From: a virus
Strand: one strand, 5' to 3'
Virus record (IMG/VR): IMGVR_UViG_3300043446_000624
Coordinates: 1 to 55,844 of that record
DNA: 55,844 nt
Shown here: positions 1-55,844 of the stretch, one piece after another
Layout of the letters: each line of letters opens with the position of its first letter
Numbering within the stretch: position 1 is the first letter of the stretch
Notes under the pieces: generated by a model
Databases searched by the model: none
Told to the model about the DNA's origin: nothing
What the model saw: the letters and a program-made list of their open reading frames with translations, nothing else
Translations under genes and position numbers: made by a program

Positions 1-871
1 GCATGTCATCCACGCTGTCCTTGACTTGCGCTCGTTTGAACGCGCTCTCGCGCAGGTCTTCGATGTTCACACCTGCGATTGCTTGCTCCAGTTGTTGACG
101 TGCGTCCTCCAGTTCAGGGTTGTTTGTAATGTTGAAGTTCTTGAGCGTGTCGCAAATCTCTACGGCCTGCGTGAGCGTTGTCTCGTAAATCTTGCGGCGC
201 TTGGTCTTGCCATCATCCTCGTTCATCTCAGGCTCGGTGCAAGCGTTGCTTATGCGAACCGCACTCGCTACTAGACGTTCAGCCGCATCCTCCATCACTC
301 GGTCGATGATGTTCTGGGCTTGTCGCTCGTAGTGTTGCTTCAGTTGCTCGGCTGTCTCGTTGAACACAGCGTTGCGGAAGTCGCCCTCGGGGACGCGGCT
401 CACGAACTCCTCGATGTAAAACTTGTTGCGGACAATTTGTGGTTCAGGGTATGCTGAACGATCAAACATATCGCCTTGCTTGAACGCCGCATCGCTGACG
501 ATGGACTGATACCTTCCCATGAAGTTATCTAGCAGGGAACCGAATTGCACCTTGTGCTCGCTCAGTTCTTTCATGAATCGCTCGATGATGTGCGTTGGAA
601 CCAGACGTGCGTCCCCCGCCCAATCGTACGTCAGACGCTGAAGCCAGTTATAGACCGTCTGCCTGTAATTGAGCAACGCCTTATGTTCCGGGTTACCTGC
701 GAGCAGGTTCTGCGTGACCTTGGCTGAGTCTGCGCTCGCGCGCTTCGCCGTCGTGATCTCGTTGGATAGAGACTTTTCTTGGCGAGTCGCAGTCCAGACG
801 TGCGTGGTCACAGTCACAATCATCGCGCTCGATGACAGGTTGATGAGATGCTTTGGTGCGTCAAGGTTCAT
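1..871 (-). CDS. Phage protein of unknown function, DUF3150-like (3' end cut by window edge)
   Basis: An open frame runs from an ATG at 871 off the left edge, giving 290 codons without a stop. The protein starts MNLDAPKHLINLSSSAMIVT. It contains a V(R/T)xWTA(R/T) segment near residue 28, an Asp-Tyr-rich middle, a P(E)GDFR motif near residue 180 and a helical C-terminal half with EICDTLKNFNITNNPELEDA. This order matches a phage family I recall as unknown function and related to DUF3150, usually about 295-300 residues, so only a handful of residues should be missing. It is the most downstream visible gene of the minus-strand operon and follows the zinc-ribbon gene with an 11-bp gap. No enzymatic motif is visible. 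DUF3150 relatives sometimes sit near MoxR-type AAA ATPases, which would lie beyond the edge; that is inference. Confidence 0.7.
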   Translation of the reverse strand, partial: MNLDAPKHLINLSSSAMIVTVTTHVWTATRQEKSLSNEITTAKRASADSAKVTQNLLAGNPEHKALLNYRQTVYNWLQRLTYDWAGDARLVPTHIIERFMKELSEHKVQFGSLLDNFMGRYQSIVSDAAFKQGDMFDRSAYPEPQIVRNKFYIEEFVSRVPEGDFRNAVFNETAEQLKQHYERQAQNIIDRVMEDAAERLVASAVRISNACTEPEMNEDDGKTKRRKIYETTLTQAVEICDTLKNFNITNNPELEDARQQLEQAIAGVNIEDLRESAFKRAQVKDSVDDM

Positions 872-881
872 GATTACTCCT

Positions 882-1094
882 TCAGAGGGTGGTGGGTTGG
901 TATTTACTGTTGATGCCGCGCAGGTCAGCGCGGTTCGTGATGAGCACATAGTTGCTCTTGTGCATCGGGGCTATGGTGTGGCGTTGCTGTCGTGCGTGAG
1001 TCTCCCCGCACAATAGACACAGCTTGTACCCCATAGCCGCGCGACGAATAGAGTACGGCTCGCCGCACTCCACGCAGGTAGCGTATTGCTTCAT
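882..1094 (-). CDS. Small zinc-ribbon protein
   Basis: A 70-residue protein with two CxxC pairs (C7/C10 in CVEC and C26/C29 in CLLC), the layout of a four-cysteine zinc ribbon. A conserved-looking tail, MHKSNYVLITNRADLRGINS, follows. A longer frame extends upstream, but its first 44 residues are low-complexity Ser/Thr/Pro antisense-like sequence that would overlap the preceding gene. The ATG at 1094 lies 1 bp past the TGA of the upstream gene, so translation is probably coupled. Small phage zinc ribbons of this kind commonly act as nucleic-acid or RNA polymerase binding factors; no specific role can be read from this sequence. Confidence 0.75.
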   Translation of the reverse strand: MKQYATCVECGEPYSIRRAAMGYKLCLLCGETHARQQRHTIAPMHKSNYVLITNRADLRGINSKYQPTTL

Positions 1095-1095
1095 G

Positions 1096-1344
1096 TCAGA
1101 CCCGATGTGTGGCGAGGTCGAGGGGGATGATGGCGTAAGTGTTGTGCTGACCAAGTTCGTACTCGTCGCCTTGGATGCAGAGGTGCATCTCGAACTCGGC
1201 GGTCTGCTTGTCAACGTAAGCCGCAACGGGCTTGCCGTTGCAGGTCATGACGTACACCTGCGGGGGCTTGATCTGAGGGGTGGGCAGGATTGCATCCTGC
1301 TGTGCTTTGAGGATTGCCTCATAGACTGATTTCATACGTCCCAT
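1096..1344 (-). CDS. Hypothetical protein, 82 aa
   Basis: I do not recognise this family. The chosen ATG at 1344 is preceded by GGAG with a 6-nt spacer, whereas upstream ATG and TTG candidates in the same frame lack a Shine-Dalgarno sequence. The protein begins MGRMKSVYEAILKAQQDA. A helix is followed by a predicted beta-rich middle (PPQVYVMTCNGKPVAAYVDK) and an acidic stretch (GDEYELGQ). It resembles a small alpha/beta accessory protein with no signal peptide or membrane segment. It sits between a 113-bp gap upstream and the zinc-ribbon gene downstream. Confidence 0.65.
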   Translation of the reverse strand: MGRMKSVYEAILKAQQDAILPTPQIKPPQVYVMTCNGKPVAAYVDKQTAEFEMHLCIQGDEYELGQHNTYAIIPLDLATHRV

Positions 1345-1457
1345 GACTGACTCCATTTCATTGACTGGTGAATGACTAAATACAACTGTTGAGCAGGTAA
1401 TTCCCCGACTCAGATTCAATTATATCACAACTTTACAAATAAACATAGGGGGTTACC

Positions 1458-1757
1458 CTAACTATTTTGTTCCTCCCCTGTTGCCTCGGAATGCCGTTGA
1501 TACTTGTCGTACTCGGGTCGTGCCCAAGGCACAGGTATGCCTATCTGATTGGTGGGGTACTTCTCACGGAGCGCAGTCACGACCTCGCACATCCGTTCGT
1601 GGTACTCAGCCATTGCCTCGTTGATCTTGTGCACATCATCCATCTGCACATCTGTCTTGAAGTCTTTGTGACCCATCAACTCAATCAGCTTGCGGTCTGC
1701 CTCATCGCGCTTCGCCACGATTGACCTGAACTTCTCGTATGCTTCCCTGAATGTCAC
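1458..1757 (-). CDS. Hypothetical helical protein, 99 aa
   Basis: This protein starts with GTG at 1757 inside the last codons of the upstream gene (GTGA overlap of 4 nt), so translation is likely coupled. The sequence is charged and helical (TFREAYEKFRSIVAKRDEAD, then AMAEYHERMCEVVTALREKY), suggesting a two-helix hairpin or coiled coil, with a proline-rich C-terminal tail (IPVPWARPEYDKY). No catalytic motif is recognisable. It ends at a 113-bp intergenic region before the next downstream gene. Function is unknown. Confidence 0.7.
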   Translation of the reverse strand: MTFREAYEKFRSIVAKRDEADRKLIELMGHKDFKTDVQMDDVHKINEAMAEYHERMCEVVTALREKYPTNQIGIPVPWARPEYDKYQRHSEATGEEQNS

Positions 1758-1954
1758 TTCAGCACCCCCTGAATCTGTACAGGTTCTTGTACAACTCTCA
1801 CCTCGTACCCCAGTTGGACAATGTTTTTTAGGGTTGCTTCGGTCAGCGTTGTCGTGCCTGCGATGGACGCAAACACCTTGGACTTGTCACACTTCGGATA
1901 GAACTTGCGCTGTCCATACACATCCCTAACAAGGATCTGGATCTCTAGGTTCAT
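1754..1954 (-). CDS. Small conserved phage protein (MNLEIQILVRDVYG family)
   Basis: The 66-residue form starts at the ATG at 1954, preceded by AAAGGA with an 8-nt spacer, and matches a recurrent phage family of about 60-65 residues. It has an N-terminal strand with YG.R..YP.CD, then SIAGTTTLTEATLKNI and a C-terminal strand LGYEVRVVQEP. The frame is open a further 46 codons to a GTG at 2092 that overlaps the upstream stop (GTGA), so a longer coupled product of 112 residues is possible. The family match and the strong Shine-Dalgarno favour the short form. Function is unknown. Confidence 0.75.
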   Translation of the reverse strand: MNLEIQILVRDVYGQRKFYPKCDKSKVFASIAGTTTLTEATLKNIVQLGYEVRVVQEPVQIQGVLK

Positions 1955-2088
1955 ACTGTTTTTCCTTTCTGTTTTCTCACGGGTCATCTCGGTCAATGTG
2001 CGCTTCCAACCAATGCGCGACAGGAACCACCGGAACAATGGCTGAGACAAGTCTTGGTTCAGCAACTCTGGGTTGTCGCCTTTCGGGT

Positions 2089-2268
2089 TCACTTGATTAA
2101 CTCCTTGTGTATGGCTTCGTGTAAGACTTTCTCCAGCCGAGTGATGTTCCGCATATACGCCCGAGACTCCTTGGTTTCGCTCAGTCCACTTGCCACAAGC
2201 GCGGACGCCTGTATGAAGCGCAGGTCAACAAGCATCTTCTTAATGCTCGACAGTTCTTCCAATGTCAT
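2089..2268 (-). CDS. Hypothetical small helical protein, 59 aa
   Basis: Begins MTLEELSSIKKMLVDLRFIQ at an ATG that overlaps the upstream stop as ATGA, a typical coupled start. The sequence is almost entirely helical and includes a Lys/Arg-rich second helix (AYMRNITRLEKVLHEAIHKE), so a small helical hairpin is likely. A longer frame upstream is rejected because its extra 55 residues are the antisense-like shadow of the overlapping gene. I do not recognise the family. Confidence 0.65.
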   Translation of the reverse strand: MTLEELSSIKKMLVDLRFIQASALVASGLSETKESRAYMRNITRLEKVLHEAIHKELIK

Positions 2269-2642
2269 TTCAGCATCTCCTGAATCAGTAACTTCATCAA
2301 GTCCTCGTCTGTCTGCCACCCTATCGGCTCGCTGTCCGTTGAGCGTAGCCACACCTCGTATGGGCGCTCGGGGTCGCAGTGGAACAACTGCCCACTGATA
2401 GCGGTCACCTCCCGCCCGTTGGGGAACACCCACTTGGCGTAATAGTGGTTGTGCATATCCAAGGATGACTTCTCGTATGCCCCCGCATTCTTAGCCATCC
2501 CATGCAGTCCACTCGTCTCGATGTACTCAGCCAGCGGTAGACGCGGCGTTGACCGATCAGGTGGGATGATGAATGCTTCAGCCATCTTTGCAAAGGCGCT
2601 CTTTTGCGTTGGGTCGTATGTGTACGTTCTGTACGTTCTCAT
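2265..2642 (-). CDS. Hypothetical protein, 125 aa
   Basis: The ATG at 2642 overlaps the stop of the upstream gene (ATGA). The protein begins MRTYRTYTYDPTQKSAFAKM. The centre is rich in aromatic and polar residues (HNHYYAKWVFPNGREVT), followed by WLRSTDSEPIGWQTDEDLMK. The alternation suggests a small beta-sheet core capped by helices. There is no membrane segment and no obvious metal-binding set, although three His/Tyr-rich positions cluster at DMHNHYY. It lies in the translationally coupled minus-strand operon. Function is unknown. Confidence 0.65.
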   Translation of the reverse strand: MRTYRTYTYDPTQKSAFAKMAEAFIIPPDRSTPRLPLAEYIETSGLHGMAKNAGAYEKSSLDMHNHYYAKWVFPNGREVTAISGQLFHCDPERPYEVWLRSTDSEPIGWQTDEDLMKLLIQEMLK

Positions 2643-2998
2643 AGGATGTTGTACCCTTTCAGCCAACGGCGTGTATCTTTGCCGGGGGCAACGATTGTGA
2701 GCCCTGCGTATTCATCGTCCACATCGTTGAACTCGTCCATGCAGAAGTCTGGGTCGCAAGTGTTCAGCGCCAAGTACTCGGCATCGTTCAGGGGGTCGTG
2801 AACGCTTAGCCAGTCGGACACGATGGTGTCTGTGGAAAGACTTGTTTTGTTGTTTGCTTTGGTGGTTGTGTGTTTCTTTGTGACACGCAGAGCCTTCCGT
2901 GTCACACGGGGCAGGGCTTTGTGCCACTCGGTGGCATCATGGGGGATAACAACAACATCCTGCGTCATGGCAGGTGTCCAGACAAATGCAGCTTTCAT
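2639..2998 (-). CDS. Hypothetical protein, first gene of left minus-strand operon
   Basis: The 119-residue protein starts at the ATG at 2998, which has AGGAG with a 6-nt spacer; an in-frame upstream start lacks this signal. It has a basic Lys/Thr-rich middle (ALRVTKKHTTTKANNKT) and a very acidic C-terminal half (DPDFCMDEFNDVDDEYAG), ending in KDTRRWLKGYNIL. The charge segregation suggests interaction with nucleic acid or another protein, but nothing enzymatic is visible. It is the promoter-proximal gene of the operon that runs down to position 1, with an extended -10 promoter about 120 bp upstream. Confidence 0.65.
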   Translation of the reverse strand: MKAAFVWTPAMTQDVVVIPHDATEWHKALPRVTRKALRVTKKHTTTKANNKTSLSTDTIVSDWLSVHDPLNDAEYLALNTCDPDFCMDEFNDVDDEYAGLTIVAPGKDTRRWLKGYNIL

Positions 2999-3114
2999 GA
3001 CCAACTCCTAACTGAATCAAACTGAATGAACTAAATTCACCACCCCGTGAACCACTAAACAGCGGAACGACAGGGCGATGGGCTTGTTGGAGAGTTCTTT
3101 CCCCAACTGTTTGT

Positions 3115-3123
3115 ATTATAACA
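3115..3123 (-). promoter_or_regulatory. Extended -10 promoter for left minus-strand operon
   Basis: Read on the minus strand this is TGTTATAAT, a perfect extended -10 element (TGn plus TATAAT). It lies about 120 bp upstream of the first gene of the left operon. No convincing -35 hexamer sits 17 bp upstream, which is tolerated for extended -10 promoters. The host sigma-70 family holoenzyme is the presumed user. Confidence 0.5.
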
Positions 3124-3268
3124 TTCTTTGACGATTGGTGGTAGGGGTCGGGGGCAACTATTTTGGGGTGGGGGTGGTGACACCTGTGACACCTTTTGTG
3201 CAAACTCTGGGAGGGGGAACAGAGGTGATAGATGGATTTGGGCTTTGCTTAGATGAAGTATTGGGGGC

Positions 3269-3277
3269 TTATCCACA
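3269..3277 (+). promoter_or_regulatory. DnaA box (exact consensus)
   Basis: The sequence is TTATCCACA, identical to the consensus DnaA box. It lies at the left edge of the iteron-containing non-coding region, upstream of the AT-rich tract. Confidence 0.5.
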
Positions 3278-3479
3278 ACTCCGTTGGAACGGGAAAGGGA
3301 CGAAAATGGGGTAAAAACGGGGTATTTGTAAAGTTGGCTTGGAATCTGGAATAAATCTTGGAATCACAAAAAATGGTGCTGTGTAATACTTAGTACTTCA
3401 GGGGGTGGTGAAAAGACATGGAATTTGTAATAGATATATATCTATATTTATTTATAGTAGTAGTAGTAGTATTACTCGA

Positions 3480-3501
3480 TTCCAAAATTCCAAAATTCCA
3501 A
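3480..3501 (+). repeat. Triple 8-bp iteron TTCCAAAA
   Basis: Three TTCCAA hexamers start at 3480, 3488 and 3496, an exact 8-bp period, immediately after the AT-rich TAG-repeat tract. The same period recurs in pairs at 3641/3649, 3820/3828, 3841/3849 and 3870/3878. Confidence 0.8.
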
Positions 3502-3640
3502 CGATTTTGCAGAGGCTTCCGTGAAGAAGATGTTGCTTAAAAAATGAGCATTGTTAAATTTGCGGTGTGCGAAAGATGCACCGCGCGGCAAACCTTGCCG
3601 ACGAGATTAACTTCGTTTGGCCTGACCATCTCGAAAAATC

Positions 3641-3883
3641 TTGGAATTTTGGAATTTTCCTGTGGATAACCCCATAAAAGCCTTATAAATCAAGTACTTA
3701 CGCGGTTCCAATTTGGTTTTGCGTTTTGGAATTAAATTCCAAAATGGGGGTTTCGGTTCCAAAATGGTGGAACTTGGCGCGTTTCGCTAGAACAATGCTC
3801 ACGCGATAATCTACTCCGATTCCAAGATTCCAAAACCTTGTTCCAAAATTCCAATTTAGTCCAGCCAATTTGGAATTTTGGAA
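3641..3883. repeat. Cluster of TTCCAA/TTGGAA repeats, both orientations
   Basis: Hexamers occur at 3641 and 3649 (TTGGAA), 3706 (TTCCAA), 3726 (TTGGAA), 3737 and 3757 (TTCCAA), 3820, 3828, 3841 and 3849 (TTCCAA), and 3870 and 3878 (TTGGAA). Four of the pairs have 8-bp spacing and several face each other to form longer inverted repeats. A dedicated DNA-binding protein is implied; its identity is unknown. Confidence 0.75.
3661..3669 (-). promoter_or_regulatory. DnaA box (exact consensus, inverted)
   Basis: TGTGGATAA on the plus strand is the reverse complement of TTATCCACA. It directly follows a tandem TTGGAATT pair and lies about 200 bp from the AT-rich tract, in opposite orientation to the box at 3269. 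Confidence 0.5.
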
Positions 3884-3969
3884 TTTCACCGACCCCTGAA
3901 TCACTAAATAGCGAGCTTGCGCCCAGAGCACGCGCGAGGACTCATAACTGGTCTCAAACCCCGCTAGGG

Positions 3970-4014
3970 GCAAAAAGAAACCCCGCCCGACATCTTGCGA
4001 CATCGGGCGGGGTT
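3970..4014 (-). terminator. Rho-independent terminator after the 206-aa gene
   Basis: On the minus strand a 12-bp GC-rich stem (arms 3979-3990 and 4003-4014, AACCCCGCCCGA pairing with its complement) encloses a 12-nt loop and is followed by TCTTTTTG. It starts 10 bp beyond the stop codon at 4024. Confidence 0.85.
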
Positions 4015-4023
4015 AGTGATCAC

Positions 4024-4644
4024 TTACTTGATCTTGTCGTAGAAGGCATCAATGGCCACGCGAAGTTTCACTTCGTCAACGGCCTGCTCATCATTGCGGG
4101 AGTGAGCATTTTTGCAACGCTTCTTCATGTCCGCAAAGGTATCATTAAGGTATGACATGAAACCCTTAGCCTGCACACGCTCTCGGGGTTTACCCTCGTT
4201 TTGCACCTTGCGAACTTCGCGGGTAATGTCAGCCATTTTGTTACTGACGAACTTGCTGAACTTGGTGCGGATCGGGCCAATGATGCCATGCAACACCGGT
4301 TGATCGGTCTTGAGTTGACCGAACGCTTGCTGACTGTAGGACATGCAATAGTCCAACGTCACCAAGGTGTTACCCTTTTCATTGGGCACCCATGACAGAC
4401 TGTCATAGGTCACGGCGGGATTGAGTTCTTGCCAACGAAGTGCGAACCCGGTTTTGAGTTCGTCTTTGACGGCGGCGGGAACTTCATCGAGAAACGTGGG
4501 GCATTTCTCGTTGATCCAACGGGCGACCGCGTTCAGCGACTCACCCGCGAGAACCGCCTTGTAGGCGGCATCCTTGTAGGATGAGGGAGTGGCATCGTAT
4601 GCCACGGCCACGGCCTGCGCCGTGGGGGTTTTGGTTTTGCTCAT
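4024..4644 (-). CDS. Hypothetical protein, 206 aa
   Basis: The ATG at 4644 has GGAG with a 5-nt spacer. Sequence upstream in the same frame is Arg-rich non-coding DNA and carries a promoter. The product begins MSKTKTPTAQAVAVAYDATP and is largely helical with no membrane segment. It includes a conserved-looking centre (WVPNEKGNTLVTLDYCMSYS) and a basic C-terminal half (KMADITREVRKVQNEGKPRE, then DMKKRCKNAHSR). The abundance of lysines and arginines would suit a DNA- or RNA-binding role, but I do not recognise the family. It is a single-gene transcription unit with its own promoter and terminator, which suggests high or separately timed expression. Confidence 0.75.
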   Translation of the reverse strand: MSKTKTPTAQAVAVAYDATPSSYKDAAYKAVLAGESLNAVARWINEKCPTFLDEVPAAVKDELKTGFALRWQELNPAVTYDSLSWVPNEKGNTLVTLDYCMSYSQQAFGQLKTDQPVLHGIIGPIRTKFSKFVSNKMADITREVRKVQNEGKPRERVQAKGFMSYLNDTFADMKKRCKNAHSRNDEQAVDEVKLRVAIDAFYDKIK

Positions 4645-4704
4645 AGTATCTCCGATAAGCAAAGGGACGACAACCCGCCGCAACCGAATTGTCACGGCAT
4701 CGTG

Positions 4705-4722
4705 TCGTCTGATTAAGTTATA
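4705..4722 (-). promoter_or_regulatory. Promoter-like 18-mer, copy 1
   Basis: The plus-strand 18-mer TCGTCTGATTAAGTTATA matches the element at 5612-5629 at 16 of 18 positions. On the minus strand it reads TATAAC, then about 6 nt, then ATCAGACGA. TATAAC is a good -10, so transcripts could start in or just before ATCAGACGA. It lies 60-80 bp upstream of the 206-aa gene. No -35 hexamer is conserved between the copies, so a phage-specific or activator-dependent promoter is possible. Confidence 0.5.
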
Positions 4723-4856
4723 CATGATCGGCCATGGAATTGCGCGTTTCACCGGGGCGTGAACCACTATCTCGCTCGCTTGGCCCACTCGCTCACTCGC
4801 GTGGCTGGACTCGCGCCTACGCGCGCGGCGACAAATAACTGGTATCAATGGCCAAA

Positions 4857-4880
4857 TAAAAAGGGGACCGAAGTCCCCTT
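4857..4880 (-). terminator. Terminator with UUCG tetraloop
   Basis: In minus-strand sense the stem AAGGGGAC / GTCCCCTT closes a TTCG loop and is followed by TTTATTT, directly downstream of the stop at 4884. The core is identical to the terminator after the major capsid gene. Confidence 0.8.
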
Positions 4881-4883
4881 TTG

Positions 4884-5054
4884 TCAGTCCAACAGCTCCA
4901 AGAGCTTGTTGTACTCAGTGGTCATTTGCTCATCGCTCCACGTATCGACTATGCTGTAGTCGGGACGCATTCCAAACACGTCTTTATGCAGATCGCTGTA
5001 GCTTGCCCACATTTTTTCCATCGGGCTCATATCTTCCCAAGCTTTGAATTTCAT
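4884..5054 (-). CDS. Small hypothetical protein, 56 aa
   Basis: The ATG at 5054 is preceded by AGGAG with a 6-nt spacer and the frame ends at TCA (4884-4886), just before a terminator. The product begins MKFKAWEDMSPMEKMWASYS and continues to VFGMRPDYSIVDTWSDEQM before an acidic, leucine-rich end. It looks like a small helical protein of a type often seen in phage early regions. I do not know a function. It is transcribed with the 153-aa gene upstream, separated by a stable hairpin. Confidence 0.75.
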   Translation of the reverse strand: MKFKAWEDMSPMEKMWASYSDLHKDVFGMRPDYSIVDTWSDEQMTTEYNKLLELLD

Positions 5055-5069
5055 GGTGTTCTCCTAGAT

Positions 5070-5087
5070 GGGGGGCCAAAGCCCCCC
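5070..5087 (-). other. Intercistronic hairpin
   Basis: GGGGGGC and GCCCCCC arms pair around a 4-nt CAAA loop between the 153-aa and 56-aa genes. No T-tract follows on the minus strand, so this is more likely an RNA-stabilising or processing hairpin, or a weak attenuator, than a full terminator. Confidence 0.6.
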
Positions 5088-5093
5088 GGTTAA

Positions 5094-5555
5094 TCAATCA
5101 CACTGGATCGCGTACTTGGGAGTCGTCACTGTTTCAGTGCCGATCACAATTTTGCGACACGTTGGACTATCGTCCTTCACGTATGCACTCAGCAACACCC
5201 TGTAACCGTCCACGATGTACGTGAAGTCACGGTTCAGGCACGATGCGTATTCTTTTTGCTCATCAAGAGTGCCGATTTCTTCGAGCAACCATAGGACTGA
5301 TTCGAGTCGCAGGGACTTAAACCCGTCCAGATGGTACAGATTGATGCTAAACACGGGCTCGTCACCACTCATCCACATGTGCAGAGAGTTGCTACGCGAG
5401 TTGGTGTCGACACACATAGACAACGTGCGAAGCAAGCGGCCGATGGCTTTGCGCTGAGTGGTAAGGACTGCCACGCTGTTACGGGCGCGCACTACGCGGT
5501 CTTTGGCCTCACGCAAAGCGTTTGCGTAGAGTTGGGTTGCAATGGACTTTGCCAT
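5094..5555 (-). CDS. Hypothetical protein, 153 aa
   Basis: The ATG at 5555 has AGGAG with a 6-nt spacer. The N-terminal 45 residues are basic and helical (SIATQLYANALREAKDRVVR). They are followed by a beta-rich segment with tryptophans and tyrosines (HMWMSGDEPVFSINLYHLDG) and a C-terminal strand-rich region (FTYIVDGYRVLLSAYVKD). No membrane segment or catalytic set is visible and I do not recognise the family. It is the first gene of a two-gene unit and its upstream region carries the second copy of the promoter-like 18-mer. Confidence 0.7.
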   Translation of the reverse strand: MAKSIATQLYANALREAKDRVVRARNSVAVLTTQRKAIGRLLRTLSMCVDTNSRSNSLHMWMSGDEPVFSINLYHLDGFKSLRLESVLWLLEEIGTLDEQKEYASCLNRDFTYIVDGYRVLLSAYVKDDSPTCRKIVIGTETVTTPKYAIQCD

Positions 5556-5611
5556 TTCATTCTCCTAGATAGACGACACTCTGGCTTTGCGACATGCTCT
5601 GCATCATTGCA

Positions 5612-5629
5612 TCGTCTGATAATGTTATA
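5612..5629 (-). promoter_or_regulatory. Promoter-like 18-mer, copy 2
   Basis: TCGTCTGATAATGTTATA on the plus strand, 16/18 identical to 4705-4722. On the minus strand it gives TATAAC followed by ATTATCAGACGA, upstream of the 153-aa gene by about 60 bp. The two copies are the only ones I found and both precede genes of unknown function. Confidence 0.5.
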
Positions 5630-5930
5630 TACCAGCCCTGAGAAAAATTCTCGGTTTGGCGCTGACCCACCCTATCCCCACCCCCCAAGATCTCGCTCGG
5701 GTCCCATCGCGGCTCCATACACTAAGCGGAGCACAAACGACGCCCAACTTCTCTATAACTTAGTACGTATAAAATCATCTTTAACTCTGCACTTCGCTGC
5801 AACCCAATATCCATGCGGGTTCCAGATTAATTCCGCTAGTGCGTGCATGCTCGTTTTGGCGGAAATACCCCCTTGCTTTTTCTAAGTCCCCCCCATCGAA
5901 AAAATTTTTTATAAAAATTTTGGACTTATG

Positions 5931-5939
5931 TGCTATATT
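5931..5939 (+). promoter_or_regulatory. Extended -10 promoter for packaging/head operon
   Basis: TGCTATATT (TGn plus TATATT) lies 33 bp upstream of the small terminase start, after an A/T-rich block. Downstream bases CCGGCCATCT resemble those after the TATATT at 14533-14538 (GCCAGCATCT), suggesting two related late promoters. Confidence 0.5.
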
Positions 5940-5971
5940 CCGGCCATCTTTGGAGTGCACCCCTTTCCTCT

Positions 5972-6529
5972 ATGGATGACTTTATTCCTGAAGTGGACGA
6001 GAACGTCCCACTGCCAGCCTCCGCCCTGGAGGCTATGCCGCCGCTTTCCGCAATGGAAGAGGTCGAGATGCGAGGCAGAACCCTCAAGATGCTTTCAGAC
6101 CTGACCGGCAAGCCGATCGAACCGACACAGTTCCATCGTGGTCAAGCTGTTGAAGTTATTAAACAGGTGGTCGAGAACAAGACTGATCTGAACCTGACCA
6201 CATTCCCGAACGAAACAATGGCCTATCTGGCCGGGATGGTTGCTCAGTACGATCACATGATCGTGCGGGAGTTAGCCGACCTGAAGCTGTACGTCGTCAA
6301 TAAGTTGTTAGCTGAGACAGATAACCCAGACGGAAAGATTCGTCTACCCGCTATCAAGGCGCTGGGCGAAATTGACGGCGTTGATGCGTTCAAGCGCCGC
6401 ACCGAAGTGACACATAAGACGCAACCGATTGAAGAAGTCGAGCGGGAGCTGCTAGAAACACTGCAAAAAGCTAAGAGCCGCGCGATTGACGTAGTAGCTC
6501 GGGAAGTACCCAATGCAACTAACCCTTGA
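5972..6529 (+). CDS. terS: Terminase small subunit (probable)
   Basis: The 185-residue protein sits immediately upstream of, and overlaps by 17 bp, the terminase large subunit, the classic terS position. It begins MDDFIPEVDENVPLPASALE, has a long helical core (VEMRGRTLKMLSDLTG; MAYLAGMVAQYDHMIVRELA) and ends with a charged coiled-coil-like stretch (PIEEVERELLETLQKAKSRA). No canonical HTH stands out at the N-terminus. The role inferred is recognition of the packaging site and regulation of the ATPase/nuclease. The start at 5972 is chosen over the TTG at 5930 because the latter lies within the promoter; the Shine-Dalgarno is weak. Confidence 0.75.
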   Translation: MDDFIPEVDENVPLPASALEAMPPLSAMEEVEMRGRTLKMLSDLTGKPIEPTQFHRGQAVEVIKQVVENKTDLNLTTFPNETMAYLAGMVAQYDHMIVRELADLKLYVVNKLLAETDNPDGKIRLPAIKALGEIDGVDAFKRRTEVTHKTQPIEEVERELLETLQKAKSRAIDVVAREVPNATNP

Positions 6530-8024
6530 GCAAGTCAAAGAGCTGGAAGCCCTGCTTCCGACCATGGATGCGGACACCAAACGCGCCATTTTGCCCAAGA
6601 TTAAGCAGTGGTACGCCGAAAAGACCCAAGTTTTGGGCAAAGATAGCTTCCTGACGTTCATCGATCACGTCTATCCGGGCTATAAAGTGGGTCCTCACCA
6701 CCGCAAATTGGCCCGTATTTTTGAGGAAATCGCCCAAGGCAAGAAGAAACGGGTGATTGTGAACATCGCGCCCCGTCACGGCAAGTCAGAAATGATCTCG
6801 TACCTGGCTCCGGCGTGGTTCTTGGGCAAATATCCGCAGAAAAAGATCATTATGTCGTCCCACACGGCGGATTTGGCGGTCAACTTCGGTCGTCGGGTGC
6901 GAAATCTGGTGGGTTCTGAGGCGTACAAGGACATTTTTCCGCAGGTTGAGCTGCAGGCGGACTCAAAATCAGCGTCACGCTGGGGGACGAACTTCAATGG
7001 CGAATATTTTGCAATCGGTGTCGGTGGCGCTTTGGCTGGCCGAGGTGCTGATCTATTCATTATTGATGATCCTCACTCCGAACAGGAAGCCAAGACTGGG
7101 CGACCGGATGTTTTTCTTCCTGCTTGGGAGTGGTTTCAGTCTGGCCCTCTGCAACGTCTTATGCCTGGCGGTGCAATTATTATTGTGATGACGCGGTGGT
7201 CCAAGCTGGACCTGACGGGAATGATCCTGAGCCAGATGGAGCGTGAACCGGACGTGGATCAGTGGGAAATCGTCGAATTTCCAGCAATTTTGAACGACAA
7301 GCCGCTCTGGGGCGAGTTCTGGGACTTAGATGAGCTGCTATCTAAGAAAGCAGGCATGGATCCCCGGTACTGGCAGGCCCAGTACATGCAGAACCCCGTC
7401 TCGGAAGAGGGCGCTCTATTAAAAAGAGAGTGGTGGAAGATATGGGAAGACGATGATCCACCCGTCTGCGAGTACATCATCATGTCTCTGGACGCCGCCC
7501 AAGAAACCAACAACCGGGCTGACTACAACGCGCTGACCACGTGGGGCGTGTTCTATAACGAGGAAGTCAACAACTACAACATCATCCTCCTGAACGCGAT
7601 CAAGAAACGCATGGAATTCCCGGAGCTAAAGAAACTTGTGTTGGAAGAGTACAAGGAGTGGGAGCCTGACGCATTCGTGGTGGAGAAGAAATCCAACGGT
7701 TCGGCGTTGTATCAGGAGCTAAACAGGATGGGCCTTCCCGTGGGTGAAGGGTTTACTCCGGGTAAGGGACAGGACAAAATAGCGCGGGTGAACTCCGTGT
7801 CGGACCTTTTCGCTTCTGGCATAGTGTGGGCACCGGACCGCAGGTGGGCCAAAGAGGTGATGGAGGAGTGCAATGACTTCCCGTCAGGATCGAACGACGA
7901 CTTAGTTGACTCGACAACTTTAGCCCTGATGCGGTTCCGCAAAGGTGGGTTTATCAGACTTCCAAGTGATGAACCCGAAGAGATTCAATACTTCAAGAGC
8001 CGCCGACGCAAGGCGTACTATTAA
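6513..8024 (+). CDS. terL: Terminase large subunit
   Basis: This 503-residue protein is the DNA-packaging motor ATPase plus headful nuclease. The ATPase domain has Walker A at about residues 87-93 (PRHGKSE) after a conserved VIVNIA strand, and Walker B at 181-186 (LFIIDDP, with HSEQEA following). The RNase H-like nuclease domain has the first acidic residue at D327 (MSLDAAQ), a middle EKKSNG segment near 389 and an NDDLVDS motif near 462 carrying the final acidic pair. The length is normal for the family. It overlaps terS by 17 bp and is followed 9 bp later by the portal. It should act at the portal vertex of the procapsid. Confidence 0.95.
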   Translation: MQLTLEQVKELEALLPTMDADTKRAILPKIKQWYAEKTQVLGKDSFLTFIDHVYPGYKVGPHHRKLARIFEEIAQGKKKRVIVNIAPRHGKSEMISYLAPAWFLGKYPQKKIIMSSHTADLAVNFGRRVRNLVGSEAYKDIFPQVELQADSKSASRWGTNFNGEYFAIGVGGALAGRGADLFIIDDPHSEQEAKTGRPDVFLPAWEWFQSGPLQRLMPGGAIIIVMTRWSKLDLTGMILSQMEREPDVDQWEIVEFPAILNDKPLWGEFWDLDELLSKKAGMDPRYWQAQYMQNPVSEEGALLKREWWKIWEDDDPPVCEYIIMSLDAAQETNNRADYNALTTWGVFYNEEVNNYNIILLNAIKKRMEFPELKKLVLEEYKEWEPDAFVVEKKSNGSALYQELNRMGLPVGEGFTPGKGQDKIARVNSVSDLFASGIVWAPDRRWAKEVMEECNDFPSGSNDDLVDSTTLALMRFRKGGFIRLPSDEPEEIQYFKSRRRKAYY

Positions 8025-8033
8025 GGACAGATT

Positions 8034-10691
8034 ATGGCTACAAACATGGCCCCCGCGTTGTACGCGGCTCCTATGGGACTCGCAACTCTGGACGACGAGT
8101 CTGATCCGGGCATTGAGATCGAGGTCGTAGATCCTGAGTCGATGACCATCGACATTGATGGTGTGACCATCGAGCTGGAACCGAACGGTAAAGAAGCTAG
8201 CGAGGAGTTCGACGCCAACTTGGCCGAGGGCATGGATGAGGCCGAGCTGATGAAGATCGCGGGCGAACTCATCGAGGATGTGGACGCAGACATCGCTAGT
8301 CGCAAGGACTGGACCGAAGCGTACGTCAAGGGGCTGGAAGTTCTGGGGATGAAGTACGAAGAACGTACTGAACCTTGGACTGGCGCGTGCGGCGTGTACT
8401 CCACCATCCTGACGGAAGCCGCGATCCGGTTCCAGTCAGAGTCCATCATGGAGACGTTCCCCGCAGCGGGCCCCGTGAAGACTGAGATCATCGGCGCAAT
8501 CGACAAGCTGAAAGAGCAAGCGGCCAAGCGCGTTCAGGATGATATGAACTATCGCCTGACTGAAGAGATGCCGGAGTACAGAGCCGAGCATGAGCGCATG
8601 CTGTACAACCTAGGCTTGGCTGGCAGTGCATTTAAGAAGGTGTACTTCGATCCGGGCAAGGGCCGTCAGGTTGCCATGTTCATCCCAGCCGAAGAGATCA
8701 TCATCCCTTACGGCGCGTCGGGGGTTAACTCGGCGGAGCGTGTGACGCAGGTCATGCGCAAGACGAAGAACGAGATTAAGCGCCTTCAGGTTGCAGGGTT
8801 CTATTGTGATGTGGACCTAGGCGAGCCGACACAGCAGAGCACGGACGTCGAGAAGAAAAAGGCGGACGAGCAAGGCTACAGCATCACTGATGATGACCGC
8901 TATCAGATCTATGAAGTGCACGTCACGATGGAGATGCCGGGTGACGAGGACGAGGATGGGATCGCCCGTCCGTACGTCGTGACCATCGACAAGGGCACCA
9001 CTAAGGTCTTGTCCATCTACCGCAACTGGGACGAGGACGACACTCTATATGAGAAGCGTCAGCACTTCGTACAGTATGACTACATCCGTGGCTTTGGCGC
9101 TTATGGTCTGGGTCTGATCCACATCATCGGCGGCTACGCGCGTGCGGGAACCATGCTGATCCGTCAGCTGGTTGATGCGGGTACGCTGTCCAACCTGCCC
9201 GGGGGATTGAAAGCACGCGGCTTGCGTGTGAAGGGTGACGACACTCCGATCGCTCCCGGAGAGTTCCGTGACGTGGACATCCCGTCCGGCTCTATTAAAG
9301 ACAACATCATGGCGCTCCCGTACAAGGAGCCGAGTCAGGTGTTGGCAGGTCTGCTGGATAAGATCACGGAAGAAGGCCGTCGTCTGGGCTCCATCGCTGA
9401 TATGAACGTCAGCGACATGAGCGCCCAAGCGCCGGTGGGTACGACGCTGGCTCTCTTGGAGCGTCAGTTGAAGACGATGGGCGCTGTTCAGGCGCGCGTG
9501 CACGCGGCGATGAAAGAGGAGTTCAAGCTCCTGAAGAACATTATCCGTGACCTGACCCCGGCTGAGTACGACTATGTGCCCGAGGGCGCAGACCCTGTGG
9601 CTAAGCAAGCTGACTACGACATCGTCGAGGTGATCCCGGTCAGCGACCCCAACAGCAGCACGATGGCTCAGCGGATCATGCAGTATCAAGCTGTGATCCA
9701 GTTGGCTAGCCAAGCTCCGCAGATTTATGATTTGCCGTACTTGCATCGTCAGATGATCGAGGTGCTTGGTGTTCGCAACGCGGAAAAGCTTGTCCCGATG
9801 AAGGATGACATGACGCCGCGCGATCCGATCAGTGAGAACATGGCGTTCCTGAATGGCCAGCCGACCAAGGCGTTCATCTATCAGGATCACGATGCGCACA
9901 TCGCTGCTCACACGGCAATGATGCAAGACCCGCTTCTCATGGCGCAGATGGGCCAGAACCCGATGGCTCAGCAGATGCAGGCAGCTATCATGGCTCACAT
10001 TGCTGAACACTTGGCGTTCGCGTACCGCGCGAAGATCGAGAAACAGATCGGCGTTGCGCTCCCGGCACCGGACGAGCAGATGCCCGAGGACGTTGAGGTC
10101 AACCTCTCTCGCATGGTGGCTGAGGCTTCTCAGCAAGTGCTGGCGATGTCCAAGGGACAGGCGGCACAACAGCAGGCTCAGCAGCAGATGCAGGATCCGT
10201 TGCTCCAGTTGCAGATACAAGAGCTGAAGATCAAGGAGCAGGAAGCAGCTACCAAGGCGCAGAAAGTCGAGAACGACAAGATGCTCAAGGAAGCCGAGCT
10301 GGTGCTCAAGGCGGAAGAGATTCATGCCAAGATTGGCATGGATGACCCGGCGATGATCCAGCAGCGTCACGAGATCGAGATGCAGGCGTTGATTGCTCAG
10401 CAACAGCGCGAGATGCAAGCCCATCAACAAGAGATGATGATGAAGCAACAGCAAGCTCAGCAGGCTATGGCGCAGCAACAAGGCGCAGCAGCCGGACAAG
10501 CTGACGCAGCCAAGATGCAGCAAGCGATGCAAGCTCAGCAGCACGCGCAGAAGATGGCACACGGCGGACAGGTCCACGCGCAGAAACTACACCACGCGCA
10601 TGAGGCGCACAAGCAGAACTTGGAGCATCAGAAACAAATAACGGCTGCAAAACCCAAGAGCCAAGCTAAGCCAAAAAAGGGTAATGAATGA
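8034..10691 (+). CDS. Portal protein, large (P22-like architecture)
   Basis: The 885-residue protein lies directly after terL, with a good AAGGA ribosome site. It forms the dodecameric ring through which DNA is packaged and ejected. The acidic N-terminus is followed by a conserved portal region (TEPWTGACGVY, QSESIMETFPAAGPVKTEI, then FIPAEEIIIPYGAS) and a helical wing/clip region (SNLPGGLKARGLRVKG, DMSAQAPVGTTLALLERQ). The last about 230 residues are extremely Gln/Met/Ala-rich (QQQAQQQMQDP, MMMKQQQAQQ), reading as a long coiled coil comparable to the P22 portal barrel. The tail ends with His-rich repeats and a Lys-rich terminus. Assignment as portal rests on position and remembered homologues. 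Confidence 0.88.
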   Translation: MATNMAPALYAAPMGLATLDDESDPGIEIEVVDPESMTIDIDGVTIELEPNGKEASEEFDANLAEGMDEAELMKIAGELIEDVDADIASRKDWTEAYVKGLEVLGMKYEERTEPWTGACGVYSTILTEAAIRFQSESIMETFPAAGPVKTEIIGAIDKLKEQAAKRVQDDMNYRLTEEMPEYRAEHERMLYNLGLAGSAFKKVYFDPGKGRQVAMFIPAEEIIIPYGASGVNSAERVTQVMRKTKNEIKRLQVAGFYCDVDLGEPTQQSTDVEKKKADEQGYSITDDDRYQIYEVHVTMEMPGDEDEDGIARPYVVTIDKGTTKVLSIYRNWDEDDTLYEKRQHFVQYDYIRGFGAYGLGLIHIIGGYARAGTMLIRQLVDAGTLSNLPGGLKARGLRVKGDDTPIAPGEFRDVDIPSGSIKDNIMALPYKEPSQVLAGLLDKITEEGRRLGSIADMNVSDMSAQAPVGTTLALLERQLKTMGAVQARVHAAMKEEFKLLKNIIRDLTPAEYDYVPEGADPVAKQADYDIVEVIPVSDPNSSTMAQRIMQYQAVIQLASQAPQIYDLPYLHRQMIEVLGVRNAEKLVPMKDDMTPRDPISENMAFLNGQPTKAFIYQDHDAHIAAHTAMMQDPLLMAQMGQNPMAQQMQAAIMAHIAEHLAFAYRAKIEKQIGVALPAPDEQMPEDVEVNLSRMVAEASQQVLAMSKGQAAQQQAQQQMQDPLLQLQIQELKIKEQEAATKAQKVENDKMLKEAELVLKAEEIHAKIGMDDPAMIQQRHEIEMQALIAQQQREMQAHQQEMMMKQQQAQQAMAQQQGAAAGQADAAKMQQAMQAQQHAQKMAHGGQVHAQKLHHAHEAHKQNLEHQKQITAAKPKSQAKPKKGNE

Positions 10692-10879
10692 CCGAATTTG
10701 ATCTATTAAGAAAGCAAAACAATGAGCTGCGGGAGCTAGCAGTTAATCAGATGGTGAGCGGAAACGTGCAAAACGTTGAAGCCTATCGTGAATTGGTCGG
10801 TTTTATCCGAGGTCTGGACCGCGCCAATTCCAACATTACAGACCTCGAGAAACGTTTGGAGCAAAACGACGATGAGTGA
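10688..10879 (+). CDS. Small coiled-coil protein, 63 aa
   Basis: Starts within the portal stop (ATGA overlap) and its own stop overlaps the GroES-like gene by 8 bp, so all three are co-translated. It begins MTEFDLLRKQNNELRELAVN. The sequence is helical and acidic with heptad-like leucines, ending ITDLEKRLEQNDDE. A small oligomeric helical protein, perhaps an assembly or portal accessory factor, is suggested by context only. Confidence 0.7.
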   Translation: MTEFDLLRKQNNELRELAVNQMVSGNVQNVEAYRELVGFIRGLDRANSNITDLEKRLEQNDDE

Positions 10880-11273
10880 AATCCTAGTAAGCCAAGACGG
10901 TGCCACATCCACTGTACTTCCCGCCACGGCTGAAGAGAAAGCACGCCAAATCCCTGATCCTGCAACTTTCCACTTACTATGTGTCTTACCGGACATTGAC
11001 GAAGAGTACGAAAGTGGTATTGTCAAGGCTGGCCAGACTCTTCATTACGAAGAGATTCTTTCTCCTGTGCTGTTTGTTGTGAAGATGGGTCCTGATGCGT
11101 ACAAGGACCCAAAGAAGTTCCCCCACGGGCCTTCCTGCAAGGTGGGTGACTTTGTGTTGGTCCGACCCAACACCGGTACCCGCATCAAGATCCACGGCAA
11201 AGAGTTCCGCATCATCTATGACGACTCCGTCCAGGGCGTCGTGCAGGATCCGCGCGGTATTACCAAAGCATAA
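10872..11273 (+). CDS. GroES-like co-chaperonin
   Basis: The 133-residue protein matches the GroES/Cpn10 fold pattern. A SGIVKAG segment at residues 48-54 aligns with the GroES mobile loop (GGIVLTG). Downstream come VLFVVKMGPDAYK, a VGDFVLVRPNTGTRIKIHGK stretch equivalent to the VGD.VLF...GT.VK.dG strand pair, and FRIIYDDSVQGVV at the C-terminus. It is longer than bacterial GroES (about 97) because of a 30-residue N-terminal extension. It presumably caps the host GroEL to fold the capsid or another late protein, as T4 gp31 does. Its place between portal and scaffold supports a head-assembly role. The start at 10872 overlaps the previous gene by 8 bp. Confidence 0.85.
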   Translation: MSEILVSQDGATSTVLPATAEEKARQIPDPATFHLLCVLPDIDEEYESGIVKAGQTLHYEEILSPVLFVVKMGPDAYKDPKKFPHGPSCKVGDFVLVRPNTGTRIKIHGKEFRIIYDDSVQGVVQDPRGITKA

Positions 11274-11284
11274 GGAGTAAAACT

Positions 11285-12235
11285 ATGGCTGAGCTAGATA
11301 AAGTCGAGTTTGAATTTCCGGACGAGATCGAGGAAAAAGAGGCTAAGGCCAAGGCGAAAGAAGCGGTCGAAGAAGAGATTGAAGTCATTGCTGAAGAGCC
11401 TGACCCCAAGCTAGCCCCCGCCCCCGCCCCCGAAGAAGTCACCGAAGAAGAGCTGAATAGGTACACCGACAAGCGCCTGAAGGAGCGTCTGGCCCATCTG
11501 GGCAAGGGCTACCACGACGCCAAACGGGAGAAAGAGTCTGCTTTGCGGGACCGGGAAGAGGCGCTCCGGCTGGCGGAATCTGTTGTCGAAGAGAACAAAC
11601 GGCTCAAGGGTTCGTTGTCTCAGGGACAGTCCGCACTGCTGGAACAGGCTAAAAAAGTGGTTGCGAACGAGGTCGAAGAGGCCAAGCGCAAGTACAAATA
11701 CGCCTACGAATCAGGTGACCCAGACGCTGTTGTAGCGGCTCAGGAAGAACTTACCGCTGCCAAGATCAAGGCAGACAAGGTGAATAACTTCAAACCAGCC
11801 CCTTTACAAGAGAATAAAACTGAGGTACAACCACGACAAATCACGCGAGAACCGCAAGTTGATCCCCGCGCTCACGCTTGGCAAGCCAAGAATGAGTGGT
11901 TTGGGAAAGACCGCGAAATGACCGGCTTTGCTCTCGCGTTGCACGAGAAGCTGGTCGTAGAGGATGGTGTTGATCCGACTTCCGATGAGTACTACCGGAG
12001 GCTCAACGGACGGATTCGCCAAGTGTTCCCGGAGAAATTTGCCTCCGAGGAGCCCGCTGATGCTCCCACTTCTCAGCGCCAACCCAAAGCAAACGTAGTT
12101 GCACCAGCGACTCGCAGCACTGCACCCAAGAAAATCGTGCTGGAACCGAGACAAGTGCAATTGGCCAAGCGGCTTGGAATTCCTCTGGAACTCTATGCCA
12201 AAAAGGTCGCGGAACAAGAAAGGAAAGTGTCATGA
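11285..12235 (+). CDS. Scaffolding protein (probable)
   Basis: This 316-residue protein has AAGGAG with a 7-nt spacer. It is strongly charged: an acidic Glu/Lys N-terminal third (FPDEIEEKEAKAKAKEA) leads through an Ala/Pro linker (PAPAPEE) into long coiled coils (KREKESALRDREEALRLAES; VVANEVEEAKRKYKYAYE). A basic C-terminal region (PRQVQLAKRLGIPLELYAKK) resembles scaffold capsid-binding helices. Location between portal and capsid genes, charge and helicity fit an internal scaffold that directs procapsid assembly. No prohead protease gene neighbours it. The next gene overlaps by ATGA. Confidence 0.8.
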   Translation: MAELDKVEFEFPDEIEEKEAKAKAKEAVEEEIEVIAEEPDPKLAPAPAPEEVTEEELNRYTDKRLKERLAHLGKGYHDAKREKESALRDREEALRLAESVVEENKRLKGSLSQGQSALLEQAKKVVANEVEEAKRKYKYAYESGDPDAVVAAQEELTAAKIKADKVNNFKPAPLQENKTEVQPRQITREPQVDPRAHAWQAKNEWFGKDREMTGFALALHEKLVVEDGVDPTSDEYYRRLNGRIRQVFPEKFASEEPADAPTSQRQPKANVVAPATRSTAPKKIVLEPRQVQLAKRLGIPLELYAKKVAEQERKVS

Positions 12236-12684
12236 GTGAAGGCAGACTGAATCGCGAGATGGAGTCACGGAAAGAAGAAGAGCGTGAGCCGCTAACGTGG
12301 ACACAGCCTCAGCTACTTCCCGAAATTGATCCTGAAGAGGGGTATGCGTTCCGTTGGATCCGTACCGCTATGATGGGCCAAGCCGACGCCCGTAACATTT
12401 CCATGAAATTTCGTGAGGGTTGGGTACCTGTGAAGGCATCAGATCATCCCGAAGCTCAGGCGTATATTGATCCGAATTCCCGGTACAAAGATGCGATTGA
12501 GGTCGGTGGACTGATTCTTTGCAAGACACCCATAGAGCTGACGAAGCAGCGTGATGCGTTCTATCAGAAACAAGCTGAAGACCAAATCAACTCTGTGGAC
12601 AACAGCTTCATGCGCGAAAATGATCCGAGGATGAAGAAGTTCGCAGAACGGAACTCCACGGTGACTTTCGGCAAAGGCGTCTAA
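12232..12684 (+). CDS. Head-associated hypothetical protein, 150 aa
   Basis: Starts in the scaffold stop (ATGA). The protein has a charged N-terminus (REMESRKEEEREPL), a conserved-looking core FRWIRTAMMGQADARNISMK followed by FREGWVPVKASDHPEA, and a C-terminal SVDNSFMRENDPRM motif. I recall near-identical motifs in uncultured phages at the same position, annotated only as hypothetical. It contains no known fold that I can name. A minor head component or scaffold-associated factor is inferred from synteny. Confidence 0.75.
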   Translation: MSEGRLNREMESRKEEEREPLTWTQPQLLPEIDPEEGYAFRWIRTAMMGQADARNISMKFREGWVPVKASDHPEAQAYIDPNSRYKDAIEVGGLILCKTPIELTKQRDAFYQKQAEDQINSVDNSFMRENDPRMKKFAERNSTVTFGKGV

Positions 12685-12703
12685 CTTTTTAATGGAGTCA
12701 TAA

Positions 12704-13546
12704 ATGGCTTATCCCCAAGTCTCAGCCCCTTACGGGCTACGACCGATCAACCTGATCGGTGGGCAAGTGTTTGCGGGTTCCACTCGCAGCCTGCCTATTC
12801 AGTATGGCTACGGCACGAACATCTTCTATGGTGATTTCGTGGTTCTGTCGCGTGGTTTCATCACCCGCGCCTCCGTGTCCACCGGTACGGCTAGCAACCA
12901 AGTCACAGGCGTGTTCTTGGGCTGCTCCTATACCAACCCCCTGACCAAGCAGAAGACCTTCTCGCAATACTGGCCCGCTTCCACGCTGGCTGGCGATGCG
13001 CAAGCAGTCGTCTGTGATGATCCGGACACTGTGTTTGAAGCTGTGGTTTGCTCTTCCGGCACGACCGTCGCTTCCAGCGCTCTGGCTATGGTTGGTACCA
13101 ACCTGTCGTTGATTAACAACACCGGCAGCACCTCCACCGGCAACTCTGCTAACGCAGTTCTGGCTCCTGTCGCCACCCCCGTCACCTCGATCCTCCCGGT
13201 TCGTTGCGTCGGTGTTGTGCCTGATAGCGCCATCGCTGTGTCGGCTACCGGTAGCTCGTCTACGACCACCATTACCCTGACTGGCACGGGCTTGCCCTCC
13301 GCCATCCCCATCGGTACTGACGTCGCTTACGTTGCTTCTAACGGTCAGTTGATTGAAACCGGCTCGTTTGTTACTGCTGCAGCTGCTCTTGGCGCCACCT
13401 CGGTGACCATCAACGCTCAGCCGAACGTTCTCGGTGCCGGTACTGACATCCCGGCGTCTTCCACCATTGTGTTCACTCAGTATCCCGAGATTCTGGTCAA
13501 GTTGAACCTGTTGGTGCATGGCTACTACAGCTCTACCACCGCCTAA
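12704..13546 (+). CDS. Head decoration-like/minor structural protein
   Basis: The 280-residue protein has a good ribosome site (GGAG, 6-nt spacer). It is rich in Thr, Ser, Val and Gly and predicted to be nearly all beta. It begins MAYPQVSAPYGLRPINLIGG and contains IFYGDFVVLSRG, VTGVFLGCSYTNPLTKQKTF and a C-terminal EILVKLNLLVHGYYS. The position just before the major capsid gene and the beta-rich composition fit a capsid decoration or stabilising protein. An alternative is a minor capsid or vertex protein. There is no signal peptide. Confidence 0.72.
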   Translation: MAYPQVSAPYGLRPINLIGGQVFAGSTRSLPIQYGYGTNIFYGDFVVLSRGFITRASVSTGTASNQVTGVFLGCSYTNPLTKQKTFSQYWPASTLAGDAQAVVCDDPDTVFEAVVCSSGTTVASSALAMVGTNLSLINNTGSTSTGNSANAVLAPVATPVTSILPVRCVGVVPDSAIAVSATGSSSTTTITLTGTGLPSAIPIGTDVAYVASNGQLIETGSFVTAAAALGATSVTINAQPNVLGAGTDIPASSTIVFTQYPEILVKLNLLVHGYYSSTTA

Positions 13547-13561
13547 TAGGAGTAATTCAAA

Positions 13562-14473
13562 ATGGCTATTTCTCGTGCCCAACTACTGAAAGAACTCCTC
13601 CCCGGCTTGAACGCGCTGTTTGGTCTGGAGTACGCTCGCTACGGCGAAGAACACAAAGAGATCTACGAAACCGAGACCTCTGAGCGTTCGTTTGAAGAAG
13701 AAACCAAGCTGTCTGGCTTCTCCGCCGCTCCGGTGAAGAACGAAGGTCAGGCAATTGCGTATGACAACGCGCAAGAAGCTTGGACTGCTCGCTACAACCA
13801 CGAAACCATCGCTATGGGCTTCGCCATTACGGAAGAAGCAGTGGAAGACAACCTGTATGACAGCTTGTCCAGCCGCTATACCAAAGGTCTGGCTCGTGCT
13901 ATGGCGTACACCAAGCAAGTGAAAGCAGCTGCGATTCTGAACAACGGTTTCAGCTCTGCTTATACCTACGGTGATGGCGTGTCGCTGTTCTCTACCGCTC
14001 ACCCCCTGGTGAACGGCGGAACCAACAGCAACCGTCCTTCCACCGGTGTTGACCTGAATGAAACGTCGTTGGAAAACGCCGTGATTCAGATCGCTGGTTG
14101 GACGGACGAACGCGGTCTGCTGATCGCTGCCAAGCCCAAGAAGTTGATTGTTCCGCCGAGCCTGATGTTCGTCGCTACCCGCCTGCTTGAAACCGAGCTG
14201 CGCGTTGGTACCACCGACAACGACATCAACGCTCTGAAGAACAACGGTTCGATCCCTGATGGTTACACCGTGAACCACTATCTGACCGACACCAACGCTT
14301 GGTTCCTGACCACCGACGTTCCTAACGGCCTGAAGCACTTCGTGCGTATGCCTCTGGATACGAAGATGGACGGCGACTTTGATACCGGCAACGTCCGTTA
14401 CAAGGCTCGTGAGCGTTATTCGTTCGGCGTGTCTGATCCTCTGGGCATCTACGGCTCACCGGGTTCGACCTGA
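13562..14473 (+). CDS. Major capsid protein
   Basis: The 303-residue protein assembles the icosahedral head and is expected to have the HK97 fold. The N-terminus begins MAISRAQLLKELLPGLNALF. An E-loop-like segment (YETETSERSFEEETKLSGFS) precedes the A and P domain region with TARYNHETIAMGFAITEEAV. Conserved C-terminal features are FSTAHPLVNGGTNSNRPST, PPSLMFVATRLLETELRVGT and a final YKARERYSFGVSDPLGIYG. The length is typical for a capsid protein made without a large delta domain, consistent with a separate scaffold gene. A strong terminator follows 14 bp after the stop, as expected for the most abundant virion protein. Confidence 0.92.
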   Translation: MAISRAQLLKELLPGLNALFGLEYARYGEEHKEIYETETSERSFEEETKLSGFSAAPVKNEGQAIAYDNAQEAWTARYNHETIAMGFAITEEAVEDNLYDSLSSRYTKGLARAMAYTKQVKAAAILNNGFSSAYTYGDGVSLFSTAHPLVNGGTNSNRPSTGVDLNETSLENAVIQIAGWTDERGLLIAAKPKKLIVPPSLMFVATRLLETELRVGTTDNDINALKNNGSIPDGYTVNHYLTDTNAWFLTTDVPNGLKHFVRMPLDTKMDGDFDTGNVRYKARERYSFGVSDPLGIYGSPGST

Positions 14474-14487
14474 TCGGCGAGAAAAGA

Positions 14488-14509
14488 GGGGACTTCGGTC
14501 CCCTTTTTT
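14488..14509 (+). terminator. Rho-independent terminator after capsid gene
   Basis: The stem GGGGAC / GTCCCC closes a TTCG tetraloop and is followed by TTTTTTG. The hairpin core is identical in its transcribed sense to the one after the 56-aa gene at 4861-4880. Confidence 0.9.
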
Positions 14510-14532
14510 GTTGCTTTATTTTCTTTTTGGTG

Positions 14533-14538
14533 TATATT
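14533..14538 (+). promoter_or_regulatory. Promoter -10 for minor structural/tail genes
   Basis: TATATT preceded by TG, with a TTGCTT -35-like hexamer at 14511-14516 (16-bp spacer). It follows the capsid terminator and precedes an approximately 80-nt leader with a CTATCG/CGATAG inverted repeat before the next gene. The surrounding bases resemble those at 5931-5950. Confidence 0.45.
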
Positions 14539-14622
14539 GCCAGCATCTGGGTGACCACTTCTATCGACTGCCCCAGCAGACGATGCAACGACGATAGAGG
14601 TACTTTTGCATAGGGATTTATC

Positions 14623-15300
14623 ATGAGTCGTTCAACTTTTAGCGGGCCAGTCCTCGTTGGTGATCAACGTTTTGGCGCTTTGCGTAACGTCGGCACCGCC
14701 GAACTTGTTCAAGGCATTTCACTTAGCCTTTCTAACACCACTCCCGGCACTGCTGGTTACGCTGGCAGCAGCGGTGTTTTTGCGGCTAGTAACAACATCC
14801 CCAACACCCCCGGTGTTGTTTATAACCCCGGCACTAATCCCGCCACCGTTCAGACTATCACGGCTGATACTGGCTCGGTCATCTATCGCGGCGTTGTGTT
14901 CTATTTGCCTGTTGGTTCTGATCTGCACGATCTGCTGGTTGACGTTCAAGCTAACCCAACCTTCACTTCTGGCAGCTTGTCCAACATGCAGTTCTTCTGC
15001 TCCAACAAGTTTGACGGCACCGCTGGTAGTTACTTCCAGACTGGCGCTACCGGCGGTGTTGGTCGCGTTGCTCTGTCTACGTTCACTGCAACGCAGATGG
15101 CTAACCAGCAAGCCACTTCCGCTGACGTTCTCACTGGCGGCACTCAGCCCAACGTGTCTCAAGTTGTTGTGACTTGCGTCATCAACGGCACGTCTATGTC
15201 TGGCCTGACCGGCGGTGTTTTCAACATCACTCTGCGTTACGGCACTCCTGACAACAACATCGGCACTGCCACCACGTACCCCTACGGTAACTTGGATTAA
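14623..15300 (+). CDS. Minor structural protein, 225 aa
   Basis: A beta-rich Thr/Ser/Gly protein beginning MSRSTFSGPVLVGDQRFGAL with FRNV-like and ADTGSVIYRGVVFYLPVGSD segments typical of a recurrent structural family in uncultured phages. There is no signal peptide, membrane helix or catalytic site. It is the first gene after the capsid terminator and promoter, so it is probably a head or neck component made in quantity. The start has AGGG at a suitable distance. A role as a decoration protein is possible but not shown. Confidence 0.72.
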   Translation: MSRSTFSGPVLVGDQRFGALRNVGTAELVQGISLSLSNTTPGTAGYAGSSGVFAASNNIPNTPGVVYNPGTNPATVQTITADTGSVIYRGVVFYLPVGSDLHDLLVDVQANPTFTSGSLSNMQFFCSNKFDGTAGSYFQTGATGGVGRVALSTFTATQMANQQATSADVLTGGTQPNVSQVVVTCVINGTSMSGLTGGVFNITLRYGTPDNNIGTATTYPYGNLD

Positions 15301-15307
15301 TGGCTAA

Positions 15308-15325
15308 CGGGGGCTTCGGCCCCCG
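15308..15325 (+). other. Intercistronic hairpin with UUCG loop
   Basis: CGGGGGC and GCCCCCG close a TTCG loop 8 bp after the stop of the 225-aa gene. No T-tract follows; the next ribosome site (AGGAG) is 6 bp downstream. It likely stabilises upstream mRNA or lowers downstream expression. Confidence 0.65.
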
Positions 15326-15343
15326 CCTAACAGGAGCACAGAC

Positions 15344-15613
15344 ATGATGCAGACTGATGTCAAAGGTGTAAGCTGCCCAGCTGGCACCGCGACTACCGCC
15401 TATAGCGGGCGTACTCGTTTGAAAGGTCTGTACTACAGCGCATCCGCCGCCTCTACGGTGGCAATCGCTGACGGTACTAGAACTCTTTTCACGTTCACAA
15501 TTGCGGCTGCTGACGCCACTTACGTCATTCTTCCCGGAGAGGGCGTAACGTGTGAAACTAGCTTGGTCGTTACTGTTGGTGCTCTTTGTACTGCGGTGGC
15601 GTTCTATGGCTAA
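15344..15613 (+). CDS. Small structural protein, 89 aa
   Basis: This beta-rich protein begins MMQTDVKGVSCPAGTATTAY and contains TRLKGLYYSASAASTVAIAD, FTIAAADATYVILPGEGV and ends VTVGALCTAVAFYG. I recall this short family as a frequent neighbour of neck genes in uncultured tailed phages, without known function. A compact beta-sandwich that decorates the virion is a reasonable guess. The stop overlaps the next start by 8 bp. The second Met gives an alternative start one codon later. Confidence 0.7.
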   Translation: MMQTDVKGVSCPAGTATTAYSGRTRLKGLYYSASAASTVAIADGTRTLFTFTIAAADATYVILPGEGVTCETSLVVTVGALCTAVAFYG

Positions 15614-15851
15614 GTCACCAGCATGGCAACGCAAGGAAGGCAAGAATCCCAATGGCGGCTTGAACGCCAAGGGTCGCGCCTCTGCCAAAAAACAGGGCAT
15701 GAACTTGAAGCCTCCCCAGCCGGAAGGCGGCTCACGCCGCGACTCTTTCTGCGCAAGGATGAGTGGGATGAAGAAGAAGCTCACCGGCGAGAAGGCCAAG
15801 AAAGACCCGAACTCGCGGATCAATAAGAGCCTGCGGGCGTGGAACTGCTGA
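15606..15851 (+). CDS. Small basic protein (DUF6321-like)
   Basis: The 81-residue protein is highly basic: MAKSPAWQRKEGKNPNGGLN at the start, then KGRASAKKQGMNLKPPQPEG and the characteristic ending DPNSRINKSLRAWNC. These motifs match a family I recall as DUF6321. A longer frame starting at 15552 runs through the previous gene and is not used. Strong positive charge suggests DNA or RNA association inside the virion or a structural role; nothing is established. It lies between structural genes. Confidence 0.78.
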   Translation: MAKSPAWQRKEGKNPNGGLNAKGRASAKKQGMNLKPPQPEGGSRRDSFCARMSGMKKKLTGEKAKKDPNSRINKSLRAWNC

Positions 15852-15852
15852 A

Positions 15853-16056
15853 ATGAAACCCGAAAATGCAGAGTTAATGAAGCAGGTTGGCGACGGGATT
15901 TCCGTCGTTACTGCGGTTGCAACGCTTGCGGAGGTTTTGCCTTCGGTTGCGGCGTTGTTTACGATCGTCTGGACGGGCATGCGTATTGTCGAAATGATTG
16001 CGGGTAAGCCTTTCTCCGAGGTTATCCGCCGAAAGAAAGACGATGCCGAGCAGTAG
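15853..16056 (+). CDS. Holin-like small membrane protein
   Basis: The 67-residue protein has a short polar N-terminus (MKPENAELMKQVGDG), a long hydrophobic central region covering roughly residues 16-52 (VVTAVATLAEVLPSVAALFT then IVWTGMRIVEMIAG) and a basic C-terminus (SEVIRRKKDDAEQ). That arrangement of one or two membrane helices with a charged tail is typical of small class II/III holins. It is distant from the lysis cassette at 25574-26714, where a second candidate holin lies. It could instead be a membrane factor for DNA entry. Confidence 0.65.
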   Translation: MKPENAELMKQVGDGISVVTAVATLAEVLPSVAALFTIVWTGMRIVEMIAGKPFSEVIRRKKDDAEQ

Positions 16057-16360
16057 TAAGAAGCAGCACAACTTCATGGAAGCCGTGGCCCATAGTCCGG
16101 CATTTGCGAAGAAAGCAGGCGTCCCGCAGTCCGTGGGACAAGAGTTCAGCAAGGCGGACAAGGGCCGCAAATTTTCAAAAGGTGGTAACGTTATGGCAAC
16201 GAAATCTGTAGACGCTGGCATGAGCAAAACCATGCAAAAAGTTAAGACGGCTGCTCCCAGCCGTGACGGTATTGCCCAAAAAGGCAAAACCAAAGGCACG
16301 CAAGTAAAAATGTCCGGCAACAAAATGACCAAGGGCATGAAGCGCGGCGGTAAGTGCTAA
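16043..16360 (+). CDS. Small basic KGG/RDGIA-motif protein, 105 aa
   Basis: The ATG at 16043 overlaps the previous gene by 14 bp. The N-terminal half has HNFMEAVAHSPAFAKKAGVP then QSVGQEFSKADKGRKFSKGG; the C-terminal half has SRDGIAQKGKTKG and ends KGMKRGGKC. The FMxxVAxxPxFAKKxGxPQSVGxEF pattern is common in uncultured phages. The second motif recurs in the two following genes. An internal ATG (MATKSVDAG) could give a shorter product. Very high Lys/Gly content and lack of a hydrophobic core suggest a disordered nucleic-acid-binding or virion-packaged protein. Confidence 0.7.
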   Translation: MPSSSKKQHNFMEAVAHSPAFAKKAGVPQSVGQEFSKADKGRKFSKGGNVMATKSVDAGMSKTMQKVKTAAPSRDGIAQKGKTKGTQVKMSGNKMTKGMKRGGKC

Positions 16361-16370
16361 GGAGCAGATC

Positions 16371-16622
16371 ATGCCCATGACGCCTCCCAAACCCGCTCCC
16401 AAAATGTATGGGACGTCTGTAACCACCCCCGTGGTTACAAGCGGGCCAACTAGATCGACCCCTGTTTCTGTTGGTACGCCCACTTTTTCGGCTGCGACTA
16501 ACAAAGGCGGTATGTCCAGCGGCACCCCCGTGTTTACGAAAAAATTCGCCAAAGGCGGCTCCGCTTCCAAACGCGCCGACGGGATTGCCAAAAAAGGCAA
16601 GACTCGCGGCAAAATGTGCTGA
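16371..16622 (+). CDS. Small basic RADGIA-motif protein, 83 aa
   Basis: Pro/Thr/Ser-rich N-terminus (MTPPKPAPKMYGTSVTTPVV), a FAKGGSASK segment and a C-terminal KRADGIAKKGKTRGKMC. The last block matches the neighbouring 105-aa and 92-aa proteins almost letter for letter, so the three share a C-terminal cassette on different N-termini. GGAG occurs 6-9 bp upstream of the start. Probably intrinsically disordered. Function is unknown. Confidence 0.68.
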   Translation: MPMTPPKPAPKMYGTSVTTPVVTSGPTRSTPVSVGTPTFSAATNKGGMSSGTPVFTKKFAKGGSASKRADGIAKKGKTRGKMC

Positions 16623-16630
16623 GGAATATC

Positions 16631-16909
16631 ATGGCAACCAAAAAACAAGCTGGCGCAGGACGTGGATTTGTAAATCCCCAGCGCACCGACGAAACCGATG
16701 CCGAATACATCACGCCTAAACAGCGTTACGACATGGAAAAGCAGCTGGAAGAACAGAAAACCACTGCCCAGACCGAAAAAGCCTATAACGCGGCTGTCGG
16801 CTATAAAAAAGGCGGCATGACGGCATCCAAACGCGCTGACGGTATTGCTCAACGTGGCAAAACCCGTGGCACGATGGTGATGTGCGGCGGCGGCATGGCA
16901 AGGAAATAA
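16631..16909 (+). CDS. Small basic RADGIA-motif protein, 92 aa
   Basis: The ATG at 16631 has GAGG with a 6-nt spacer; a GTG 15 bp upstream lies inside the previous gene and is not favoured. Beginning MATKKQAGAGRGFVNPQRTD, it has a helical middle (AEYITPKQRYDMEKQLEEQK), then KKGGMTASKRADGIAQRGKT and a Gly/Met/Cys-rich end. The KGG plus RADGIAxRGKTRG tail is shared with the preceding two genes. No enzyme motif is visible. Confidence 0.7.
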   Translation: MATKKQAGAGRGFVNPQRTDETDAEYITPKQRYDMEKQLEEQKTTAQTEKAYNAAVGYKKGGMTASKRADGIAQRGKTRGTMVMCGGGMARK

Positions 16910-16911
16910 TC

Positions 16912-17166
16912 ATGATGGCCAGTCGCGGTATGGGGGACATCAATCCCTCCAAGATGCCCGGCGCTAAGCGTAAGGCTCGCCGAGATGACACTGACTTTAT
17001 CCAGTATGCTGAAGGTGGCAAAGTCTGGAGCAAACCGCGTCCGGCAGGATTGGGCGATCCTGTCAAACTTTCTCCCAAAAAGAAAGCTCAAGCGAAGGCT
17101 CGCGCCAAAAGCGCGGGTCGCCCGTATCCCAATCTAGTTGACAACATGAACGCAGCAAAGGGCTGA
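16912..17166 (+). CDS. Small basic hypothetical protein, 84 aa
   Basis: Starts MMASRGMGDINPSKMPGAKR; AAGGA precedes by 7 nt and the second Met is an alternative. It has a basic block (KRKARRDDTD), a YAEGGKVW segment and a Lys/Ala-rich C-terminal half (LSPKKKAQAKARAKSAGRPY). The RGMGxINPSKMP start is a recurring signature of small phage proteins whose function is unknown. Positive charge suggests DNA association. It belongs to the same run of small basic genes. Confidence 0.7.
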   Translation: MMASRGMGDINPSKMPGAKRKARRDDTDFIQYAEGGKVWSKPRPAGLGDPVKLSPKKKAQAKARAKSAGRPYPNLVDNMNAAKG

Positions 17167-17168
17167 AT

Positions 17169-17348
17169 ATGAACCTCGATACCGTACTGAAATGTGCGCA
17201 AATGGCCGCTACCAAGCAAGAAGCCTTCTTGGGTCGCGTGGATCAAGACATCCAAGACCTGATCGCCGAGCTGACCGCGCCTCCCGCGCCCAAGACCACG
17301 ACCAAAAAAGCCGTAGCTGAACCCGTAGCAGAACCTGCAGCGGAGTAA
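17169..17348 (+). CDS. Small hypothetical protein, 59 aa
   Basis: A short frame exactly filling the space between two genes: ATG at 17169, stop TAA at 17346-17348. The N-terminal 36 residues look helical (MNLDTVLKCAQMAATKQEAF; VDQDIQDLIAELTA). The tail is a Pro/Ala/Lys/Glu linker (PAPKTTTKKAVAEPVAEPAA). The tight fit (2 bp after the upstream stop, 3 bp before the next start) supports it as a real gene. No function can be assigned. Confidence 0.65.
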   Translation: MNLDTVLKCAQMAATKQEAFLGRVDQDIQDLIAELTAPPAPKTTTKKAVAEPVAEPAAE

Positions 17349-17351
17349 AAC

Positions 17352-18065
17352 ATGGCTGTAACCGGCACTACAACCTTCGATCTCGACTTCGCGGAACTCG
17401 CTGAAGAAGCGTGGGAGCGTGCCGGTCGCGAGATGCGTTCGGGTTATGACTTGCGTACAGCTCGTCGTTCCATGAACTTGATGACCATTGAGTGGCAAAA
17501 CCGTGGCATCAACATGTGGACGATTGACGAGGGGTATGTGAATCTTGTCCAAGGGCAAGCTGAATACGACCTTCCGGCTGACACCATCGATCTGATGGAA
17601 CATGTTGTGCGCACGGGGCAGGGGAACGTATCCACGCAGGCTGACCTGACGATCACGCGTATTAGTGTTTCTACCTACGCCACGATCCCAAATAAGCTAT
17701 CGCAAGCCCGTCCAATCCAAGTTTGGGTCCAGCGTCTTAGGGATAACCCTAAGATTACAGTGTGGCCTGTACCTGATCAGGGGACTGAAGAAGATCCGTA
17801 CTACATCTTCCGTTATTGGAGGATTCGTCGTATTGAGGACGCTGGGGCGGGCGCAGCGACTGAGGATGTGAACTTCCGCTTTTATCCCGCAATGGCTGCT
17901 GGTCTGGCGTACTACATTGCCATGAAGGTTCCCGAGCTGGCTCAGCGTTTGGACATGCTCAAGGCGGTGTATGACGAACAGTTCAACTTGGCTGCTGGCG
18001 AAGACCGCGAGAAGGCGGCGCTAAGACTTGTACCCCGACAGATGTTCGTGGGGAGCGCCACCTAA
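17352..18065 (+). CDS. Head-tail adaptor / tail tubular-like protein
   Basis: The 237-residue protein has GGAG with a 6-nt spacer. It begins MAVTGTTTFDLDFAELAEEA. The conserved N-terminal helices (WERAGREMRSGYDLRTARRS then MNLMTIEWQNRGINMWTIDE) precede a beta region (AEYDLPADTIDLMEHVVRTG) and C-terminal helices. This helical bundle with inserted sheet and its place between capsid and tail genes fit a neck/adaptor protein like P22 gp4 or T7 gp11. The stop overlaps the next start by 1 bp (TAATG). Confidence 0.72.
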   Translation: MAVTGTTTFDLDFAELAEEAWERAGREMRSGYDLRTARRSMNLMTIEWQNRGINMWTIDEGYVNLVQGQAEYDLPADTIDLMEHVVRTGQGNVSTQADLTITRISVSTYATIPNKLSQARPIQVWVQRLRDNPKITVWPVPDQGTEEDPYYIFRYWRIRRIEDAGAGAATEDVNFRFYPAMAAGLAYYIAMKVPELAQRLDMLKAVYDEQFNLAAGEDREKAALRLVPRQMFVGSAT

Positions 18066-18454
18066 TGCCTAATCGTTTTGCAAATGGGATCCGCGCGATC
18101 GCCATGTGCGACCGATGCGGGCAGTACTACAAGCTCAAAAAACTGAAGACCGAGGTCATCAAGCAGCGCAAGTACGAGCTGCTGGTATGCCCGGAGTGCT
18201 GGGACCCAGACCAGCCCCAGCTGATGTTGGGTACGTTCCCGGTGGAGGATCCGCAGGCTTTGCGGAATCCTCGTAAGGACAACACGTATCTTATATCTGG
18301 GCAGTCATCGGATGGCACCCTTTCCGGTGGTTCTCGGGTTTTCCAATGGGGCTGGAACCCGGTTGGCGGCGCGAGCAGCTTTGACTCTGTTCTCACCCCG
18401 AATAATTTGATTTTGACTGTATATTTGGGTACAGTTTCGGTAGCAACGACATAA
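18065..18454 (+). CDS. Zinc-ribbon structural protein, 129 aa
   Basis: Four cysteines in two CxxC pairs (C15/C18 in CDRCGQYYKL and C42/C45 in CPECWDPDQP) form a zinc-ribbon. It is followed by the signature PQLMLGTFPVEDPQALRNPR. The C-terminal 50 residues are Gly/Ser/Thr-rich and beta-prone. I recall the same N-terminal signature, at the same place beside adaptor genes, in many uncultured tailed phages. A neck-associated structural role is inferred. It is translated by stop-start overlap with the preceding adaptor. Confidence 0.75.
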   Translation: MPNRFANGIRAIAMCDRCGQYYKLKKLKTEVIKQRKYELLVCPECWDPDQPQLMLGTFPVEDPQALRNPRKDNTYLISGQSSDGTLSGGSRVFQWGWNPVGGASSFDSVLTPNNLILTVYLGTVSVATT

Positions 18455-18464
18455 GGAGTCGAAC

Positions 18465-18650
18465 ATGGCTAAATCAGATCTGGCGCAAGACAAAGCGATG
18501 ATCAAAAAAGCGTTCAAGCAGCATGATGCTCAAGAACACAAAGGCGGAAAGGGTACGTCCCTGAAGCTGAAAAAAGGCGGACCCACGTCGATGGATCGAC
18601 GCAAAATGGGTCGCAACATGTCCCGTGCGATGAACCAACGCGGAGGTTGA
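18465..18650 (+). CDS. Small basic protein, 61 aa
   Basis: Begins MAKSDLAQDKAMIKKAFKQH and continues with a His/Lys block (DAQEHKGGKGTSLKLKKGGP) to MDRRKMGRNMSRAMNQRGG. AAGGAG precedes by 6 nt. The MAKSDxxQDKAMxKxA start and KMGRNMxxxxNQ(R/K) end are recurrent in uncultured phages. With pI far above neutral and no hydrophobic core, a nucleic-acid-associated or internal virion peptide is plausible. It carries the KGG motif also seen in ejection proteins. Confidence 0.7.
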   Translation: MAKSDLAQDKAMIKKAFKQHDAQEHKGGKGTSLKLKKGGPTSMDRRKMGRNMSRAMNQRGG

Positions 18651-18651
18651 T

Positions 18652-18918
18652 ATGGCCAAGTTCAGCAAAAAGATGATGGGCAAAGAAGTCGGCTCCGGCA
18701 GCTTCTATGCTCCCCCGCACCCCGAAAGCATGCAGACGCTTGCTGATCGCAAAGGCATGGTCGAGCGTCCCAACCGCAGTGTTGTGGGCAATAGCGACAT
18801 GTCTGTTGGTCAGTTCAGCCAATCTGCTGGTAACGAACCCACCAAGAAAACCGGAATCAAAATTCGCGGTACTGGCGCAGCAACCAAAGGTGTGATGGCA
18901 CGCGGGCCGATGGCTTGA
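18652..18918 (+). CDS. Small basic protein ending GAATKGVMARGPMA
   Basis: The 88-residue protein begins MAKFSKKMMGKEVGSGSFYA with GGAG 6 nt upstream. It ends with TKKTGIKIRGTGAATKGVMA followed by RGPMA, a C-terminal block I recall from many uncultured phages. The rest is Ser/Pro/Asn-rich and probably disordered. No function is known. It forms the end of the run of small basic genes placed between the two adaptor-type genes. Confidence 0.7.
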   Translation: MAKFSKKMMGKEVGSGSFYAPPHPESMQTLADRKGMVERPNRSVVGNSDMSVGQFSQSAGNEPTKKTGIKIRGTGAATKGVMARGPMA

Positions 18919-18925
18919 GGTCAAG

Positions 18926-19582
18926 ATGACATACGACGAGTTGGTCACCGCAATCAGCGACTACTGTGAGAATTCATTTCCCACAGTGGACATGAACACG
19001 TTCATTACGCAGGCGGAACAACGCATTTACAACACAGTGCAGTTTCCGTCATTGCGTCGTAACGTGACTGGTACGACCACAAGTGGCAACAAATATCTTG
19101 CTTGCCCGCTTGACTTTTTGGCGGTGTACTCGATTGCTGTCGTCGACGAAGATGGGGAATATCACTATTTGTTGAACAAGGATGTGAACTTCATTCGCGA
19201 AGCCTATCCAAATCCAAACAGTACCAGCTTCCCAAAGTACTATGCGCTGTTCGGTCCTCCGACGCAAGGTTCCAAAGAACTGACGTTCATTCTTGGTCCG
19301 ACGCCCAACATTCAGTACGACGTTGAATTGCATTACTTCTTCTACCCCGAATCCATCACAACGGTGGAAGGTGGCCAGACGTGGTTGGGCGATAACTTCG
19401 ATACGGTGTTGCTCTACGGTTCGCTTGTTGAAGCGTACACGTACATGAAGGGTGAACCGGACATGGTCAAGTTGTACGATACCAAGTACAAAGAAGCACT
19501 GCAGCTTGCTAAGCGTCTGGGCGATGGTATGGAACGTGGCGATGCGTATCGCGACGGTCAGTACAAAGAGAAGGTGACGTAA
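18926..19582 (+). CDS. Phage adaptor protein (SU10-type)
   Basis: The 218-residue protein has GAGG with a 5-nt spacer. It begins MTYDELVTAISDYCENSFPT, contains FITQAEQRIYNTVQFPSLRR and NKYLACPLDFLAVYSIAVVD, then PKYYALFGPPTQGSKELTFI, GPTPNIQYDVELHYFFYPES and a helical C-terminus with LLYGSLVEAYTYMKGEPDMV. These motifs match the family I know as the SU10 phage adaptor protein, part of the head-tail connector of a podovirus with elongated head. It should sit between portal and nozzle. The stop overlaps the next start. Confidence 0.8.
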   Translation: MTYDELVTAISDYCENSFPTVDMNTFITQAEQRIYNTVQFPSLRRNVTGTTTSGNKYLACPLDFLAVYSIAVVDEDGEYHYLLNKDVNFIREAYPNPNSTSFPKYYALFGPPTQGSKELTFILGPTPNIQYDVELHYFFYPESITTVEGGQTWLGDNFDTVLLYGSLVEAYTYMKGEPDMVKLYDTKYKEALQLAKRLGDGMERGDAYRDGQYKEKVT

Positions 19583-20004
19583 TGGCTTTCACCGGAAACT
19601 ATTCGTGCAATACTCTTCGCGCCGGTCTCGCTAACGGCACGATCAACTTTGCCACGGATACGTTTTACATGGCGTTGTACACCAATGACGCCACGTTGAA
19701 CTCCACCACAACCGCATATGACACAGTTGGCGAAGCTACCGGCGGCGATTACACCGCTGGCGGGCAAGTTGTGACCGCAACCGTTTCTTCTGAAGTGACT
19801 TCCAGTGGAAGCATTACATACATTACGTTTTCCCAGCCGTCGTGGACAGGATCTATCACGGCAAGGGGCGCACTCATCTACACACCGGGGGACAACGGAG
19901 CCGTCTGTGTGCTAGACTTTGGAAACGACAAGGCGTCGTCTTCAACTTTTACCGTGCAGATGCCAGCAGACACTGCTACATCTGCTCTTCTCCGAATTGT
20001 TTAA
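19582..20004 (+). CDS. Tail-associated structural protein, 140 aa
   Basis: Starts in the adaptor stop (TAATG). It begins MAFTGNYSCNTLRAGLANGT and contains TFYMALYTNDATLNSTTTAY, GGDYTAGGQVVTATVSSEVT and a C-terminal segment with LRIV. The composition is Thr/Ser/Gly-rich and beta. The FY(M/L)ALYT pattern with GG(D/G)YTAGG is a frequent phage structural family of unknown detailed role, often beside tail fibre genes. Assignment as a virion component is by composition and position. Confidence 0.7.
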   Translation: MAFTGNYSCNTLRAGLANGTINFATDTFYMALYTNDATLNSTTTAYDTVGEATGGDYTAGGQVVTATVSSEVTSSGSITYITFSQPSWTGSITARGALIYTPGDNGAVCVLDFGNDKASSSTFTVQMPADTATSALLRIV

Positions 20005-20016
20005 TGAGGTGATTTC

Positions 20017-20598
20017 ATGACAAGTGAAACTTCTAAAGCTGTAGACGCCGTTTCTAGCGACATCAAGGCTTCCCGCAACTTTGGGGAAACCCTTCAAGGC
20101 GGCGGTATCTTCAACGCTAAGTGCTTTGACAAAGACGGTAACCTGAAATGGGAAGCCGAGAACCATAACTTGGTGGTCAATACTGGCGCTCAGTTTATGA
20201 ACTCCAAAACCTTTACGGGTTCTGCTTATACCGCTGCTTGGTATCTGGGCCTTTACGGCGCTGGCGCTTCCAATACCCCCGCTGCAACGGACACGATGTC
20301 GTCCCACGCTGGTTGGACGGAAATCACGCCCTACAGCAACGCTAACCGTCCAACTTGCACGTTTGGTGTCCCTACCACGGCTTCTCCATCTGTTGCTACC
20401 AACAGCGCGTCAACCGCATCGTTTTCCATCAACGCAACTGCAACTGTTGGCGGCGCGTTTCTGACGACCGATAACACCAAGGGTGGTACGACGGGTACGT
20501 TATTTTCTGCTGCGGACTTCCAGTCCCCCGGCGACCGTAGCGTGGTGAGCGGCGATACGCTGGTCCTCACCTACACCTTCAGCTTGCTGCCCACCTAA
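20017..20598 (+). CDS. Tail-associated structural protein, 193 aa
   Basis: GAGG lies 8 nt before the ATG. After a helical start (SKAVDAVSSDIKASRNFGET) it has GGGIFNAKCFDKDGNLKWEA, then YTAAWYLGLYGAGAS, SSHAGWTEITPYSNANRPTC and a beta-rich C-terminus with GGAFLTTDNTKGGTTGTLFS. I recall this arrangement in phage structural proteins next to tail fibres. It has no catalytic motif. A baseplate-like or fibre-anchoring function is possible. Confidence 0.7.
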   Translation: MTSETSKAVDAVSSDIKASRNFGETLQGGGIFNAKCFDKDGNLKWEAENHNLVVNTGAQFMNSKTFTGSAYTAAWYLGLYGAGASNTPAATDTMSSHAGWTEITPYSNANRPTCTFGVPTTASPSVATNSASTASFSINATATVGGAFLTTDNTKGGTTGTLFSAADFQSPGDRSVVSGDTLVLTYTFSLLPT

Positions 20599-20610
20599 TA
20601 GGAGAACATT

Positions 20611-20793
20611 ATGGCCACCGCATTCAAAAAAGGACAAGTTGTCAAAGTCAAAACCGTCGTACCCGAGGGTCCGGTGGAAGCGTTGCGCATGGACGAAAAC
20701 GGCGAGTTTTTCTATCTTGTAAAGTGGATTGACGTGGACGGCGCTCAACATGAGCGTTGGTTTGCTGAAGCTGATCTAGCCGCCGGAGCGTAA
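20611..20793 (+). CDS. Small hypothetical protein, 60 aa (SH3-like?)
   Basis: Beginning MATAFKKGQVVKVKTVVPEG, this short protein alternates strands: FKKGQVVKVK, PVEALRMDENGEFFYLVKW, AQHERWFAEADL. The pattern of a GQVV strand, a D-G turn and paired tryptophans fits a small SH3-like or KOW-like barrel. The ribosome site is AGGAG with 7-nt spacing. Its function is unknown; it might accompany assembly of the neighbouring tail fibre. Confidence 0.68.
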   Translation: MATAFKKGQVVKVKTVVPEGPVEALRMDENGEFFYLVKWIDVDGAQHERWFAEADLAAGA

Positions 20794-20795
20794 TC

Positions 20796-22415
20796 ATGGC
20801 ACTTGTTCTCGCTGATCGCGTAAAAGAAACAACGACAACTACGGGCACCGGCACAATCACGCTGGCTGGTGCAGCTACGGGTTATCGTTCTTTCTCTGTG
20901 ATTGGGAATGGGAACTCGACCTATTACGCCATCATTGACAGCACCGCAAATACTTGGGAAGTTGGTGTTGGCGTGTACACGTCTGCTGGTACTACGCTTA
21001 GTCGAACTACAGTTTTTTCCAACTCTAGCAATACAACAGCGTTGATTAACTTCGCTGCGGGAACTAAAGACGTTATTTGTACGCAGCCTGCTTGGAGCAC
21101 GCTAAACTACGACAGCGTTGCAATCGGCTATCAAGCGTTAAACGCCTCCATTGTTGGGTCAGGAACTAACAACACGGCAATCGGGTATCAGGCATTGGCA
21201 ACTTCATCTGCCGCCGCTAATAACACCGCTGTTGGTAGTTTGGCTATGTCAGCAGCTGTATCAAATAACGCTCAGGTCGCTGTCGGTCGCTATGCGTTAA
21301 ATGCGCTTACTTCAGGACTATATAACTGTGTTGTAGGCGGCGCTGCAGGGTTAGCGGTGACTGGCGGTAGCTACAACTCTCTTTTTGGGACTTACGCGGG
21401 CTTTTCTCTCGCTGGCCAAAGCAACAACACTGCTATTGGCTACAGTGCGTTGTATTACAACACCGCCGCTAGTAACACGGCAGTGGGGTATAACGCGGGT
21501 CTAAATGTAAACGGTACGGGTAATACGGCGGTTGGTTATCAAGCGCTGCAGGGCAACGCTACGATGACCGGCACATACAACACCGTAATGGGGTGGAGTG
21601 CAGCCCCTGCGGTAACGTCGGGACAGCTATCCACTATTCTTGGGTCCAGCGCAGGGACTGCTCTTACTAGCGCTTGGTTTAGTGTTTTTATTGGTAGTAG
21701 CGCGGGCAACAGTGTTACAAGCGGTGACGGCAATATTTGTATTGGTTATCAAACCCTTGGTGGTTCGGCAACTCTTACTACTGGAACATACAACACCCTT
21801 ATTGGGTACCGTGCCGGTTACGCTATGGGTAACGGTTCGCAGAACCTTGTTATCGGTCACCTTGCTGGCGCTTCTTTAACTACGGGTTCAAACAACGTCA
21901 TTATTGGCTCGTACGACGGCGCTACCGGCATCATTAGCATGCAGGCCTCGAGTAACAACGTTGTTATTGCCGATAACAACGGTGGTATTAAGCTCTACAC
22001 GACTACTTCCGGTTTGGGCGGTTTTAACGTACCGATGGCGGACAGAGGCGCTACTTCCGCTACTGCCGCTACTGGAACCGTTAACTTCGATGCTTCCACG
22101 CAGCAAGTTTGGTATTTGACAGCTAATGCAAGTGCAAACTTTACGTTGAACATCCGGGGCAATTCGACCACAACGTTGAACAATGCGTTGCCTACTGGAC
22201 AGTCATTGACACTTCAGTTGTGGAACACTAACGGGGCTTCCGCGTTTTATATGAGCGCGTTTACGATTGATGGTACTTCTGTAACACCCAAGTGGATTAA
22301 CGGAACTGCTCCTAGCGCCGGTAACGCCAACTCGATTGACGTGTACACCTTCAACATCTTTAAGACGGGCGCTAGCACGTATGTTGTTACCGCCAAGCAA
22401 GAGAAATACGCATAA
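20796..22415 (+). CDS. Tail fibre with YadA-like NTAIGY repeats
   Basis: The 539-residue protein begins with a conserved fibre-anchoring domain (MALVLADRVKETTTTTGTGT, then LSRTTVFSNSS and GTKDVICTQPA). Residues about 105-380 contain at least ten repeats of N-T-A-I/V-G-x-x-A-L/G type (VAIGYQAL, NTAIGYQAL, NTAVGSLAM, NTAVGYNAG, NTLIGYRAG, NLVIGHLAG). This spacing is that of left-handed beta-roll trimeric adhesins such as YadA heads. The C-terminal 120 residues form a distinct Thr/Asn-rich beta domain. It is expected to be a trimeric receptor-binding fibre. Confidence 0.82.
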   Translation: MALVLADRVKETTTTTGTGTITLAGAATGYRSFSVIGNGNSTYYAIIDSTANTWEVGVGVYTSAGTTLSRTTVFSNSSNTTALINFAAGTKDVICTQPAWSTLNYDSVAIGYQALNASIVGSGTNNTAIGYQALATSSAAANNTAVGSLAMSAAVSNNAQVAVGRYALNALTSGLYNCVVGGAAGLAVTGGSYNSLFGTYAGFSLAGQSNNTAIGYSALYYNTAASNTAVGYNAGLNVNGTGNTAVGYQALQGNATMTGTYNTVMGWSAAPAVTSGQLSTILGSSAGTALTSAWFSVFIGSSAGNSVTSGDGNICIGYQTLGGSATLTTGTYNTLIGYRAGYAMGNGSQNLVIGHLAGASLTTGSNNVIIGSYDGATGIISMQASSNNVVIADNNGGIKLYTTTSGLGGFNVPMADRGATSATAATGTVNFDASTQQVWYLTANASANFTLNIRGNSTTTLNNALPTGQSLTLQLWNTNGASAFYMSAFTIDGTSVTPKWINGTAPSAGNANSIDVYTFNIFKTGASTYVVTAKQEKYA

Positions 22416-22424
22416 GGGATTGAC

Positions 22425-22754
22425 ATGAGCGCCACCATCACATGGTCAGTTACAGATATGCGTACGGTAAATGAAAATTACCCAAACATTGTTCATCTTG
22501 TGGTGGTATCACTCAAGGCCACGCAAAATGGTGTGGAAGTTGTTTCCAAAGAACCTCTTTTGCTTGAGCGTCCTACGGGCGAGTTCACTCCATACGAAAA
22601 TCTGACCGAAGCACAAGTGCTTCAGTGGGTGTTCGACGTTTTTACCCCGCAAGGTGTCGCCCAGAGGGAAAACGGCATTTTGGAAAATCTTCGAGATCAG
22701 TTGACTCCACCCGTTGCTCCTGTTCCTACTCCCCTTCCTTGGACTGCGGGGTAA
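22425..22754 (+). CDS. DUF7936-like protein, 109 aa
   Basis: Starts MSATITWSVTDMRTVNENYP. It has a beta-hairpin core, a segment PYENLTEAQVLQWVFDVFTP and a tail with ENLRDQL and Pro-rich PPVAPVPTPLPWTAG. The ITWxVxxM...TEAxVxxWV order and Pro/Trp end resemble a short family I recall as DUF7936, found beside phage tail fibres. It may be a fibre chaperone or fibre-attached subunit; this is inference from position. Confidence 0.62.
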   Translation: MSATITWSVTDMRTVNENYPNIVHLVVVSLKATQNGVEVVSKEPLLLERPTGEFTPYENLTEAQVLQWVFDVFTPQGVAQRENGILENLRDQLTPPVAPVPTPLPWTAG

Positions 22755-22757
22755 GCC

Positions 22758-23438
22758 ATGTTTGGGGCGACCCCATTTGCCCAGCTTCCGTTTTCTAGCT
22801 TAGCTGGCTCAACAGGCACGACGTACAACTCGGCAGTATCCGAAAACGCAACAGGCTCGGACACCTATGCTGCGGTTCAGTTCTTTTCTTATCCCGCGAC
22901 AGTTTCTGAAAACGCAACCGGATCAGACACATACGATGCGCTTTTAATCTCTACGTATAACTCAGCGGTTTCAGAGAATGCCACTGGGTCAGATACATAC
23001 GCAGCATCCTTGATTGCCGCGATTGCGGCGAGCGTGGGCGAGAACGCAACAGGATCGGACATTTATGTTGCTGCAATGCAGTTTCCGTCCGCTACTAGCG
23101 AAAACGCTACCGGGTCTGAAACTGTATCGAGCGGGTTTTTATATACCCCCTTCATTGACGAAACCGCTACTGGATCGGAGACGGTATCGTCATTACTCCC
23201 GATTGTAAGGAGTGTTAGTGAGACGTCTACTGGCGCAGACACGCTCGACATAATTGGTACATACCATCCAGAGATCACAGAATCTGCAACTGGATCAGAT
23301 GAGATACAAGGCGGTAATCCGCTTGACATTATTATGTATGAGAGCGCTACTGCGTCTGCTTCTGTGAGCACTCGGTACCTGTGGACAGACATTGATGCTA
23401 CACAAAACCCAGACTGGGTGGACATTGTGGCAACGTAA
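22758..23438 (+). CDS. Repeat-rich tail protein (SENATGSDT repeats)
   Basis: The 226-residue protein carries about nine tandem copies of a 21-28-residue unit centred on (S/D/T)E(N/T/S)ATGS(D/E)T: three nearly identical SENATGSDTY blocks, then GENATGSDIY, SENATGSETV, DETATGSETV, SETSTGADTL, TESATGSDEI and a degenerate YESATASASV. The short N-terminus is FGATPFAQLPFSSL. The C-terminal 20 residues (WTDIDATQNPDWVDIVAT) differ. Such repeats form elongated beta structures. A spacer or fibre shaft is likely. The declining similarity from N- to C-terminal copies suggests recent duplication at the front end. Confidence 0.75.
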   Translation: MFGATPFAQLPFSSLAGSTGTTYNSAVSENATGSDTYAAVQFFSYPATVSENATGSDTYDALLISTYNSAVSENATGSDTYAASLIAAIAASVGENATGSDIYVAAMQFPSATSENATGSETVSSGFLYTPFIDETATGSETVSSLLPIVRSVSETSTGADTLDIIGTYHPEITESATGSDEIQGGNPLDIIMYESATASASVSTRYLWTDIDATQNPDWVDIVAT

Positions 23439-23452
23439 CTTGAGGACTGATC

Positions 23453-24538
23453 ATGTCAACATATTCAAACCTAAAATTTGAACTAATCACAACGGGTGAA
23501 CAGTCCGGCGCGTGGGGCGCAACTACAAACGCCAACATCGGCACCGCCGTTGAACAAGCAATTGTTGGTATGGCCACGTTGGACTCTACTGACTTTACAT
23601 CCAACGTAGCGACTCTTACGTTGACCAACACTACCGCAGCCCAAGATGCTCGCGCGTTGTGTATTGTTGTCAGTGCTGGAGCAACAAGTGCCGCTGGTAC
23701 GCTAAACGTTCCCGCGATTGAGAAGCCGTACATCATCATTAACAGCACTAGCTACGCCTTGACTGTAAAAGTGTCTGGGCTAACTGGTGTCTCAGTCCCC
23801 GCTGGCAAACGAACGGTTGTGTACAACAACGGGACCGACGTTGGTGACCAGATTAGTTATCTATCTTCTCTAACTCTTGGTACGGCGCTCCCCGTTGCTT
23901 CCGGTGGCACAGGCGGTAATACCGCAGGGGCGGGGCGCACTGGCTTGGGCGCAACAACGGTTGGCGGTAATTTGTTTACGCTGACTGACCCAAGCGCCGT
24001 TACGTATTTGCAAATCAACGCGGATAACTCCGTTTCTGCCCTGGATTCCGCAACCTTCAAGAGCAACCTTGGTATCAGCGGCGCTGGTAGCGTTACTTCT
24101 GTTGGCGGCACAGGTACTGTTAACGGCATCACGTTATCCGGTACGGTGACATCTACAGGAAACTTGACGTTGGGTGGAGCGCTGTCTGGTGTATCGTTGA
24201 CCAGTCAAGTTACCGGTACGCTGCCTATCGCCAACGGCGGTACGGGCGGGGCTACACAGCAGGCTGGTTTGAACAACTTGGCCGGGGCTGTAACTAGCGG
24301 GCAATATTTGCGTGGCAACGGAACTAACGTTGCTATGTCAGCTATCCAAGTTGGGGACGTGCCCACATTGAACCAGAACACGACTGGAAGTGCCGGAAGT
24401 TTGGCTACGACCAACTGGACTGTCGTTGAATCTGGCGGCTATCTGTACTTTAAGTTTGGCGGCGTAAACAAGATGCGCCTAGATTCGTCTGGTAATTTAG
24501 TTGTACCTGGGAACGTGACAGCCTACGGCACTATCTGA
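23453..24538 (+). CDS. Tail fibre with GGTG repeats, 361 aa
   Basis: Beginning MSTYSNLKFELITTGEQSGA, with an N-terminal region GAWGATTNANIGTAVEQAIV that is conserved in many phage fibres. It contains LPVASGGTGGNTAGAG and LPIANGGTGGATQQAG, the GT(L)P(V/I)A(S/N)GGTG elements typical of phage fibre shafts. It ends in YLYFKFGGVNKMRLDSSGNL followed by VVPGNV, a motif often found just before an intramolecular chaperone or tip domain. Role: tail fibre or fibre segment. Confidence 0.8.
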   Translation: MSTYSNLKFELITTGEQSGAWGATTNANIGTAVEQAIVGMATLDSTDFTSNVATLTLTNTTAAQDARALCIVVSAGATSAAGTLNVPAIEKPYIIINSTSYALTVKVSGLTGVSVPAGKRTVVYNNGTDVGDQISYLSSLTLGTALPVASGGTGGNTAGAGRTGLGATTVGGNLFTLTDPSAVTYLQINADNSVSALDSATFKSNLGISGAGSVTSVGGTGTVNGITLSGTVTSTGNLTLGGALSGVSLTSQVTGTLPIANGGTGGATQQAGLNNLAGAVTSGQYLRGNGTNVAMSAIQVGDVPTLNQNTTGSAGSLATTNWTVVESGGYLYFKFGGVNKMRLDSSGNLVVPGNVTAYGTI

Positions 24539-24545
24539 GGTTGAC

Positions 24546-25577
24546 ATGACACTACCAGTCGGAACAATCTCGCTTTCGGATGTTAATACCGAACTTGGGT
24601 ATTCATCGACCGCTCTAGTCAGCCTAAATGATTCGGCTGTTCGTTCGCTTGCAAATGTCCCATCTGGCGCGATCAGTATGAGCGACTTGCAGGGTAAAAG
24701 TGCTAATTTTGGGGCGACCTATAGTTCTAACACGACTTCAGGTCTGAATCTGCGGACTTGGGCGCTTGCTAACGGGTGGAACGGTTCTTCCGCTGCCACT
24801 ATTACGATTTCTAACGGGACTTATCTCCAGTCCAGCAGCACTTCAACTCCAGCTCTTACTATCAATGGTTCGTGGCCCGGTGGCGTTACGCTTGTCGTTG
24901 AAGGATATGTTGTTGGCGCGGGCGGCGCAGGTGGCTCAAGCAATAGCTTATCACCCACTGTTGGGAACAATGGCGGACCCGCTATTTCTCTAGGCGTTAA
25001 TTGCAGCATTCAGATTACTTCTACTGGCGCTATCTTGGGGGGCGGTGGTGGTGGCGCAAGTTATTTTGGCGGCGGCGGTGGCGGTGCTGGAGGTGGCGCA
25101 GGGGGGTCATCTTGGACTACTTATGTAGCTTCTGGCGGCTCCGGCGGTTTTGCTGGCGCCAGCGGTAACAACGGGACTAACGGTGGTAACGGCAGCGTCT
25201 TTGTTGGTACTGGCGGTGGCGGAGGCAGTGCTCTTTCCGGTCTTACTGGCGGGTCCACACTTGCGGGCGGTGCGGGCGGCGCTTTATCGTACGGCGCTGG
25301 CGCCGCATCAGGTGGTGGCGGTGGTGGCTCATCGACGTATTTAGTGAATGGCAGCGCGGGGGGCAACACAACCCCTAGTGGTGGAGGATCCGCTGGTGGA
25401 AATGCTGACAATACAAACGGTGGCGCTGGTGGCGGTGGTTTTGGTAAAGATGGCGGCTACGTAAAAGCGGGATCCACAATATACGCTGGTGGTACAGCGG
25501 GTAAGGCAATTGCCTTGAACGGCTACACAGCCACACTTAGCGGAACCACGACGAACGTTTGGGGGGCTGTTTCATGA
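24546..25577 (+). CDS. Glycine-rich adhesin/tail fibre, 343 aa
   Basis: The N-terminal domain (MTLPVGTISLSDVNTELGYS, then LNDSAVRSLANVPSGAISMS) is a conserved phage fibre start. The next 90 residues form a beta domain. From about residue 120 to 310 the protein is dominated by Gly runs separated by Ala/Ser/Asn (GGGGGGASYFGGGGGGAGGG; TGGGGGSALSGLTGGS), which resembles the polyglycine-II helix sandwiches of T4-like S16 gp38 adhesins. Surface loops between Gly runs would set host specificity. No collagen-type GXY periodicity is seen. The stop overlaps the next gene by ATGA. Confidence 0.8.
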   Translation: MTLPVGTISLSDVNTELGYSSTALVSLNDSAVRSLANVPSGAISMSDLQGKSANFGATYSSNTTSGLNLRTWALANGWNGSSAATITISNGTYLQSSSTSTPALTINGSWPGGVTLVVEGYVVGAGGAGGSSNSLSPTVGNNGGPAISLGVNCSIQITSTGAILGGGGGGASYFGGGGGGAGGGAGGSSWTTYVASGGSGGFAGASGNNGTNGGNGSVFVGTGGGGGSALSGLTGGSTLAGGAGGALSYGAGAASGGGGGGSSTYLVNGSAGGNTTPSGGGSAGGNADNTNGGAGGGGFGKDGGYVKAGSTIYAGGTAGKAIALNGYTATLSGTTTNVWGAVS

Positions 25578-25846
25578 ACTGGGCTGATGTATTAAAAGCG
25601 GTAATCCCTGTCATTGTGGCGTCCCTTGCTTGGCTTCTGGGTCAGGTGACGGACTTTTCCATGCGGCTGACCAAGATTGAGGGCAGCATGCCTGCGCTAA
25701 TCACCAAGGAAGGCGTCCCGACCGACAGCCCAATCTCCGCTGAGCGCCGTCACACTCTGAAAGAAGAGATTTACCGCGACATCCATCAGCTGCAGGTCAA
25801 GGTTCAGCTGCTTGAAGAGCGCGAAAAAATGGGGAAAAAACCATGA
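25574..25846 (+). CDS. Membrane-anchored coiled-coil protein, lysis-associated
   Basis: The 90-residue protein has one N-terminal hydrophobic segment (VLKAVIPVIVASLAWLLGQV, residues 5-24) and a charged coiled-coil C-terminus (LKEEIYRDIHQLQVKVQLLE) with ISAERRHTLK between. It directly precedes the holin gene and overlaps it by 4 bp. The layout resembles an inner-membrane spanin or an antiholin/second holin. Without an identified outer-membrane spanin, the choice is open. Confidence 0.62.
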   Translation: MNWADVLKAVIPVIVASLAWLLGQVTDFSMRLTKIEGSMPALITKEGVPTDSPISAERRHTLKEEIYRDIHQLQVKVQLLEEREKMGKKP

Positions 25847-26352
25847 TTCCAGCACTTCTTGCACCGCTCCTGTCCCAAGGTCTAAGCCTGATCGGTAACG
25901 CCGTTATGGCCAAGGGTAAAGGTTGGGTGGAAGAAAAGACGGGCGTTAAGCTCGACCAGCCGCTGACCGCTGACGATACCCTGAAGCTGCGCCAGTACGA
26001 AATGGACCACGAGGAAGAACTCCTGCGGTTGCGTATTGAAGAAAAGAAGCTCGGGATTGATGAGCTGCAAGCCATGCTGACTGCCGCAGCAAACGAGGAC
26101 AACAATGTGTCTGATCGCTGGAAGGCAGACATGGCTTCTGATTCCTGGCTGTCCAAGAACGTTCGCCCCGGAACGCTGGTGTATATCTTGACGGCATACC
26201 TGATCTTTGCATTGCTGGACGGCGCCGGATACCGCATCAGCGAGTCCTATGTCCAATTGCTGGGCCAGTGGGGCATGCTGGTGATGACGGCCTACTTCGG
26301 TGGTCGCACGGTTGAAAAAGTCATGGAAATGCGCAAGGGGAGCAAAGAATGA
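25843..26352 (+). CDS. Holin (3-TM type)
   Basis: The 169-residue protein has an N-terminal hydrophobic helix (residues 1-22, MIPALLAPLLSQGLSLIGNA), a long charged middle (YEMDHEEELLRLRIEEKKLG; AAANEDNNVSDRWKADMASD) and two C-terminal membrane helices near residues 113-150 (GTLVYILTAYLIFALLDGAG; LGQWGMLVMTAYFGG). SDSWLSKNVRPGTLVYIL resembles the signature of the three-TM holins used by gene-transfer agents (GTA_holin_3TM family). It should form the inner-membrane lesion that releases the endolysin. It overlaps both neighbours by 4 bp. Confidence 0.82.
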   Translation: MIPALLAPLLSQGLSLIGNAVMAKGKGWVEEKTGVKLDQPLTADDTLKLRQYEMDHEEELLRLRIEEKKLGIDELQAMLTAAANEDNNVSDRWKADMASDSWLSKNVRPGTLVYILTAYLIFALLDGAGYRISESYVQLLGQWGMLVMTAYFGGRTVEKVMEMRKGSKE

Positions 26353-26714
26353 GCCTTTCTTCCGAACAAGCCGCATTCCTCTTGGACATGTGCAAGCTCG
26401 TCCAGTTTGCCACATCCCAAGGCTTTGTGGTGACTGCGGGGGAGCTTTACCGTACCCCGGAGCAGCAGGAACTCTACGTCAAAACCGGTCGCAGTCAGAC
26501 CATGAATTCATTGCATTTGACCCGTCGGGCGGTGGATTTCAACTTTTTCAAGGACGGCAAACTTGTGTACGACAAGGCTGTATTGGCCCCGCTGGGGGCT
26601 TACTGGGAGTCGTTACATCCGTTAAACTCGTGGGGCGGCAACGGCAAAAAACTTGTGGATACGCCCCACTTTAGTCGGGGTGATGGCAAGCCAGAATGGG
26701 TACGGGTGACATAA
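26349..26714 (+). CDS. Endolysin, M15 D-Ala-D-Ala carboxypeptidase/L-Ala-D-Glu endopeptidase
   Basis: The 121-residue protein is a small zinc peptidase. Motifs are TAGELYRTPEQQELYVKTGR, then SLHLTRRAVDF with zinc ligands H56 and D63, and SWGGNG...VDTPHF with the third ligand H107. The WESLHPLNSWGGNG stretch fits the M15_4 family used by T5 and related phages. No signal peptide is present, so it depends on the holin. Start overlaps the holin stop by 4 bp. The HF is followed by SR instead of the more usual E/Q. Confidence 0.9.
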   Translation: MSLSSEQAAFLLDMCKLVQFATSQGFVVTAGELYRTPEQQELYVKTGRSQTMNSLHLTRRAVDFNFFKDGKLVYDKAVLAPLGAYWESLHPLNSWGGNGKKLVDTPHFSRGDGKPEWVRVT

Positions 26715-26715
26715 C

Positions 26716-28602
26716 ATGCCTCTGAAAAAACTGTCCCTGAAAGCAGGCGTAAACCGGGAAAACACCCGGTACACCAACGAAAACGGCTGGTACGAGTCCG
26801 ACAAGGTGCGGTTTCGTCAAGGCACGCCTGAGAAAATCGGTGGTTGGGTACGTATTTCAGCTAATACTTTTCTTGGCGTCTGCCGGTCGCTTTGGAACTG
26901 GGTCACGTTGGGCGGCGCAAACTTGCTTGGCGTTGGAACAAACATAAAGTTCTACATCGAGCAGGGCGGGCAGTACTACGATGTTACACCCCTGCGGGAG
27001 ACGGCTGTTCTTTCCAACCCGTTCACAGCTTCGTCAGGCTCCCCCACTATTACAGTAAACGACGTAAACCACGGGTGTAATGCCGGAGATTACGTTACTT
27101 TTAGCGGCGCTGTTGGCCTTGGCGGCAACATGACTGCCACGGTTTTGAACGCAGAATTTCTAGTGGCAACCGTTGTTGATGCGGATAACTACACCATCAC
27201 CGCTGGGGTTAACGCCACCCCCTCAGACACTGGACATGGCGGCGCAACGGTTACAGCAGAGTATCAAATCCACGTTGGCCTTGCCTATGCTGCGCCAATT
27301 ACAGGGTGGGGCGCTGGGCCTTGGGGCAGCGGGCCTTGGGGAATTGGTTCCACAAGCGACGTGAGTCTCCGCCTGTGGACGCAAAGCAACTTTGGTCAGA
27401 ACCTTGTGTTTGGGTATCGCGGCGGTCCTATGTATTATTGGGACGCGGACACTGGGGTAAGCACGCGCGCGGTTGAGATCAGCACGTTGCCGGGCGCAAC
27501 TGACGTACCAATCGTTCAGAATACCACTTTGGTATCTGATGCTTACCGGTTTGTGTTTGCGTTTGGCTGCAATGATTATGGTTCCACAACCCAAAACCCG
27601 ATGCTTTTGCGTTGGTCGGACCAAGAATCTGTAACCGATTGGACACCCGCTGCTACCAACCAAGCGGGCAGCTTGCTGCTATCTCGGGGTTCTGAGATTG
27701 TTACCGCTATCCAAACTCGTCAGGAAATTGTGGTGTTCACGGACGCTGCGCTGTATTCGTTCCAATACCTTGGCCCCCCAACGGTGTGGGGTTCCCAGTT
27801 GCTGGGTGACAACATTTCAATTGCCAGCCAGAACGCCGCAGCGTTGGCTTCTGGCGTGATCTACTGGATGGGTACGGATAAGTTCTATAAATACGATGGT
27901 CGCGTGCAGACGTTGGTCTGCGATCTGCGTCAGTTTGTCTATGGTGATATTAACCTTGAGCAACAGGATCAGTTCTTTGCCAGCACAAACGAAGGCTTCA
28001 ACGAAGTCTGGTTCTTCTATTGCAGCGCGGCTTCAGACACGATCGATCGCTACGTGGTTTACAACTACATCGAGAACGAAGGCAAGGGTTGTTGGTATTA
28101 CGGCAACATGGCGCGTAGCGCATGGCTGGACTCCGCGCTGCGCGATCACCCAATCGCAGCAACGCTGATCAATAACATTGTCTACCATGAAGATGGCGTG
28201 GATGACAACGCAACGGCCACGCCAACCGCTATTGAAGCAATGATCAGTTCCGCTGAATTTGACATCGATGACGGCGACAAGTTTGGGTTTGTCTGGCGTA
28301 TAGTGCCTGACATTACGTTCCGTGGGTCTACTATAGATAATCCGCAGGCTACCTTGACACTGATCCCAATGCAAAACTCGGGTTCAGGGTTTAACAACCC
28401 AACTTCGGTAGCGGGCAGTGACAACGCAACTATTACCCGAACTGCGGAAGTCCCGATTGAACAATTCACCGGTCAGGTGTATATTCGCGTGCGTGGTCGC
28501 CAGATGATTCTTCAGCTGGAATCCAACCAACTCGGGTGTACGTGGCAGCTTGGTTCGCCCCGGATTGACATTCGTCAGGATGGACGCAGAGGCAATACAT
28601 GA
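26716..28602 (+). CDS. Tail nozzle/hub-like protein, 628 aa
   Basis: Beta-rich, beginning MPLKKLSLKAGVNRENTRYT, then WYESDKVRFRQGTPEKIGGW. A domain at about 97-190 (TITVNDVNHGCNAGDYVTFS) is an immunoglobulin-like insert. The core has repeated segments such as NLVFGYRGGPMYYWD and IYWMGTDKFYKYDGRVQTLV, suggesting beta-propeller blades as in T7 gp12 or P22 gp10. The C-terminus has VYIRVRGRQMILQLESNQLG. Best fit is the nozzle/hub that extends the adaptor. The distance from the adaptor gene is large but lysis genes intervene. The next gene overlaps by ATGA. Confidence 0.72.
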   Translation: MPLKKLSLKAGVNRENTRYTNENGWYESDKVRFRQGTPEKIGGWVRISANTFLGVCRSLWNWVTLGGANLLGVGTNIKFYIEQGGQYYDVTPLRETAVLSNPFTASSGSPTITVNDVNHGCNAGDYVTFSGAVGLGGNMTATVLNAEFLVATVVDADNYTITAGVNATPSDTGHGGATVTAEYQIHVGLAYAAPITGWGAGPWGSGPWGIGSTSDVSLRLWTQSNFGQNLVFGYRGGPMYYWDADTGVSTRAVEISTLPGATDVPIVQNTTLVSDAYRFVFAFGCNDYGSTTQNPMLLRWSDQESVTDWTPAATNQAGSLLLSRGSEIVTAIQTRQEIVVFTDAALYSFQYLGPPTVWGSQLLGDNISIASQNAAALASGVIYWMGTDKFYKYDGRVQTLVCDLRQFVYGDINLEQQDQFFASTNEGFNEVWFFYCSAASDTIDRYVVYNYIENEGKGCWYYGNMARSAWLDSALRDHPIAATLINNIVYHEDGVDDNATATPTAIEAMISSAEFDIDDGDKFGFVWRIVPDITFRGSTIDNPQATLTLIPMQNSGSGFNNPTSVAGSDNATITRTAEVPIEQFTGQVYIRVRGRQMILQLESNQLGCTWQLGSPRIDIRQDGRRGNT

Positions 28603-29987
28603 CGCTTATTGTCACCACGGATAATGAACTCCAACGGATTGCGCCGCCTAACCTGCCTCTTGCGCCGGGTGACTACAGCTCGCAGTATCAGGAACAGTTC
28701 AACAACGTTCTGCGCCTGTACTTCAACCGCCTACAAAACATCTTGGGGCAGCTCATGGCTACTACCTCCACACTGCCGATTTCTTTCCCGCCCACGGCCC
28801 TAGATGCGTTTGGTCGTCAGCGGGTTAGCCAGCCGTATACCCTGTTTGACAGCCAAAGTCGTTACGCTGCTGACAATCAATTTAGTTCGTCTACCACCGG
28901 CACAGGCTCGACCACGTTCAATACAAACCAATCCAGCGTCAGTTTAAACGTGACTGCTGGAGGTGTGGGTTCTGTAGTCCGTCAAACGTACCGTTCATTT
29001 CCGTACCAGCCCGGCAAGGGGTTGCTGGTACTTGCCACGTTCCAGATGGACGCCAGCGAAAGCGCCAACCTTAGTCAAAAAATTGGGTACTTCAACACCC
29101 AAAACGGGGTATTTTTCTCCAAAACTGATGGAACTAATGCTTTTACCCTACGTTCTTACACGAGCGGTGTAGTAAACGACTCCAGAACAGTAAACCAAGC
29201 TGATTGGAACGGTGACCCTCTAAACGGAACAGGAGCCAGCGGTCTTACGCTAGACCTGACCCACCCACAGATTTTGTGGATGGACTTTGAGTGGCTGGGT
29301 GTCGGTTCTGTGCGTTGCGGGTTCATCATCAATGGTGAATACATTGTTTGCCACACGTTTAACACCGCCAACACCTACGGGACCACGGTGTACATGACCA
29401 CGGCTATCCTGCCAGTGCGGTATGAAATTACATCGACGTCAGCGGTGGCCGCAACTCTGACCCAGATTTGCTGTTCTGTCGTATCAGAAGGCGGGTTTGA
29501 GCAAACATCAGTTGACCATGTGGCGCGACGCACCACAGTCTTTAACACTATCAACACAGCAGCCACGTTCTATCCCATCGTGTCAATCCGTCTGGCTTCT
29601 GGCCGTACGGGCGCGGTGGTGCTGCCTAACAGGGTTCAGTTTCTTCCGACGACAAGCCAGAACTACGAGGTGGCGTTGCTTAAGAACCCAACTTTGACTG
29701 GCGCAACTTGGGCGGCTACTGTACCATCTGACAGCAATGTGGAATATGATGTTGCGGCCACGGCCATTAGTAACGTTGGGACTATTGTCCAGACAGACTA
29801 CGTTACTTCCTCCGGTAGTGCAGGAGTTAGCCAAACAAGCGCACCGACCGGATATAACTGGGACTTGCAATTGGGTGTATCCTTGGCCGGGGTGAGCGAC
29901 ATTTACACGCTGGGGGTGCGTACCGTTTCCGGTGCAACCACAGGGGATGGTCTTGGCTCCATTTCGTTCTACGACCTGACGCAGTAA
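28599..29987 (+). CDS. Tail structural protein, 462 aa
   Basis: The N-terminal helix region (YQEQFNNVLRLYFNRLQNIL) is a recurring phage motif that probably docks to the tail hub. The rest is a large beta-rich domain with SRYAADNQFSSST, FPYQPGKGLLVLATFQMDAS, FFSKTDGTNAFTLRSYTSG and ILWMDFEWLGVGSVRCGFII. These segments resemble the lectin-like or jelly-roll domains found in phage tail proteins. It may be a tail spike, tip or distal tail component. No glycosidase active site is evident. It starts inside the stop of the nozzle-like gene. Confidence 0.68.
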   Translation: MTLIVTTDNELQRIAPPNLPLAPGDYSSQYQEQFNNVLRLYFNRLQNILGQLMATTSTLPISFPPTALDAFGRQRVSQPYTLFDSQSRYAADNQFSSSTTGTGSTTFNTNQSSVSLNVTAGGVGSVVRQTYRSFPYQPGKGLLVLATFQMDASESANLSQKIGYFNTQNGVFFSKTDGTNAFTLRSYTSGVVNDSRTVNQADWNGDPLNGTGASGLTLDLTHPQILWMDFEWLGVGSVRCGFIINGEYIVCHTFNTANTYGTTVYMTTAILPVRYEITSTSAVAATLTQICCSVVSEGGFEQTSVDHVARRTTVFNTINTAATFYPIVSIRLASGRTGAVVLPNRVQFLPTTSQNYEVALLKNPTLTGATWAATVPSDSNVEYDVAATAISNVGTIVQTDYVTSSGSAGVSQTSAPTGYNWDLQLGVSLAGVSDIYTLGVRTVSGATTGDGLGSISFYDLTQ

Positions 29988-29996
29988 GGACTGAAC

Positions 29997-30290
29997 ATGA
30001 CGGCAGCGATTGATTTTATCGAGCTTTTTAACGGCGTGATCAAGCTGGCAAAACCAGTTACCGCTGAGCATAGCTACGCCAAGTCTTTGGACGATAAGAT
30101 TGATGACTTAGACATAGACAGTCTGGATACGATCATGATGTCCATGTACCTTGGCGAAGTCTATGGGATTGATGAAGACACGATGCGCGAAATGGACGTC
30201 GAGACGCTTGCACAACTACAAGAGTTCCTAGAGGCCAAGAAGACCCATACACCAACCAACGTTGAAGAAGAGTTGGCGAGGGTCAAATGA
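29997..30290 (+). CDS. Acyl carrier protein-like
   Basis: The 97-residue protein contains the canonical carrier motif LDIDSLDTIMM with the putative phosphopantetheine attachment serine at S42. An acidic helical bundle pattern follows (YLGEVYGIDEDTMREMDVET then LAQLQEFLEAKK). The length and net acidity match ACPs, with an extra charged tail. It should be converted to holo form by a host phosphopantetheinyl transferase. The next gene, a ketoacyl synthase, starts within its stop (ATGA), so the two are co-translated and probably act together. Confidence 0.87.
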   Translation: MTAAIDFIELFNGVIKLAKPVTAEHSYAKSLDDKIDDLDIDSLDTIMMSMYLGEVYGIDEDTMREMDVETLAQLQEFLEAKKTHTPTNVEEELARVK

Positions 30291-31393
30291 TTTATCTAAC
30301 CCACCACCGAGGTGCTGGCACAAGCCAGACGGAGGTCATTGAGGACAATCCGTATCCCCAGCGGATACATTGGTTCCCCGAGACATACCAAAACGTTAAG
30401 TCAGGTCTTGTTTACCCGGCCCACGTTCTTGCCAACAAAGTCATTGACCCCGCGTTGATCGAGTACGTCCAGAACAATCCCACACCCGGAAAAACTGGAT
30501 TTATTCTTGCTGCTGGATCGCAAGGTTGGGCGGGCATTAGGGGACGTCATGACAACAAAGAAGAAGGACGACTGCACTACAAGTTGAAACTTCCTTTGGT
30601 GACGTTGACCAACATATATGCTGGGCGAGTTGCGTCAATGTTTGGACCTATGGACTATGTTTCCACGGACGCCAGCGCATGTGCCTCTAGCATTAAGGTT
30701 CTGATGGAGGTCCACAACCTGATGACCAATTTTGGTTTTACCAGAATGATCGTGCTTGGGGTGGAAGACGCTGTTAACAACTCAACGCTTGAGTTCTTTG
30801 GCCAAGCCAAGGCCAGCCTGTTGCTCAAAGATGAGCCCAACATCAAGCCATCCGCGTTTGACTCTGTGAACGCAGGGTTCAACATCGGTCAGGGCGCAGG
30901 TTTAGCTATTTTTGAAACTGAACCAGCCACTACACCCGCAGCAAAACTGCTTGGTACCTATACCGCTGCTGAAAACTTCACCAATCCGTTGGGTCAACGT
31001 CCCGACGGCCAAGGGTACATGAGGTCAATAGAGGGCGCTTTACACATGGCCAAGTTGCCTGCATCGGCTGTGCGTATTGTCAAAACACACGGTACTGGGA
31101 CGCCGACTAATAACACTGCGGAGAAGGCCGCGATCACGACAATGTTCAGTGATTTTGTGGCGACTTCATATAAACAGCGTTTGGGGCACACACTTGCTGC
31201 AAGCGGCTTGATGGAAACCAGCATGCTGCTCAGTGATCTGCAACGTGGGGTTATTCCCGGAATTCCAAACAGGACAGAAGATGATGCCGTTTTCTTGTCT
31301 ACCGATGCGCCTGCGCGAGGGGGCGTGATTGCTGTTTTAGCCGCAGGGATGGGGAATGTTTTCTCAACCGCGTTACTGACAACGGAGTTGTGA
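30287..31393 (+). CDS. Beta-ketoacyl-ACP synthase-like enzyme
   Basis: The 368-residue protein carries all catalytic signatures of thiolase-fold ketoacyl synthases. The nucleophile is C132 in STDASACASS. FDSVNAGFNIGQGAG (191-205) equals the FD..rdGFv.GeGaG segment. H268 lies in KTHGTGTPTNNTAE. K296 and H301 lie in YKQRLGHTLAASG. The Cys-His-His triad and Lys are therefore intact. It is shorter than FabF (about 410). The reaction expected is decarboxylative condensation of acyl and malonyl-ACP, or acyl transfer. Its partner is the upstream ACP. Such an enzyme in a virion operon is unusual. Confidence 0.87.
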   Translation: MIYLTHHRGAGTSQTEVIEDNPYPQRIHWFPETYQNVKSGLVYPAHVLANKVIDPALIEYVQNNPTPGKTGFILAAGSQGWAGIRGRHDNKEEGRLHYKLKLPLVTLTNIYAGRVASMFGPMDYVSTDASACASSIKVLMEVHNLMTNFGFTRMIVLGVEDAVNNSTLEFFGQAKASLLLKDEPNIKPSAFDSVNAGFNIGQGAGLAIFETEPATTPAAKLLGTYTAAENFTNPLGQRPDGQGYMRSIEGALHMAKLPASAVRIVKTHGTGTPTNNTAEKAAITTMFSDFVATSYKQRLGHTLAASGLMETSMLLSDLQRGVIPGIPNRTEDDAVFLSTDAPARGGVIAVLAAGMGNVFSTALLTTEL

Positions 31394-31394
31394 A

Positions 31395-31838
31395 ATGAAA
31401 ACAGTAGACAGCAAAAAACAAAAATTGAATATAGCTGATATTGTTATGCATGACTCAGAAACGTCTAAGTCTGATGTACCCATGCAGCAGCTTATACCTG
31501 CACTTATCCAAGAATTAAATAACCCAAATTGCGCCAGCAGGCAAATAGGTAATTCATTGTTTATTCTTCACAAAGGTGAAGACGGAAAAGGATTTTTTAG
31601 AGGGCTTAACGCAGACACTGCAGAAAACTATATTGACAATATCCGTGAATTTCTTATTTGGGCAAAAGAAGATTTAGGCATGACGTTTTTAATGACTCAG
31701 TTCAAGGGCCAAGAAATCGCACGGATCACAAAATATTTTAAAAAGCATCCGCCTATCCCCGGAATGCAGCATGTAATGTTTAACATGTCAAACGGCGAAA
31801 CCCGACTTGTTTTGCTTTTAGAGCCGATGAAAGACTGA
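31395..31838 (+). CDS. Hypothetical protein, possibly GNAT-like acyltransferase
   Basis: The 147-residue protein starts 1 bp after the ketoacyl synthase. The N-terminal 60 residues are helical and polar (QQLIPALIQELNNPNCASRQ). The C-terminal part has a strand-strand-helix-strand-helix-strand order: NSLFILHKG, KGFFRGLNADT, ENYIDNIREFLIWAKEDLG, MTFLMTQF, GQEIARITKYFKKHP, MQHVMFNMSNGETRLVLLL. That topology would suit a minimal GNAT acyltransferase fold, but no acyl-CoA loop (Q/RxxGxG/A) is visible, so this is weak inference. I recall a similar FRxLNADTAxN(Y/F) motif in phage hypotheticals. The DNA from here on is noticeably more AT-rich. Confidence 0.65.
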   Translation: MKTVDSKKQKLNIADIVMHDSETSKSDVPMQQLIPALIQELNNPNCASRQIGNSLFILHKGEDGKGFFRGLNADTAENYIDNIREFLIWAKEDLGMTFLMTQFKGQEIARITKYFKKHPPIPGMQHVMFNMSNGETRLVLLLEPMKD

Positions 31839-31839
31839 T

Positions 31840-34800
31840 ATGGGAAAAAGCGTAACAGATTTTACCGGCGGTCTTTACGACGACATTGCAGACACTGCGC
31901 AAGATATACGCAGTGATGTTATCAACACTGTTCAGGACACAGCTGCTAAGGTCTATGATAATGTCGTATCGCCTGTTGCTGCAACTGCGGTAAACACGAT
32001 TAAAGCCGCCGCGAAGGATCCCATCGGTACGATGGTTACTGTCGCAGTAGCATACGCTGCGCCGCAATATTTGCCGCTGGTTAACGCGGGCAGAACTTTA
32101 GCCAACGGCGGGACGCCGCAAGACGCGTTAAAAAACGCAGCAATTTCGTACGCTGCAACAAATATAGGTAATTACGTTGGAGACCAAGTCACTCCGATTG
32201 AATCGCAAACACTTCAGCAACTAGGCCCACAGTACGAAAACCTTGCGCTGGTAAAACAAGTTGTGTCCGCATCTACAGGCGCGGCTGCGGCGTCTATATT
32301 GCGCGGAGAGCCTGTAAAATTAGTTTTGACCAATGCAGTAACTGGAGCCGTTAACAGCGCGGTAAGTAGCCAGCTTGCAAAAGACTATGGTTTAGCGTCA
32401 GGGTCGTTCGCCAACCAATTAGCGTCTAATTCTATTTCTGCAGCTACTAAAGCGTTGCTGCAGGGTAAACCATTGATGGAAGCGGTAGTTCAGACCGCAA
32501 CAGCCACAGCCATCACGGCGGGTATTACTACGGGCGTAGAAAATCTTAAGGCGTTGTCAAATAAGTCTGTTTCTCTTTCGCAGGAATTTAGTGCTAAAAC
32601 AGGCGTATACAATTCAACTTTAGAAACTGCTAAAAGTCAAATTGCTAATGCTGACAGCTGGGTGACAATGGGTGTCAACACAGCAAATATGTACGCAACC
32701 GATAATGGTAAATATATTGAGGAATATAAAACAGACTACGCCAGATATACAGCGTTAATTGATAAAGTAAATTCCGGTGATTATTCCGGACGGGATAGCG
32801 ATATTGCAACTATCCATACCTTAGAGTCTCAGTTAGGTGTAAAAGCTGACCAAATTGAGTATACTAAACAACAATTTAACGATTGGTCACAAAAAGTTAA
32901 CGATTATGTAGTTCGTCGAACTGAAATTGAAAATACATATCTACCACAACTTTCGACTATGCGCAGCGAATTGGATACGCTGGCAAAAGATTATTTAAGC
33001 GCACAGGATAGTATTAAATCGGTTTCTGAGGATATTGGAACCCAGGTCAAACATTACGAAGATTTTGTCAGTACGGAATCCGCCAAATATGCGGATGAAA
33101 TTGCTGCTGAGGCGGTTAAACAAGCCCAAAGTACGCTTGAAACAAACGCCAAGAGCGTGGGGGCTGATAGTTACGCCACACTTAAACCGTATGTTGATAC
33201 AAAAGTACAAGAGATTGAGGATGTTAAACAGCAGCTTCAGGACCACATGGCTGCTGGCGACTATATTAGCGCGTGGGCAGATAAAAACAAACTAAATGAA
33301 CTTGGAACTAACCTTAATAGTATTGAACGTAAGTTTGATGATTTGGGAGTTGATCTTGGTAATGACGCTAAGGCTGCGGACACTCTTAACTATTCGATGG
33401 ATATCCAAAAAGATATCCTGCCCGGGTTGCAACAGCAACAGCTTCATAATCAGGCCGAGCGCATATATGCACCCCTCGTAGAAGTTGACCTAAAGAACGC
33501 CGCAGACGCGCAACAAAAATTTCAGGACGCAATGGCGTCAGGGGATTACCAAGCTGCAAAACAGGCCTTGTCTGTTATACAGCAATCAACAAAAAATCTA
33601 GACGTCTACGAACAGCAGTACCCAACCGCAAAATTAAGTTACGACGACAAACAAGCGCCGTTCCAAGATTTTTTAGACACTATCGACGTCAAGGCAATTG
33701 ACAAAGGGATTGCGGTACAACGGGCGCAGCCTTGGCTTGATCAATTAACGGCCCGAGCGCAAGCCGCGCAGAACCAGCTTGAACAAGCGCTGGAAAATAA
33801 TGACTTCTATGCTGCCGCATCCGCGCGTAGACAGTTAAACTCCTATATAGACCAAATAAAAAATGTAGACACCAATTATGGGCTTGATAAATACAATATA
33901 AGCACGGACGAGCAAGCGGATCCTTTTAAAAATATGTCGGGTAGTTTCACGGACCAACAAATTGGTAACACTGCCGCCGCGTATGACACTCTAAAGAACC
34001 AAGCCCGGAATGAATTAATACGGCAAGGCTACACTGAATACTACGGAAAAACCCTTCAGCCAAACGCCAGCGCTGAAATAGCGTCGGTTGCCGAGAATTA
34101 TGAAAAACAAATTCAAGACGCAATGGCGTCTGGAGATTATGCTGCTGCGCAAAAAGCCGCTGACGCTTTAAAAAAATGGACAGGTAAACTACAAACCTAT
34201 GAGGGAGTTAGCTTCCAGCAAGATAATCAGGCGGAAGAATATCAAAAATTCCTAGATACAATTGCGCCAGATATTGAAAAAGGGGTTTTAGAACAAACAG
34301 CGGAAAAAGCTACGCCGACTACGCCGACTACGCCTACGCCGCCGACTACGCCGACTACGCCTACGACGCCGACTGAACCTGCGCCTACGACGCCGACTAC
34401 GCCAACGCCAACGCCTGAAGCTACGGACGATGGCACAACTGGCGATATTCAAGACATTATTGACGTAATAAACCCACCGACGCCTGCGCCGACTACACCG
34501 ACTACGCCAACGACGCCAACTACGCCGACTACGCCGACTACACCGACTACGCCAACGACGCCAACTACGCCGACTACGCCAACTGAACCTGAGTGGGTCA
34601 AAGAATATCGAGCAACGCTTAATAACATATATAAACCCGTGCTTGACGCACGTGTGAGGGAAGCGGAAACGTCTAAAGCTAGGCTTGAACAAGCTCTTGC
34701 GGCTGGAGATCCCGCTGAGATTGAGCGCTTTAGCAAGAATCTTCAATCAGATATTGATGCGATTAAAAATGTAGACAACATGTATCGCGTCCAAGATTTT

Positions 34801-35811
34801 AATCTTGGGTGGGACGACAGAGCGACTACGTTTGAAGACTTCTTAGAAACTATTAAGTCGCCCACACCTACGCCGACTACACCAACGACGCCGGACGATA
34901 TGACGCCGGACGATACGACGCCAACTACACCGACGACGCCGACTGAACCTGCGCCAGTCGAGCCAGAACCTGTGCCGACTACACCGACTGAACCTGTGCC
35001 AGTCGAGCCAGAACCTGTGCCGACTACACCGACGACGCCGGACGATACGACGCCGGACGATACGACACCGGACGATACATCCACAGACAATGGTGGATTT
35101 ACAGGGCCGACTGGCCCAATGACTGCTGATCAGATTCAGCGGTACAACGACGAGTTCTCCCGTTATCTGGACTCTTTGACGTCTGGAAGCACGATTCCGC
35201 CCGACTACGATGTCCAAGACCTAGGGATTACCCCAGAAAACTGGGAATCGTTTGACCAAAACCTTCAGCAGATGCTGGAGGAAGGAAAGTTGCCGACTCA
35301 GTGGAAGCCTGGAGACAACGGAGCTTTTACGTATACGGACGATGACGGTAGCACGATTACGATCGATGCAGAAGGCAATATTGTGGGTTACACCGAAGCC
35401 CCCATAGGCAATCTGCCTGGAGAAACTCCGCCTGAAGAAACAACTCCTACGCCAACAATCCCGACTACGCCGGTAACTCCTAAGCCGCCGACAACGCCGA
35501 CTACCCCGACTACCCCGACGACGCCGGTAACTCCTAAGCCGCCGACGACACCGACTACCCCGACTACCCCGACGACGCCGACTACCCCCGCTGGGCCGTT
35601 GGATTTACAGTCACTTTTGGCACTTTTGGGCGCGGTGGGCGGCGGAGACCAAAGTCAGGCCCCGGCGCCCCAAGTTGTGGATATTGGTCAGCAACTGGAC
35701 CTTAGCGCCCCCCTGGAAACAAACCCGTTTGCAAGACAGCAAACTCAATCTAAAATGGCAACTGGCGGGTCTATCGACGATCTGCTGGCAATGCTTCAGC
35801 AGAGAGGTTAA
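31840..35811 (+). CDS. Internal virion/ejection protein with Thr-Pro linkers, 1323 aa
   Basis: The N-terminal 230 residues are Ala-rich and amphipathic (AYAAPQYLPLVNAGRTLANG) and suit membrane insertion. Helical coiled coils follow to about 820. Five related helical repeats of the type (M/L)A(S/A)GDYxAAxxAL occur near residues 468, 564, 650, 760 and 952. Four Thr-Pro blocks (TTPTTP) lie near 824-860, 879-915, 1007-1080 and 1199-1250. A globular segment (1085-1195) and an end MATGGSIDDLLAMLQQRG complete it. Position before two more large helical proteins suggests an ejected protein. The Thr-Pro blocks are probably flexible. Confidence 0.72.
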   Translation: MGKSVTDFTGGLYDDIADTAQDIRSDVINTVQDTAAKVYDNVVSPVAATAVNTIKAAAKDPIGTMVTVAVAYAAPQYLPLVNAGRTLANGGTPQDALKNAAISYAATNIGNYVGDQVTPIESQTLQQLGPQYENLALVKQVVSASTGAAAASILRGEPVKLVLTNAVTGAVNSAVSSQLAKDYGLASGSFANQLASNSISAATKALLQGKPLMEAVVQTATATAITAGITTGVENLKALSNKSVSLSQEFSAKTGVYNSTLETAKSQIANADSWVTMGVNTANMYATDNGKYIEEYKTDYARYTALIDKVNSGDYSGRDSDIATIHTLESQLGVKADQIEYTKQQFNDWSQKVNDYVVRRTEIENTYLPQLSTMRSELDTLAKDYLSAQDSIKSVSEDIGTQVKHYEDFVSTESAKYADEIAAEAVKQAQSTLETNAKSVGADSYATLKPYVDTKVQEIEDVKQQLQDHMAAGDYISAWADKNKLNELGTNLNSIERKFDDLGVDLGNDAKAADTLNYSMDIQKDILPGLQQQQLHNQAERIYAPLVEVDLKNAADAQQKFQDAMASGDYQAAKQALSVIQQSTKNLDVYEQQYPTAKLSYDDKQAPFQDFLDTIDVKAIDKGIAVQRAQPWLDQLTARAQAAQNQLEQALENNDFYAAASARRQLNSYIDQIKNVDTNYGLDKYNISTDEQADPFKNMSGSFTDQQIGNTAAAYDTLKNQARNELIRQGYTEYYGKTLQPNASAEIASVAENYEKQIQDAMASGDYAAAQKAADALKKWTGKLQTYEGVSFQQDNQAEEYQKFLDTIAPDIEKGVLEQTAEKATPTTPTTPTPPTTPTTPTTPTEPAPTTPTTPTPTPEATDDGTTGDIQDIIDVINPPTPAPTTPTTPTTPTTPTTPTTPTTPTTPTTPTTPTEPEWVKEYRATLNNIYKPVLDARVREAETSKARLEQALAAGDPAEIERFSKNLQSDIDAIKNVDNMYRVQDFNLGWDDRATTFEDFLETIKSPTPTPTTPTTPDDMTPDDTTPTTPTTPTEPAPVEPEPVPTTPTEPVPVEPEPVPTTPTTPDDTTPDDTTPDDTSTDNGGFTGPTGPMTADQIQRYNDEFSRYLDSLTSGSTIPPDYDVQDLGITPENWESFDQNLQQMLEEGKLPTQWKPGDNGAFTYTDDDGSTITIDAEGNIVGYTEAPIGNLPGETPPEETTPTPTIPTTPVTPKPPTTPTTPTTPTTPVTPKPPTTPTTPTTPTTPTTPAGPLDLQSLLALLGAVGGGDQSQAPAPQVVDIGQQLDLSAPLETNPFARQQTQSKMATGGSIDDLLAMLQQRG
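34312..34590 (+). repeat. Low-complexity ACGCCGACT repeats coding Thr-Pro
   Basis: Runs of acgccgact units encode TTP/TPT repeats in two blocks (about 34312-34419 and 34474-34586). Adenine/cytosine third bases vary, so the repeats have been maintained at protein level. They are prone to length variation or assembly error. Confidence 0.85.
35470..35577 (+). repeat. 54-bp direct repeat, two units
   Basis: A 54-bp unit starting CCGGTAACTCCTAAGCCG occurs at 35470 and again at 35524, nearly identical, coding PVTPKPPTTPTTPTTPTT twice. A recent in-frame duplication within the Thr-Pro-rich C-terminal linker of the 1323-aa protein. Confidence 0.85.
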
Positions 35812-35813
35812 TT

Positions 35814-37922
35814 ATGCCGTATGACTATGTAACAGGTGAGTGGTACGATGATGGTACTGATGACACGCCTGTACCTACGCCCACTCCAACCTACAACTGG
35901 TACGATGCTGGCTCAACCGACACAACTCCAACCACGACTACGCCAACAGTTGAGCACGGGTATTACTCCGAAGATACCGGAAAGTGGGTTGCCGATCCAA
36001 ATGGGCCGCTGCAGAGGCCGCTCACCAACGAGACTTCGGGCACAGGAGCCGTCGGTAACTACACCACCGTGCAACGGTTTGATGATGGCAGTACGCTCAT
36101 CATGGACAAAGATGGCAACGTCGTTGGTTCCACTCCCGCTACGGACTTTCTTACTGGAAAAGTAGACACTTACGAGCCAAGCATCAGCGACCAGATTAAA
36201 AATCTTGGTAGCACTGCCGTAAACGCAATCAAGGGCTATTTTCAAAAGAAAGATGCCCAAGGCAACCCCATCCCCGGCCAATACGACTGGGCAAAAATTG
36301 CCGGTGCGGGCGTGGCAATGTACGGTGCGTTGGGCGGTAGCAAGCCTCAACAAGGTGGCTGGCAGGGTTCTATCCCCAACCTTACCGCATCACGCGAACG
36401 AATTAACTACAACGACCCCAACCGCCGCCCCGGCGCACAAGGCCGTCAGTACTTCACTGATGTGAATTATTCAGGAGCTTCTACAGCTCCGCAGGCTCAA
36501 GGCATTCTCGCCAATTACACCCCGGCAGCTGCTCCCGCTTCCAAATGGAACGCTACAAACGCAGTTGCCACGCCCTGGAATAAACCTACTGTTGCGGCCC
36601 CCACTGCTGCCGCTCCCGCATTTATGACCCCTGAGCAAACACTTGCGGCAGCACGCCCTAAAGAAACAGCCCCCGCGCAGCAAGAAATTGTTCAAGCCGC
36701 TATGGGAGGTATCATGCCTCTTGCCAAGGGACGCTATCTCCAAGGCGCAACCGACGGTATGGCCGACAAGATAAATACATCAATTGACGGCAAACAGCCC
36801 GCACAGCTAAGTCACGGCGAGTTTGTGATCCCTGCTGACGTGGTATCCCACCTTGGTAACGGTAATAGTGACGCCGGGGCCAAAAAGCTGTACTCTATGA
36901 TGGACAAGGTGCGACAGGCTCGCACGGGGACCAAGAAGCAAGGCAAGCAGATCAATCCAGATAAATACATGCCCGGAGGCACTGTGAACAAATACGCTAA
37001 AGGCGGCATTGCTGCGCTTCCAACTAAAAAATTTGCAACGGGTGGTACTTCCGGCCCTGCAGCCGATACCACGACTACGTCCACTCTGTCCCCTTGGGCT
37101 GGTGACTACGTTGCTAACATGCTGGGCAGAGGTCAAGCTCTAGCTACCGCTCCGTATCAAGCCTATACGGGTCCGCTGACTGCGGGCGCATCTGACTTGC
37201 AACAGCAGCAATTTGCTGGAATTTCCAACTTGGCGCAGACAGGTTTGGCCCCCACGCAATACAGCACCGGTACGTTTGGTACGCCGCAAGCTCAACAGTA
37301 CATGAACCCGTACCTGATGACCGCGTTGAATCCTCAGCTGGATGAGATGAAACGCCGTTCGCAGATCAACCTGCAACCTGACTTGGCAAAACTGACTCAA
37401 GCCGGCGGCTATGGCGGCGGGCGTCAGGCTATCATGATGAGCGAAGCTAACCGCAATTTGTTATCCGAACAAGATAAAGCTGTGGGTCAAGGCTACGCCA
37501 CCGCATATGACAAGGCTATGGGTCAGTTCAATGCAGACCAACAACGCGCCTTGCAAGCTCAACAGTTTCAGCAGGCCGCTAACGAGGCGTCGGCTAACTA
37601 CGGACTCAAGTCTCTTGACGCTTTGGGTCAGGCGGGTCAAACGCAACGTGGCATTGAGTCTGAAGGACTTGCCGCAGACAAGGCTCAGTTTGAAGAGCAG
37701 CGCGACTATCCGTACAAGATGGTCCAATACCAGCAGGGTCTACTCCAAGGCTTGCCGATCTCGACGCAGAGCAACAACACGAATATGTCCACCATTACAA
37801 ACTTGCTGGCAAGTCTGGGTTATGGGCAACAATTCACTAACTTGCTAAACGGCCTGCCCGCTGACGGTAAAACTACAACATCCCCCGGAGCGACCGCCAC
37901 TAAATCCGCTGGAGTGACCTAA
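35814..37922 (+). CDS. Internal virion/ejection protein, 702 aa
   Basis: Begins MPYDYVTGEWYDDGTDDTPV, a Thr/Pro/Tyr-rich head. At about residues 315-385 it carries a conserved phage block: DGMADKINTSIDGKQPAQLS, then HGEFVIPADVVSHLGNGNSD and GAKKLYSMMDKVR. KYAKGGIAALPTKKFATGGT follows. The C-terminal half is helical and Gln/Ala-rich (YMNPYLMTALNPQLDEMKRR, LTQAGGYGGGRQAIMMSEAN). The GEFVxPADVVxxLGxG block is common in phage tape-measure-like and ejection proteins. With no tape measure in the window, an ejection role is most likely. Confidence 0.75.
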   Translation: MPYDYVTGEWYDDGTDDTPVPTPTPTYNWYDAGSTDTTPTTTTPTVEHGYYSEDTGKWVADPNGPLQRPLTNETSGTGAVGNYTTVQRFDDGSTLIMDKDGNVVGSTPATDFLTGKVDTYEPSISDQIKNLGSTAVNAIKGYFQKKDAQGNPIPGQYDWAKIAGAGVAMYGALGGSKPQQGGWQGSIPNLTASRERINYNDPNRRPGAQGRQYFTDVNYSGASTAPQAQGILANYTPAAAPASKWNATNAVATPWNKPTVAAPTAAAPAFMTPEQTLAAARPKETAPAQQEIVQAAMGGIMPLAKGRYLQGATDGMADKINTSIDGKQPAQLSHGEFVIPADVVSHLGNGNSDAGAKKLYSMMDKVRQARTGTKKQGKQINPDKYMPGGTVNKYAKGGIAALPTKKFATGGTSGPAADTTTTSTLSPWAGDYVANMLGRGQALATAPYQAYTGPLTAGASDLQQQQFAGISNLAQTGLAPTQYSTGTFGTPQAQQYMNPYLMTALNPQLDEMKRRSQINLQPDLAKLTQAGGYGGGRQAIMMSEANRNLLSEQDKAVGQGYATAYDKAMGQFNADQQRALQAQQFQQAANEASANYGLKSLDALGQAGQTQRGIESEGLAADKAQFEEQRDYPYKMVQYQQGLLQGLPISTQSNNTNMSTITNLLASLGYGQQFTNLLNGLPADGKTTTSPGATATKSAGVT

Positions 37923-37923
37923 G

Positions 37924-39882
37924 ATGCAAACAAATTACGATCGTCAAGCCAAACTAGCGCAGTCAGCTGGTTTGCCCCAGCTTCAGGCGTTGTCCCAAGG
38001 GGCTAATCCTCGTCAAGTACGACCGTTTGTTGCTCTTGGTGAACTCAATGCGCGTATGGCCCAGATGCAGTCCGACAAGATGTTGCAAGGTGCAGCGCCT
38101 CCAGGGTCTATGCCGACTCTGCGGGAGAAAATTGAACAGTCTCTTCAACAGCTAAAAGCGCAAGCGGCACAACAACAAGCTGCGCAACAGGCTCAACAGC
38201 AGGCCCCCGGTATGTTTCAAGTGCCTGAAGGCACTCCTACGCCGCAGATGCAGCCCCAAGCTGAAGAGATGGCGCAGGCTCCCGCCGATGACGCAATGCA
38301 GATGTATTCTGGTGGCGTGGCTCGTTTGCCCGTAGAGGATCGGATGTTTGGTTACGCCAACGGCGGCATTATTTCGTTCTTTGACGGCAAACGTCCTGAA
38401 GACAAAAAAGATTACGAAGGGCCAACTGACGCGGACATTCAAGAGCAACTAGATCGTCTAGACCGGGAAGCCGGGGTTGTAAGGGATGAAAACGGTCGGC
38501 CCGTAAGAAGAGCCGCTCCTGCCCCTGCGCCAAAAGAAGAAGCTACATCTTTAGCTGGTGACGTTGGTCGAACCGTCGGTCAAGGGATCATGTCCGCAGC
38601 GGGAGCAGTTGGCGATTGGTGGTCAGATTTGACCCGTAAAGGCGAGTTGAACCGCGAACGCTTGCAGCAAGTCCCGGGGTTATTTGAAGAACTTACACCG
38701 TCCCAACGTGCGGCACGCATGGCCCGCATGAAAGAGCTTGGTCAGCAGATGGATAGCGTTTCATCGCCGACGCCTACTGCAGCACCTGCACCTGCCCCCG
38801 CTCCAAAACCTGTCGTTGGTGTAAGTCCAGATCAAGCTGCGGCAGCTCGGGCAAGCTTTGCGGCGACTGATCCCCGTCGAGTGGGGATTGCGACTCCTCC
38901 ACCCAGCAAAGTTGTTCCTCCCACGACAAACGCTCCCGTAAATGCTGGCGATGCAGGCGGGGCTGGTGGTGGCGCATCTACAATGGATGATCTAAGAAAG
39001 ACTTTGATTGAAACCCTTAAGCTACCAGGGTACAAGCCTTCTACACCCAAGTCCGTTGAAGAGCTGGATAGAGAAAAGCAAACCTTTGTGGATAAACAGC
39101 CAACCTCTGCGGAAGCTCAGGCGCTGATGAAGCACTACGATGCAATGGCTAAACGCTACGCCGCTAATGACGAAGCAGAAAAAGCCCAGCAAGCACGGAA
39201 CGCTAGTAACAATCTGGCAACGTTTCTAATGAACACGCGTGGCGGCAGTCTTGGAATTGCTGCTGGTAAAGCAAACGCGGCTCTTCAGCCGTTGCTTGCG
39301 GATCAAGAAACCCGACGTCAGACCTTCCAGAAATTGCGCGATGAACAAGAGATGCTTCTTGGCAAGTCTCGTTATGAGCTTGCTCAAGCGGAACGCGCAC
39401 GCAAGGAAGGCCGCTTTGACGACGCCCGCAAGCACCAGCTGGAAGTCCAAAAGGCGGAAACCGAGATTGCCAAGATTGAAGAACAGCGTCGTGGTCACGT
39501 TTTGACTGGTGGTGTTGGTCTGTTGAATGCTGAGGAGCAAAAACGGTATCACAACATTTTGGCTGGGCAAAACGCAGAAACCAAAAGAGAAAATCAGCGC
39601 CGCTTTGACCTTCAGATGGGTCAAAGACAAGACGAACTGGATGAGCGTATCCGTAATAACAAATTAAACAATCAGCGATTGCTGAGAGACCTTAACAAAA
39701 ACATCGACGCCGCAAGAGTGAAGCTGTCTAGGCTGCCCAAGGATTCCAAAGAACTCGCCCCCATGCGAGAAGAACAGGAAGCTCTGATCCGTGGCTGGCA
39801 AGAAGAAAAACAGATGCTGCTTGATGAAATTAATAGGCCAACCGGGTATGATCCATCCAAGGTCCGAAAAGTCGGGAACTAA
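37924..39882 (+). CDS. Internal virion/ejection protein, coiled-coil, 652 aa
   Basis: N-terminus MQTNYDRQAKLAQSAGLPQL with a helical PFVALGELNARMAQMQ segment, then a long Gln/Ala stretch (QLKAQAAQQQAAQQAQQQAP). It contains MYSGGVARLPVEDRMFGYAN followed by GGIISFFDGKRP, the KGG-type motif shared with neighbours. A Pro/Ala linker precedes C-terminal coiled coils (about residues 375-620; LEVQKAETEIAKIEEQRRGH). No catalytic site is seen. Together with the flanking genes it probably forms the trans-envelope ejection channel. Two bases separate its stop and start from neighbouring genes. Confidence 0.72.
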   Translation: MQTNYDRQAKLAQSAGLPQLQALSQGANPRQVRPFVALGELNARMAQMQSDKMLQGAAPPGSMPTLREKIEQSLQQLKAQAAQQQAAQQAQQQAPGMFQVPEGTPTPQMQPQAEEMAQAPADDAMQMYSGGVARLPVEDRMFGYANGGIISFFDGKRPEDKKDYEGPTDADIQEQLDRLDREAGVVRDENGRPVRRAAPAPAPKEEATSLAGDVGRTVGQGIMSAAGAVGDWWSDLTRKGELNRERLQQVPGLFEELTPSQRAARMARMKELGQQMDSVSSPTPTAAPAPAPAPKPVVGVSPDQAAAARASFAATDPRRVGIATPPPSKVVPPTTNAPVNAGDAGGAGGGASTMDDLRKTLIETLKLPGYKPSTPKSVEELDREKQTFVDKQPTSAEAQALMKHYDAMAKRYAANDEAEKAQQARNASNNLATFLMNTRGGSLGIAAGKANAALQPLLADQETRRQTFQKLRDEQEMLLGKSRYELAQAERARKEGRFDDARKHQLEVQKAETEIAKIEEQRRGHVLTGGVGLLNAEEQKRYHNILAGQNAETKRENQRRFDLQMGQRQDELDERIRNNKLNNQRLLRDLNKNIDAARVKLSRLPKDSKELAPMREEQEALIRGWQEEKQMLLDEINRPTGYDPSKVRKVGN

Positions 39883-39885
39883 TCC

Positions 39886-42800
39886 ATGCCTAAGTTTGAA
39901 GTCGAGCTGCCTTCTGGCAAGTACGAGGTTGATGCCCCAAACGAAAGAAAGGCGTGGGAGTATGCGAACTATTACGCCAAGGCCGACTCAAAGCCTGCTC
40001 CCGTAGCTCAGCCTGCTCCCCCTCCCGCCGCGCCGCCACTGCCGGAACGGTCGTGGGGTGAGGCCGCTAAAGACGTCGGCGCAAGCGCCATATCAGGTAT
40101 TGGTTCACTTGTACAACTTCCTGGGCAACTGTACGGTCTAGCTACCGGCAACTTCAACAAGACTGGCGCGTTGGGTCTTGGCGAAGACATTCAAAAGTTT
40201 GGCGAAGAAATGAAGTCTCCGGGCCTGAAAGCCCGTGAAACTGCGCGTGACGTCGCCGTGCAGAACGCTGAAAAAGAAGGTCAGTGGGAAGCATTCAAGA
40301 CCGCCGTTGGGCAGACTGTTTCTGATCCCGCCCTGCTATTCTCTTTCCTATCCGAACAAGCCCCGCAGATGATCCCAGCGGTCATTACTGGCGGCGGCAC
40401 AGCCGCGCTTGCGGCGTCCAACGTCATGGCAAAAGCTGCCGCACGGGGGATTTCCAAGGAAGCCGCAGAAAAGGTTGCGCAAAAAGCCGCAATCAAGGCT
40501 GGTACGACGGCTGGTGTCCAGACGGGTGCAGTACAGCAGGGTGCAGACATTGGCGCTGGCGCGTACGACATGATCTACAAGGAGCTGACGAATCAGGGCA
40601 TGTCTCCTGAACAAGCGGCTTCTGAAACACTCAACCGTGCGCGTGCCGCTGGTGTGTCTGGCTATGCCCTGTCTTTGATAGCGCAGAAGCTGCCCGGTGG
40701 TCAAGCTATGGAACGCATTCTGGCTGGCGAGCGCATGGCTGGTCGCGGTATCCTTCCCCGCCTTGGAACTGGTCTCGCAACCGGGGCCAAAGAGATTCCC
40801 AGCGAGATGCTGGAAGAGACTGGCGGACGGTTCACCCAAAACTTGGCGCTACGCGATGTCAAACCTGACCAAAGCCTGACTGAAGGCTTGGGACAGACCG
40901 CCGCTATGGCCGCACTTGGCGGCGCTGGCATGGGTGGAGTGACGGGCGCATTGGGACGCCGTGCGGCTCCTCCTGTACCTCCCACCACTACAGAAGAAGA
41001 GAAACCGGAAACCCCAACAACGGACGCCACGGCTCCAGTAACCCCACCTTCAACGCCGCCCGCTGCGCCGCGCGTGGTCCCGGATAAATTTGAAGAAATT
41101 ACGGATCAGGAAGCTCAAGACTTAGCCAAGCAAGAAGTTAAGACTACGGCTCCCACTGGCAGTTTGGCTGAACTTAAACAGCAAATTAATGAGCTAGAGA
41201 CTAAGGTCAACAATCGTAAGATTGAAATTGCCAACATGGTTGCGGCAGGGGAACAGCCACGCCCCAAGAATAAGCTATCTAACTACATCAATGCTAATAA
41301 ACGAGACGAAGCAGACCTTGAAGCTAAGCGCGGAGCGCTTGCCAAGAGGGTTGAAGCAGGAGAAACAGATGTTGTCGAACCTAAGTCAGAAGCAGGTGGA
41401 ACAGGCGCTGAAGTACTTACACGACCCGGTACTGACGACACCGCCGCCGCAGGAGCTGGAACACTTAAACCAAGCGGAGTGGTTTCTCCTGGACAAGATG
41501 CTACAACAACTGCTAAAGGAACGGGACAGCCAGCCGCTCCAGTAACGGAAACCAAGCCTGTCGAAGAAACAAAACCCGTTGCCCCCGTAGCAGAAGCCTC
41601 GCCCGCCGCACCTGTTGCACCCGCGCGTGACGAACTATATGACCAAGTCACCAAAGGTTTGGCGGACAACACGATGCGCCCCAGCGTATCTAGCCTGAAG
41701 AAGACGCTAAAGATTGGGGATGCGCGAGCCAACAAGATTCTGGATGAACTTGAGAAAAACAATGTTGTAACCGCCAAAGATGCCAAAGGTCTGCGTTCAG
41801 TCGTGGGGCAGGAAAAACCTGCGCCTGCTGTCGCACCCGCTAAGCCCGTCGCGCCCGCCAAAGAATTGACGATGGCCGACTTCATGAGCGAAGAAGAATT
41901 AAACGACGTCTTCTCCGAGTTTGAAGATAAAGGCGACAAGCCCTTGGCGTCGCGCGGCCCGCTCAAGGCAGAGGCAGTTACTGATCCCAAGTTGCAACAG
42001 TTGTACAAAGCTGCGCAGCAAGTCGGTATTAGTCCTGTTCCGGGCGAAACGCCTCAGCAGTTGGTTGCCCGTGTGCGCCGTGAGCAGAAGTTCCGTCAGG
42101 AAAACGAAGTCGAGAAAGTGATGACTGAAGGCCCGCTCAAGGGCACAAAGTACACCCAGTTGACTACGCCGCCTTCCGCTGTCCCATTGCAAGAACTTGC
42201 AGGTCAAGGCATTCAGCCCACCAAAAAGCAAGGGCGCGCCCGAAGCGTAATCCCTCAGAACAAGCGCGAACTCTACGAAGAGATGGCGGAAGAGTTCAAT
42301 GCGCAATTGGAAGCTGACATTGCAAAACAGGGCGGCGAAAAAGAAGAGGAAGTCGAAGCGGCCCCCAAAAAGGGTGAAGTTGAAGAAGTCAAAGCAAGCA
42401 CAACGCGTGACTCAGACGAAAAATTGCCCGACTTTGACAGACTGACTGACGACGAAGTTGAAGAATACTTTGATCGCATTAAAGATAATACGTGGGCTGA
42501 GCACACTGACGCCGCACAAGAACTGTCAACGTATATTGCGGGCAAAAGAAAAAACCTAGGTTTTGCTGGGCGTCGCGCAGTTGCCGGAGCTAAAAAGCGT
42601 GGTGTTACTGACGAAGCGCAATTGGAAGCCGCTCGTGAACGCGCAAAAGAACGTGAAGCCGCAGAGCAAAAAGCCGCTCGTGAATACAACCGCCAACGCG
42701 GTCCCATGTCTGACAAGACGGGGTTGGCATATACGTTCCCGCTCTGGGGTGATCTGTCTCCCGAAGCACAAGACCTGTACATTGCCACAATTGGCGACAA

Positions 42801-45800
42801 CAGCGCCATAAATCAGTACGAGACGTTTGGGTTGCTAAAACGTCAGATCCAAGCTGAGCTGCTTGCCAAGAGCAAGAGCGAAGGGTCCCTTGCTGCAATT
42901 AACGAACAGATTCGCATTGCTTTGCAGGAAGAAGATCGTAAGCGCAAACGTGATAGCCGCGCAAAAAGTGGGCGCCTGCCAAAAAATATTCAGGACAAGA
43001 TGTTCTCTGGCGACCTTCAGGGGTTGCTTGACTATTTCAGGGACGGCGCGCAATCTTTTGCGGAACAGATTGGAAAGCCTTTCCAATGGATGACCGGCAC
43101 TGGGATTAGTTTGCCGCGTACAGCACGCGAAGGTATTTACAAGGCTGTCTACCAGAATCTGGCCACTGAGTTAGCGTCTTTGCCCGACTTTAAGGTCAAT
43201 ATTGTGTTTGACCCAAACCTCAACAAGTCTGAGGTGGCGGTATATAACTACAAAACCAACACTATTTATGTCGGGCCAAATGGGTTAACCCAAGGCGCAA
43301 TCTTGCACGAGCTGACACACGCAGCAACAGTCAAGATCATTCATGCGTACTACACCCATTTACATGAACACATCGTTAAAGAAGATATAACGCCTCGCGC
43401 TCGCCGCGCATGTAACCAACTGCTGAACATCATGCTTTTGGCTGAGCCTAAACTGAAGTCTAAAGAAGACGGCAGATACGCTCGCGCGTTTGACAACTTG
43501 TATGAGTTCGTTGCGTACGCAATGACCGATCCCGATTTCCAGCGTGAATTGGCCCAGATGCAGTCGCCAAGCATTGCTAGAGCCACAGACCGTGATGTCA
43601 ATCTTGAAAAAGCTGGCAGAACCGGTGATAAATCTGTAGGCGATAACTTGTGGGGATACTTTGTCAATACGTTGGCGCATCTGTATCGTCTGTTCCGTCC
43701 ATTGTTAGAAAACAAAAAGTACGCTGCTCCAGTTGACCGTCAAATGAAGGTCAAGTCTGGAAGATACCAAAACGTTAAGACAACCATAACTAAATACGAC
43801 CGGGACGAAGGATTCCACGGGTACAAATACGAAGACTCTAAGGAAGAAGCGCGTCGCAAGTACGACGCCTTTATGAACAAGCTTCGTGAACTGCGTAAAC
43901 CACAAGCGGAGCGTGAAGCAAAAGCGGAAGAAGTCACGGAAGAAACCACCGAAGACGACCGCATACTAGAAAAAGCAACCGAAGAAAAGAAGCTTGAGCT
44001 TACCCCCGAGTTGGAAGCGCGGATTGCGGCGTTTGAACTTGAAAAGCAACGTTTGCTAGAAGAAGACAAACAGGCTTACGACGAAAACATTTCCCAGCTG
44101 TTCAATGACATTGAAGCGGAAACCGAGCTTGCCGACATTGAAACAGAAAAACAACAAACCAAAAAAGAAAAAAGAAAAGACGACAAAAAGTTCCAGAAAG
44201 AGCTTATTGATCTGCCTGAACACGGCATCAAGAACCTTGAAGTCCTGACTCTAAGCGAGCCGGGATACCGTGGTAACTTCCTGTTGGAAGCAGCTGCTGC
44301 GTTTGAAGGTATTCTGGCTGTCCCAAATCCTGAAGGTATGCCTGAGCTTGCCGGACTCGACCGTGCCGACATTGATAGAAGCCCTCTTCTCGCTATGACC
44401 GCGCCGCAGACCAAGCAAGCTGAGAAAAAGCAAGAGGATGTGTCGTTTGACCAAGCGGTGGAAAAACAAAAAGAGCGCCTGCCCAAGAAGCCCGGCATCG
44501 GTGCGGTACGCAAACTGTTCACAACTTCGGCTGGGCGTCGGCAGTTGGCTACGGCATGGCAAAACGACCGCTATGCGATCAAGTTCTGGGAAGACTCACT
44601 TGAGCGTGCTGGCAAGATTTTCTATGCTGGCAAAGACAAGATGAACAACATCTACACCCAGATTGCTTTGTCTGCGGCGCGTGCCAAAGACATCTATCTG
44701 ACCAAGGTGGAAACTCCCGCAGCTGAACTGCGCAGCGCTATCGGCAAATTTGCTGAGGGTATGAACCTGTCTGTAGAGGACGCGCTGAGCCATTTGCAGG
44801 TATACGCTATTGGGTTGCACGAGCCTGAGCGCCGCGAAGCTAAGTTCCTGTTGAACGTGCCATTGAACGATAAAGTCAAGATCAAGTTTGACGGCAAGGC
44901 AATGACTCCCGCCGATGTGCGGCAGTACATCCTAGATGAGTTCATCTTAAACGGCACTGCTAACAAACAAGAAGCCGCGCAACTGAAAAAAGTTATGCGT
45001 TCGCTGGTGGATAAGTACAAAGACCCCGCTGGTTCTAGTCCTAGCGGTGAAAAGTCCATCGATGAATTTAGCGCAAACTACAACGTGATTGGTACGTACT
45101 CCCCCGCGTCGATCAAAGCTATCCAAGATCGGTACAAGAAGAACGAAAAGTTGCTCAAGCCCGTTTTTGATGCAATGCAGAAACTGCAAACCGTCACGGC
45201 TGAAATGAACCGCGATGCCAACTATTGGTCTAAGCCGGTCGAATCATTGGTGAACTTCTACGGATGGAATCACTACGTGCCGTTCAAGGGTAAAGCGGAA
45301 GCCGCGACTGGCAAGCTGGACTATCTGTTGGACTTTGATAGCGAACGCCTAGGCAAAGAACTGCAAGACGCGCCGCATTCGTTTGAAGGTCGTGTTAGTG
45401 AATCTGACAACTCCATCGTCCAGACAATGACTGACGCTACGCGTGCCGCAATGCGCGCTGGGCGGGCTGACCTGACGCTTGCAATCAAAAATGCTTTGGA
45501 CCAAAAACTTCTACGTGGTGCGCCGGTCAAAACTATTCCGTTCAAGGATCGCTACAACGCTGGCATTGACGAAGAAAAGAAACGCGCCACGATCTTCCAT
45601 TACAACGAAGACGGTAGTGTGGATGTTCTGTATATTCAAGATCGTTCGCAACTGGAAGCTATCCGTCGCACGTACCAGCAGTCCAATCCGATGATTGATA
45701 TGCTTAACGGCTTCACCAGCAAGATCGGACAAGTTCACACTCGGTACAACTTTGCTTTTGCTCCGATGAACTATTTCCGCGATATGTTGACCAACGCGTT

Positions 45801-47526
45801 CACAATCGGTACGGAAATGAGCGTGGCTGACGCCGCACGATATATTGGCGCAGTGACCGCAAGTGTTGTCAACGGTGGTCTTGGGCGGGCCTTCACAATA
45901 GCGCGTTTGTACAACACAGGCAACATTGCTGAGATCAAGCGTTTGGCAGGAGGAAACAAACCCCGCGCACAACTGAGCAATAAAGAGCTGAAGTATCGAG
46001 AGATGTACGAGTACATCCAGCAGGGCGGCATGGTGTCTTATCTGCAAGGTCTGTCATCTCAAGGCACGTTTGATTCTCTCCAGAAAGACATCAACAGCAG
46101 TGACGTCAAGAAAGCTGGAGCGGCTATCAATAAGGTGTTTGACGTCTACACCGATATGTTTGAATTGGCTAGTCGTACAGCGGCCTACAGTATCACCAAG
46201 CAAAGTTATATGCAGGGTGGCAGAAAGCTAAGCGAAGAAGAAGCCGCTACCAAAGCTGCTGGCTACGTCAAGGGTCTGGCTAACTTTGAACAGGTGGGCA
46301 AGTACGGCAAAGCCGCTGGCGCAGTGTTCATGTTCTTCCGACCCGCCGCCACGGGTGCAGTGCGGGCAATCGAAACCATTGGCCCCATGTTCCGTGATAC
46401 GGATCAAGCCGTTAAAGAATTTGAGGCCAACAACCCTGAAGCCGCTAAAGACAAGAAGGCTGTTGAAGAGTTCCGTCGCAACTTTGAGAAACAGAAAAAA
46501 GCTGCCACATACATGACCCTTGCGCTGAGCGGCATGGGTGCGTTGGTGTACATGATGGCTATGGCTCTGTCGGACGATGACGATATGGGGCGCGACCGTG
46601 TGGCAACGGACGACATCAACCGCTGGACTCGCTACGCTCGGTTCTATATTCCCGGGCGTGAAAAGCCAATCCAAATCCCTTGGGGCTTCGGCCTTGGCGC
46701 GTTTGCTTCCAGCGGAGCGCAGATGGCGGCTCTTGCATCGGGCAACGCATCGGTCAAGGATGTATTCAACAACATTCTTGAAGTTGGTATGGACTCCTTC
46801 ATGCCGTTGCCTCAGTCGCGGATTAATAAGTTTGAGCAGCCAGCCGCGTGGCTGATGGACTCTGCTACGCCGTCTATCCTGCGTCCGTTCTTCGAGTGGC
46901 AGATGAACATCGACGCTCTGGGCCGTGAAATCTATAACAACCGCAACACTCGCATGGGTGACGCCTATACCGGCGGGGATAGCATTCCTCACATCTGGAA
47001 GTGGGCGGCACGTACGATGGTTGAAGCAACCAACGGTGCTGTGGACGTTAGTCCTAACACACTGTATTTCTTTGCCAGCAACTACGCCGATGGCGGGGCA
47101 CGTTTGGTTCAGACGTTTGGCAATTGGGCTATGCTTGCCGCAGGTGAGAAAGAATTTGACCCCCGCCATGACACGTTGCTGTTTGACAGCTTCTTCGGCG
47201 CTCCGTCCAACTTTGACGCACGCGAGTTTTCATCTGTGGAAAAACAAATTCAAGGCATGGAGCAAAAGCTCAAGATGTTCAAGGATAACCCGCTCATGGA
47301 AGCCAAGTACATGGCGGCTAACCCGATGGCTGAGCATCTTGTTGATGTCTACAACAAGGGTGTCAACCGTGACTTGAAAGAGTTGCGTACCGAAGCCAAC
47401 GAAATCCGAGCGATGCAAATCTCTCCGAAGACTAAAGAAGCGATGCTCAAGAACATCATCCGTCTACAGAACTTGGAAAAACGCTTCTTGATCGAAGAAT
47501 TCAAAGCCTACGGCGTCAAGCCCTAA
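39886..47526 (+). CDS. Giant polyvalent internal virion protein, 2546 aa, zincin-like
   Basis: The largest gene in the window. It starts MPKFEVELPSGKYEVDAPNE. Residues about 50-370 are Ala/Gly-rich amphipathic helices (SFLSEQAPQMIPAVITGGGT) that could insert in membranes. Residues 582-642 resemble the FtsK-gamma winged helix. A zincin motif HELTH lies at 1141-1145 after an ILHELTHAATVKI strand-helix. Long charged coiled coils follow (about 1300-1450). Residues about 2140-2310 include TYMTLALSGMGALVYMMAMA and match the large polyvalent protein LPD38 type. Probably injected with the DNA and possibly proteolytic. Confidence 0.78.
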   Translation: MPKFEVELPSGKYEVDAPNERKAWEYANYYAKADSKPAPVAQPAPPPAAPPLPERSWGEAAKDVGASAISGIGSLVQLPGQLYGLATGNFNKTGALGLGEDIQKFGEEMKSPGLKARETARDVAVQNAEKEGQWEAFKTAVGQTVSDPALLFSFLSEQAPQMIPAVITGGGTAALAASNVMAKAAARGISKEAAEKVAQKAAIKAGTTAGVQTGAVQQGADIGAGAYDMIYKELTNQGMSPEQAASETLNRARAAGVSGYALSLIAQKLPGGQAMERILAGERMAGRGILPRLGTGLATGAKEIPSEMLEETGGRFTQNLALRDVKPDQSLTEGLGQTAAMAALGGAGMGGVTGALGRRAAPPVPPTTTEEEKPETPTTDATAPVTPPSTPPAAPRVVPDKFEEITDQEAQDLAKQEVKTTAPTGSLAELKQQINELETKVNNRKIEIANMVAAGEQPRPKNKLSNYINANKRDEADLEAKRGALAKRVEAGETDVVEPKSEAGGTGAEVLTRPGTDDTAAAGAGTLKPSGVVSPGQDATTTAKGTGQPAAPVTETKPVEETKPVAPVAEASPAAPVAPARDELYDQVTKGLADNTMRPSVSSLKKTLKIGDARANKILDELEKNNVVTAKDAKGLRSVVGQEKPAPAVAPAKPVAPAKELTMADFMSEEELNDVFSEFEDKGDKPLASRGPLKAEAVTDPKLQQLYKAAQQVGISPVPGETPQQLVARVRREQKFRQENEVEKVMTEGPLKGTKYTQLTTPPSAVPLQELAGQGIQPTKKQGRARSVIPQNKRELYEEMAEEFNAQLEADIAKQGGEKEEEVEAAPKKGEVEEVKASTTRDSDEKLPDFDRLTDDEVEEYFDRIKDNTWAEHTDAAQELSTYIAGKRKNLGFAGRRAVAGAKKRGVTDEAQLEAARERAKEREAAEQKAAREYNRQRGPMSDKTGLAYTFPLWGDLSPEAQDLYIATIGDNSAINQYETFGLLKRQIQAELLAKSKSEGSLAAINEQIRIALQEEDRKRKRDSRAKSGRLPKNIQDKMFSGDLQGLLDYFRDGAQSFAEQIGKPFQWMTGTGISLPRTAREGIYKAVYQNLATELASLPDFKVNIVFDPNLNKSEVAVYNYKTNTIYVGPNGLTQGAILHELTHAATVKIIHAYYTHLHEHIVKEDITPRARRACNQLLNIMLLAEPKLKSKEDGRYARAFDNLYEFVAYAMTDPDFQRELAQMQSPSIARATDRDVNLEKAGRTGDKSVGDNLWGYFVNTLAHLYRLFRPLLENKKYAAPVDRQMKVKSGRYQNVKTTITKYDRDEGFHGYKYEDSKEEARRKYDAFMNKLRELRKPQAEREAKAEEVTEETTEDDRILEKATEEKKLELTPELEARIAAFELEKQRLLEEDKQAYDENISQLFNDIEAETELADIETEKQQTKKEKRKDDKKFQKELIDLPEHGIKNLEVLTLSEPGYRGNFLLEAAAAFEGILAVPNPEGMPELAGLDRADIDRSPLLAMTAPQTKQAEKKQEDVSFDQAVEKQKERLPKKPGIGAVRKLFTTSAGRRQLATAWQNDRYAIKFWEDSLERAGKIFYAGKDKMNNIYTQIALSAARAKDIYLTKVETPAAELRSAIGKFAEGMNLSVEDALSHLQVYAIGLHEPERREAKFLLNVPLNDKVKIKFDGKAMTPADVRQYILDEFILNGTANKQEAAQLKKVMRSLVDKYKDPAGSSPSGEKSIDEFSANYNVIGTYSPASIKAIQDRYKKNEKLLKPVFDAMQKLQTVTAEMNRDANYWSKPVESLVNFYGWNHYVPFKGKAEAATGKLDYLLDFDSERLGKELQDAPHSFEGRVSESDNSIVQTMTDATRAAMRAGRADLTLAIKNALDQKLLRGAPVKTIPFKDRYNAGIDEEKKRATIFHYNEDGSVDVLYIQDRSQLEAIRRTYQQSNPMIDMLNGFTSKIGQVHTRYNFAFAPMNYFRDMLTNAFTIGTEMSVADAARYIGAVTASVVNGGLGRAFTIARLYNTGNIAEIKRLAGGNKPRAQLSNKELKYREMYEYIQQGGMVSYLQGLSSQGTFDSLQKDINSSDVKKAGAAINKVFDVYTDMFELASRTAAYSITKQSYMQGGRKLSEEEAATKAAGYVKGLANFEQVGKYGKAAGAVFMFFRPAATGAVRAIETIGPMFRDTDQAVKEFEANNPEAAKDKKAVEEFRRNFEKQKKAATYMTLALSGMGALVYMMAMALSDDDDMGRDRVATDDINRWTRYARFYIPGREKPIQIPWGFGLGAFASSGAQMAALASGNASVKDVFNNILEVGMDSFMPLPQSRINKFEQPAAWLMDSATPSILRPFFEWQMNIDALGREIYNNRNTRMGDAYTGGDSIPHIWKWAARTMVEATNGAVDVSPNTLYFFASNYADGGARLVQTFGNWAMLAAGEKEFDPRHDTLLFDSFFGAPSNFDAREFSSVEKQIQGMEQKLKMFKDNPLMEAKYMAANPMAEHLVDVYNKGVNRDLKELRTEANEIRAMQISPKTKEAMLKNIIRLQNLEKRFLIEEFKAYGVKP

Positions 47527-47741
47527 GCCACGCGCCATGCCCGTACACCAAGGACACCGTCCTTGGTAGTGGGGTAGGCTTTCACTTTCACTCCAGCTTT
47601 CTTGGATGTGACGTCAATCATGTAGACCATGTACGCAGGGCGCATAGTCGGGATAAAGAAGCTATCCCCTATGCTCATCCCTGTATACGGAAAAATCCAC
47701 TCTGGCTCGTCAGGCGGCGAGTCGGGTTTCAGCGGTTTCAT
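47523..47741 (-). CDS. Small hypothetical protein, 72 aa
   Basis: The ATG at 47741 lies inside the 3' end of the primase-helicase gene; a TTG two codons upstream is an alternative. It begins MKPLKPDSPPDEPEWIFPYT, then MSIGDSFFIPTMRPAYMVYM and ends with GVLGVRAWRVA. The GDSFF(I/V)P and final RVWR-like pattern with a Pro-rich start matches small proteins often found next to phage replication genes. A compact beta fold is likely. Its stop overlaps the convergent stop of the 2546-aa gene by 4 bp. The Shine-Dalgarno is weak, so coupling is assumed. Confidence 0.65.
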   Translation of the reverse strand: MKPLKPDSPPDEPEWIFPYTGMSIGDSFFIPTMRPAYMVYMIDVTSKKAGVKVKAYPTTKDGVLGVRAWRVA

Positions 47742-50580
47742 CTGCAAAAAGGTGGCTCACGTCGAACTTGATCTCATAGGCTTGGACGTTGGTCGTGCCA
47801 AAAGCATCCTTCCAGCCAGCCGCCATCTGCTTGCGCCCCTTGCTTCTGAGGATGCCGCGCTTCTCTATCGCGTTCTCAAAGTCGCGTAGCCCAATTCGCA
47901 CGTCCTTGAAGTAGGCTTTCAGGGCTGACGTAGACACCCAAATAGTACCCTCATCCACCTCGGCGCGGACGTACAACGCTTGGCGCGGCTCGGTTGTGAC
48001 CTTGCCATCCCGGACCACCAGACAGCTCTGGATGTTCTTGTTGATGAAGTCACCCAGCACTTCCTCATAGCGGTCTTCGTCTGCCACCACGCCCTTGATA
48101 ACGCGGTCCAACTCACGGCCCACGACGTCCATGATGCGCTCAATGTCGAAATGCACCAAATTCAAGGACTTAACCACCTGGTCAGCTACACGAACTGTGG
48201 CAAGCAAGTTAATCAGGAAACGGTACTCGGCGTTGGAGGTATGCTGGAACCCCACTTCCAAGTACATCGCGCCCAGTCTGCGCTTGATTTCAGTCGTCCC
48301 AATGCGAAACAACTCCTTGATGTACATTGGCCCAGCGTGACCGTGGTGAGTCTTCAAGGCGTCGAACATCTGTAGACCGCGCTGTGACGTCAACTCGTAC
48401 CCGGGCACACTGGGTCGTGTAATCCGTGGCTCCAGAATCCGCATCTCTTCTGCGTTGGTATTATCTTTGTAGGTCGCCATCAAGTCGCGCAGACTTGTGT
48501 TGGTTGTGGTCACCGCTATCAGCTTGGTAACGTATGACGCCTCGCGCTCTTGGTTGGTAGAAGACTGCATCCTCAGCTTGGACTGACCGGATGACACGTT
48601 GTAGGCGATATGGGATACCACCTTGCCATCTGTATTGGACTGCTCGTCCAGACCAAACAGGATGTTCTTGGAAGTAATCATCCGTTGCATCAGGGCGTTT
48701 TGCGTTGCCTCAAACACCGCCAAATTTTCTGGGTGACCCCAGATGCTCAACCCACCATACAGCGCCCCGGTCTTACCAAAGCCTGACTTGCCATGCAGGG
48801 ATAGGATGACGCCGTTGACGTTGGTGAATTCGATCAGGGGCGACGCAAATCCGCATAGCATCGTGAAGGCATGCCACTCGTAGCCGGGGTCGTTGAACAT
48901 TTGCGCGGCTTTCTTCCAGCCATCCAATGTGCCGCCTTGTTTAATGTTGCGGATGACGTTCTTAGCCATTGGGGACGGTGGACAGTGCGCCGTAGTCCCG
49001 TTAGCAAAGTACTCGGTTGAGCCTAAAACGAATGACTTGTAGTCTTCTGTCCAGCCTTGTTGAACTCTCATGATGTCTGCCTTCTGTGTTTCTACTAAAT
49101 ATGCCGCCCACTTCATCAGATAGCTGGACAGCTTCGGTGCAAATCCCAATTCAAACGTCACGCCGTTGGTTGCCAGTACAGTCTTCAGGCGCTCCAAGGA
49201 TGCAACATCTTTCAGGGGAAGCAGGAACTCTCGTGTGGCGTCGAGCGGCAGGTAAAGCACCATCACCAAGCATTCGCCATCGTGAGGGCTATACACGCGC
49301 TGAGTCGGATACACGTCGTTCGGTGTGATCATTTCAGGCGGGTCTTGGATGATCGTGCCTTTTTTGTCTCGTCTGGGAGGAGGTGTGTAGTAGATACCTC
49401 CATTAATGCCTCGACTGTAGGGCTGGAGGTAGTCTGGGAAGACGACAAGTTTTTTGGTATCCGTGTCGGCCCGAACTGATTGCGCTTCATCTTTGGTTTC
49501 GGCGCTTCCAGTAGGCTCTTCAACGGGTTCGGGAGCGGGGACGGATGCAACTCGGAGAGACTTTCCAAGCTCGATAGGCCCAGTGATTTTGCCTCGGAAG
49601 GGACAGCCACTGCATCGTGCGGCATCTTCTTTGGCGAAAGCGTCACATCCGTGCGCCCAGTTTGCTTCGCTGAGTGACTGTTGGGCTTTTCGTTCAGTGG
49701 CATCTCTGTCGTATTCGGGGTGTCCCTCTGACATGAGATGTATGGACTCAGCGCCATCAGAACACCTAACGGCGACAGATATTCCAGCGTACCACAGCGG
49801 CTCTGGACAACTAGCGGGGTTCTCGATGATGAATTTAATTTGTGCACAGCCGTTTCCCTCCAGGCTTGAGACTGCGATGTTGTGGAAGATGTACTCAAAG
49901 TTACCCCTACGTTTTTCTAGGATAGCCTTCGTGTCGTCATCCAGCCCCTTCTCGACCTTGCTGATGTCGAACGGCAGTTCAACAGGCCCGAAGCAAGCGA
50001 TAAGATCATCGAAGCTATGCGCTTCTCCGTCCCTAATAATTTGCACAGGCAACGGGTTGGCTGGGTCTTTGACGTTGTTGCTTCCCGGCACGCGCAGTAC
50101 TCGGGCGGCATCTGCTGTTACTGACTCGTCAATCCGCAGACCTGAATCAAGGCACAGCTTCTTGAATGCTTCGGCGTAAGGCTTCCAACGATCAGTCTCA
50201 ACGTCTTCCGTGAAGGGCCAGTACGCATGGATGCCGTGGCCCGAGTTGACGATGATGGGGTCTGGAAGTTCTTTCTCAGCTACGAAGTTCAGGAGCGATG
50301 TGAGACCTTCGTCCCAATGCTCGTACGGTTTCTTGGGGCCACAATCAATGTCAACAAAGAACGAACGCATGAAGATACAAGCGTCGGCCTTGCGAGACAT
50401 CCCTTCAAAGGTGCCCAGTGCAAAGTACGCGTTCCAGTCCCCCTGAACGAAACCTTGCATCTGTTGGATTGCATCATCAATGTCGTCGGCAAACTTCGGG
50501 CGCACAGTCCCGTCCTTGATGCCCACCACACAAATGTTGCCCTGCGTCGGTAATACTTTCTGGAAAAATTGTTTGTTCAT
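47710..50580 (-). CDS. Primase-helicase (AEP-type primase plus DUF927 ATPase)
   Basis: The 956-residue protein initiates DNA synthesis and unwinds the fork. The N-terminal archaeo-eukaryotic-type primase domain has D77 and D79 in FFVDIDCG, SGHGIHAYW with H118, and the third acidic region DAARVLRVPGSNNVKD. A Cys-containing linker (CSGCPF near 340) follows. The C-terminal half is a DUF927-type ATPase: LMKWAAYL, a GWTEDYKSFVLGSTEYFANG segment, and Walker A LHGKSGFGKTGA near 595-606, then FGLDEQSN. Start at 50580 chosen by fit to family ends; the longer ATG at 50652 would include a hairpin. Confidence 0.85.
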   Translation of the reverse strand: MNKQFFQKVLPTQGNICVVGIKDGTVRPKFADDIDDAIQQMQGFVQGDWNAYFALGTFEGMSRKADACIFMRSFFVDIDCGPKKPYEHWDEGLTSLLNFVAEKELPDPIIVNSGHGIHAYWPFTEDVETDRWKPYAEAFKKLCLDSGLRIDESVTADAARVLRVPGSNNVKDPANPLPVQIIRDGEAHSFDDLIACFGPVELPFDISKVEKGLDDDTKAILEKRRGNFEYIFHNIAVSSLEGNGCAQIKFIIENPASCPEPLWYAGISVAVRCSDGAESIHLMSEGHPEYDRDATERKAQQSLSEANWAHGCDAFAKEDAARCSGCPFRGKITGPIELGKSLRVASVPAPEPVEEPTGSAETKDEAQSVRADTDTKKLVVFPDYLQPYSRGINGGIYYTPPPRRDKKGTIIQDPPEMITPNDVYPTQRVYSPHDGECLVMVLYLPLDATREFLLPLKDVASLERLKTVLATNGVTFELGFAPKLSSYLMKWAAYLVETQKADIMRVQQGWTEDYKSFVLGSTEYFANGTTAHCPPSPMAKNVIRNIKQGGTLDGWKKAAQMFNDPGYEWHAFTMLCGFASPLIEFTNVNGVILSLHGKSGFGKTGALYGGLSIWGHPENLAVFEATQNALMQRMITSKNILFGLDEQSNTDGKVVSHIAYNVSSGQSKLRMQSSTNQEREASYVTKLIAVTTTNTSLRDLMATYKDNTNAEEMRILEPRITRPSVPGYELTSQRGLQMFDALKTHHGHAGPMYIKELFRIGTTEIKRRLGAMYLEVGFQHTSNAEYRFLINLLATVRVADQVVKSLNLVHFDIERIMDVVGRELDRVIKGVVADEDRYEEVLGDFINKNIQSCLVVRDGKVTTEPRQALYVRAEVDEGTIWVSTSALKAYFKDVRIGLRDFENAIEKRGILRSKGRKQMAAGWKDAFGTTNVQAYEIKFDVSHLFADETAETRLAA

Positions 50581-50598
50581 GATCGCAGAGACAATAAT

Positions 50599-50619
50599 GG
50601 CGGGAGCAACGCCCCCGCC
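50599..50619 (-). other. Hairpin before primase-helicase gene
   Basis: A 9-position stem (one mismatch) with arms 50599-50607 and 50611-50619 and a 3-nt loop sits between the HTH gene stop and the primase-helicase start. No T-tract follows, so a translational or attenuation effect is more likely than termination. Confidence 0.6.
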
Positions 50620-50629
50620 AACCACAAAA

Positions 50630-50965
50630 TTAGTCTGGCTTGGTGCCAGCACGCTTCATTGGGCGACCAACCATCTCCTCGCAATAGGTGCGGGCGGCGC
50701 TCAATGAAGTTGCAGGAAGTACCCCGGCCTTCAGGTCTTTCTCCATCAGGTCGATCAGTACTTCTATCATGTGTTTTTTACCGTCACGTATAACGCCGCC
50801 TCTGAACCAAGCGTGAATTGTTGGCCTAGTTGTATCAAGCATCTGCGCCACGTATGTCGCAGGGATGTTGCCCTTGATGCAGACCTTGCCAAGTTCACGC
50901 CCTAGGTTGTAGGGGCCACGGTAATCGACTGCCTCTTGCAAGGCGGCGCTATACGTTCGTGCCAT
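50630..50965 (-). CDS. HTH DNA-binding protein, 111 aa
   Basis: The start overlaps the upstream stop by one base (TAATG). The N-terminal half is helical (MARTYSAALQEAVDYRGPYN). A helix-turn-helix is seen at about residues 34-65 (IPATYVAQMLDTTRPTIHAW then FRGGVIRDGKK). The C-terminus is helical (LIDLMEKDLKAGVLPA) with AARTYCEEMVGRPM. I recall this family as conserved in phage replication operons. It probably regulates this operon or marks the origin; the TTCCAA arrays at 3480-3883 are a possible target, untested. Confidence 0.75.
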   Translation of the reverse strand: MARTYSAALQEAVDYRGPYNLGRELGKVCIKGNIPATYVAQMLDTTRPTIHAWFRGGVIRDGKKHMIEVLIDLMEKDLKAGVLPATSLSAARTYCEEMVGRPMKRAGTKPD

Positions 50966-51789
50966 TATTTCTTAGTCCACTTTTTGATGACTTCGCTGGC
51001 GTTCTCTGCCGCTTCCACAGTGGGCTTGGCAGTCTCACGCTTAACGGGTTCAGGTTGAGCCGGGGCTTCAGCCTCTTCGCCCTGAGAGTCAGACTTATAG
51101 ACGGTCAGCTTGATTGCGTTCTCGGCTGCCGGAGATTTGGTCTGGCGAGAGATAGCATCCTTCATCTCCGGGGGAACCGCCGCGCTCGGAGAGAACAACA
51201 GACGGGGCACAGGAGAGTTGATGTCAAACTCCATCTTGGTCACAACGCGTCCAGCACTGATGTTGTTATTAGCAAGCATCTGGATGTAGGGGCGGAAGGG
51301 CCAGCGACCGTTTTCTTCCTTGCCGAATGCGCTAGTAGCGGGAAGCACCAACTGATAGACGTCCCCATCCGGGTCGTTCGGTAGTACAACTGCGGTGCGC
51401 CAAGACAGGCGACATGCGGAACCCTGACCGCCTTGACCAGAACCCTTGACGGAGTTCGGGCACTCTTGGCAGGAAGTTGCCGGGGGGTTGGGCACATCAG
51501 CGTCCGGTCCCTTGGAGTCGCTAGACCAGCAAGCGGGAGAAATCTTCACGCCCTTCTTGTACGTGCTGTTATAGAACGTACGTGCGGGGTCATGCGCCAT
51601 CTTGACAAACACCACTTGCATGGAATTGTCGGTGTTAACGCTCTGCTCTTTGCCAGCCACAATTTTGCGGAAGACGCGACCTTCGATAGAGATACGCTTG
51701 TTGCCTTTTACGGCGTTGCCAGCTACGGCAAGGGTATCTTCATCCAAACCAAGTTCGATACCGGAAATGACTGCGAGTTCGTTGCTCAT
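50965..51789 (-). CDS. Cys-rich phage protein, possible ssDNA-binding
   Basis: The 274-residue protein starts at the ATG at 51789; the 24-residue upstream extension is rejected. It has a small beta domain with NKRISIEGRVFRKIVAGKEQ, then four cysteines at C87, C107, C110 and C126 (PACWSS, SCQECPN, SACRLSW), a zinc-knuckle-like set. A beta core (TAVVLPNDPDGDVYQLVLPA) and an acidic/basic tail of about 40 residues follow (EEAEAPAQPEPVKRETAKPT). An acidic-tailed OB-like protein within a replication operon suggests ssDNA binding. I recall this family only as hypothetical. Confidence 0.68.
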   Translation of the reverse strand: MSNELAVISGIELGLDEDTLAVAGNAVKGNKRISIEGRVFRKIVAGKEQSVNTDNSMQVVFVKMAHDPARTFYNSTYKKGVKISPACWSSDSKGPDADVPNPPATSCQECPNSVKGSGQGGQGSACRLSWRTAVVLPNDPDGDVYQLVLPATSAFGKEENGRWPFRPYIQMLANNNISAGRVVTKMEFDINSPVPRLLFSPSAAVPPEMKDAISRQTKSPAAENAIKLTVYKSDSQGEEAEAPAQPEPVKRETAKPTVEAAENASEVIKKWTKK

Positions 51790-51790
51790 A

Positions 51791-52210
51791 TTAAACCTCA
51801 ACTGAAAGATTACTAGATGCGCGGGGCTTGTACACGGTGATCGCGTATTCCCGCATGACATTCACACCGGGGGGCAAACCTTCACCAGCCCTGTCGGTCA
51901 TGAATTGCTTGAAGTTGGTCTGATGGATTCGACGTTCAAGAAGATCAATGCTTCCCTCGGTCTCGACAAACTTCTTGAAGTTGTCCCAATCAGAACAAGT
52001 GTACCGGTCCTTGACTTGACGCGATACAGTACCGTGAGCAGTCTTGAGACCACTCGTGTTCGTTGTGTTGCAGATGTCTAAAAGTGCGGCTTCAATTTTC
52101 TCCAAGTCTTCCTTCAACTCTCTGTCGGCTGAATCAAAATCGGCCTTGAGTGTCTCACGTTTCCGACGAATTGTTAAATAGGTTTCCACTAACTGATCAG
52201 CATTGTTCAT
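51791..52210 (-). CDS. Hypothetical coiled-coil protein, replication operon
   Basis: The 139-residue protein starts at the ATG at 52210, 14 bp inside the SNF2 gene. The N-terminal 45 residues form a charged helix (LTIRRKRETLKADFDSADRE then LKEDLEKIEAALLD), followed by TSGLKTAHGTVSRQVKDRYT, a beta pair, and a C-terminal GLPPGVNVMREYAITVYKPR. This order is a recurring phage replication-operon family resembling Gam-like nuclease inhibitors in outline. Similarity is by pattern only. Role in protecting DNA ends or recombination is inferred. Confidence 0.68.
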   Translation of the reverse strand: MNNADQLVETYLTIRRKRETLKADFDSADRELKEDLEKIEAALLDICNTTNTSGLKTAHGTVSRQVKDRYTCSDWDNFKKFVETEGSIDLLERRIHQTNFKQFMTDRAGEGLPPGVNVMREYAITVYKPRASSNLSVEV

Positions 52211-53771
52211 TGCTTTCTCCTTCGATTTCCTGACGATACAGGTCCACCAACTGTTCGTGCATATCGACCTTGTTTTGCAACATGCGATACATACGGCGCT
52301 CCACCTCGGACCCTTGGAGGTGGATTACAGTCATACTGTTCTTCTGTCCCACGCGGTCAATCCGCGCAATACACTGTAAGTAAGTCTCTACAGACATGAC
52401 GGGTGACCAGAACACCACCGTGTCAGCGGCAGTCAATGTCACACCATGCGATGCGGCTTGCGGTTGAATGAGTAATACCTTTGGGTCATCCTGCGTTTGG
52501 AAACGATTAAAAATTGCCGCACGTTCATTGGCTGATACGCTTCCTGCAATGATCTCGCTGGAGATGTTGCTCTTGTTCAGGAAGTTCTTGATCAAGCTAA
52601 GCGTGTGGGTGTACGGCACAAAGACGATGACTTTGTGGGAAGACTCTTCCAACACTTCGTGCAACACGTTCAACCGTGGCGATACATCGAACTCGACCAC
52701 ATTGCCTCCGTCGGTGTACACCGCCCCACCCGATAGCTGGAGCAGTTTGGTCAGCGCGGCGGCGGCATTGACGGTACTAATGGTTTCCCCTACTGCCATG
52801 ATCTGCATTTGCTTGACCAATTCCTTGTAGTAGCCCGTTGCCTGTGCAGTCAGCGGCACTTCGCGTGACTGATACGTCACCTCTGGTAAGTCAAGACACT
52901 GCGACTTCTCGTAGCGGATTGCGGGTTGCAATGCGTTGAACACTAGCGACTTGGCGTAAGGTTTGGGAACCCAACGAAAACGGGAAACCTGCGTCATGAC
53001 AGTATCTTTCCACGCTGTCTTGTACTTGGGCACACGTGACGGATTTATCAGCCGAGCAAGCCCGAACGCATCTTCAGGTGACTGCGACGCGGGTGTACCC
53101 GTCATCATCCACAGATAGGTGCTCGGTTGAATGATGCTTGCTAGAGTCTTCCAGCGCACAGTACTCGTGTTCTTGTATGCGTTGGCTTCGTCAACGATGA
53201 TCAGATCAAATCCAGCGTTGGCAATTGCTTCGCGCTCAGACGATACACCGTCATAGTTGATGATGACAAACTGATACTCGCCTTCGATGACTTTGCGGCG
53301 TTTGCTACCATGAGCAATACCGCAGGTGCGGTGCATTGCTGTTTTGAACAGATCGCCTTGCCATGCTGACTTCATGATTGACAACGGACAGATCACCAAC
53401 ACTCGCTTAATCTTGCCTTCACGCATCAGATAGTCTGCGGCCCAGATAGCGGCAGATGTCTTGCCTGTACCAGCTTCGTTAAAACAGAACGCACGTTTGT
53501 GCAGGGTTAGGAAACGTGATGTGTCGCGCTGATGCTCGAACGGCTGGAACATTCCAGGCCAGTTGTAATGCTTCTCGATGGGTGACGGAAGTTTGCTGTC
53601 TTCGAGCAGTACGGTGAGCGATTGCATTTCATCAACGCCCCAGTACACCATCATTTCCGAGTGCGAGCCTTGCGCTCCAAGCACCTCGCTCTTGTCGATG
53701 GACGCCTTGATTGTCTGCGCCACATCATGTGAGCAATGGAATTGCACTGCAATGTCTTCAACTATATTCAT
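52197..53771 (-). CDS. SNF2-type superfamily 2 helicase/ATPase
   Basis: The 524-residue protein has all SF2 motifs: Walker A NEAGTGKT near residues 98-105, VLVICPLSIMKSAW (Ia), VDEANAY at 192-198 in place of DEAH, MMTGTPASQ (III), LLIQPQAASHGVTLTAADTV (V) and QCIARIDRVGQKNSM (VI). The RxDRxGQ ending and DEAN motif II are typical of the SNF2 branch. Likely a dsDNA translocase for replication, recombination or packaging-related remodelling. The ATG at 53771 has GAGG with 4-nt spacing and lies at the end of a long leader. Confidence 0.87.
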   Translation of the reverse strand: MNIVEDIAVQFHCSHDVAQTIKASIDKSEVLGAQGSHSEMMVYWGVDEMQSLTVLLEDSKLPSPIEKHYNWPGMFQPFEHQRDTSRFLTLHKRAFCFNEAGTGKTSAAIWAADYLMREGKIKRVLVICPLSIMKSAWQGDLFKTAMHRTCGIAHGSKRRKVIEGEYQFVIINYDGVSSEREAIANAGFDLIIVDEANAYKNTSTVRWKTLASIIQPSTYLWMMTGTPASQSPEDAFGLARLINPSRVPKYKTAWKDTVMTQVSRFRWVPKPYAKSLVFNALQPAIRYEKSQCLDLPEVTYQSREVPLTAQATGYYKELVKQMQIMAVGETISTVNAAAALTKLLQLSGGAVYTDGGNVVEFDVSPRLNVLHEVLEESSHKVIVFVPYTHTLSLIKNFLNKSNISSEIIAGSVSANERAAIFNRFQTQDDPKVLLIQPQAASHGVTLTAADTVVFWSPVMSVETYLQCIARIDRVGQKNSMTVIHLQGSEVERRMYRMLQNKVDMHEQLVDLYRQEIEGESNEQC

Positions 53772-53949
53772 ACTACCTCTTGACTGTTTGTTTGTTTGTC
53801 CCCGTCTTTCCGGGGTGTCCGTCAGTCCTGCAAAGAACAAAGTCTAGGAGAAAGCAACCCTGCCAACTGACTGATGCGGTTTAGGGAACCAGATAAAAAC
53901 CCTGTTTGACGCCTAGCGTCTGGCCCACTCACACCTTACTGCCAACACA
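53772..53949 (-). promoter_or_regulatory. Leader upstream of SNF2 gene with hairpins
   Basis: A roughly 170-nt untranslated stretch between a sigma-70-like promoter and the SNF2 start. Two small hairpins are visible: 53908-53920 (GACGC/GCGTC, 3-nt loop, followed by AAACAGGGTTTTTATC on the minus strand) and 53800-53815 (CCCCG/CGGGG, 6-nt loop). This could be an attenuator; no riboswitch class is recognised. Confidence 0.45.
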
Positions 53950-53977
53950 ATGATAGCGACGTTTTCGCTTTTGTCAA
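53950..53977 (-). promoter_or_regulatory. Sigma-70-type promoter for SNF2 operon
   Basis: On the minus strand TTGACA (53977-53972) and TATCAT (53955-53950) are separated by 16 bp. The -35 is a perfect consensus. It overlaps the 3' end of the HNH-like gene and gives an independent start for the downstream replication genes. Confidence 0.75.
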
Positions 53978-54288
53978 GTTTTCTTTCGTTCTTTTTTGCT
54001 GACTTCGGATACGAGATTACCCTTAGAGTCGCGTCGGAACGAACGATTCTTTGCCGCGCTTTCAATGCGCAGTCCGTCCTTGTTGGAGCCGCCTTTGTCG
54101 AGCGCACGAACGTGTGCTACGTCCTTGCCTTCGCGTCGATCAGCCTTGCCATCATGGTCTGCATCTCTGCCAGTCTTATCGATAGCACGACGACCGCGCT
54201 GACGCTCCATGCGACGCTCATGCTCACCACGAGCAAGCTGTTGCTGATATTCTTTTTTATACGGTCTGGGTTTGTTGACGTAGGGCAT
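53974..54288 (-). CDS. Small basic HNH-like protein, 104 aa
   Basis: The ATG at 54288 has GGAG with 7-nt spacing. A basic N-terminus (MPYVNKPRPYKKEYQQQLAR) leads into DADHDGKADRREGKDVAH and then VRALDKGGSNKDGLRIESAA and KNRSFRR. The D(V)AH...L.KGG.N....LR......NRS.R order is HNH-nuclease-like, and I recall such phage proteins with DHxxPL(S/D)KGG motifs. Only one clear His of the finger is present, so catalysis is doubtful. Highly basic C-terminus suggests DNA binding. The -35 of the SNF2 promoter lies in its last codons. Confidence 0.68.
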   Translation of the reverse strand: MPYVNKPRPYKKEYQQQLARGEHERRMERQRGRRAIDKTGRDADHDGKADRREGKDVAHVRALDKGGSNKDGLRIESAAKNRSFRRDSKGNLVSEVSKKERKKT

Positions 54289-54469
54289 CTTGTTGCTCCA
54301 GCATGTGTCGGACAGAGTTAAGCGCTATTTTTGCCTCGACCATGGCAAGTGTCAATTGGTCCATCGCTAGCACGTAGTCGCCTTCCAGCAGATAGTCATG
54401 CGCTTTCTTCATCGCCTTCTCACACATCATCATGGGATGGGCGTAATCAATTAGGGTCTCTTGGCTCAT
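54257..54469 (-). CDS. Small helical protein, 70 aa
   Basis: Starts within the upstream stop (ATGA) with AGAGG 7 nt before. Sequence MSQETLIDYAHPMMMCEKAM then KKAHDYLLEGDYVLAMDQLT. Two or three amphipathic helices in a TPR-like A-x-x-x-L pattern (YVLAMDQLTLAMVEAKIAL) suggest a helical hairpin. I recall it as a frequent small gene next to replication nucleases in phages. Overlaps the next gene by 32 bp. Function is unknown. Confidence 0.7.
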   Translation of the reverse strand: MSQETLIDYAHPMMMCEKAMKKAHDYLLEGDYVLAMDQLTLAMVEAKIALNSVRHMLEQQDALRQQTQTV

Positions 54470-55128
54470 AGTTTTCCTCTATAAAACTCACAGGAGGTGA
54501 CTGGGCACCACCCGCACAGTGGGGTTGGGTTGGCTTGCCACTTGTCGTTGACATGACACAAGCGCAAGCGTTCTAGGTGGGGGATGAAGTCGGCCCACAT
54601 CTTGTCGATGTTTTCCCGCTTGAAGTCCCCCGTGATGAAGTTGTTGTGGGCAACAAATAACAGACCAGCCTTGATGTACTCCACCTCTGGGAAGTGCGCA
54701 AACACCATGAGTGCCATCAACTGCAACTGTTTCATGTCAGGATAGCGGTCGCTTCCTGTCTTGTAGTCCACCACGAATCCGGTGTCTCCGTCGATGACAA
54801 CCAAATCCGCGATCCCACGCACCCAATAATCAGTCCAAGTGGTCGGTTTGCGGTCGAAGTCGAGCGCCATGCGATGCTCGGGGTACTTGTCCCCATCCAT
54901 GTCCCGCAACGGGTCAAGCATAGCCTTGTAACGCTCGTAGTTCTTCAGTAGCGGCGTGCCATCCTTGACATAGTTTTCCAGCGCACTGTGCACCTCAGTG
55001 CCGTACAGCATCTGGGGTGTTGTTTTCTTCTGGAACCGCTTCAGAACCTTGACTTCGTTGTACTGCCGGGGGCAATTCTGGAAGTCCTTGAGACTGGAAT
55101 AAGACCACTTGATTTCTTGGGGATTCAT
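54466..55128 (-). CDS. Cas4/AddB-like PD-(D/E)XK exonuclease with Fe-S cysteines
   Basis: The 220-residue protein has the RecB-family nuclease set: YSSLKDFQNCPRQY at the start, H47 in GTEVHSAL, D108 in GIADLVVIDG, D121 and K123 in FVVDYKTGS, and Q134 in KQLQLMAL. C19 together with C205, C208 and C213 (LCGWCPVTSC) is the four-cysteine arrangement that holds a 4Fe-4S cluster in Cas4 and AddB. A 5'-3' or end-resecting exonuclease acting in recombination or replication is expected. It has no adjacent CRISPR genes. Start and stop overlap neighbouring genes by ATGA. Confidence 0.88.
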   Translation of the reverse strand: MNPQEIKWSYSSLKDFQNCPRQYNEVKVLKRFQKKTTPQMLYGTEVHSALENYVKDGTPLLKNYERYKAMLDPLRDMDGDKYPEHRMALDFDRKPTTWTDYWVRGIADLVVIDGDTGFVVDYKTGSDRYPDMKQLQLMALMVFAHFPEVEYIKAGLLFVAHNNFITGDFKRENIDKMWADFIPHLERLRLCHVNDKWQANPTPLCGWCPVTSCEFYRGKL

Positions 55129-55754
55129 AGACTGGTACGTTGTTTCTTTGACCCCGTGGAGGTTACCATATTGAGCCGTTTTGGGTTGAATCCCCGGTCC
55201 CGGTCCCAGAACGTGTCGCCACGCAATATGAAGAAGATGTAGTCTTGGGTGTAGCCCCGGTTCCCCACTATCATTGTCCCGACGTTAAATCGACCTCCAA
55301 AGATGTTCAAGGCGCTCAGGGAAGATATTTTTGACCCACCGATGTAGGCACTGCTGGGCGAGACGTTTGACTGAATTGGCCCCAAAAATACGGGCAGGTT
55401 CAGCGACCGAGAGTACCCTGCGGCCTGCTCAAGATAGTCTGCCAACACCGTAGCCGCCATATCCCCCTCGTAGTGCATAGACATACGTCGCTTGCACTCA
55501 ATCCCGAACTTGATCTGTTTTCCAGAAATTAAGTCTAAGGTATCAACAACAAAGTCAATCCGGTTCCCCGCCCCGGTGTTTACTTGTTCCTGATACTCCC
55601 ATTCCTGTCCGTCAAGAAAACGCCGCACCAAATCAGATGCGGTTTTCTCAGTCTCGTAGTCGGCGGCAAACAGCTTTTGCTTGCGCTTCAGTTCTGCCTG
55701 ATGTTTTAGATATGCGGCGTTGGGGTGCACGTATGGGGTATTAAGCATCTGCAT
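55125..55754 (-). CDS. PD-(D/E)XK nuclease-like protein
   Basis: The ATG at 55754 has GGGAG with 6-nt spacing; a GTG eight codons upstream is less likely. After a helical N-terminus (AYLKHQAELKRKQKLFAADY), a possible catalytic core is E36-T-E38 in ETEKTASDLV, D67 in NRIDFVVD and E86/K88 in FGIECKRRM, the order of a restriction-endonuclease-like fold. The C-terminal half is strand-rich with Gly loops and MIVGNRGY. The substrate is unknown. The stop overlaps the Cas4-like start. It overlaps the upstream partial gene by 14 bp. Confidence 0.62.
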   Translation of the reverse strand: MQMLNTPYVHPNAAYLKHQAELKRKQKLFAADYETEKTASDLVRRFLDGQEWEYQEQVNTGAGNRIDFVVDTLDLISGKQIKFGIECKRRMSMHYEGDMAATVLADYLEQAAGYSRSLNLPVFLGPIQSNVSPSSAYIGGSKISSLSALNIFGGRFNVGTMIVGNRGYTQDYIFFILRGDTFWDRDRGFNPKRLNMVTSTGSKKQRTSL

Positions 55755-55844
55755 AGGTCGCTCCCGCTTTAGCTTCACATGCCACGGGAAGCCCCGGAGC
55801 CCACGCTGGCGCGACAGACATGAGACCAGTTATTAGCCTCTTGG
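55741..55844 (-). CDS. Partial gene, C-terminus like phage family A DNA polymerase
   Basis: An open frame enters from the right edge (KRLITGLM) and ends with PAWAPGLPVACEAKAGATYA and DA at a TAA at 55741-55743. The P(A/x)WAPGLPVA.E...G..Y ending resembles C-termini of phage DNA polymerase I-like proteins as I remember them. Only 33 codons are visible, so the assignment is tentative. It overlaps the next gene by 14 bp, as is common in this operon, and its location at the head of a replication operon supports the call. Confidence 0.45.
   Translation of the reverse strand, partial: KRLITGLMSVAPAWAPGLPVACEAKAGATYADA

What the first reader, a model, noticed from the sequence alone, without database searches (positions are those of the whole stretch)
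3231..3890. Candidate replication origin: DnaA boxes, AT-rich tract and TTCCAA iterons
Two exact DnaA boxes in opposite orientations (3269-3277, 3661-3669) flank an AT-rich tract (3431-3473) and precede or interleave with 17 TTCCAA/TTGGAA hexamers. The region is non-coding and lies upstream of small early genes. Two exact 9-mers within 400 bp are unlikely by chance (roughly 1 in several thousand), although one more exists inside a gene at 39087.
Basis: partly seen in the sequence, partly recalled or inferred. Interest (0 to 1): 0.6.

Follow-up and report, generated by a model that had tools for sequence, protein, structure and literature searches.

The report
Iteron-type replication origin of uncultivated phages
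A 600-base stretch of non-coding phage DNA packed with 19 copies of a 7-base word, next to the most AT-rich spot of the contig, is very probably where this phage family starts copying its genome; the same single array sits in the same place in dozens of related viruses known only from metagenomes.

Summary
The window (a 55,844-bp IMG/VR phage contig) has 18 exact TTCCAA/TTGGAA hexamers, better described as 19 RTTCCAR heptamers, in 3284-3884 (0.65 expected, maximum 4 in 2,000 shuffles), two exact DnaA boxes (0.007 expected), and the contig's most AT-rich 60 bp. The array is a conserved feature of a whole phage family: about 44-50 IMG/VR contigs carry it between the same two genes. Each near-complete genome has one array and no tandem pair elsewhere. 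DnaA boxes are not fixed in position but are strongly enriched at the array. Best reading: the family's replication origin, an iteron array plus DNA-unwinding element. The likeliest initiator is not the small HTH protein but the phage's 980-aa primase-helicase. It has AEP primase motifs and a DUF927 helicase domain related to the SaPIBov1 replication initiator (PDB 8tch). Its modelled C-terminal domain resembles winged-helix DNA-binding domains; SaPI Rep proteins use that domain to bind origin iterons. Origin activity and protein binding are inferred, not shown. A packaging site or operator array is the main rival. This is a new member of a known kind (iteron origin).

The parts
3284..3884 (.). 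Iteron array: 19 RTTCCAR heptamers in both orientations at 3284(-),3339(-),3346(-),3358(-),3479(+),3487(+),3495(+),3641(-),3649(-),3705(+),3726(-),3736(+),3756(+),3819(+),3827(+),3840(+),3848(+),3870(-),3878(-); dominant tandem spacing 8 bp
   Evidence: conserved in relatives
3479..3501 (+). Triple tandem ATTCCAAA-ATTCCAAA-ATTCCAA (8-bp period) abutting the AT-rich tract; the most conserved signature of the array
3641..3655 (-). Inverted tandem partner, facing the triple repeat across a 139-bp central segment
3502..3640 (.). Central segment between the inward-facing tandem iterons (89-204 bp in the relatives where it was delimited); conserved element CAGCNNGTGC-like; no conserved RNA structure
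3421..3478 (.). AT-rich tract, candidate DNA-unwinding element; lowest-GC 60-mers of the whole contig
   Evidence: same in four relatives
3457..3471 (+). (GTA)5 / (TAC)5 trinucleotide run, only (TAC)3+ run in the window, between iterons and AT-rich tract; DnaA-trio-like (3'-GAT-5' repeats running away from the iterons)
   Evidence: trio definition in PMC10797057
3269..3277 (+). Exact DnaA box TTATCCACA
3661..3669 (-). Exact DnaA box TTATCCACA
3885..3900 (+). 16-bp imperfect palindrome TTCACCGACCCCTGAA at the p206 side of the array (other copies 3036-3051, 3397-3412)
3979..4014 (-). Strong intrinsic terminator separating p206 transcription from the array
   Evidence: 16-pair stem
4024..4644 (-). 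p206: conserved helical protein of unknown function always next to the array; no database match; possible accessory binder
2639..2998 (-). p121: small early gene on the other side of the array, conserved in the family
47710..50652 (-). Primase-helicase (AEP motifs, DUF927 helicase, C-terminal winged-helix-like domain): proposed initiator that binds the iterons
50630..50965 (-).
   Evidence: no family match

Best explanation
The region is the replication origin of this phage family. The phage primase-helicase binds the RTTCCAR iterons through its C-terminal winged-helix-like domain. It assembles on the inward-facing tandem arrays that bracket the central segment, melts the adjacent AT-rich tract, loads as the replicative helicase, and primes for the phage's own family-A DNA polymerase (found in the related genome G003). 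Host DnaA probably helps in members that carry DnaA boxes. Shown here: array, motif, conservation, single copy per genome, AT-rich tract, DnaA-box enrichment, homology of the helicase domain to SaPIBov1 Rep, and resemblance of a low-confidence C-terminal model to known DNA-binding domains. Inferred: origin function, the identity of the binder, melting, and the role of DnaA.
For: Array far beyond chance. 44 IMG/VR contigs hold the triple tandem core; the contigs inspected have the same synteny terL-terS-like-p206-array-p121, with p206 as low as 25% identical to the window's while the motif is unchanged. The motif is sharp: 241 ATTCCAA, 72 GTTCCAA, 60 ATTCCAG, other single-base variants 0-7. In 12 of 13 long records all tandem RTTCCARNRTTCCAR lie in one array of roughly 500 bp, none elsewhere, reversed control 0. 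DnaA boxes: 11 exact in 23 representative regions against a mean of 0.4 for permuted words; 7 of 11 exact boxes in 13 records (~745 kb) lie in or beside the array. The most AT-rich 60-mer of the genome lies in the array region in the window and four relatives. Primase-helicase: DUF927 E 1.7e-28; profile matches SaPIBov1 Rep, PDB 8tch, E 7.8e-11; AEP and Walker A motifs in 19 of 19 homologues; C-terminal model aligns with DNA-bound TcpK (5vfx, Z 9.2, rmsd 3.2 over 88 residues), Cch (5dgk, Z 8.0) and 8tch (Z 8.0). [quoted passage not shown]
Against: No functional data. The C-terminal model has low mean confidence (pLDDT 58; about 77 in the part that resembles a winged helix), the Foldseek E-value is weak (0.012), and the Z 8 alignments to 5dgk and 8tch have rmsd of 15 A or more, so only part superposes. 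The array is not next to the primase-helicase gene, as it is in SaPIs. Distant relatives with other replication modules also have short-repeat arrays near terS, which a packaging site would also explain. GC skew is confounded by gene orientation. DnaA boxes are absent from most array members.
Confidence: 0.72

Rival explanations
1. Packaging initiation (pac-like) site: the heptamers are recognised by the terminase small subunit and mark where packaging starts.
For: The array lies about 2 kb from the gene in the terS position (5930-6529) next to terL. Distant cultured relatives have short-repeat arrays with other motifs in non-coding DNA close to terS: HTVC023P TAGGAAA x6 just upstream of terS, 023Pt_psg01 TGGCACA x7, MinM2 GTATGAC x10.
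Against: It does not predict enrichment of DnaA boxes or coincidence with the genome's most AT-rich tract. In the window family p206 separates the array from the terS-like gene. About 19 heptamers in both orientations suits an iteron origin better (general knowledge).
Confidence: 0.12
2. Operator array: binding sites for a phage regulator (HTH protein 50630-50965, or p206) that controls the early genes reading leftwards from p121.
For: Non-coding, upstream of early genes; a conserved HTH-like protein exists; a separate 16-bp palindrome, repeated through the early region, borders the array, so regulation probably takes place here too.
Against: About 19 sites over 600 bp on both sides of an AT-rich tract with DnaA boxes is excessive for one operator; heptamer tandems are confined to one array per genome while the early genes are spread over many kb. 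Only one weak sigma-70-like site was found in 2900-5950, fewer than in shuffles.
Confidence: 0.1
3. Centromere-like partition or segregation site of a phage-plasmid.
For: Iteron arrays also serve partition systems (general knowledge).
Against: No ParA/ParB family match among the proteins scanned in the window and in relative G003; the scans covered early and replication genes, not every gene.
Confidence: 0.03
4. Origin as in the best explanation, but the iteron binder is another protein: p206 or the 111-aa HTH protein. (Sub-case of the origin reading; its confidence overlaps with that of the best explanation.)
For: p206 is always adjacent to the array: in 19 records the five with p206 are the five with the array. 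The HTH protein sits in the replication operon.
Against: p206 co-occurrence only reflects synteny, since in the long array-less record the segment is missing at the contig ends; its confident helical model matches no DNA-binding fold. The primase-helicase has a direct functional precedent.
Confidence: 0.25

Closest known systems
SaPI / SCC (Cch, Cch2) origins of Staphylococcus: short iterons bound by the C-terminal domain of a self-loading Rep helicase
   Same: DUF927-type helicase homologous by sequence (8tch, E 7.8e-11) with a C-terminal domain that, in a low-confidence model, resembles the DNA-binding domain of Cch and SaPIBov1 Rep; multiple short iterons; SaPI Rep recognises its iterons with the C-terminal domain (PMC7581432).
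   Different: Here the helicase is fused to an AEP primase domain, the array is kilobases from the initiator gene rather than directly downstream, it has about 19 heptamers, and it sits in full-size tailed-phage genomes with DnaA boxes.
Phage P4 origin (alpha primase-helicase with short type I iterons)
   Same: Primase-helicase fusion protein with short iterons in both orientations (P4 anatomy recalled from general knowledge, not tested here).
   Different: Different motif and helicase family; no counterpart of P4 crr was identified.
Lambda origin (O-protein iterons)
   Same: Iterons beside an AT-rich tract.
   Different: Lambda iterons are four and lie inside gene O (general knowledge; four iterons also in PMC10797057); O recruits host DnaB, while here the phage encodes its own helicase.
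Bacterial oriC basal unwinding elements (DnaA box plus DnaA-trio)
   Same: Order iteron - trinucleotide TAC run - AT-rich DNA, with 3'-GAT-5' triplets running outward (definition in PMC10797057); DnaA boxes nearby in some members.
   Different: The iterons are not DnaA boxes; the triplet run varies (TAC, TTC, AAC, ATCT) across the family; no binding shown.

Membership tests
Iteron-type replication origin | Array of short specific repeats, many copies, one locus per replicon | tested here: met
Iteron-type replication origin | Adjacent AT-rich DNA-unwinding element | tested here: met
   AT-rich tract present and the extreme of each genome tested; unwinding itself not tested
Iteron-type replication origin | Replicon-encoded initiator that binds the repeats | not testable with these tools
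   Candidate present (primase-helicase with winged-helix-like C-terminus); binding not shown
Iteron-type replication origin | Replication starts there | not testable with these tools
   Needs marker-frequency data; skew only suggestive
SaPI-type Rep/ori module | DUF927 self-loading helicase related to SaPI Rep | tested here: met
   (homology; self-loading activity not tested)
SaPI-type Rep/ori module | C-terminal DNA-binding domain of Rep/Cch type | tested here: inconclusive
   Low-confidence model; best Foldseek hit Cch 5dgk E 0.012; VIA Z 8.0 but rmsd 15 A or more
SaPI-type Rep/ori module | Origin directly downstream of the rep gene | tested here: not met
   Array lies in p206-p121; in relative G003 the array is at about 10.2-10.7 kb and the primase-helicase starts at about 29.0 kb
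DnaA-dependent origin (oriC-like) | Conserved cluster of DnaA boxes | tested here: not met
   Enriched but in a minority of members, one or two boxes at shifting places
Terminase pac site | TerS binding and packaging start | not testable with these tools
   Only proximity to a terS-like gene

The most novel reading that the evidence does not exclude
A hybrid origin: phage-specific iterons for a SaPI-like primase-helicase placed in front of a DnaA-trio-like triplet run and, in several lineages, host DnaA boxes. A phage initiator, or host DnaA recruited by it, would then use the bacterial basal unwinding logic (boxes, triplets, AT-rich DNA) with a non-DnaA double-stranded anchor.
Probability: 0.12. 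Interest if true: 0.65.

Novelty: new member of a known kind. Interest (0 to 1): 0.48.

Why it matters
It gives a family of uncultivated tailed phages, sampled in many metagenomes, a precise, testable origin and a proposed initiator. It extends iteron origins with DUF927 initiators from staphylococcal islands to 53-71 kb phage genomes, and supplies a sharp motif (RTTCCAR, triple tandem at 8-bp spacing) that finds members of the family by a DNA pattern alone.

Tried and rejected
RNA or ssDNA structure in the central segment: RNAalifold gave no pairs on 15 sequences, z-scores mostly within 1.5 of zero and none below -2.2; Rfam and tRNA scans of the window empty. p206 as a known initiator or TerS: no Pfam, PHROG, phage, plasmid or bacterial-genome match; confident helical model without a Foldseek hit, VIA Z at most 5.0. 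Coupling of array presence to p206 as proof that p206 binds it: uninformative, because the array-less 59.7-kb record lacks that segment at its ends. GC skew as decisive evidence: rejected as confounded. DNA-level match to cultured phages: none. DnaA-trio in the distant relative Rollin: its (AAT)n run has the opposite polarity (by inspection). An ORF at 3698-4003 as a gene: its matches reflect DNA conservation.

Full report
What was checked. The window is a virus contig of 55,844 bp (IMG/VR). Both DnaA boxes and the hexamers are present as described, with 18 exact hexamers instead of 17. Counting all 23 representative arrays shows the true unit to be RTTCCAR: the flanking purine at position -1 and the purine at the last position are almost obligatory, and other single-base variants are nearly absent. 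In the window 19 copies fall in 3284-3884; shuffles of the region give a mean of 0.65 and a maximum of 4, and no other 660-bp stretch of the window exceeds 4. Two exact DnaA boxes in the region were never seen in 5,000 shuffles.

It is a family feature. A search with the neighbouring 206-aa protein (p206) found 48 related viral contigs. In nearly all that extend far enough, 11-18 exact hexamers cluster within 700 bp just 3' of the p206 gene (sequences). A second, independent scan with a DNA pattern (YTGGAATHYTGGAATWYTGGAATW) found 44 contigs. Most were already known from the p206 search, and the new ones that were examined have a diverged p206 and/or p121 beside the array. The order is terL, terS-like, (p153), p206, array, p121, early genes. 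p206 homologues range down to 25% identity to the window's, yet the motif and the layout persist: two sets of iterons, tandem at 8-bp spacing, facing inwards across a central segment of roughly 90-200 bp, the inner triple repeat abutting AT-rich DNA. In 12 of 13 long records every tandem pair lies in a single array and the reversed-pattern control finds none; the thirteenth lacks that genome segment at its contig ends.

Origin hallmarks. The lowest-GC 60-mer of the genome falls in the array region in the window and in four relatives of 63-65 kb. Exact DnaA boxes are enriched: 11 in 23 representative regions against a mean of 0.4 for permuted words, and 7 of the 11 in 13 records lie in or beside the array. 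They are not fixed in position or number, and most members have none, so they are an accessory at best. Cumulative GC skew turns within 2-4 kb of the array in all five genomes tested, but early and late transcription diverge at the same place, so this only fails to contradict. A strong terminator insulates p206 from the array.

The likely initiator. The replication operon encodes a PD-(D/E)XK nuclease, an SNF2 helicase, an HTH-like protein and a 980-aa primase-helicase; relative G003 also has a family-A DNA polymerase there, in a segment that lies beyond the ends of the window contig. The primase-helicase has AEP motifs and a Walker A motif in all 19 homologues examined, a DUF927 domain, and a profile match to the SaPIBov1 replication initiator, PDB 8tch (E 7.8e-11). 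A model of its C-terminal 206 residues is of low mean confidence (58), but the segment around residues 130-170 of the fragment reaches about 77 and has winged-helix-like order of elements. It aligns with the oriT-bound TcpK domain (5vfx, Z 9.2, rmsd 3.2, 88 residues). Cch (5dgk) and 8tch also score Z 8.0, but with rmsd of 15 A or more over about 150 residues, so only part superposes. Foldseek's best hit is Cch at E 0.012. In SaPIs the C-terminal domain of Rep recognises the iterons of the origin (PMC7581432). By this precedent the primase-helicase is the most probable RTTCCAR binder. p206 and the HTH protein remain possible; p206 has a confident helical model with no known relative found.

Rivals. 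Distant relatives by TerL (42-53% identity) carry short-repeat arrays with other motifs in non-coding DNA near terS. That recurring position keeps a packaging-site reading open. It does not explain the DnaA-box enrichment or the AT-rich tract. A pure operator array explains neither the number of sites nor their confinement. Pseudomonas phage Rollin, which has a distant (26%) primase-helicase, has its own repeat-rich non-coding region with a triple tandem (TTGCATACT) next to AT-rich DNA, consistent with the origin reading but not analysed further.

The trinucleotide run. Between the triple iterons and the AT-rich DNA most members have a TAC (or TTC) run; in the window it is the only (TAC)3+ run. 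Its polarity matches the DnaA-trio of bacterial origins (3'-GAT-5' triplets leading away from the boxes; definition in PMC10797057). Some members have other triplets or a tetranucleotide, so this is a lead only.

Verdict. Ordinary in kind (iteron origin), new in occurrence. Confidence 0.72 that it is the origin, about 0.5 that the primase-helicase is the iteron binder.

Noticed in passing
443, 1758, 2269, 2787, 3036, 3397, 3885, 4748: A 16-bp imperfect palindrome, TTCACC-NN-CCCSTGAA (up to 2 mismatches), occurs eight times, all in the early region (0.4-4.8 kb), often followed by NCACTAA; relatives have it at both ends of the array. Probably an operator or early-promoter element.
   Followed up: partly
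3905-3960 and 4745-4850: Two intergenic stretches share a GC-rich gcg/cgc segment and an AACTGGT element beside the palindrome; similar segments lie beside the array in relatives, as if each early gene had the same leader cassette.
   Followed up: no
L159 10130-10490; L157 7526-7760; L158 6385-6480: Cultured phages MinM2, 023Pt_psg01 and HTVC023P have short-repeat arrays with different motifs (GTATGAC, TGGCACA, TAGGAAA) in non-coding DNA near terS.
   Followed up: partly
L162 1-620: Pseudomonas phage Rollin: AAAAGGTAGYAA inverted repeats, a TTGCATACT triple tandem and an (AAT)n run in non-coding DNA; looks like an unannotated origin.
   Followed up: partly
4024-4644: p206 has no detectable relative outside this phage family in Pfam, PHROGs, phage, plasmid or bacterial genome collections, yet is highly conserved next to the array.
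   Followed up: partly
34310-35000: A dense repeat of CGACTACGCC-like words inside the 1,323-aa late gene (31840-35811), up to 14 copies of a 7-mer in 700 bp.
   Followed up: no
L118-L119 (relative G003): Early region carries an ATPase gene and a DUF2201 metallopeptidase/VWA gene side by side, as in MoxR-VWA modules.
   Followed up: no

What the first reader, a model, noticed from the sequence alone, without database searches (positions are those of the whole stretch)
29997..31838. Phage-encoded acyl carrier protein and ketoacyl synthase inside a tail operon
Seen directly: an ACP with a DSLD motif (S42), followed by a thiolase-fold synthase with C132, H268, K296 and H301 all intact, overlapping by ATGA, then a 147-aa gene 1 bp later. 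The genes sit between the last tail protein and the ejection proteins. Known: KAS condenses acyl-ACP; ACP needs a phosphopantetheine arm. Inference: the cassette makes or transfers an acyl group used for host membrane or virion-protein modification during late infection. Alternatively it reprograms host lipid synthesis. A synthase in the virion operon suggests a role linked to particle assembly or entry. I am not aware of a described phage system of this kind.
Basis: partly seen in the sequence, partly recalled or inferred. Interest (0 to 1): 0.8.

Follow-up and report, generated by a model that had tools for sequence, protein, structure and literature searches.

The report
Virus-only fatty-acid-type synthase gene pair
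Hundreds of uncultured aquatic viruses of bacteria carry an inseparable pair of genes, an acyl carrier protein and a matching carbon-chain-building enzyme of a kind found almost only in viruses, and the pair has been moved about between unrelated places in the viral genome with its active site intact, which suggests that these viruses do their own acyl-chain chemistry inside the infected cell.

Summary
In about 205 synthases the catalytic residues never vary, nor does the ACP serine in 203 ACPs; synthase dN/dS is 0.03-0.09. The ACP sits directly upstream in practically every testable locus.

The virion-operon reading does not hold generally. The third gene is a GNAT-fold protein (T7 gp13 / P22 gp14-like); it also occurs without the pair (34 of 160 loci lack the synthase) with the same conserved residues. 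The pair also sits in a replication operon beside an SNF2 helicase (36 of 200), at times with a phage holo-ACP synthase, and rarely with a diiron protein or a DUF2269 membrane protein.

Best reading: a portable two-gene acyl-condensing module acting in the infected cell, probably through host fatty-acid synthesis. Product unknown. Single phage ACPs were known; this dedicated virus-specific ACP-KAS module was not found described.

The parts
29997..30290 (+). phage acyl carrier protein (97 aa), predicted 4'-phosphopantetheine site Ser42 at 30120-30122
   Evidence: ORF and motif; profile A2 against the PDB finds ACPs, best E=5e-5; Ser42 in 203/203 homologues; window ACP has 22 D+E against 9 K+R
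30287..31393 (+). phage KASII/FabF-like beta-ketoacyl-ACP synthase (368 aa), C132, H268, K296, H301; gate loop GFGG of FabF replaced by G354-M355-G356-N357
   Evidence: Pfam over cut-off, AF2 and Foldseek, catalytic residues invariant in about 205 homologues
30287..30290 (+). ATGA stop/start overlap joining ACP and KAS (translational coupling inferred)
   Evidence: sequence; the same -4 spacing in 89 of 100 relatives
31395..31838 (+). neighbour, probably not part of the module: GNAT-fold protein (147 aa) at the position of the T7 gp13 / P22 gp14-like internal virion protein
   Evidence: AF2 pLDDT 92.5; Foldseek PDB hits are GNATs, BFVD 'Internal virion protein A' E=3.3e-5; occurs without ACP/KAS
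26716..28602 (+). context: virion structural protein (628 aa), same cluster as the 'phage stabilization protein' of MW202545
   Evidence: phrog_3287 8.5e-57; cluster 'stab' in 87 loci
28599..29987 (+). context: tail/virion structural protein directly upstream of the ACP (462 aa)
   Evidence: phrog_1645 2.6e-98
31840..35811 (+). context: giant repeat-rich protein (1323 aa), presumed ejection protein by synteny
   Evidence: cluster 'inj' downstream of the GNAT gene in 65 loci; no informative family match
52197..53840 (-). context: SNF2-family helicase of this window (547 aa); in other viruses the ACP-KAS pair lies directly downstream of such a gene
   Evidence: PF00176 72.7 bits; context II

Best explanation
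The two genes encode a virus-specific acyl-condensing module that works as an enzyme in the infected cell. Proposed steps: (1) apo-ACP is made holo at Ser42 by the host's AcpS, or by a phage AcpS in part of the replication-context lineage (step inferred; AcpS gene shown). (2) Host FabD or acyl transfer loads malonyl or acyl groups onto the phage ACP (inferred). (3) The KAS takes an acyl chain on C132 and condenses it with malonyl-ACP using H268, H301 and K296 (catalytic set shown by conservation and fold, reaction inferred). (4) As no FabG-type reductase or FabA/Z dehydratase is found in these virus records, host type II fatty-acid enzymes finish the cycle, or the beta-ketoacyl product is used as such (inferred). 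Most likely result: a changed supply or type of acyl chains, hence a changed host membrane or lipid flux, during infection. The place in the virion operon sets timing; it is not evidence that the proteins are part of the particle.
For: Catalytic residues invariant in about 205 KAS and Ser42 in 203 ACPs; dN/dS of KAS 0.085, 0.062 and 0.031 in three pairs, of ACP 0.22 and 0.02 in two. KASII fold. ACP directly upstream in practically every testable locus, mostly with a 4-nt overlap. The pair moves as a unit between contexts: virion operon 159, SNF2/replication operon 36, other 4 of 200 distinct KAS; the KAS tree forces at least 2 changes into or out of the SNF2 context; G065 shows the pair beside the helicase and absent from its virion operon. 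Phage AcpS (PF01648 57.9 bits, cut-off 25; TIGR00516 85 bits, cut-off 59.8) in four whole records of the SNF2 lineage. A ferritin-like diiron protein (L197: AurF 5e-5, FA_desaturase_2 1e-4, Rubrerythrin over its cut-off; L028 weaker) beside ACP-KAS. No adh_short_C2 (FabG type) or FabA/Z in 24 records.
Against: No substrate, product or phenotype is known; the link to fatty acids is by homology. The FabF gate loop GFGG is replaced by GMGN and the protein is shorter at its N-terminal side (368 against 413 aa), so substrate or reaction may differ from FabF. The diiron proteins are below the FA_desaturase_2 cut-off. The closest isolates by terminase (DSL-LC04, 023Pt_psg01, HTVC023P, HTVC027P, Pag-Yong1) lack the pair in the parts read, so it is not needed by this general kind of phage.
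Confidence: 0.45

Rival explanations
1. Specialised product: the pair makes a beta-ketoacyl or unusual acyl group that is not fed back to membrane lipids but released as a small molecule or transferred to a protein or other target (in virion-context phages perhaps an ejection protein, by the GNAT-fold neighbour using acyl-ACP).
For: Altered gate loop (GMGN) constant in the family; weaker family scores include the acyltransferase subunit AmcF (76 bits, below its cut-off); the GNAT-fold protein is the next gene in the virion context; no reductase or dehydratase in the virus; three loci keep ACP + GNAT without KAS (L174, L177, L179).
Against: The GNAT gene occurs without ACP and KAS in 31 loci, with the same conserved residues; the pair is not next to it in the SNF2 context; the GNAT protein lacks the usual acetyl-CoA P-loop (alignment).
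Confidence: 0.22
2. Host fatty-acid synthesis is braked or drained: the KAS decarboxylates malonyl-ACP and/or the phage ACP competes for phosphopantetheine and for host FAS enzymes, sparing acetyl-CoA and ATP for the virus.
For: A lone KAS and ACP without the other FAS enzymes fits a drain or decoy; the location among replication genes in the SNF2 context would suit it.
Against: The full catalytic set, C132 included, is invariant, whereas a decarboxylase could tolerate loss of the nucleophile (KSQ domains, own knowledge); a decoy would not need the KAS or an own AcpS.
Confidence: 0.15
3. Virion or assembly role: ACP and/or KAS act as structural or chaperone-like parts of the particle or the ejection apparatus, as first proposed.
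For: About 80% of the sampled distinct KAS lie between tail gene and GNAT/ejection genes (sample biased by query).
Against: The SNF2 context has no virion genes next to the pair, and in G065 the pair is apart from its virion operon; an invariant enzyme active site is not needed for a scaffold.
Confidence: 0.08
4. Bacterial contamination, prophage-boundary error or recently captured host genes.
For: Reported prophage fabG-acpP-fabF genes have the host fab order (PMC8224337), and several 'phage' database records with KAS look like host sequence.
Against: One hit in 84,980 species, on a phage-like contig that also carries the GNAT gene; viral KAS separate from the bacterial KAS tested (support 100); fixed virus neighbours.
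Confidence: 0.01

Closest known systems
[quoted passage not shown]
   Same: Fold (TM about 0.8), catalytic Cys-His-Lys-His, Pfam ketoacyl synthase domains
   Different: About 20% identity in the structural match, far below the FabF equivalog cut-off (107.9 against 493.75 bits); GFGG gate loop is GMGN; shorter; encoded by viruses as a fixed pair with its own ACP
Single phage acyl carrier proteins reported as auxiliary genes (Alteromonas phage R22Y, PMC11705849; Vibrio phage R16F, PMC10152775; Erythrobacter phage vB_EliS-R6L, PMC5463345)
   Same: Phage-encoded ACP of unclear function in isolated marine phages
   Different: No ketosynthase is named with it (no occurrence of 'ketoacyl' in these texts)
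fabG-acpP-fabF in three Rhodobacteraceae prophages (PMC8224337)
   Same: ACP and a FabF-type synthase together in a prophage call
   Different: The gene order is that of host fab operons and includes fabG; host-type genes, possibly from a prophage boundary (my reading). Here there is no reductase, and the synthase is a separate virus clade
Phage-encoded fatty acid desaturases (Roitman et al. 2018 ISME J, cited in PMC11480375; Arctic viruses, PMC7300359)
   Same: Viral enzymes proposed to change host membrane lipids
   Different: Those of the Arctic viruses match stearoyl-CoA desaturase; here a condensing enzyme plus ACP; only L197 and L028 have a diiron protein that may be desaturase-like
T7 gp13 / P22 gp14-type GNAT-fold internal virion protein (neighbour gene)
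   Same: GNAT fold and position before ejection genes; BFVD hit 'Internal virion protein A'; the T7/P22 parallel is own knowledge
   Different: Not part of the module; shared with viruses that lack ACP-KAS

Membership tests
Ketoacyl synthase superfamily (Pfam PF00109/PF02801) | Domain scores over the curated cut-off | tested here: met
   62.9 and 38.1 bits, cut-off 20.8 each
Ketoacyl synthase superfamily (Pfam PF00109/PF02801) | Thiolase fold | tested here: met
   AF2 pLDDT 89.9; Foldseek to FabF, E 2e-21, TM up to 0.81
Ketoacyl synthase superfamily (Pfam PF00109/PF02801) | Catalytic Cys-His-His with Lys | tested here: met
   Invariant in about 205 homologues
FabF/KASII equivalog (TIGR03150) | Score over the equivalog cut-off | tested here: not met
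   107.9 against 493.75 bits
FabF/KASII equivalog (TIGR03150) | GFGG gate loop with gating Phe | tested here: not met
   GMGN at 354-357, near-invariant in the family; the FabF loop is from own knowledge
FabF/KASII equivalog (TIGR03150) | Condensing activity on acyl-ACP and malonyl-ACP | not testable with these tools
   needs an assay
Acyl carrier protein (PF00550) | Score over the Pfam cut-off | tested here: not met
   15.4 against 20.8 bits for the window protein
Acyl carrier protein (PF00550) | Homology to known ACPs by family profile | tested here: met
   The 60 best of 104 PDB matches are ACPs, best E=5e-5
Acyl carrier protein (PF00550) | Asp-Ser motif with the prosthetic-group serine | tested here: met
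   D41 and S42 in 203 of 203
Acyl carrier protein (PF00550) | 4'-phosphopantetheine attached | not testable with these tools
   Indirect support: phage AcpS in the SNF2 lineage
Holo-ACP synthase AcpS (TIGR00516), relatives only | Score over the curated cut-off | tested here: met
   85 against 59.8 bits for L016:1398-1769
GNAT acetyltransferase (neighbour gene 31395-31838) | GNAT fold | tested here: met
GNAT acetyltransferase (neighbour gene 31395-31838) | Acetyl-CoA P-loop (Q/R-x-x-G-x-G/A) | tested here: not met
   Family alignment has D74-T75-x-x-N78 near that position; read by eye
Soluble acyl-ACP desaturase (diiron protein of L197/L028) | PF03405 over the cut-off | tested here: not met
   L197 21.7 and L028 17.3 against 22.7 bits; EExRHG/DExRH-type motifs present by eye

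The most novel reading that the evidence does not exclude
These viruses run a private acyl-condensation pathway (own ACP, own ketosynthase clade, sometimes own AcpS and a diiron oxidase/desaturase) that makes an acyl product not made by the host alone, for example a virus-specific lipid, signal or protein acylation.
Probability: 0.2. Interest if true: 0.9.

Novelty: new variant of a known kind. Interest (0 to 1): 0.68.

Why it matters
Ketosynthase plus ACP is the carbon-carbon bond-forming step of fatty acid and polyketide synthesis. A synthase clade that is essentially confined to viruses, always paired with its own ACP, under strong purifying selection and present in hundreds of environmental viral contigs, means that acyl-chain chemistry is a repeated need of aquatic phages. 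It turns an annotation oddity (lone phage ACPs of unclear function) into a testable two-protein system with a clear catalytic-mutant control, and the AcpS-bearing relatives offer a self-contained set for expression.

Tried and rejected
(1) Three-gene cassette or HlyC-like pathway including the 147-aa gene: weakened, as that gene occurs without ACP/KAS with unchanged conserved residues. (2) Virion-specific role: weakened by the SNF2 context and G065. (3) Other fatty-acid genes in the same virus records: FabG type and FabA/Z searched in 24 records, none; AcpS searched in 34, found only in four SNF2-lineage virus records and in the bacterial MAG. (4) Bacterial home of the synthase: one genome hit, on a phage-like contig. 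(5) Close isolates: none with the pair; only the metagenome-derived MW202545, whose ACP is annotated 'hypothetical protein'. (6) Looking for relatives with the L028 and L013 synthases alone gave few new loci. (7) Distance correlation of ACP with KAS (0.55) is no higher than that of KAS with the GNAT gene (0.54), so it does not single out the pair. (8) Literature: nine full-text searches, no description of an ACP-ketosynthase pair as a virus-specific module.

Full report
Observation. The second is a ketoacyl synthase by Pfam, by a PHROG of unknown function (phrog_35856, 2e-32), by sequence to FabF structures and by fold: AlphaFold2 on 42 relatives gives pLDDT 89.9, and Foldseek's best matches are FabF enzymes. 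The first is an ACP: weak alone, clear as a family profile against solved structures, acidic, with Ser42 in a D-S-L-D motif.

Conservation. The same kind of search in 84,980 bacterial and archaeal species gave one, on a contig of a Balneolaceae MAG that itself carries the GNAT gene and phage-like genes; that MAG has its own FabF elsewhere. 'Virus-only' rests on a pattern-led search and holds at that sensitivity. Among about 205 synthases C132 is invariant, and H268, K296, H301 are invariant but for one gap; S42 is invariant in 203 ACPs; dN/dS for three synthase pairs is 0.085, 0.062 and 0.031 (the window against L001 is saturated at synonymous sites). The FabF gate motif GFGG reads GMGN in nearly all members. 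A tree with four bacterial ketosynthases separates all viral members from them (support 100; quick tree, few outgroups, long branches warned of).

Linkage. In 100 of 102 loci an ORF with DS[LF]D lies directly upstream, with the ATGA overlap in 89 and a 5-nt gap in 10. Of 200 distinct synthases I sort 159 into context I (virion operon: structural protein, tail protein, ACP, KAS, GNAT gene, giant proteins), 36 into context II (SNF2 helicase directly upstream; primase, DUF2800/PD-(D/E)XK nuclease, ribonucleotide reductase and DNA polymerase nearby) and 4 into context III, with one truncated.

Context II. In four whole records of this lineage an AcpS gene lies a few kilobases upstream, over NCBIfam's acpS cut-off. 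This is the best indirect evidence that the phage ACP is used in its holo form. No AcpS was found in the context I records searched, the window included; host AcpS would have to serve. In record G065 the pair sits beside the helicase while the virion operon has structural protein and GNAT gene with no ACP or KAS between them. The synthase tree forces at least two changes into or out of context II.

Context III. L197 has a diiron protein, then ACP and KAS; L028 has ACP, a diiron protein, KAS; L199 and L217 have a small membrane protein (DUF2269, over cut-off in L217) between ACP and KAS. The diiron proteins have EExRHG- and DExRH-type motifs; the L197 protein matches AurF, Rubrerythrin and FA_desaturase_2, so the class is ferritin-like diiron, the substrate unknown.

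The third gene. Its model (pLDDT 92.5) is a GNAT fold by Foldseek and resembles podovirus 'Internal virion protein A'; by my own knowledge T7 gp13 and P22 gp14 hold the same place before ejection genes. Of 160 loci with enough upstream sequence, 126 have ACP+KAS, 3 ACP only and 31 neither (the sample was ranked by likeness to the window's gene), and 23 of the records without it have no ketoacyl synthase anywhere in what is held. The gene's conserved residues are the same with and without the pair, and its tree needs 12 changes of the label, 6 of them forced by well-supported branches. It is therefore a resident of the operon, probably not a third component.

Missing partners. No FabG-type reductase and no FabA/Z dehydratase in 24 virus records (several records are fragments). 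A working cycle must borrow host enzymes, or the product is the beta-ketoacyl group itself or a transferred acyl group.

Mechanism. Shown: presence, linkage, intact active site, selection, fold, portability between operons, AcpS in a related lineage. Inferred: holo-ACP, loading by the host, condensation, effect on host lipids. I commit to an enzyme module acting in the infected cell through host type II fatty acid synthesis (0.45), with a specialised product (0.22) and a brake on host synthesis (0.15) as rivals.

Known work. Isolated marine phages with single ACPs are described with unclear or only presumed function (PMC5463345, PMC10152775, PMC11705849). Three Rhodobacteraceae prophages with fabG-acpP-fabF in host order are reported (PMC8224337). 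Viral fatty acid desaturases are described (PMC7300359; Roitman et al. cited in PMC11480375). I found no paper on a virus-specific ACP-ketosynthase pair, in a library that lacks most subscription journals and all preprints. The closest isolates by terminase (Phage DSL-LC04, 023Pt_psg01, Pelagibacter phages HTVC023P and HTVC027P, Planktothrix phage Pag-Yong1) lack ACP, KAS and the GNAT gene in the up to 50 kb of each that was read. The one annotated genome with the pair, MW202545 from Manatee Spring, carries the label 3-oxoacyl-ACP synthase on a shortened KAS and calls the ACP hypothetical.

Noticed in passing
window 31395-31838 and relatives: GNAT-fold family before the ejection genes without the usual acetyl-CoA P-loop; invariant G52-N53 and D74, near-invariant N78. 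Catalytic or structural role unknown.
   Followed up: partly
L174, L177, L179: Viruses of the same operon type that keep the ACP but have no ketosynthase; ACP directly before the GNAT gene.
   Followed up: partly
L197:6793-7617 and L028:353-1198: Ferritin-like diiron proteins (AurF / acyl-ACP desaturase-like motifs) in operon with ACP and KAS; L197 also has a cupin gene downstream.
   Followed up: partly
L199:7600-8001, L217:1179-1637: Small membrane protein (DUF2269 in L217) between ACP and KAS.
   Followed up: no
window 39886-47526: 2546-aa protein with LPD38 and an FtsK gamma domain match (40.6 bits, cut-off 30.6), unusual for a presumed ejected polyvalent protein.
   Followed up: no
window 1-5300: Stretch with few long ORFs (longest 274 aa, 4024-4848 minus), unlike the tightly packed rest of the window.
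   Followed up: no
L230:10280-10717: Rubrerythrin-like ORF (by eye) in the replication region of a context II virus.
   Followed up: no
MW202545.1 (L030): KAS start annotated 156 bp later than the start conserved in relatives and the ACP left as hypothetical protein, so the pair is hidden in the public record.
   Followed up: yes
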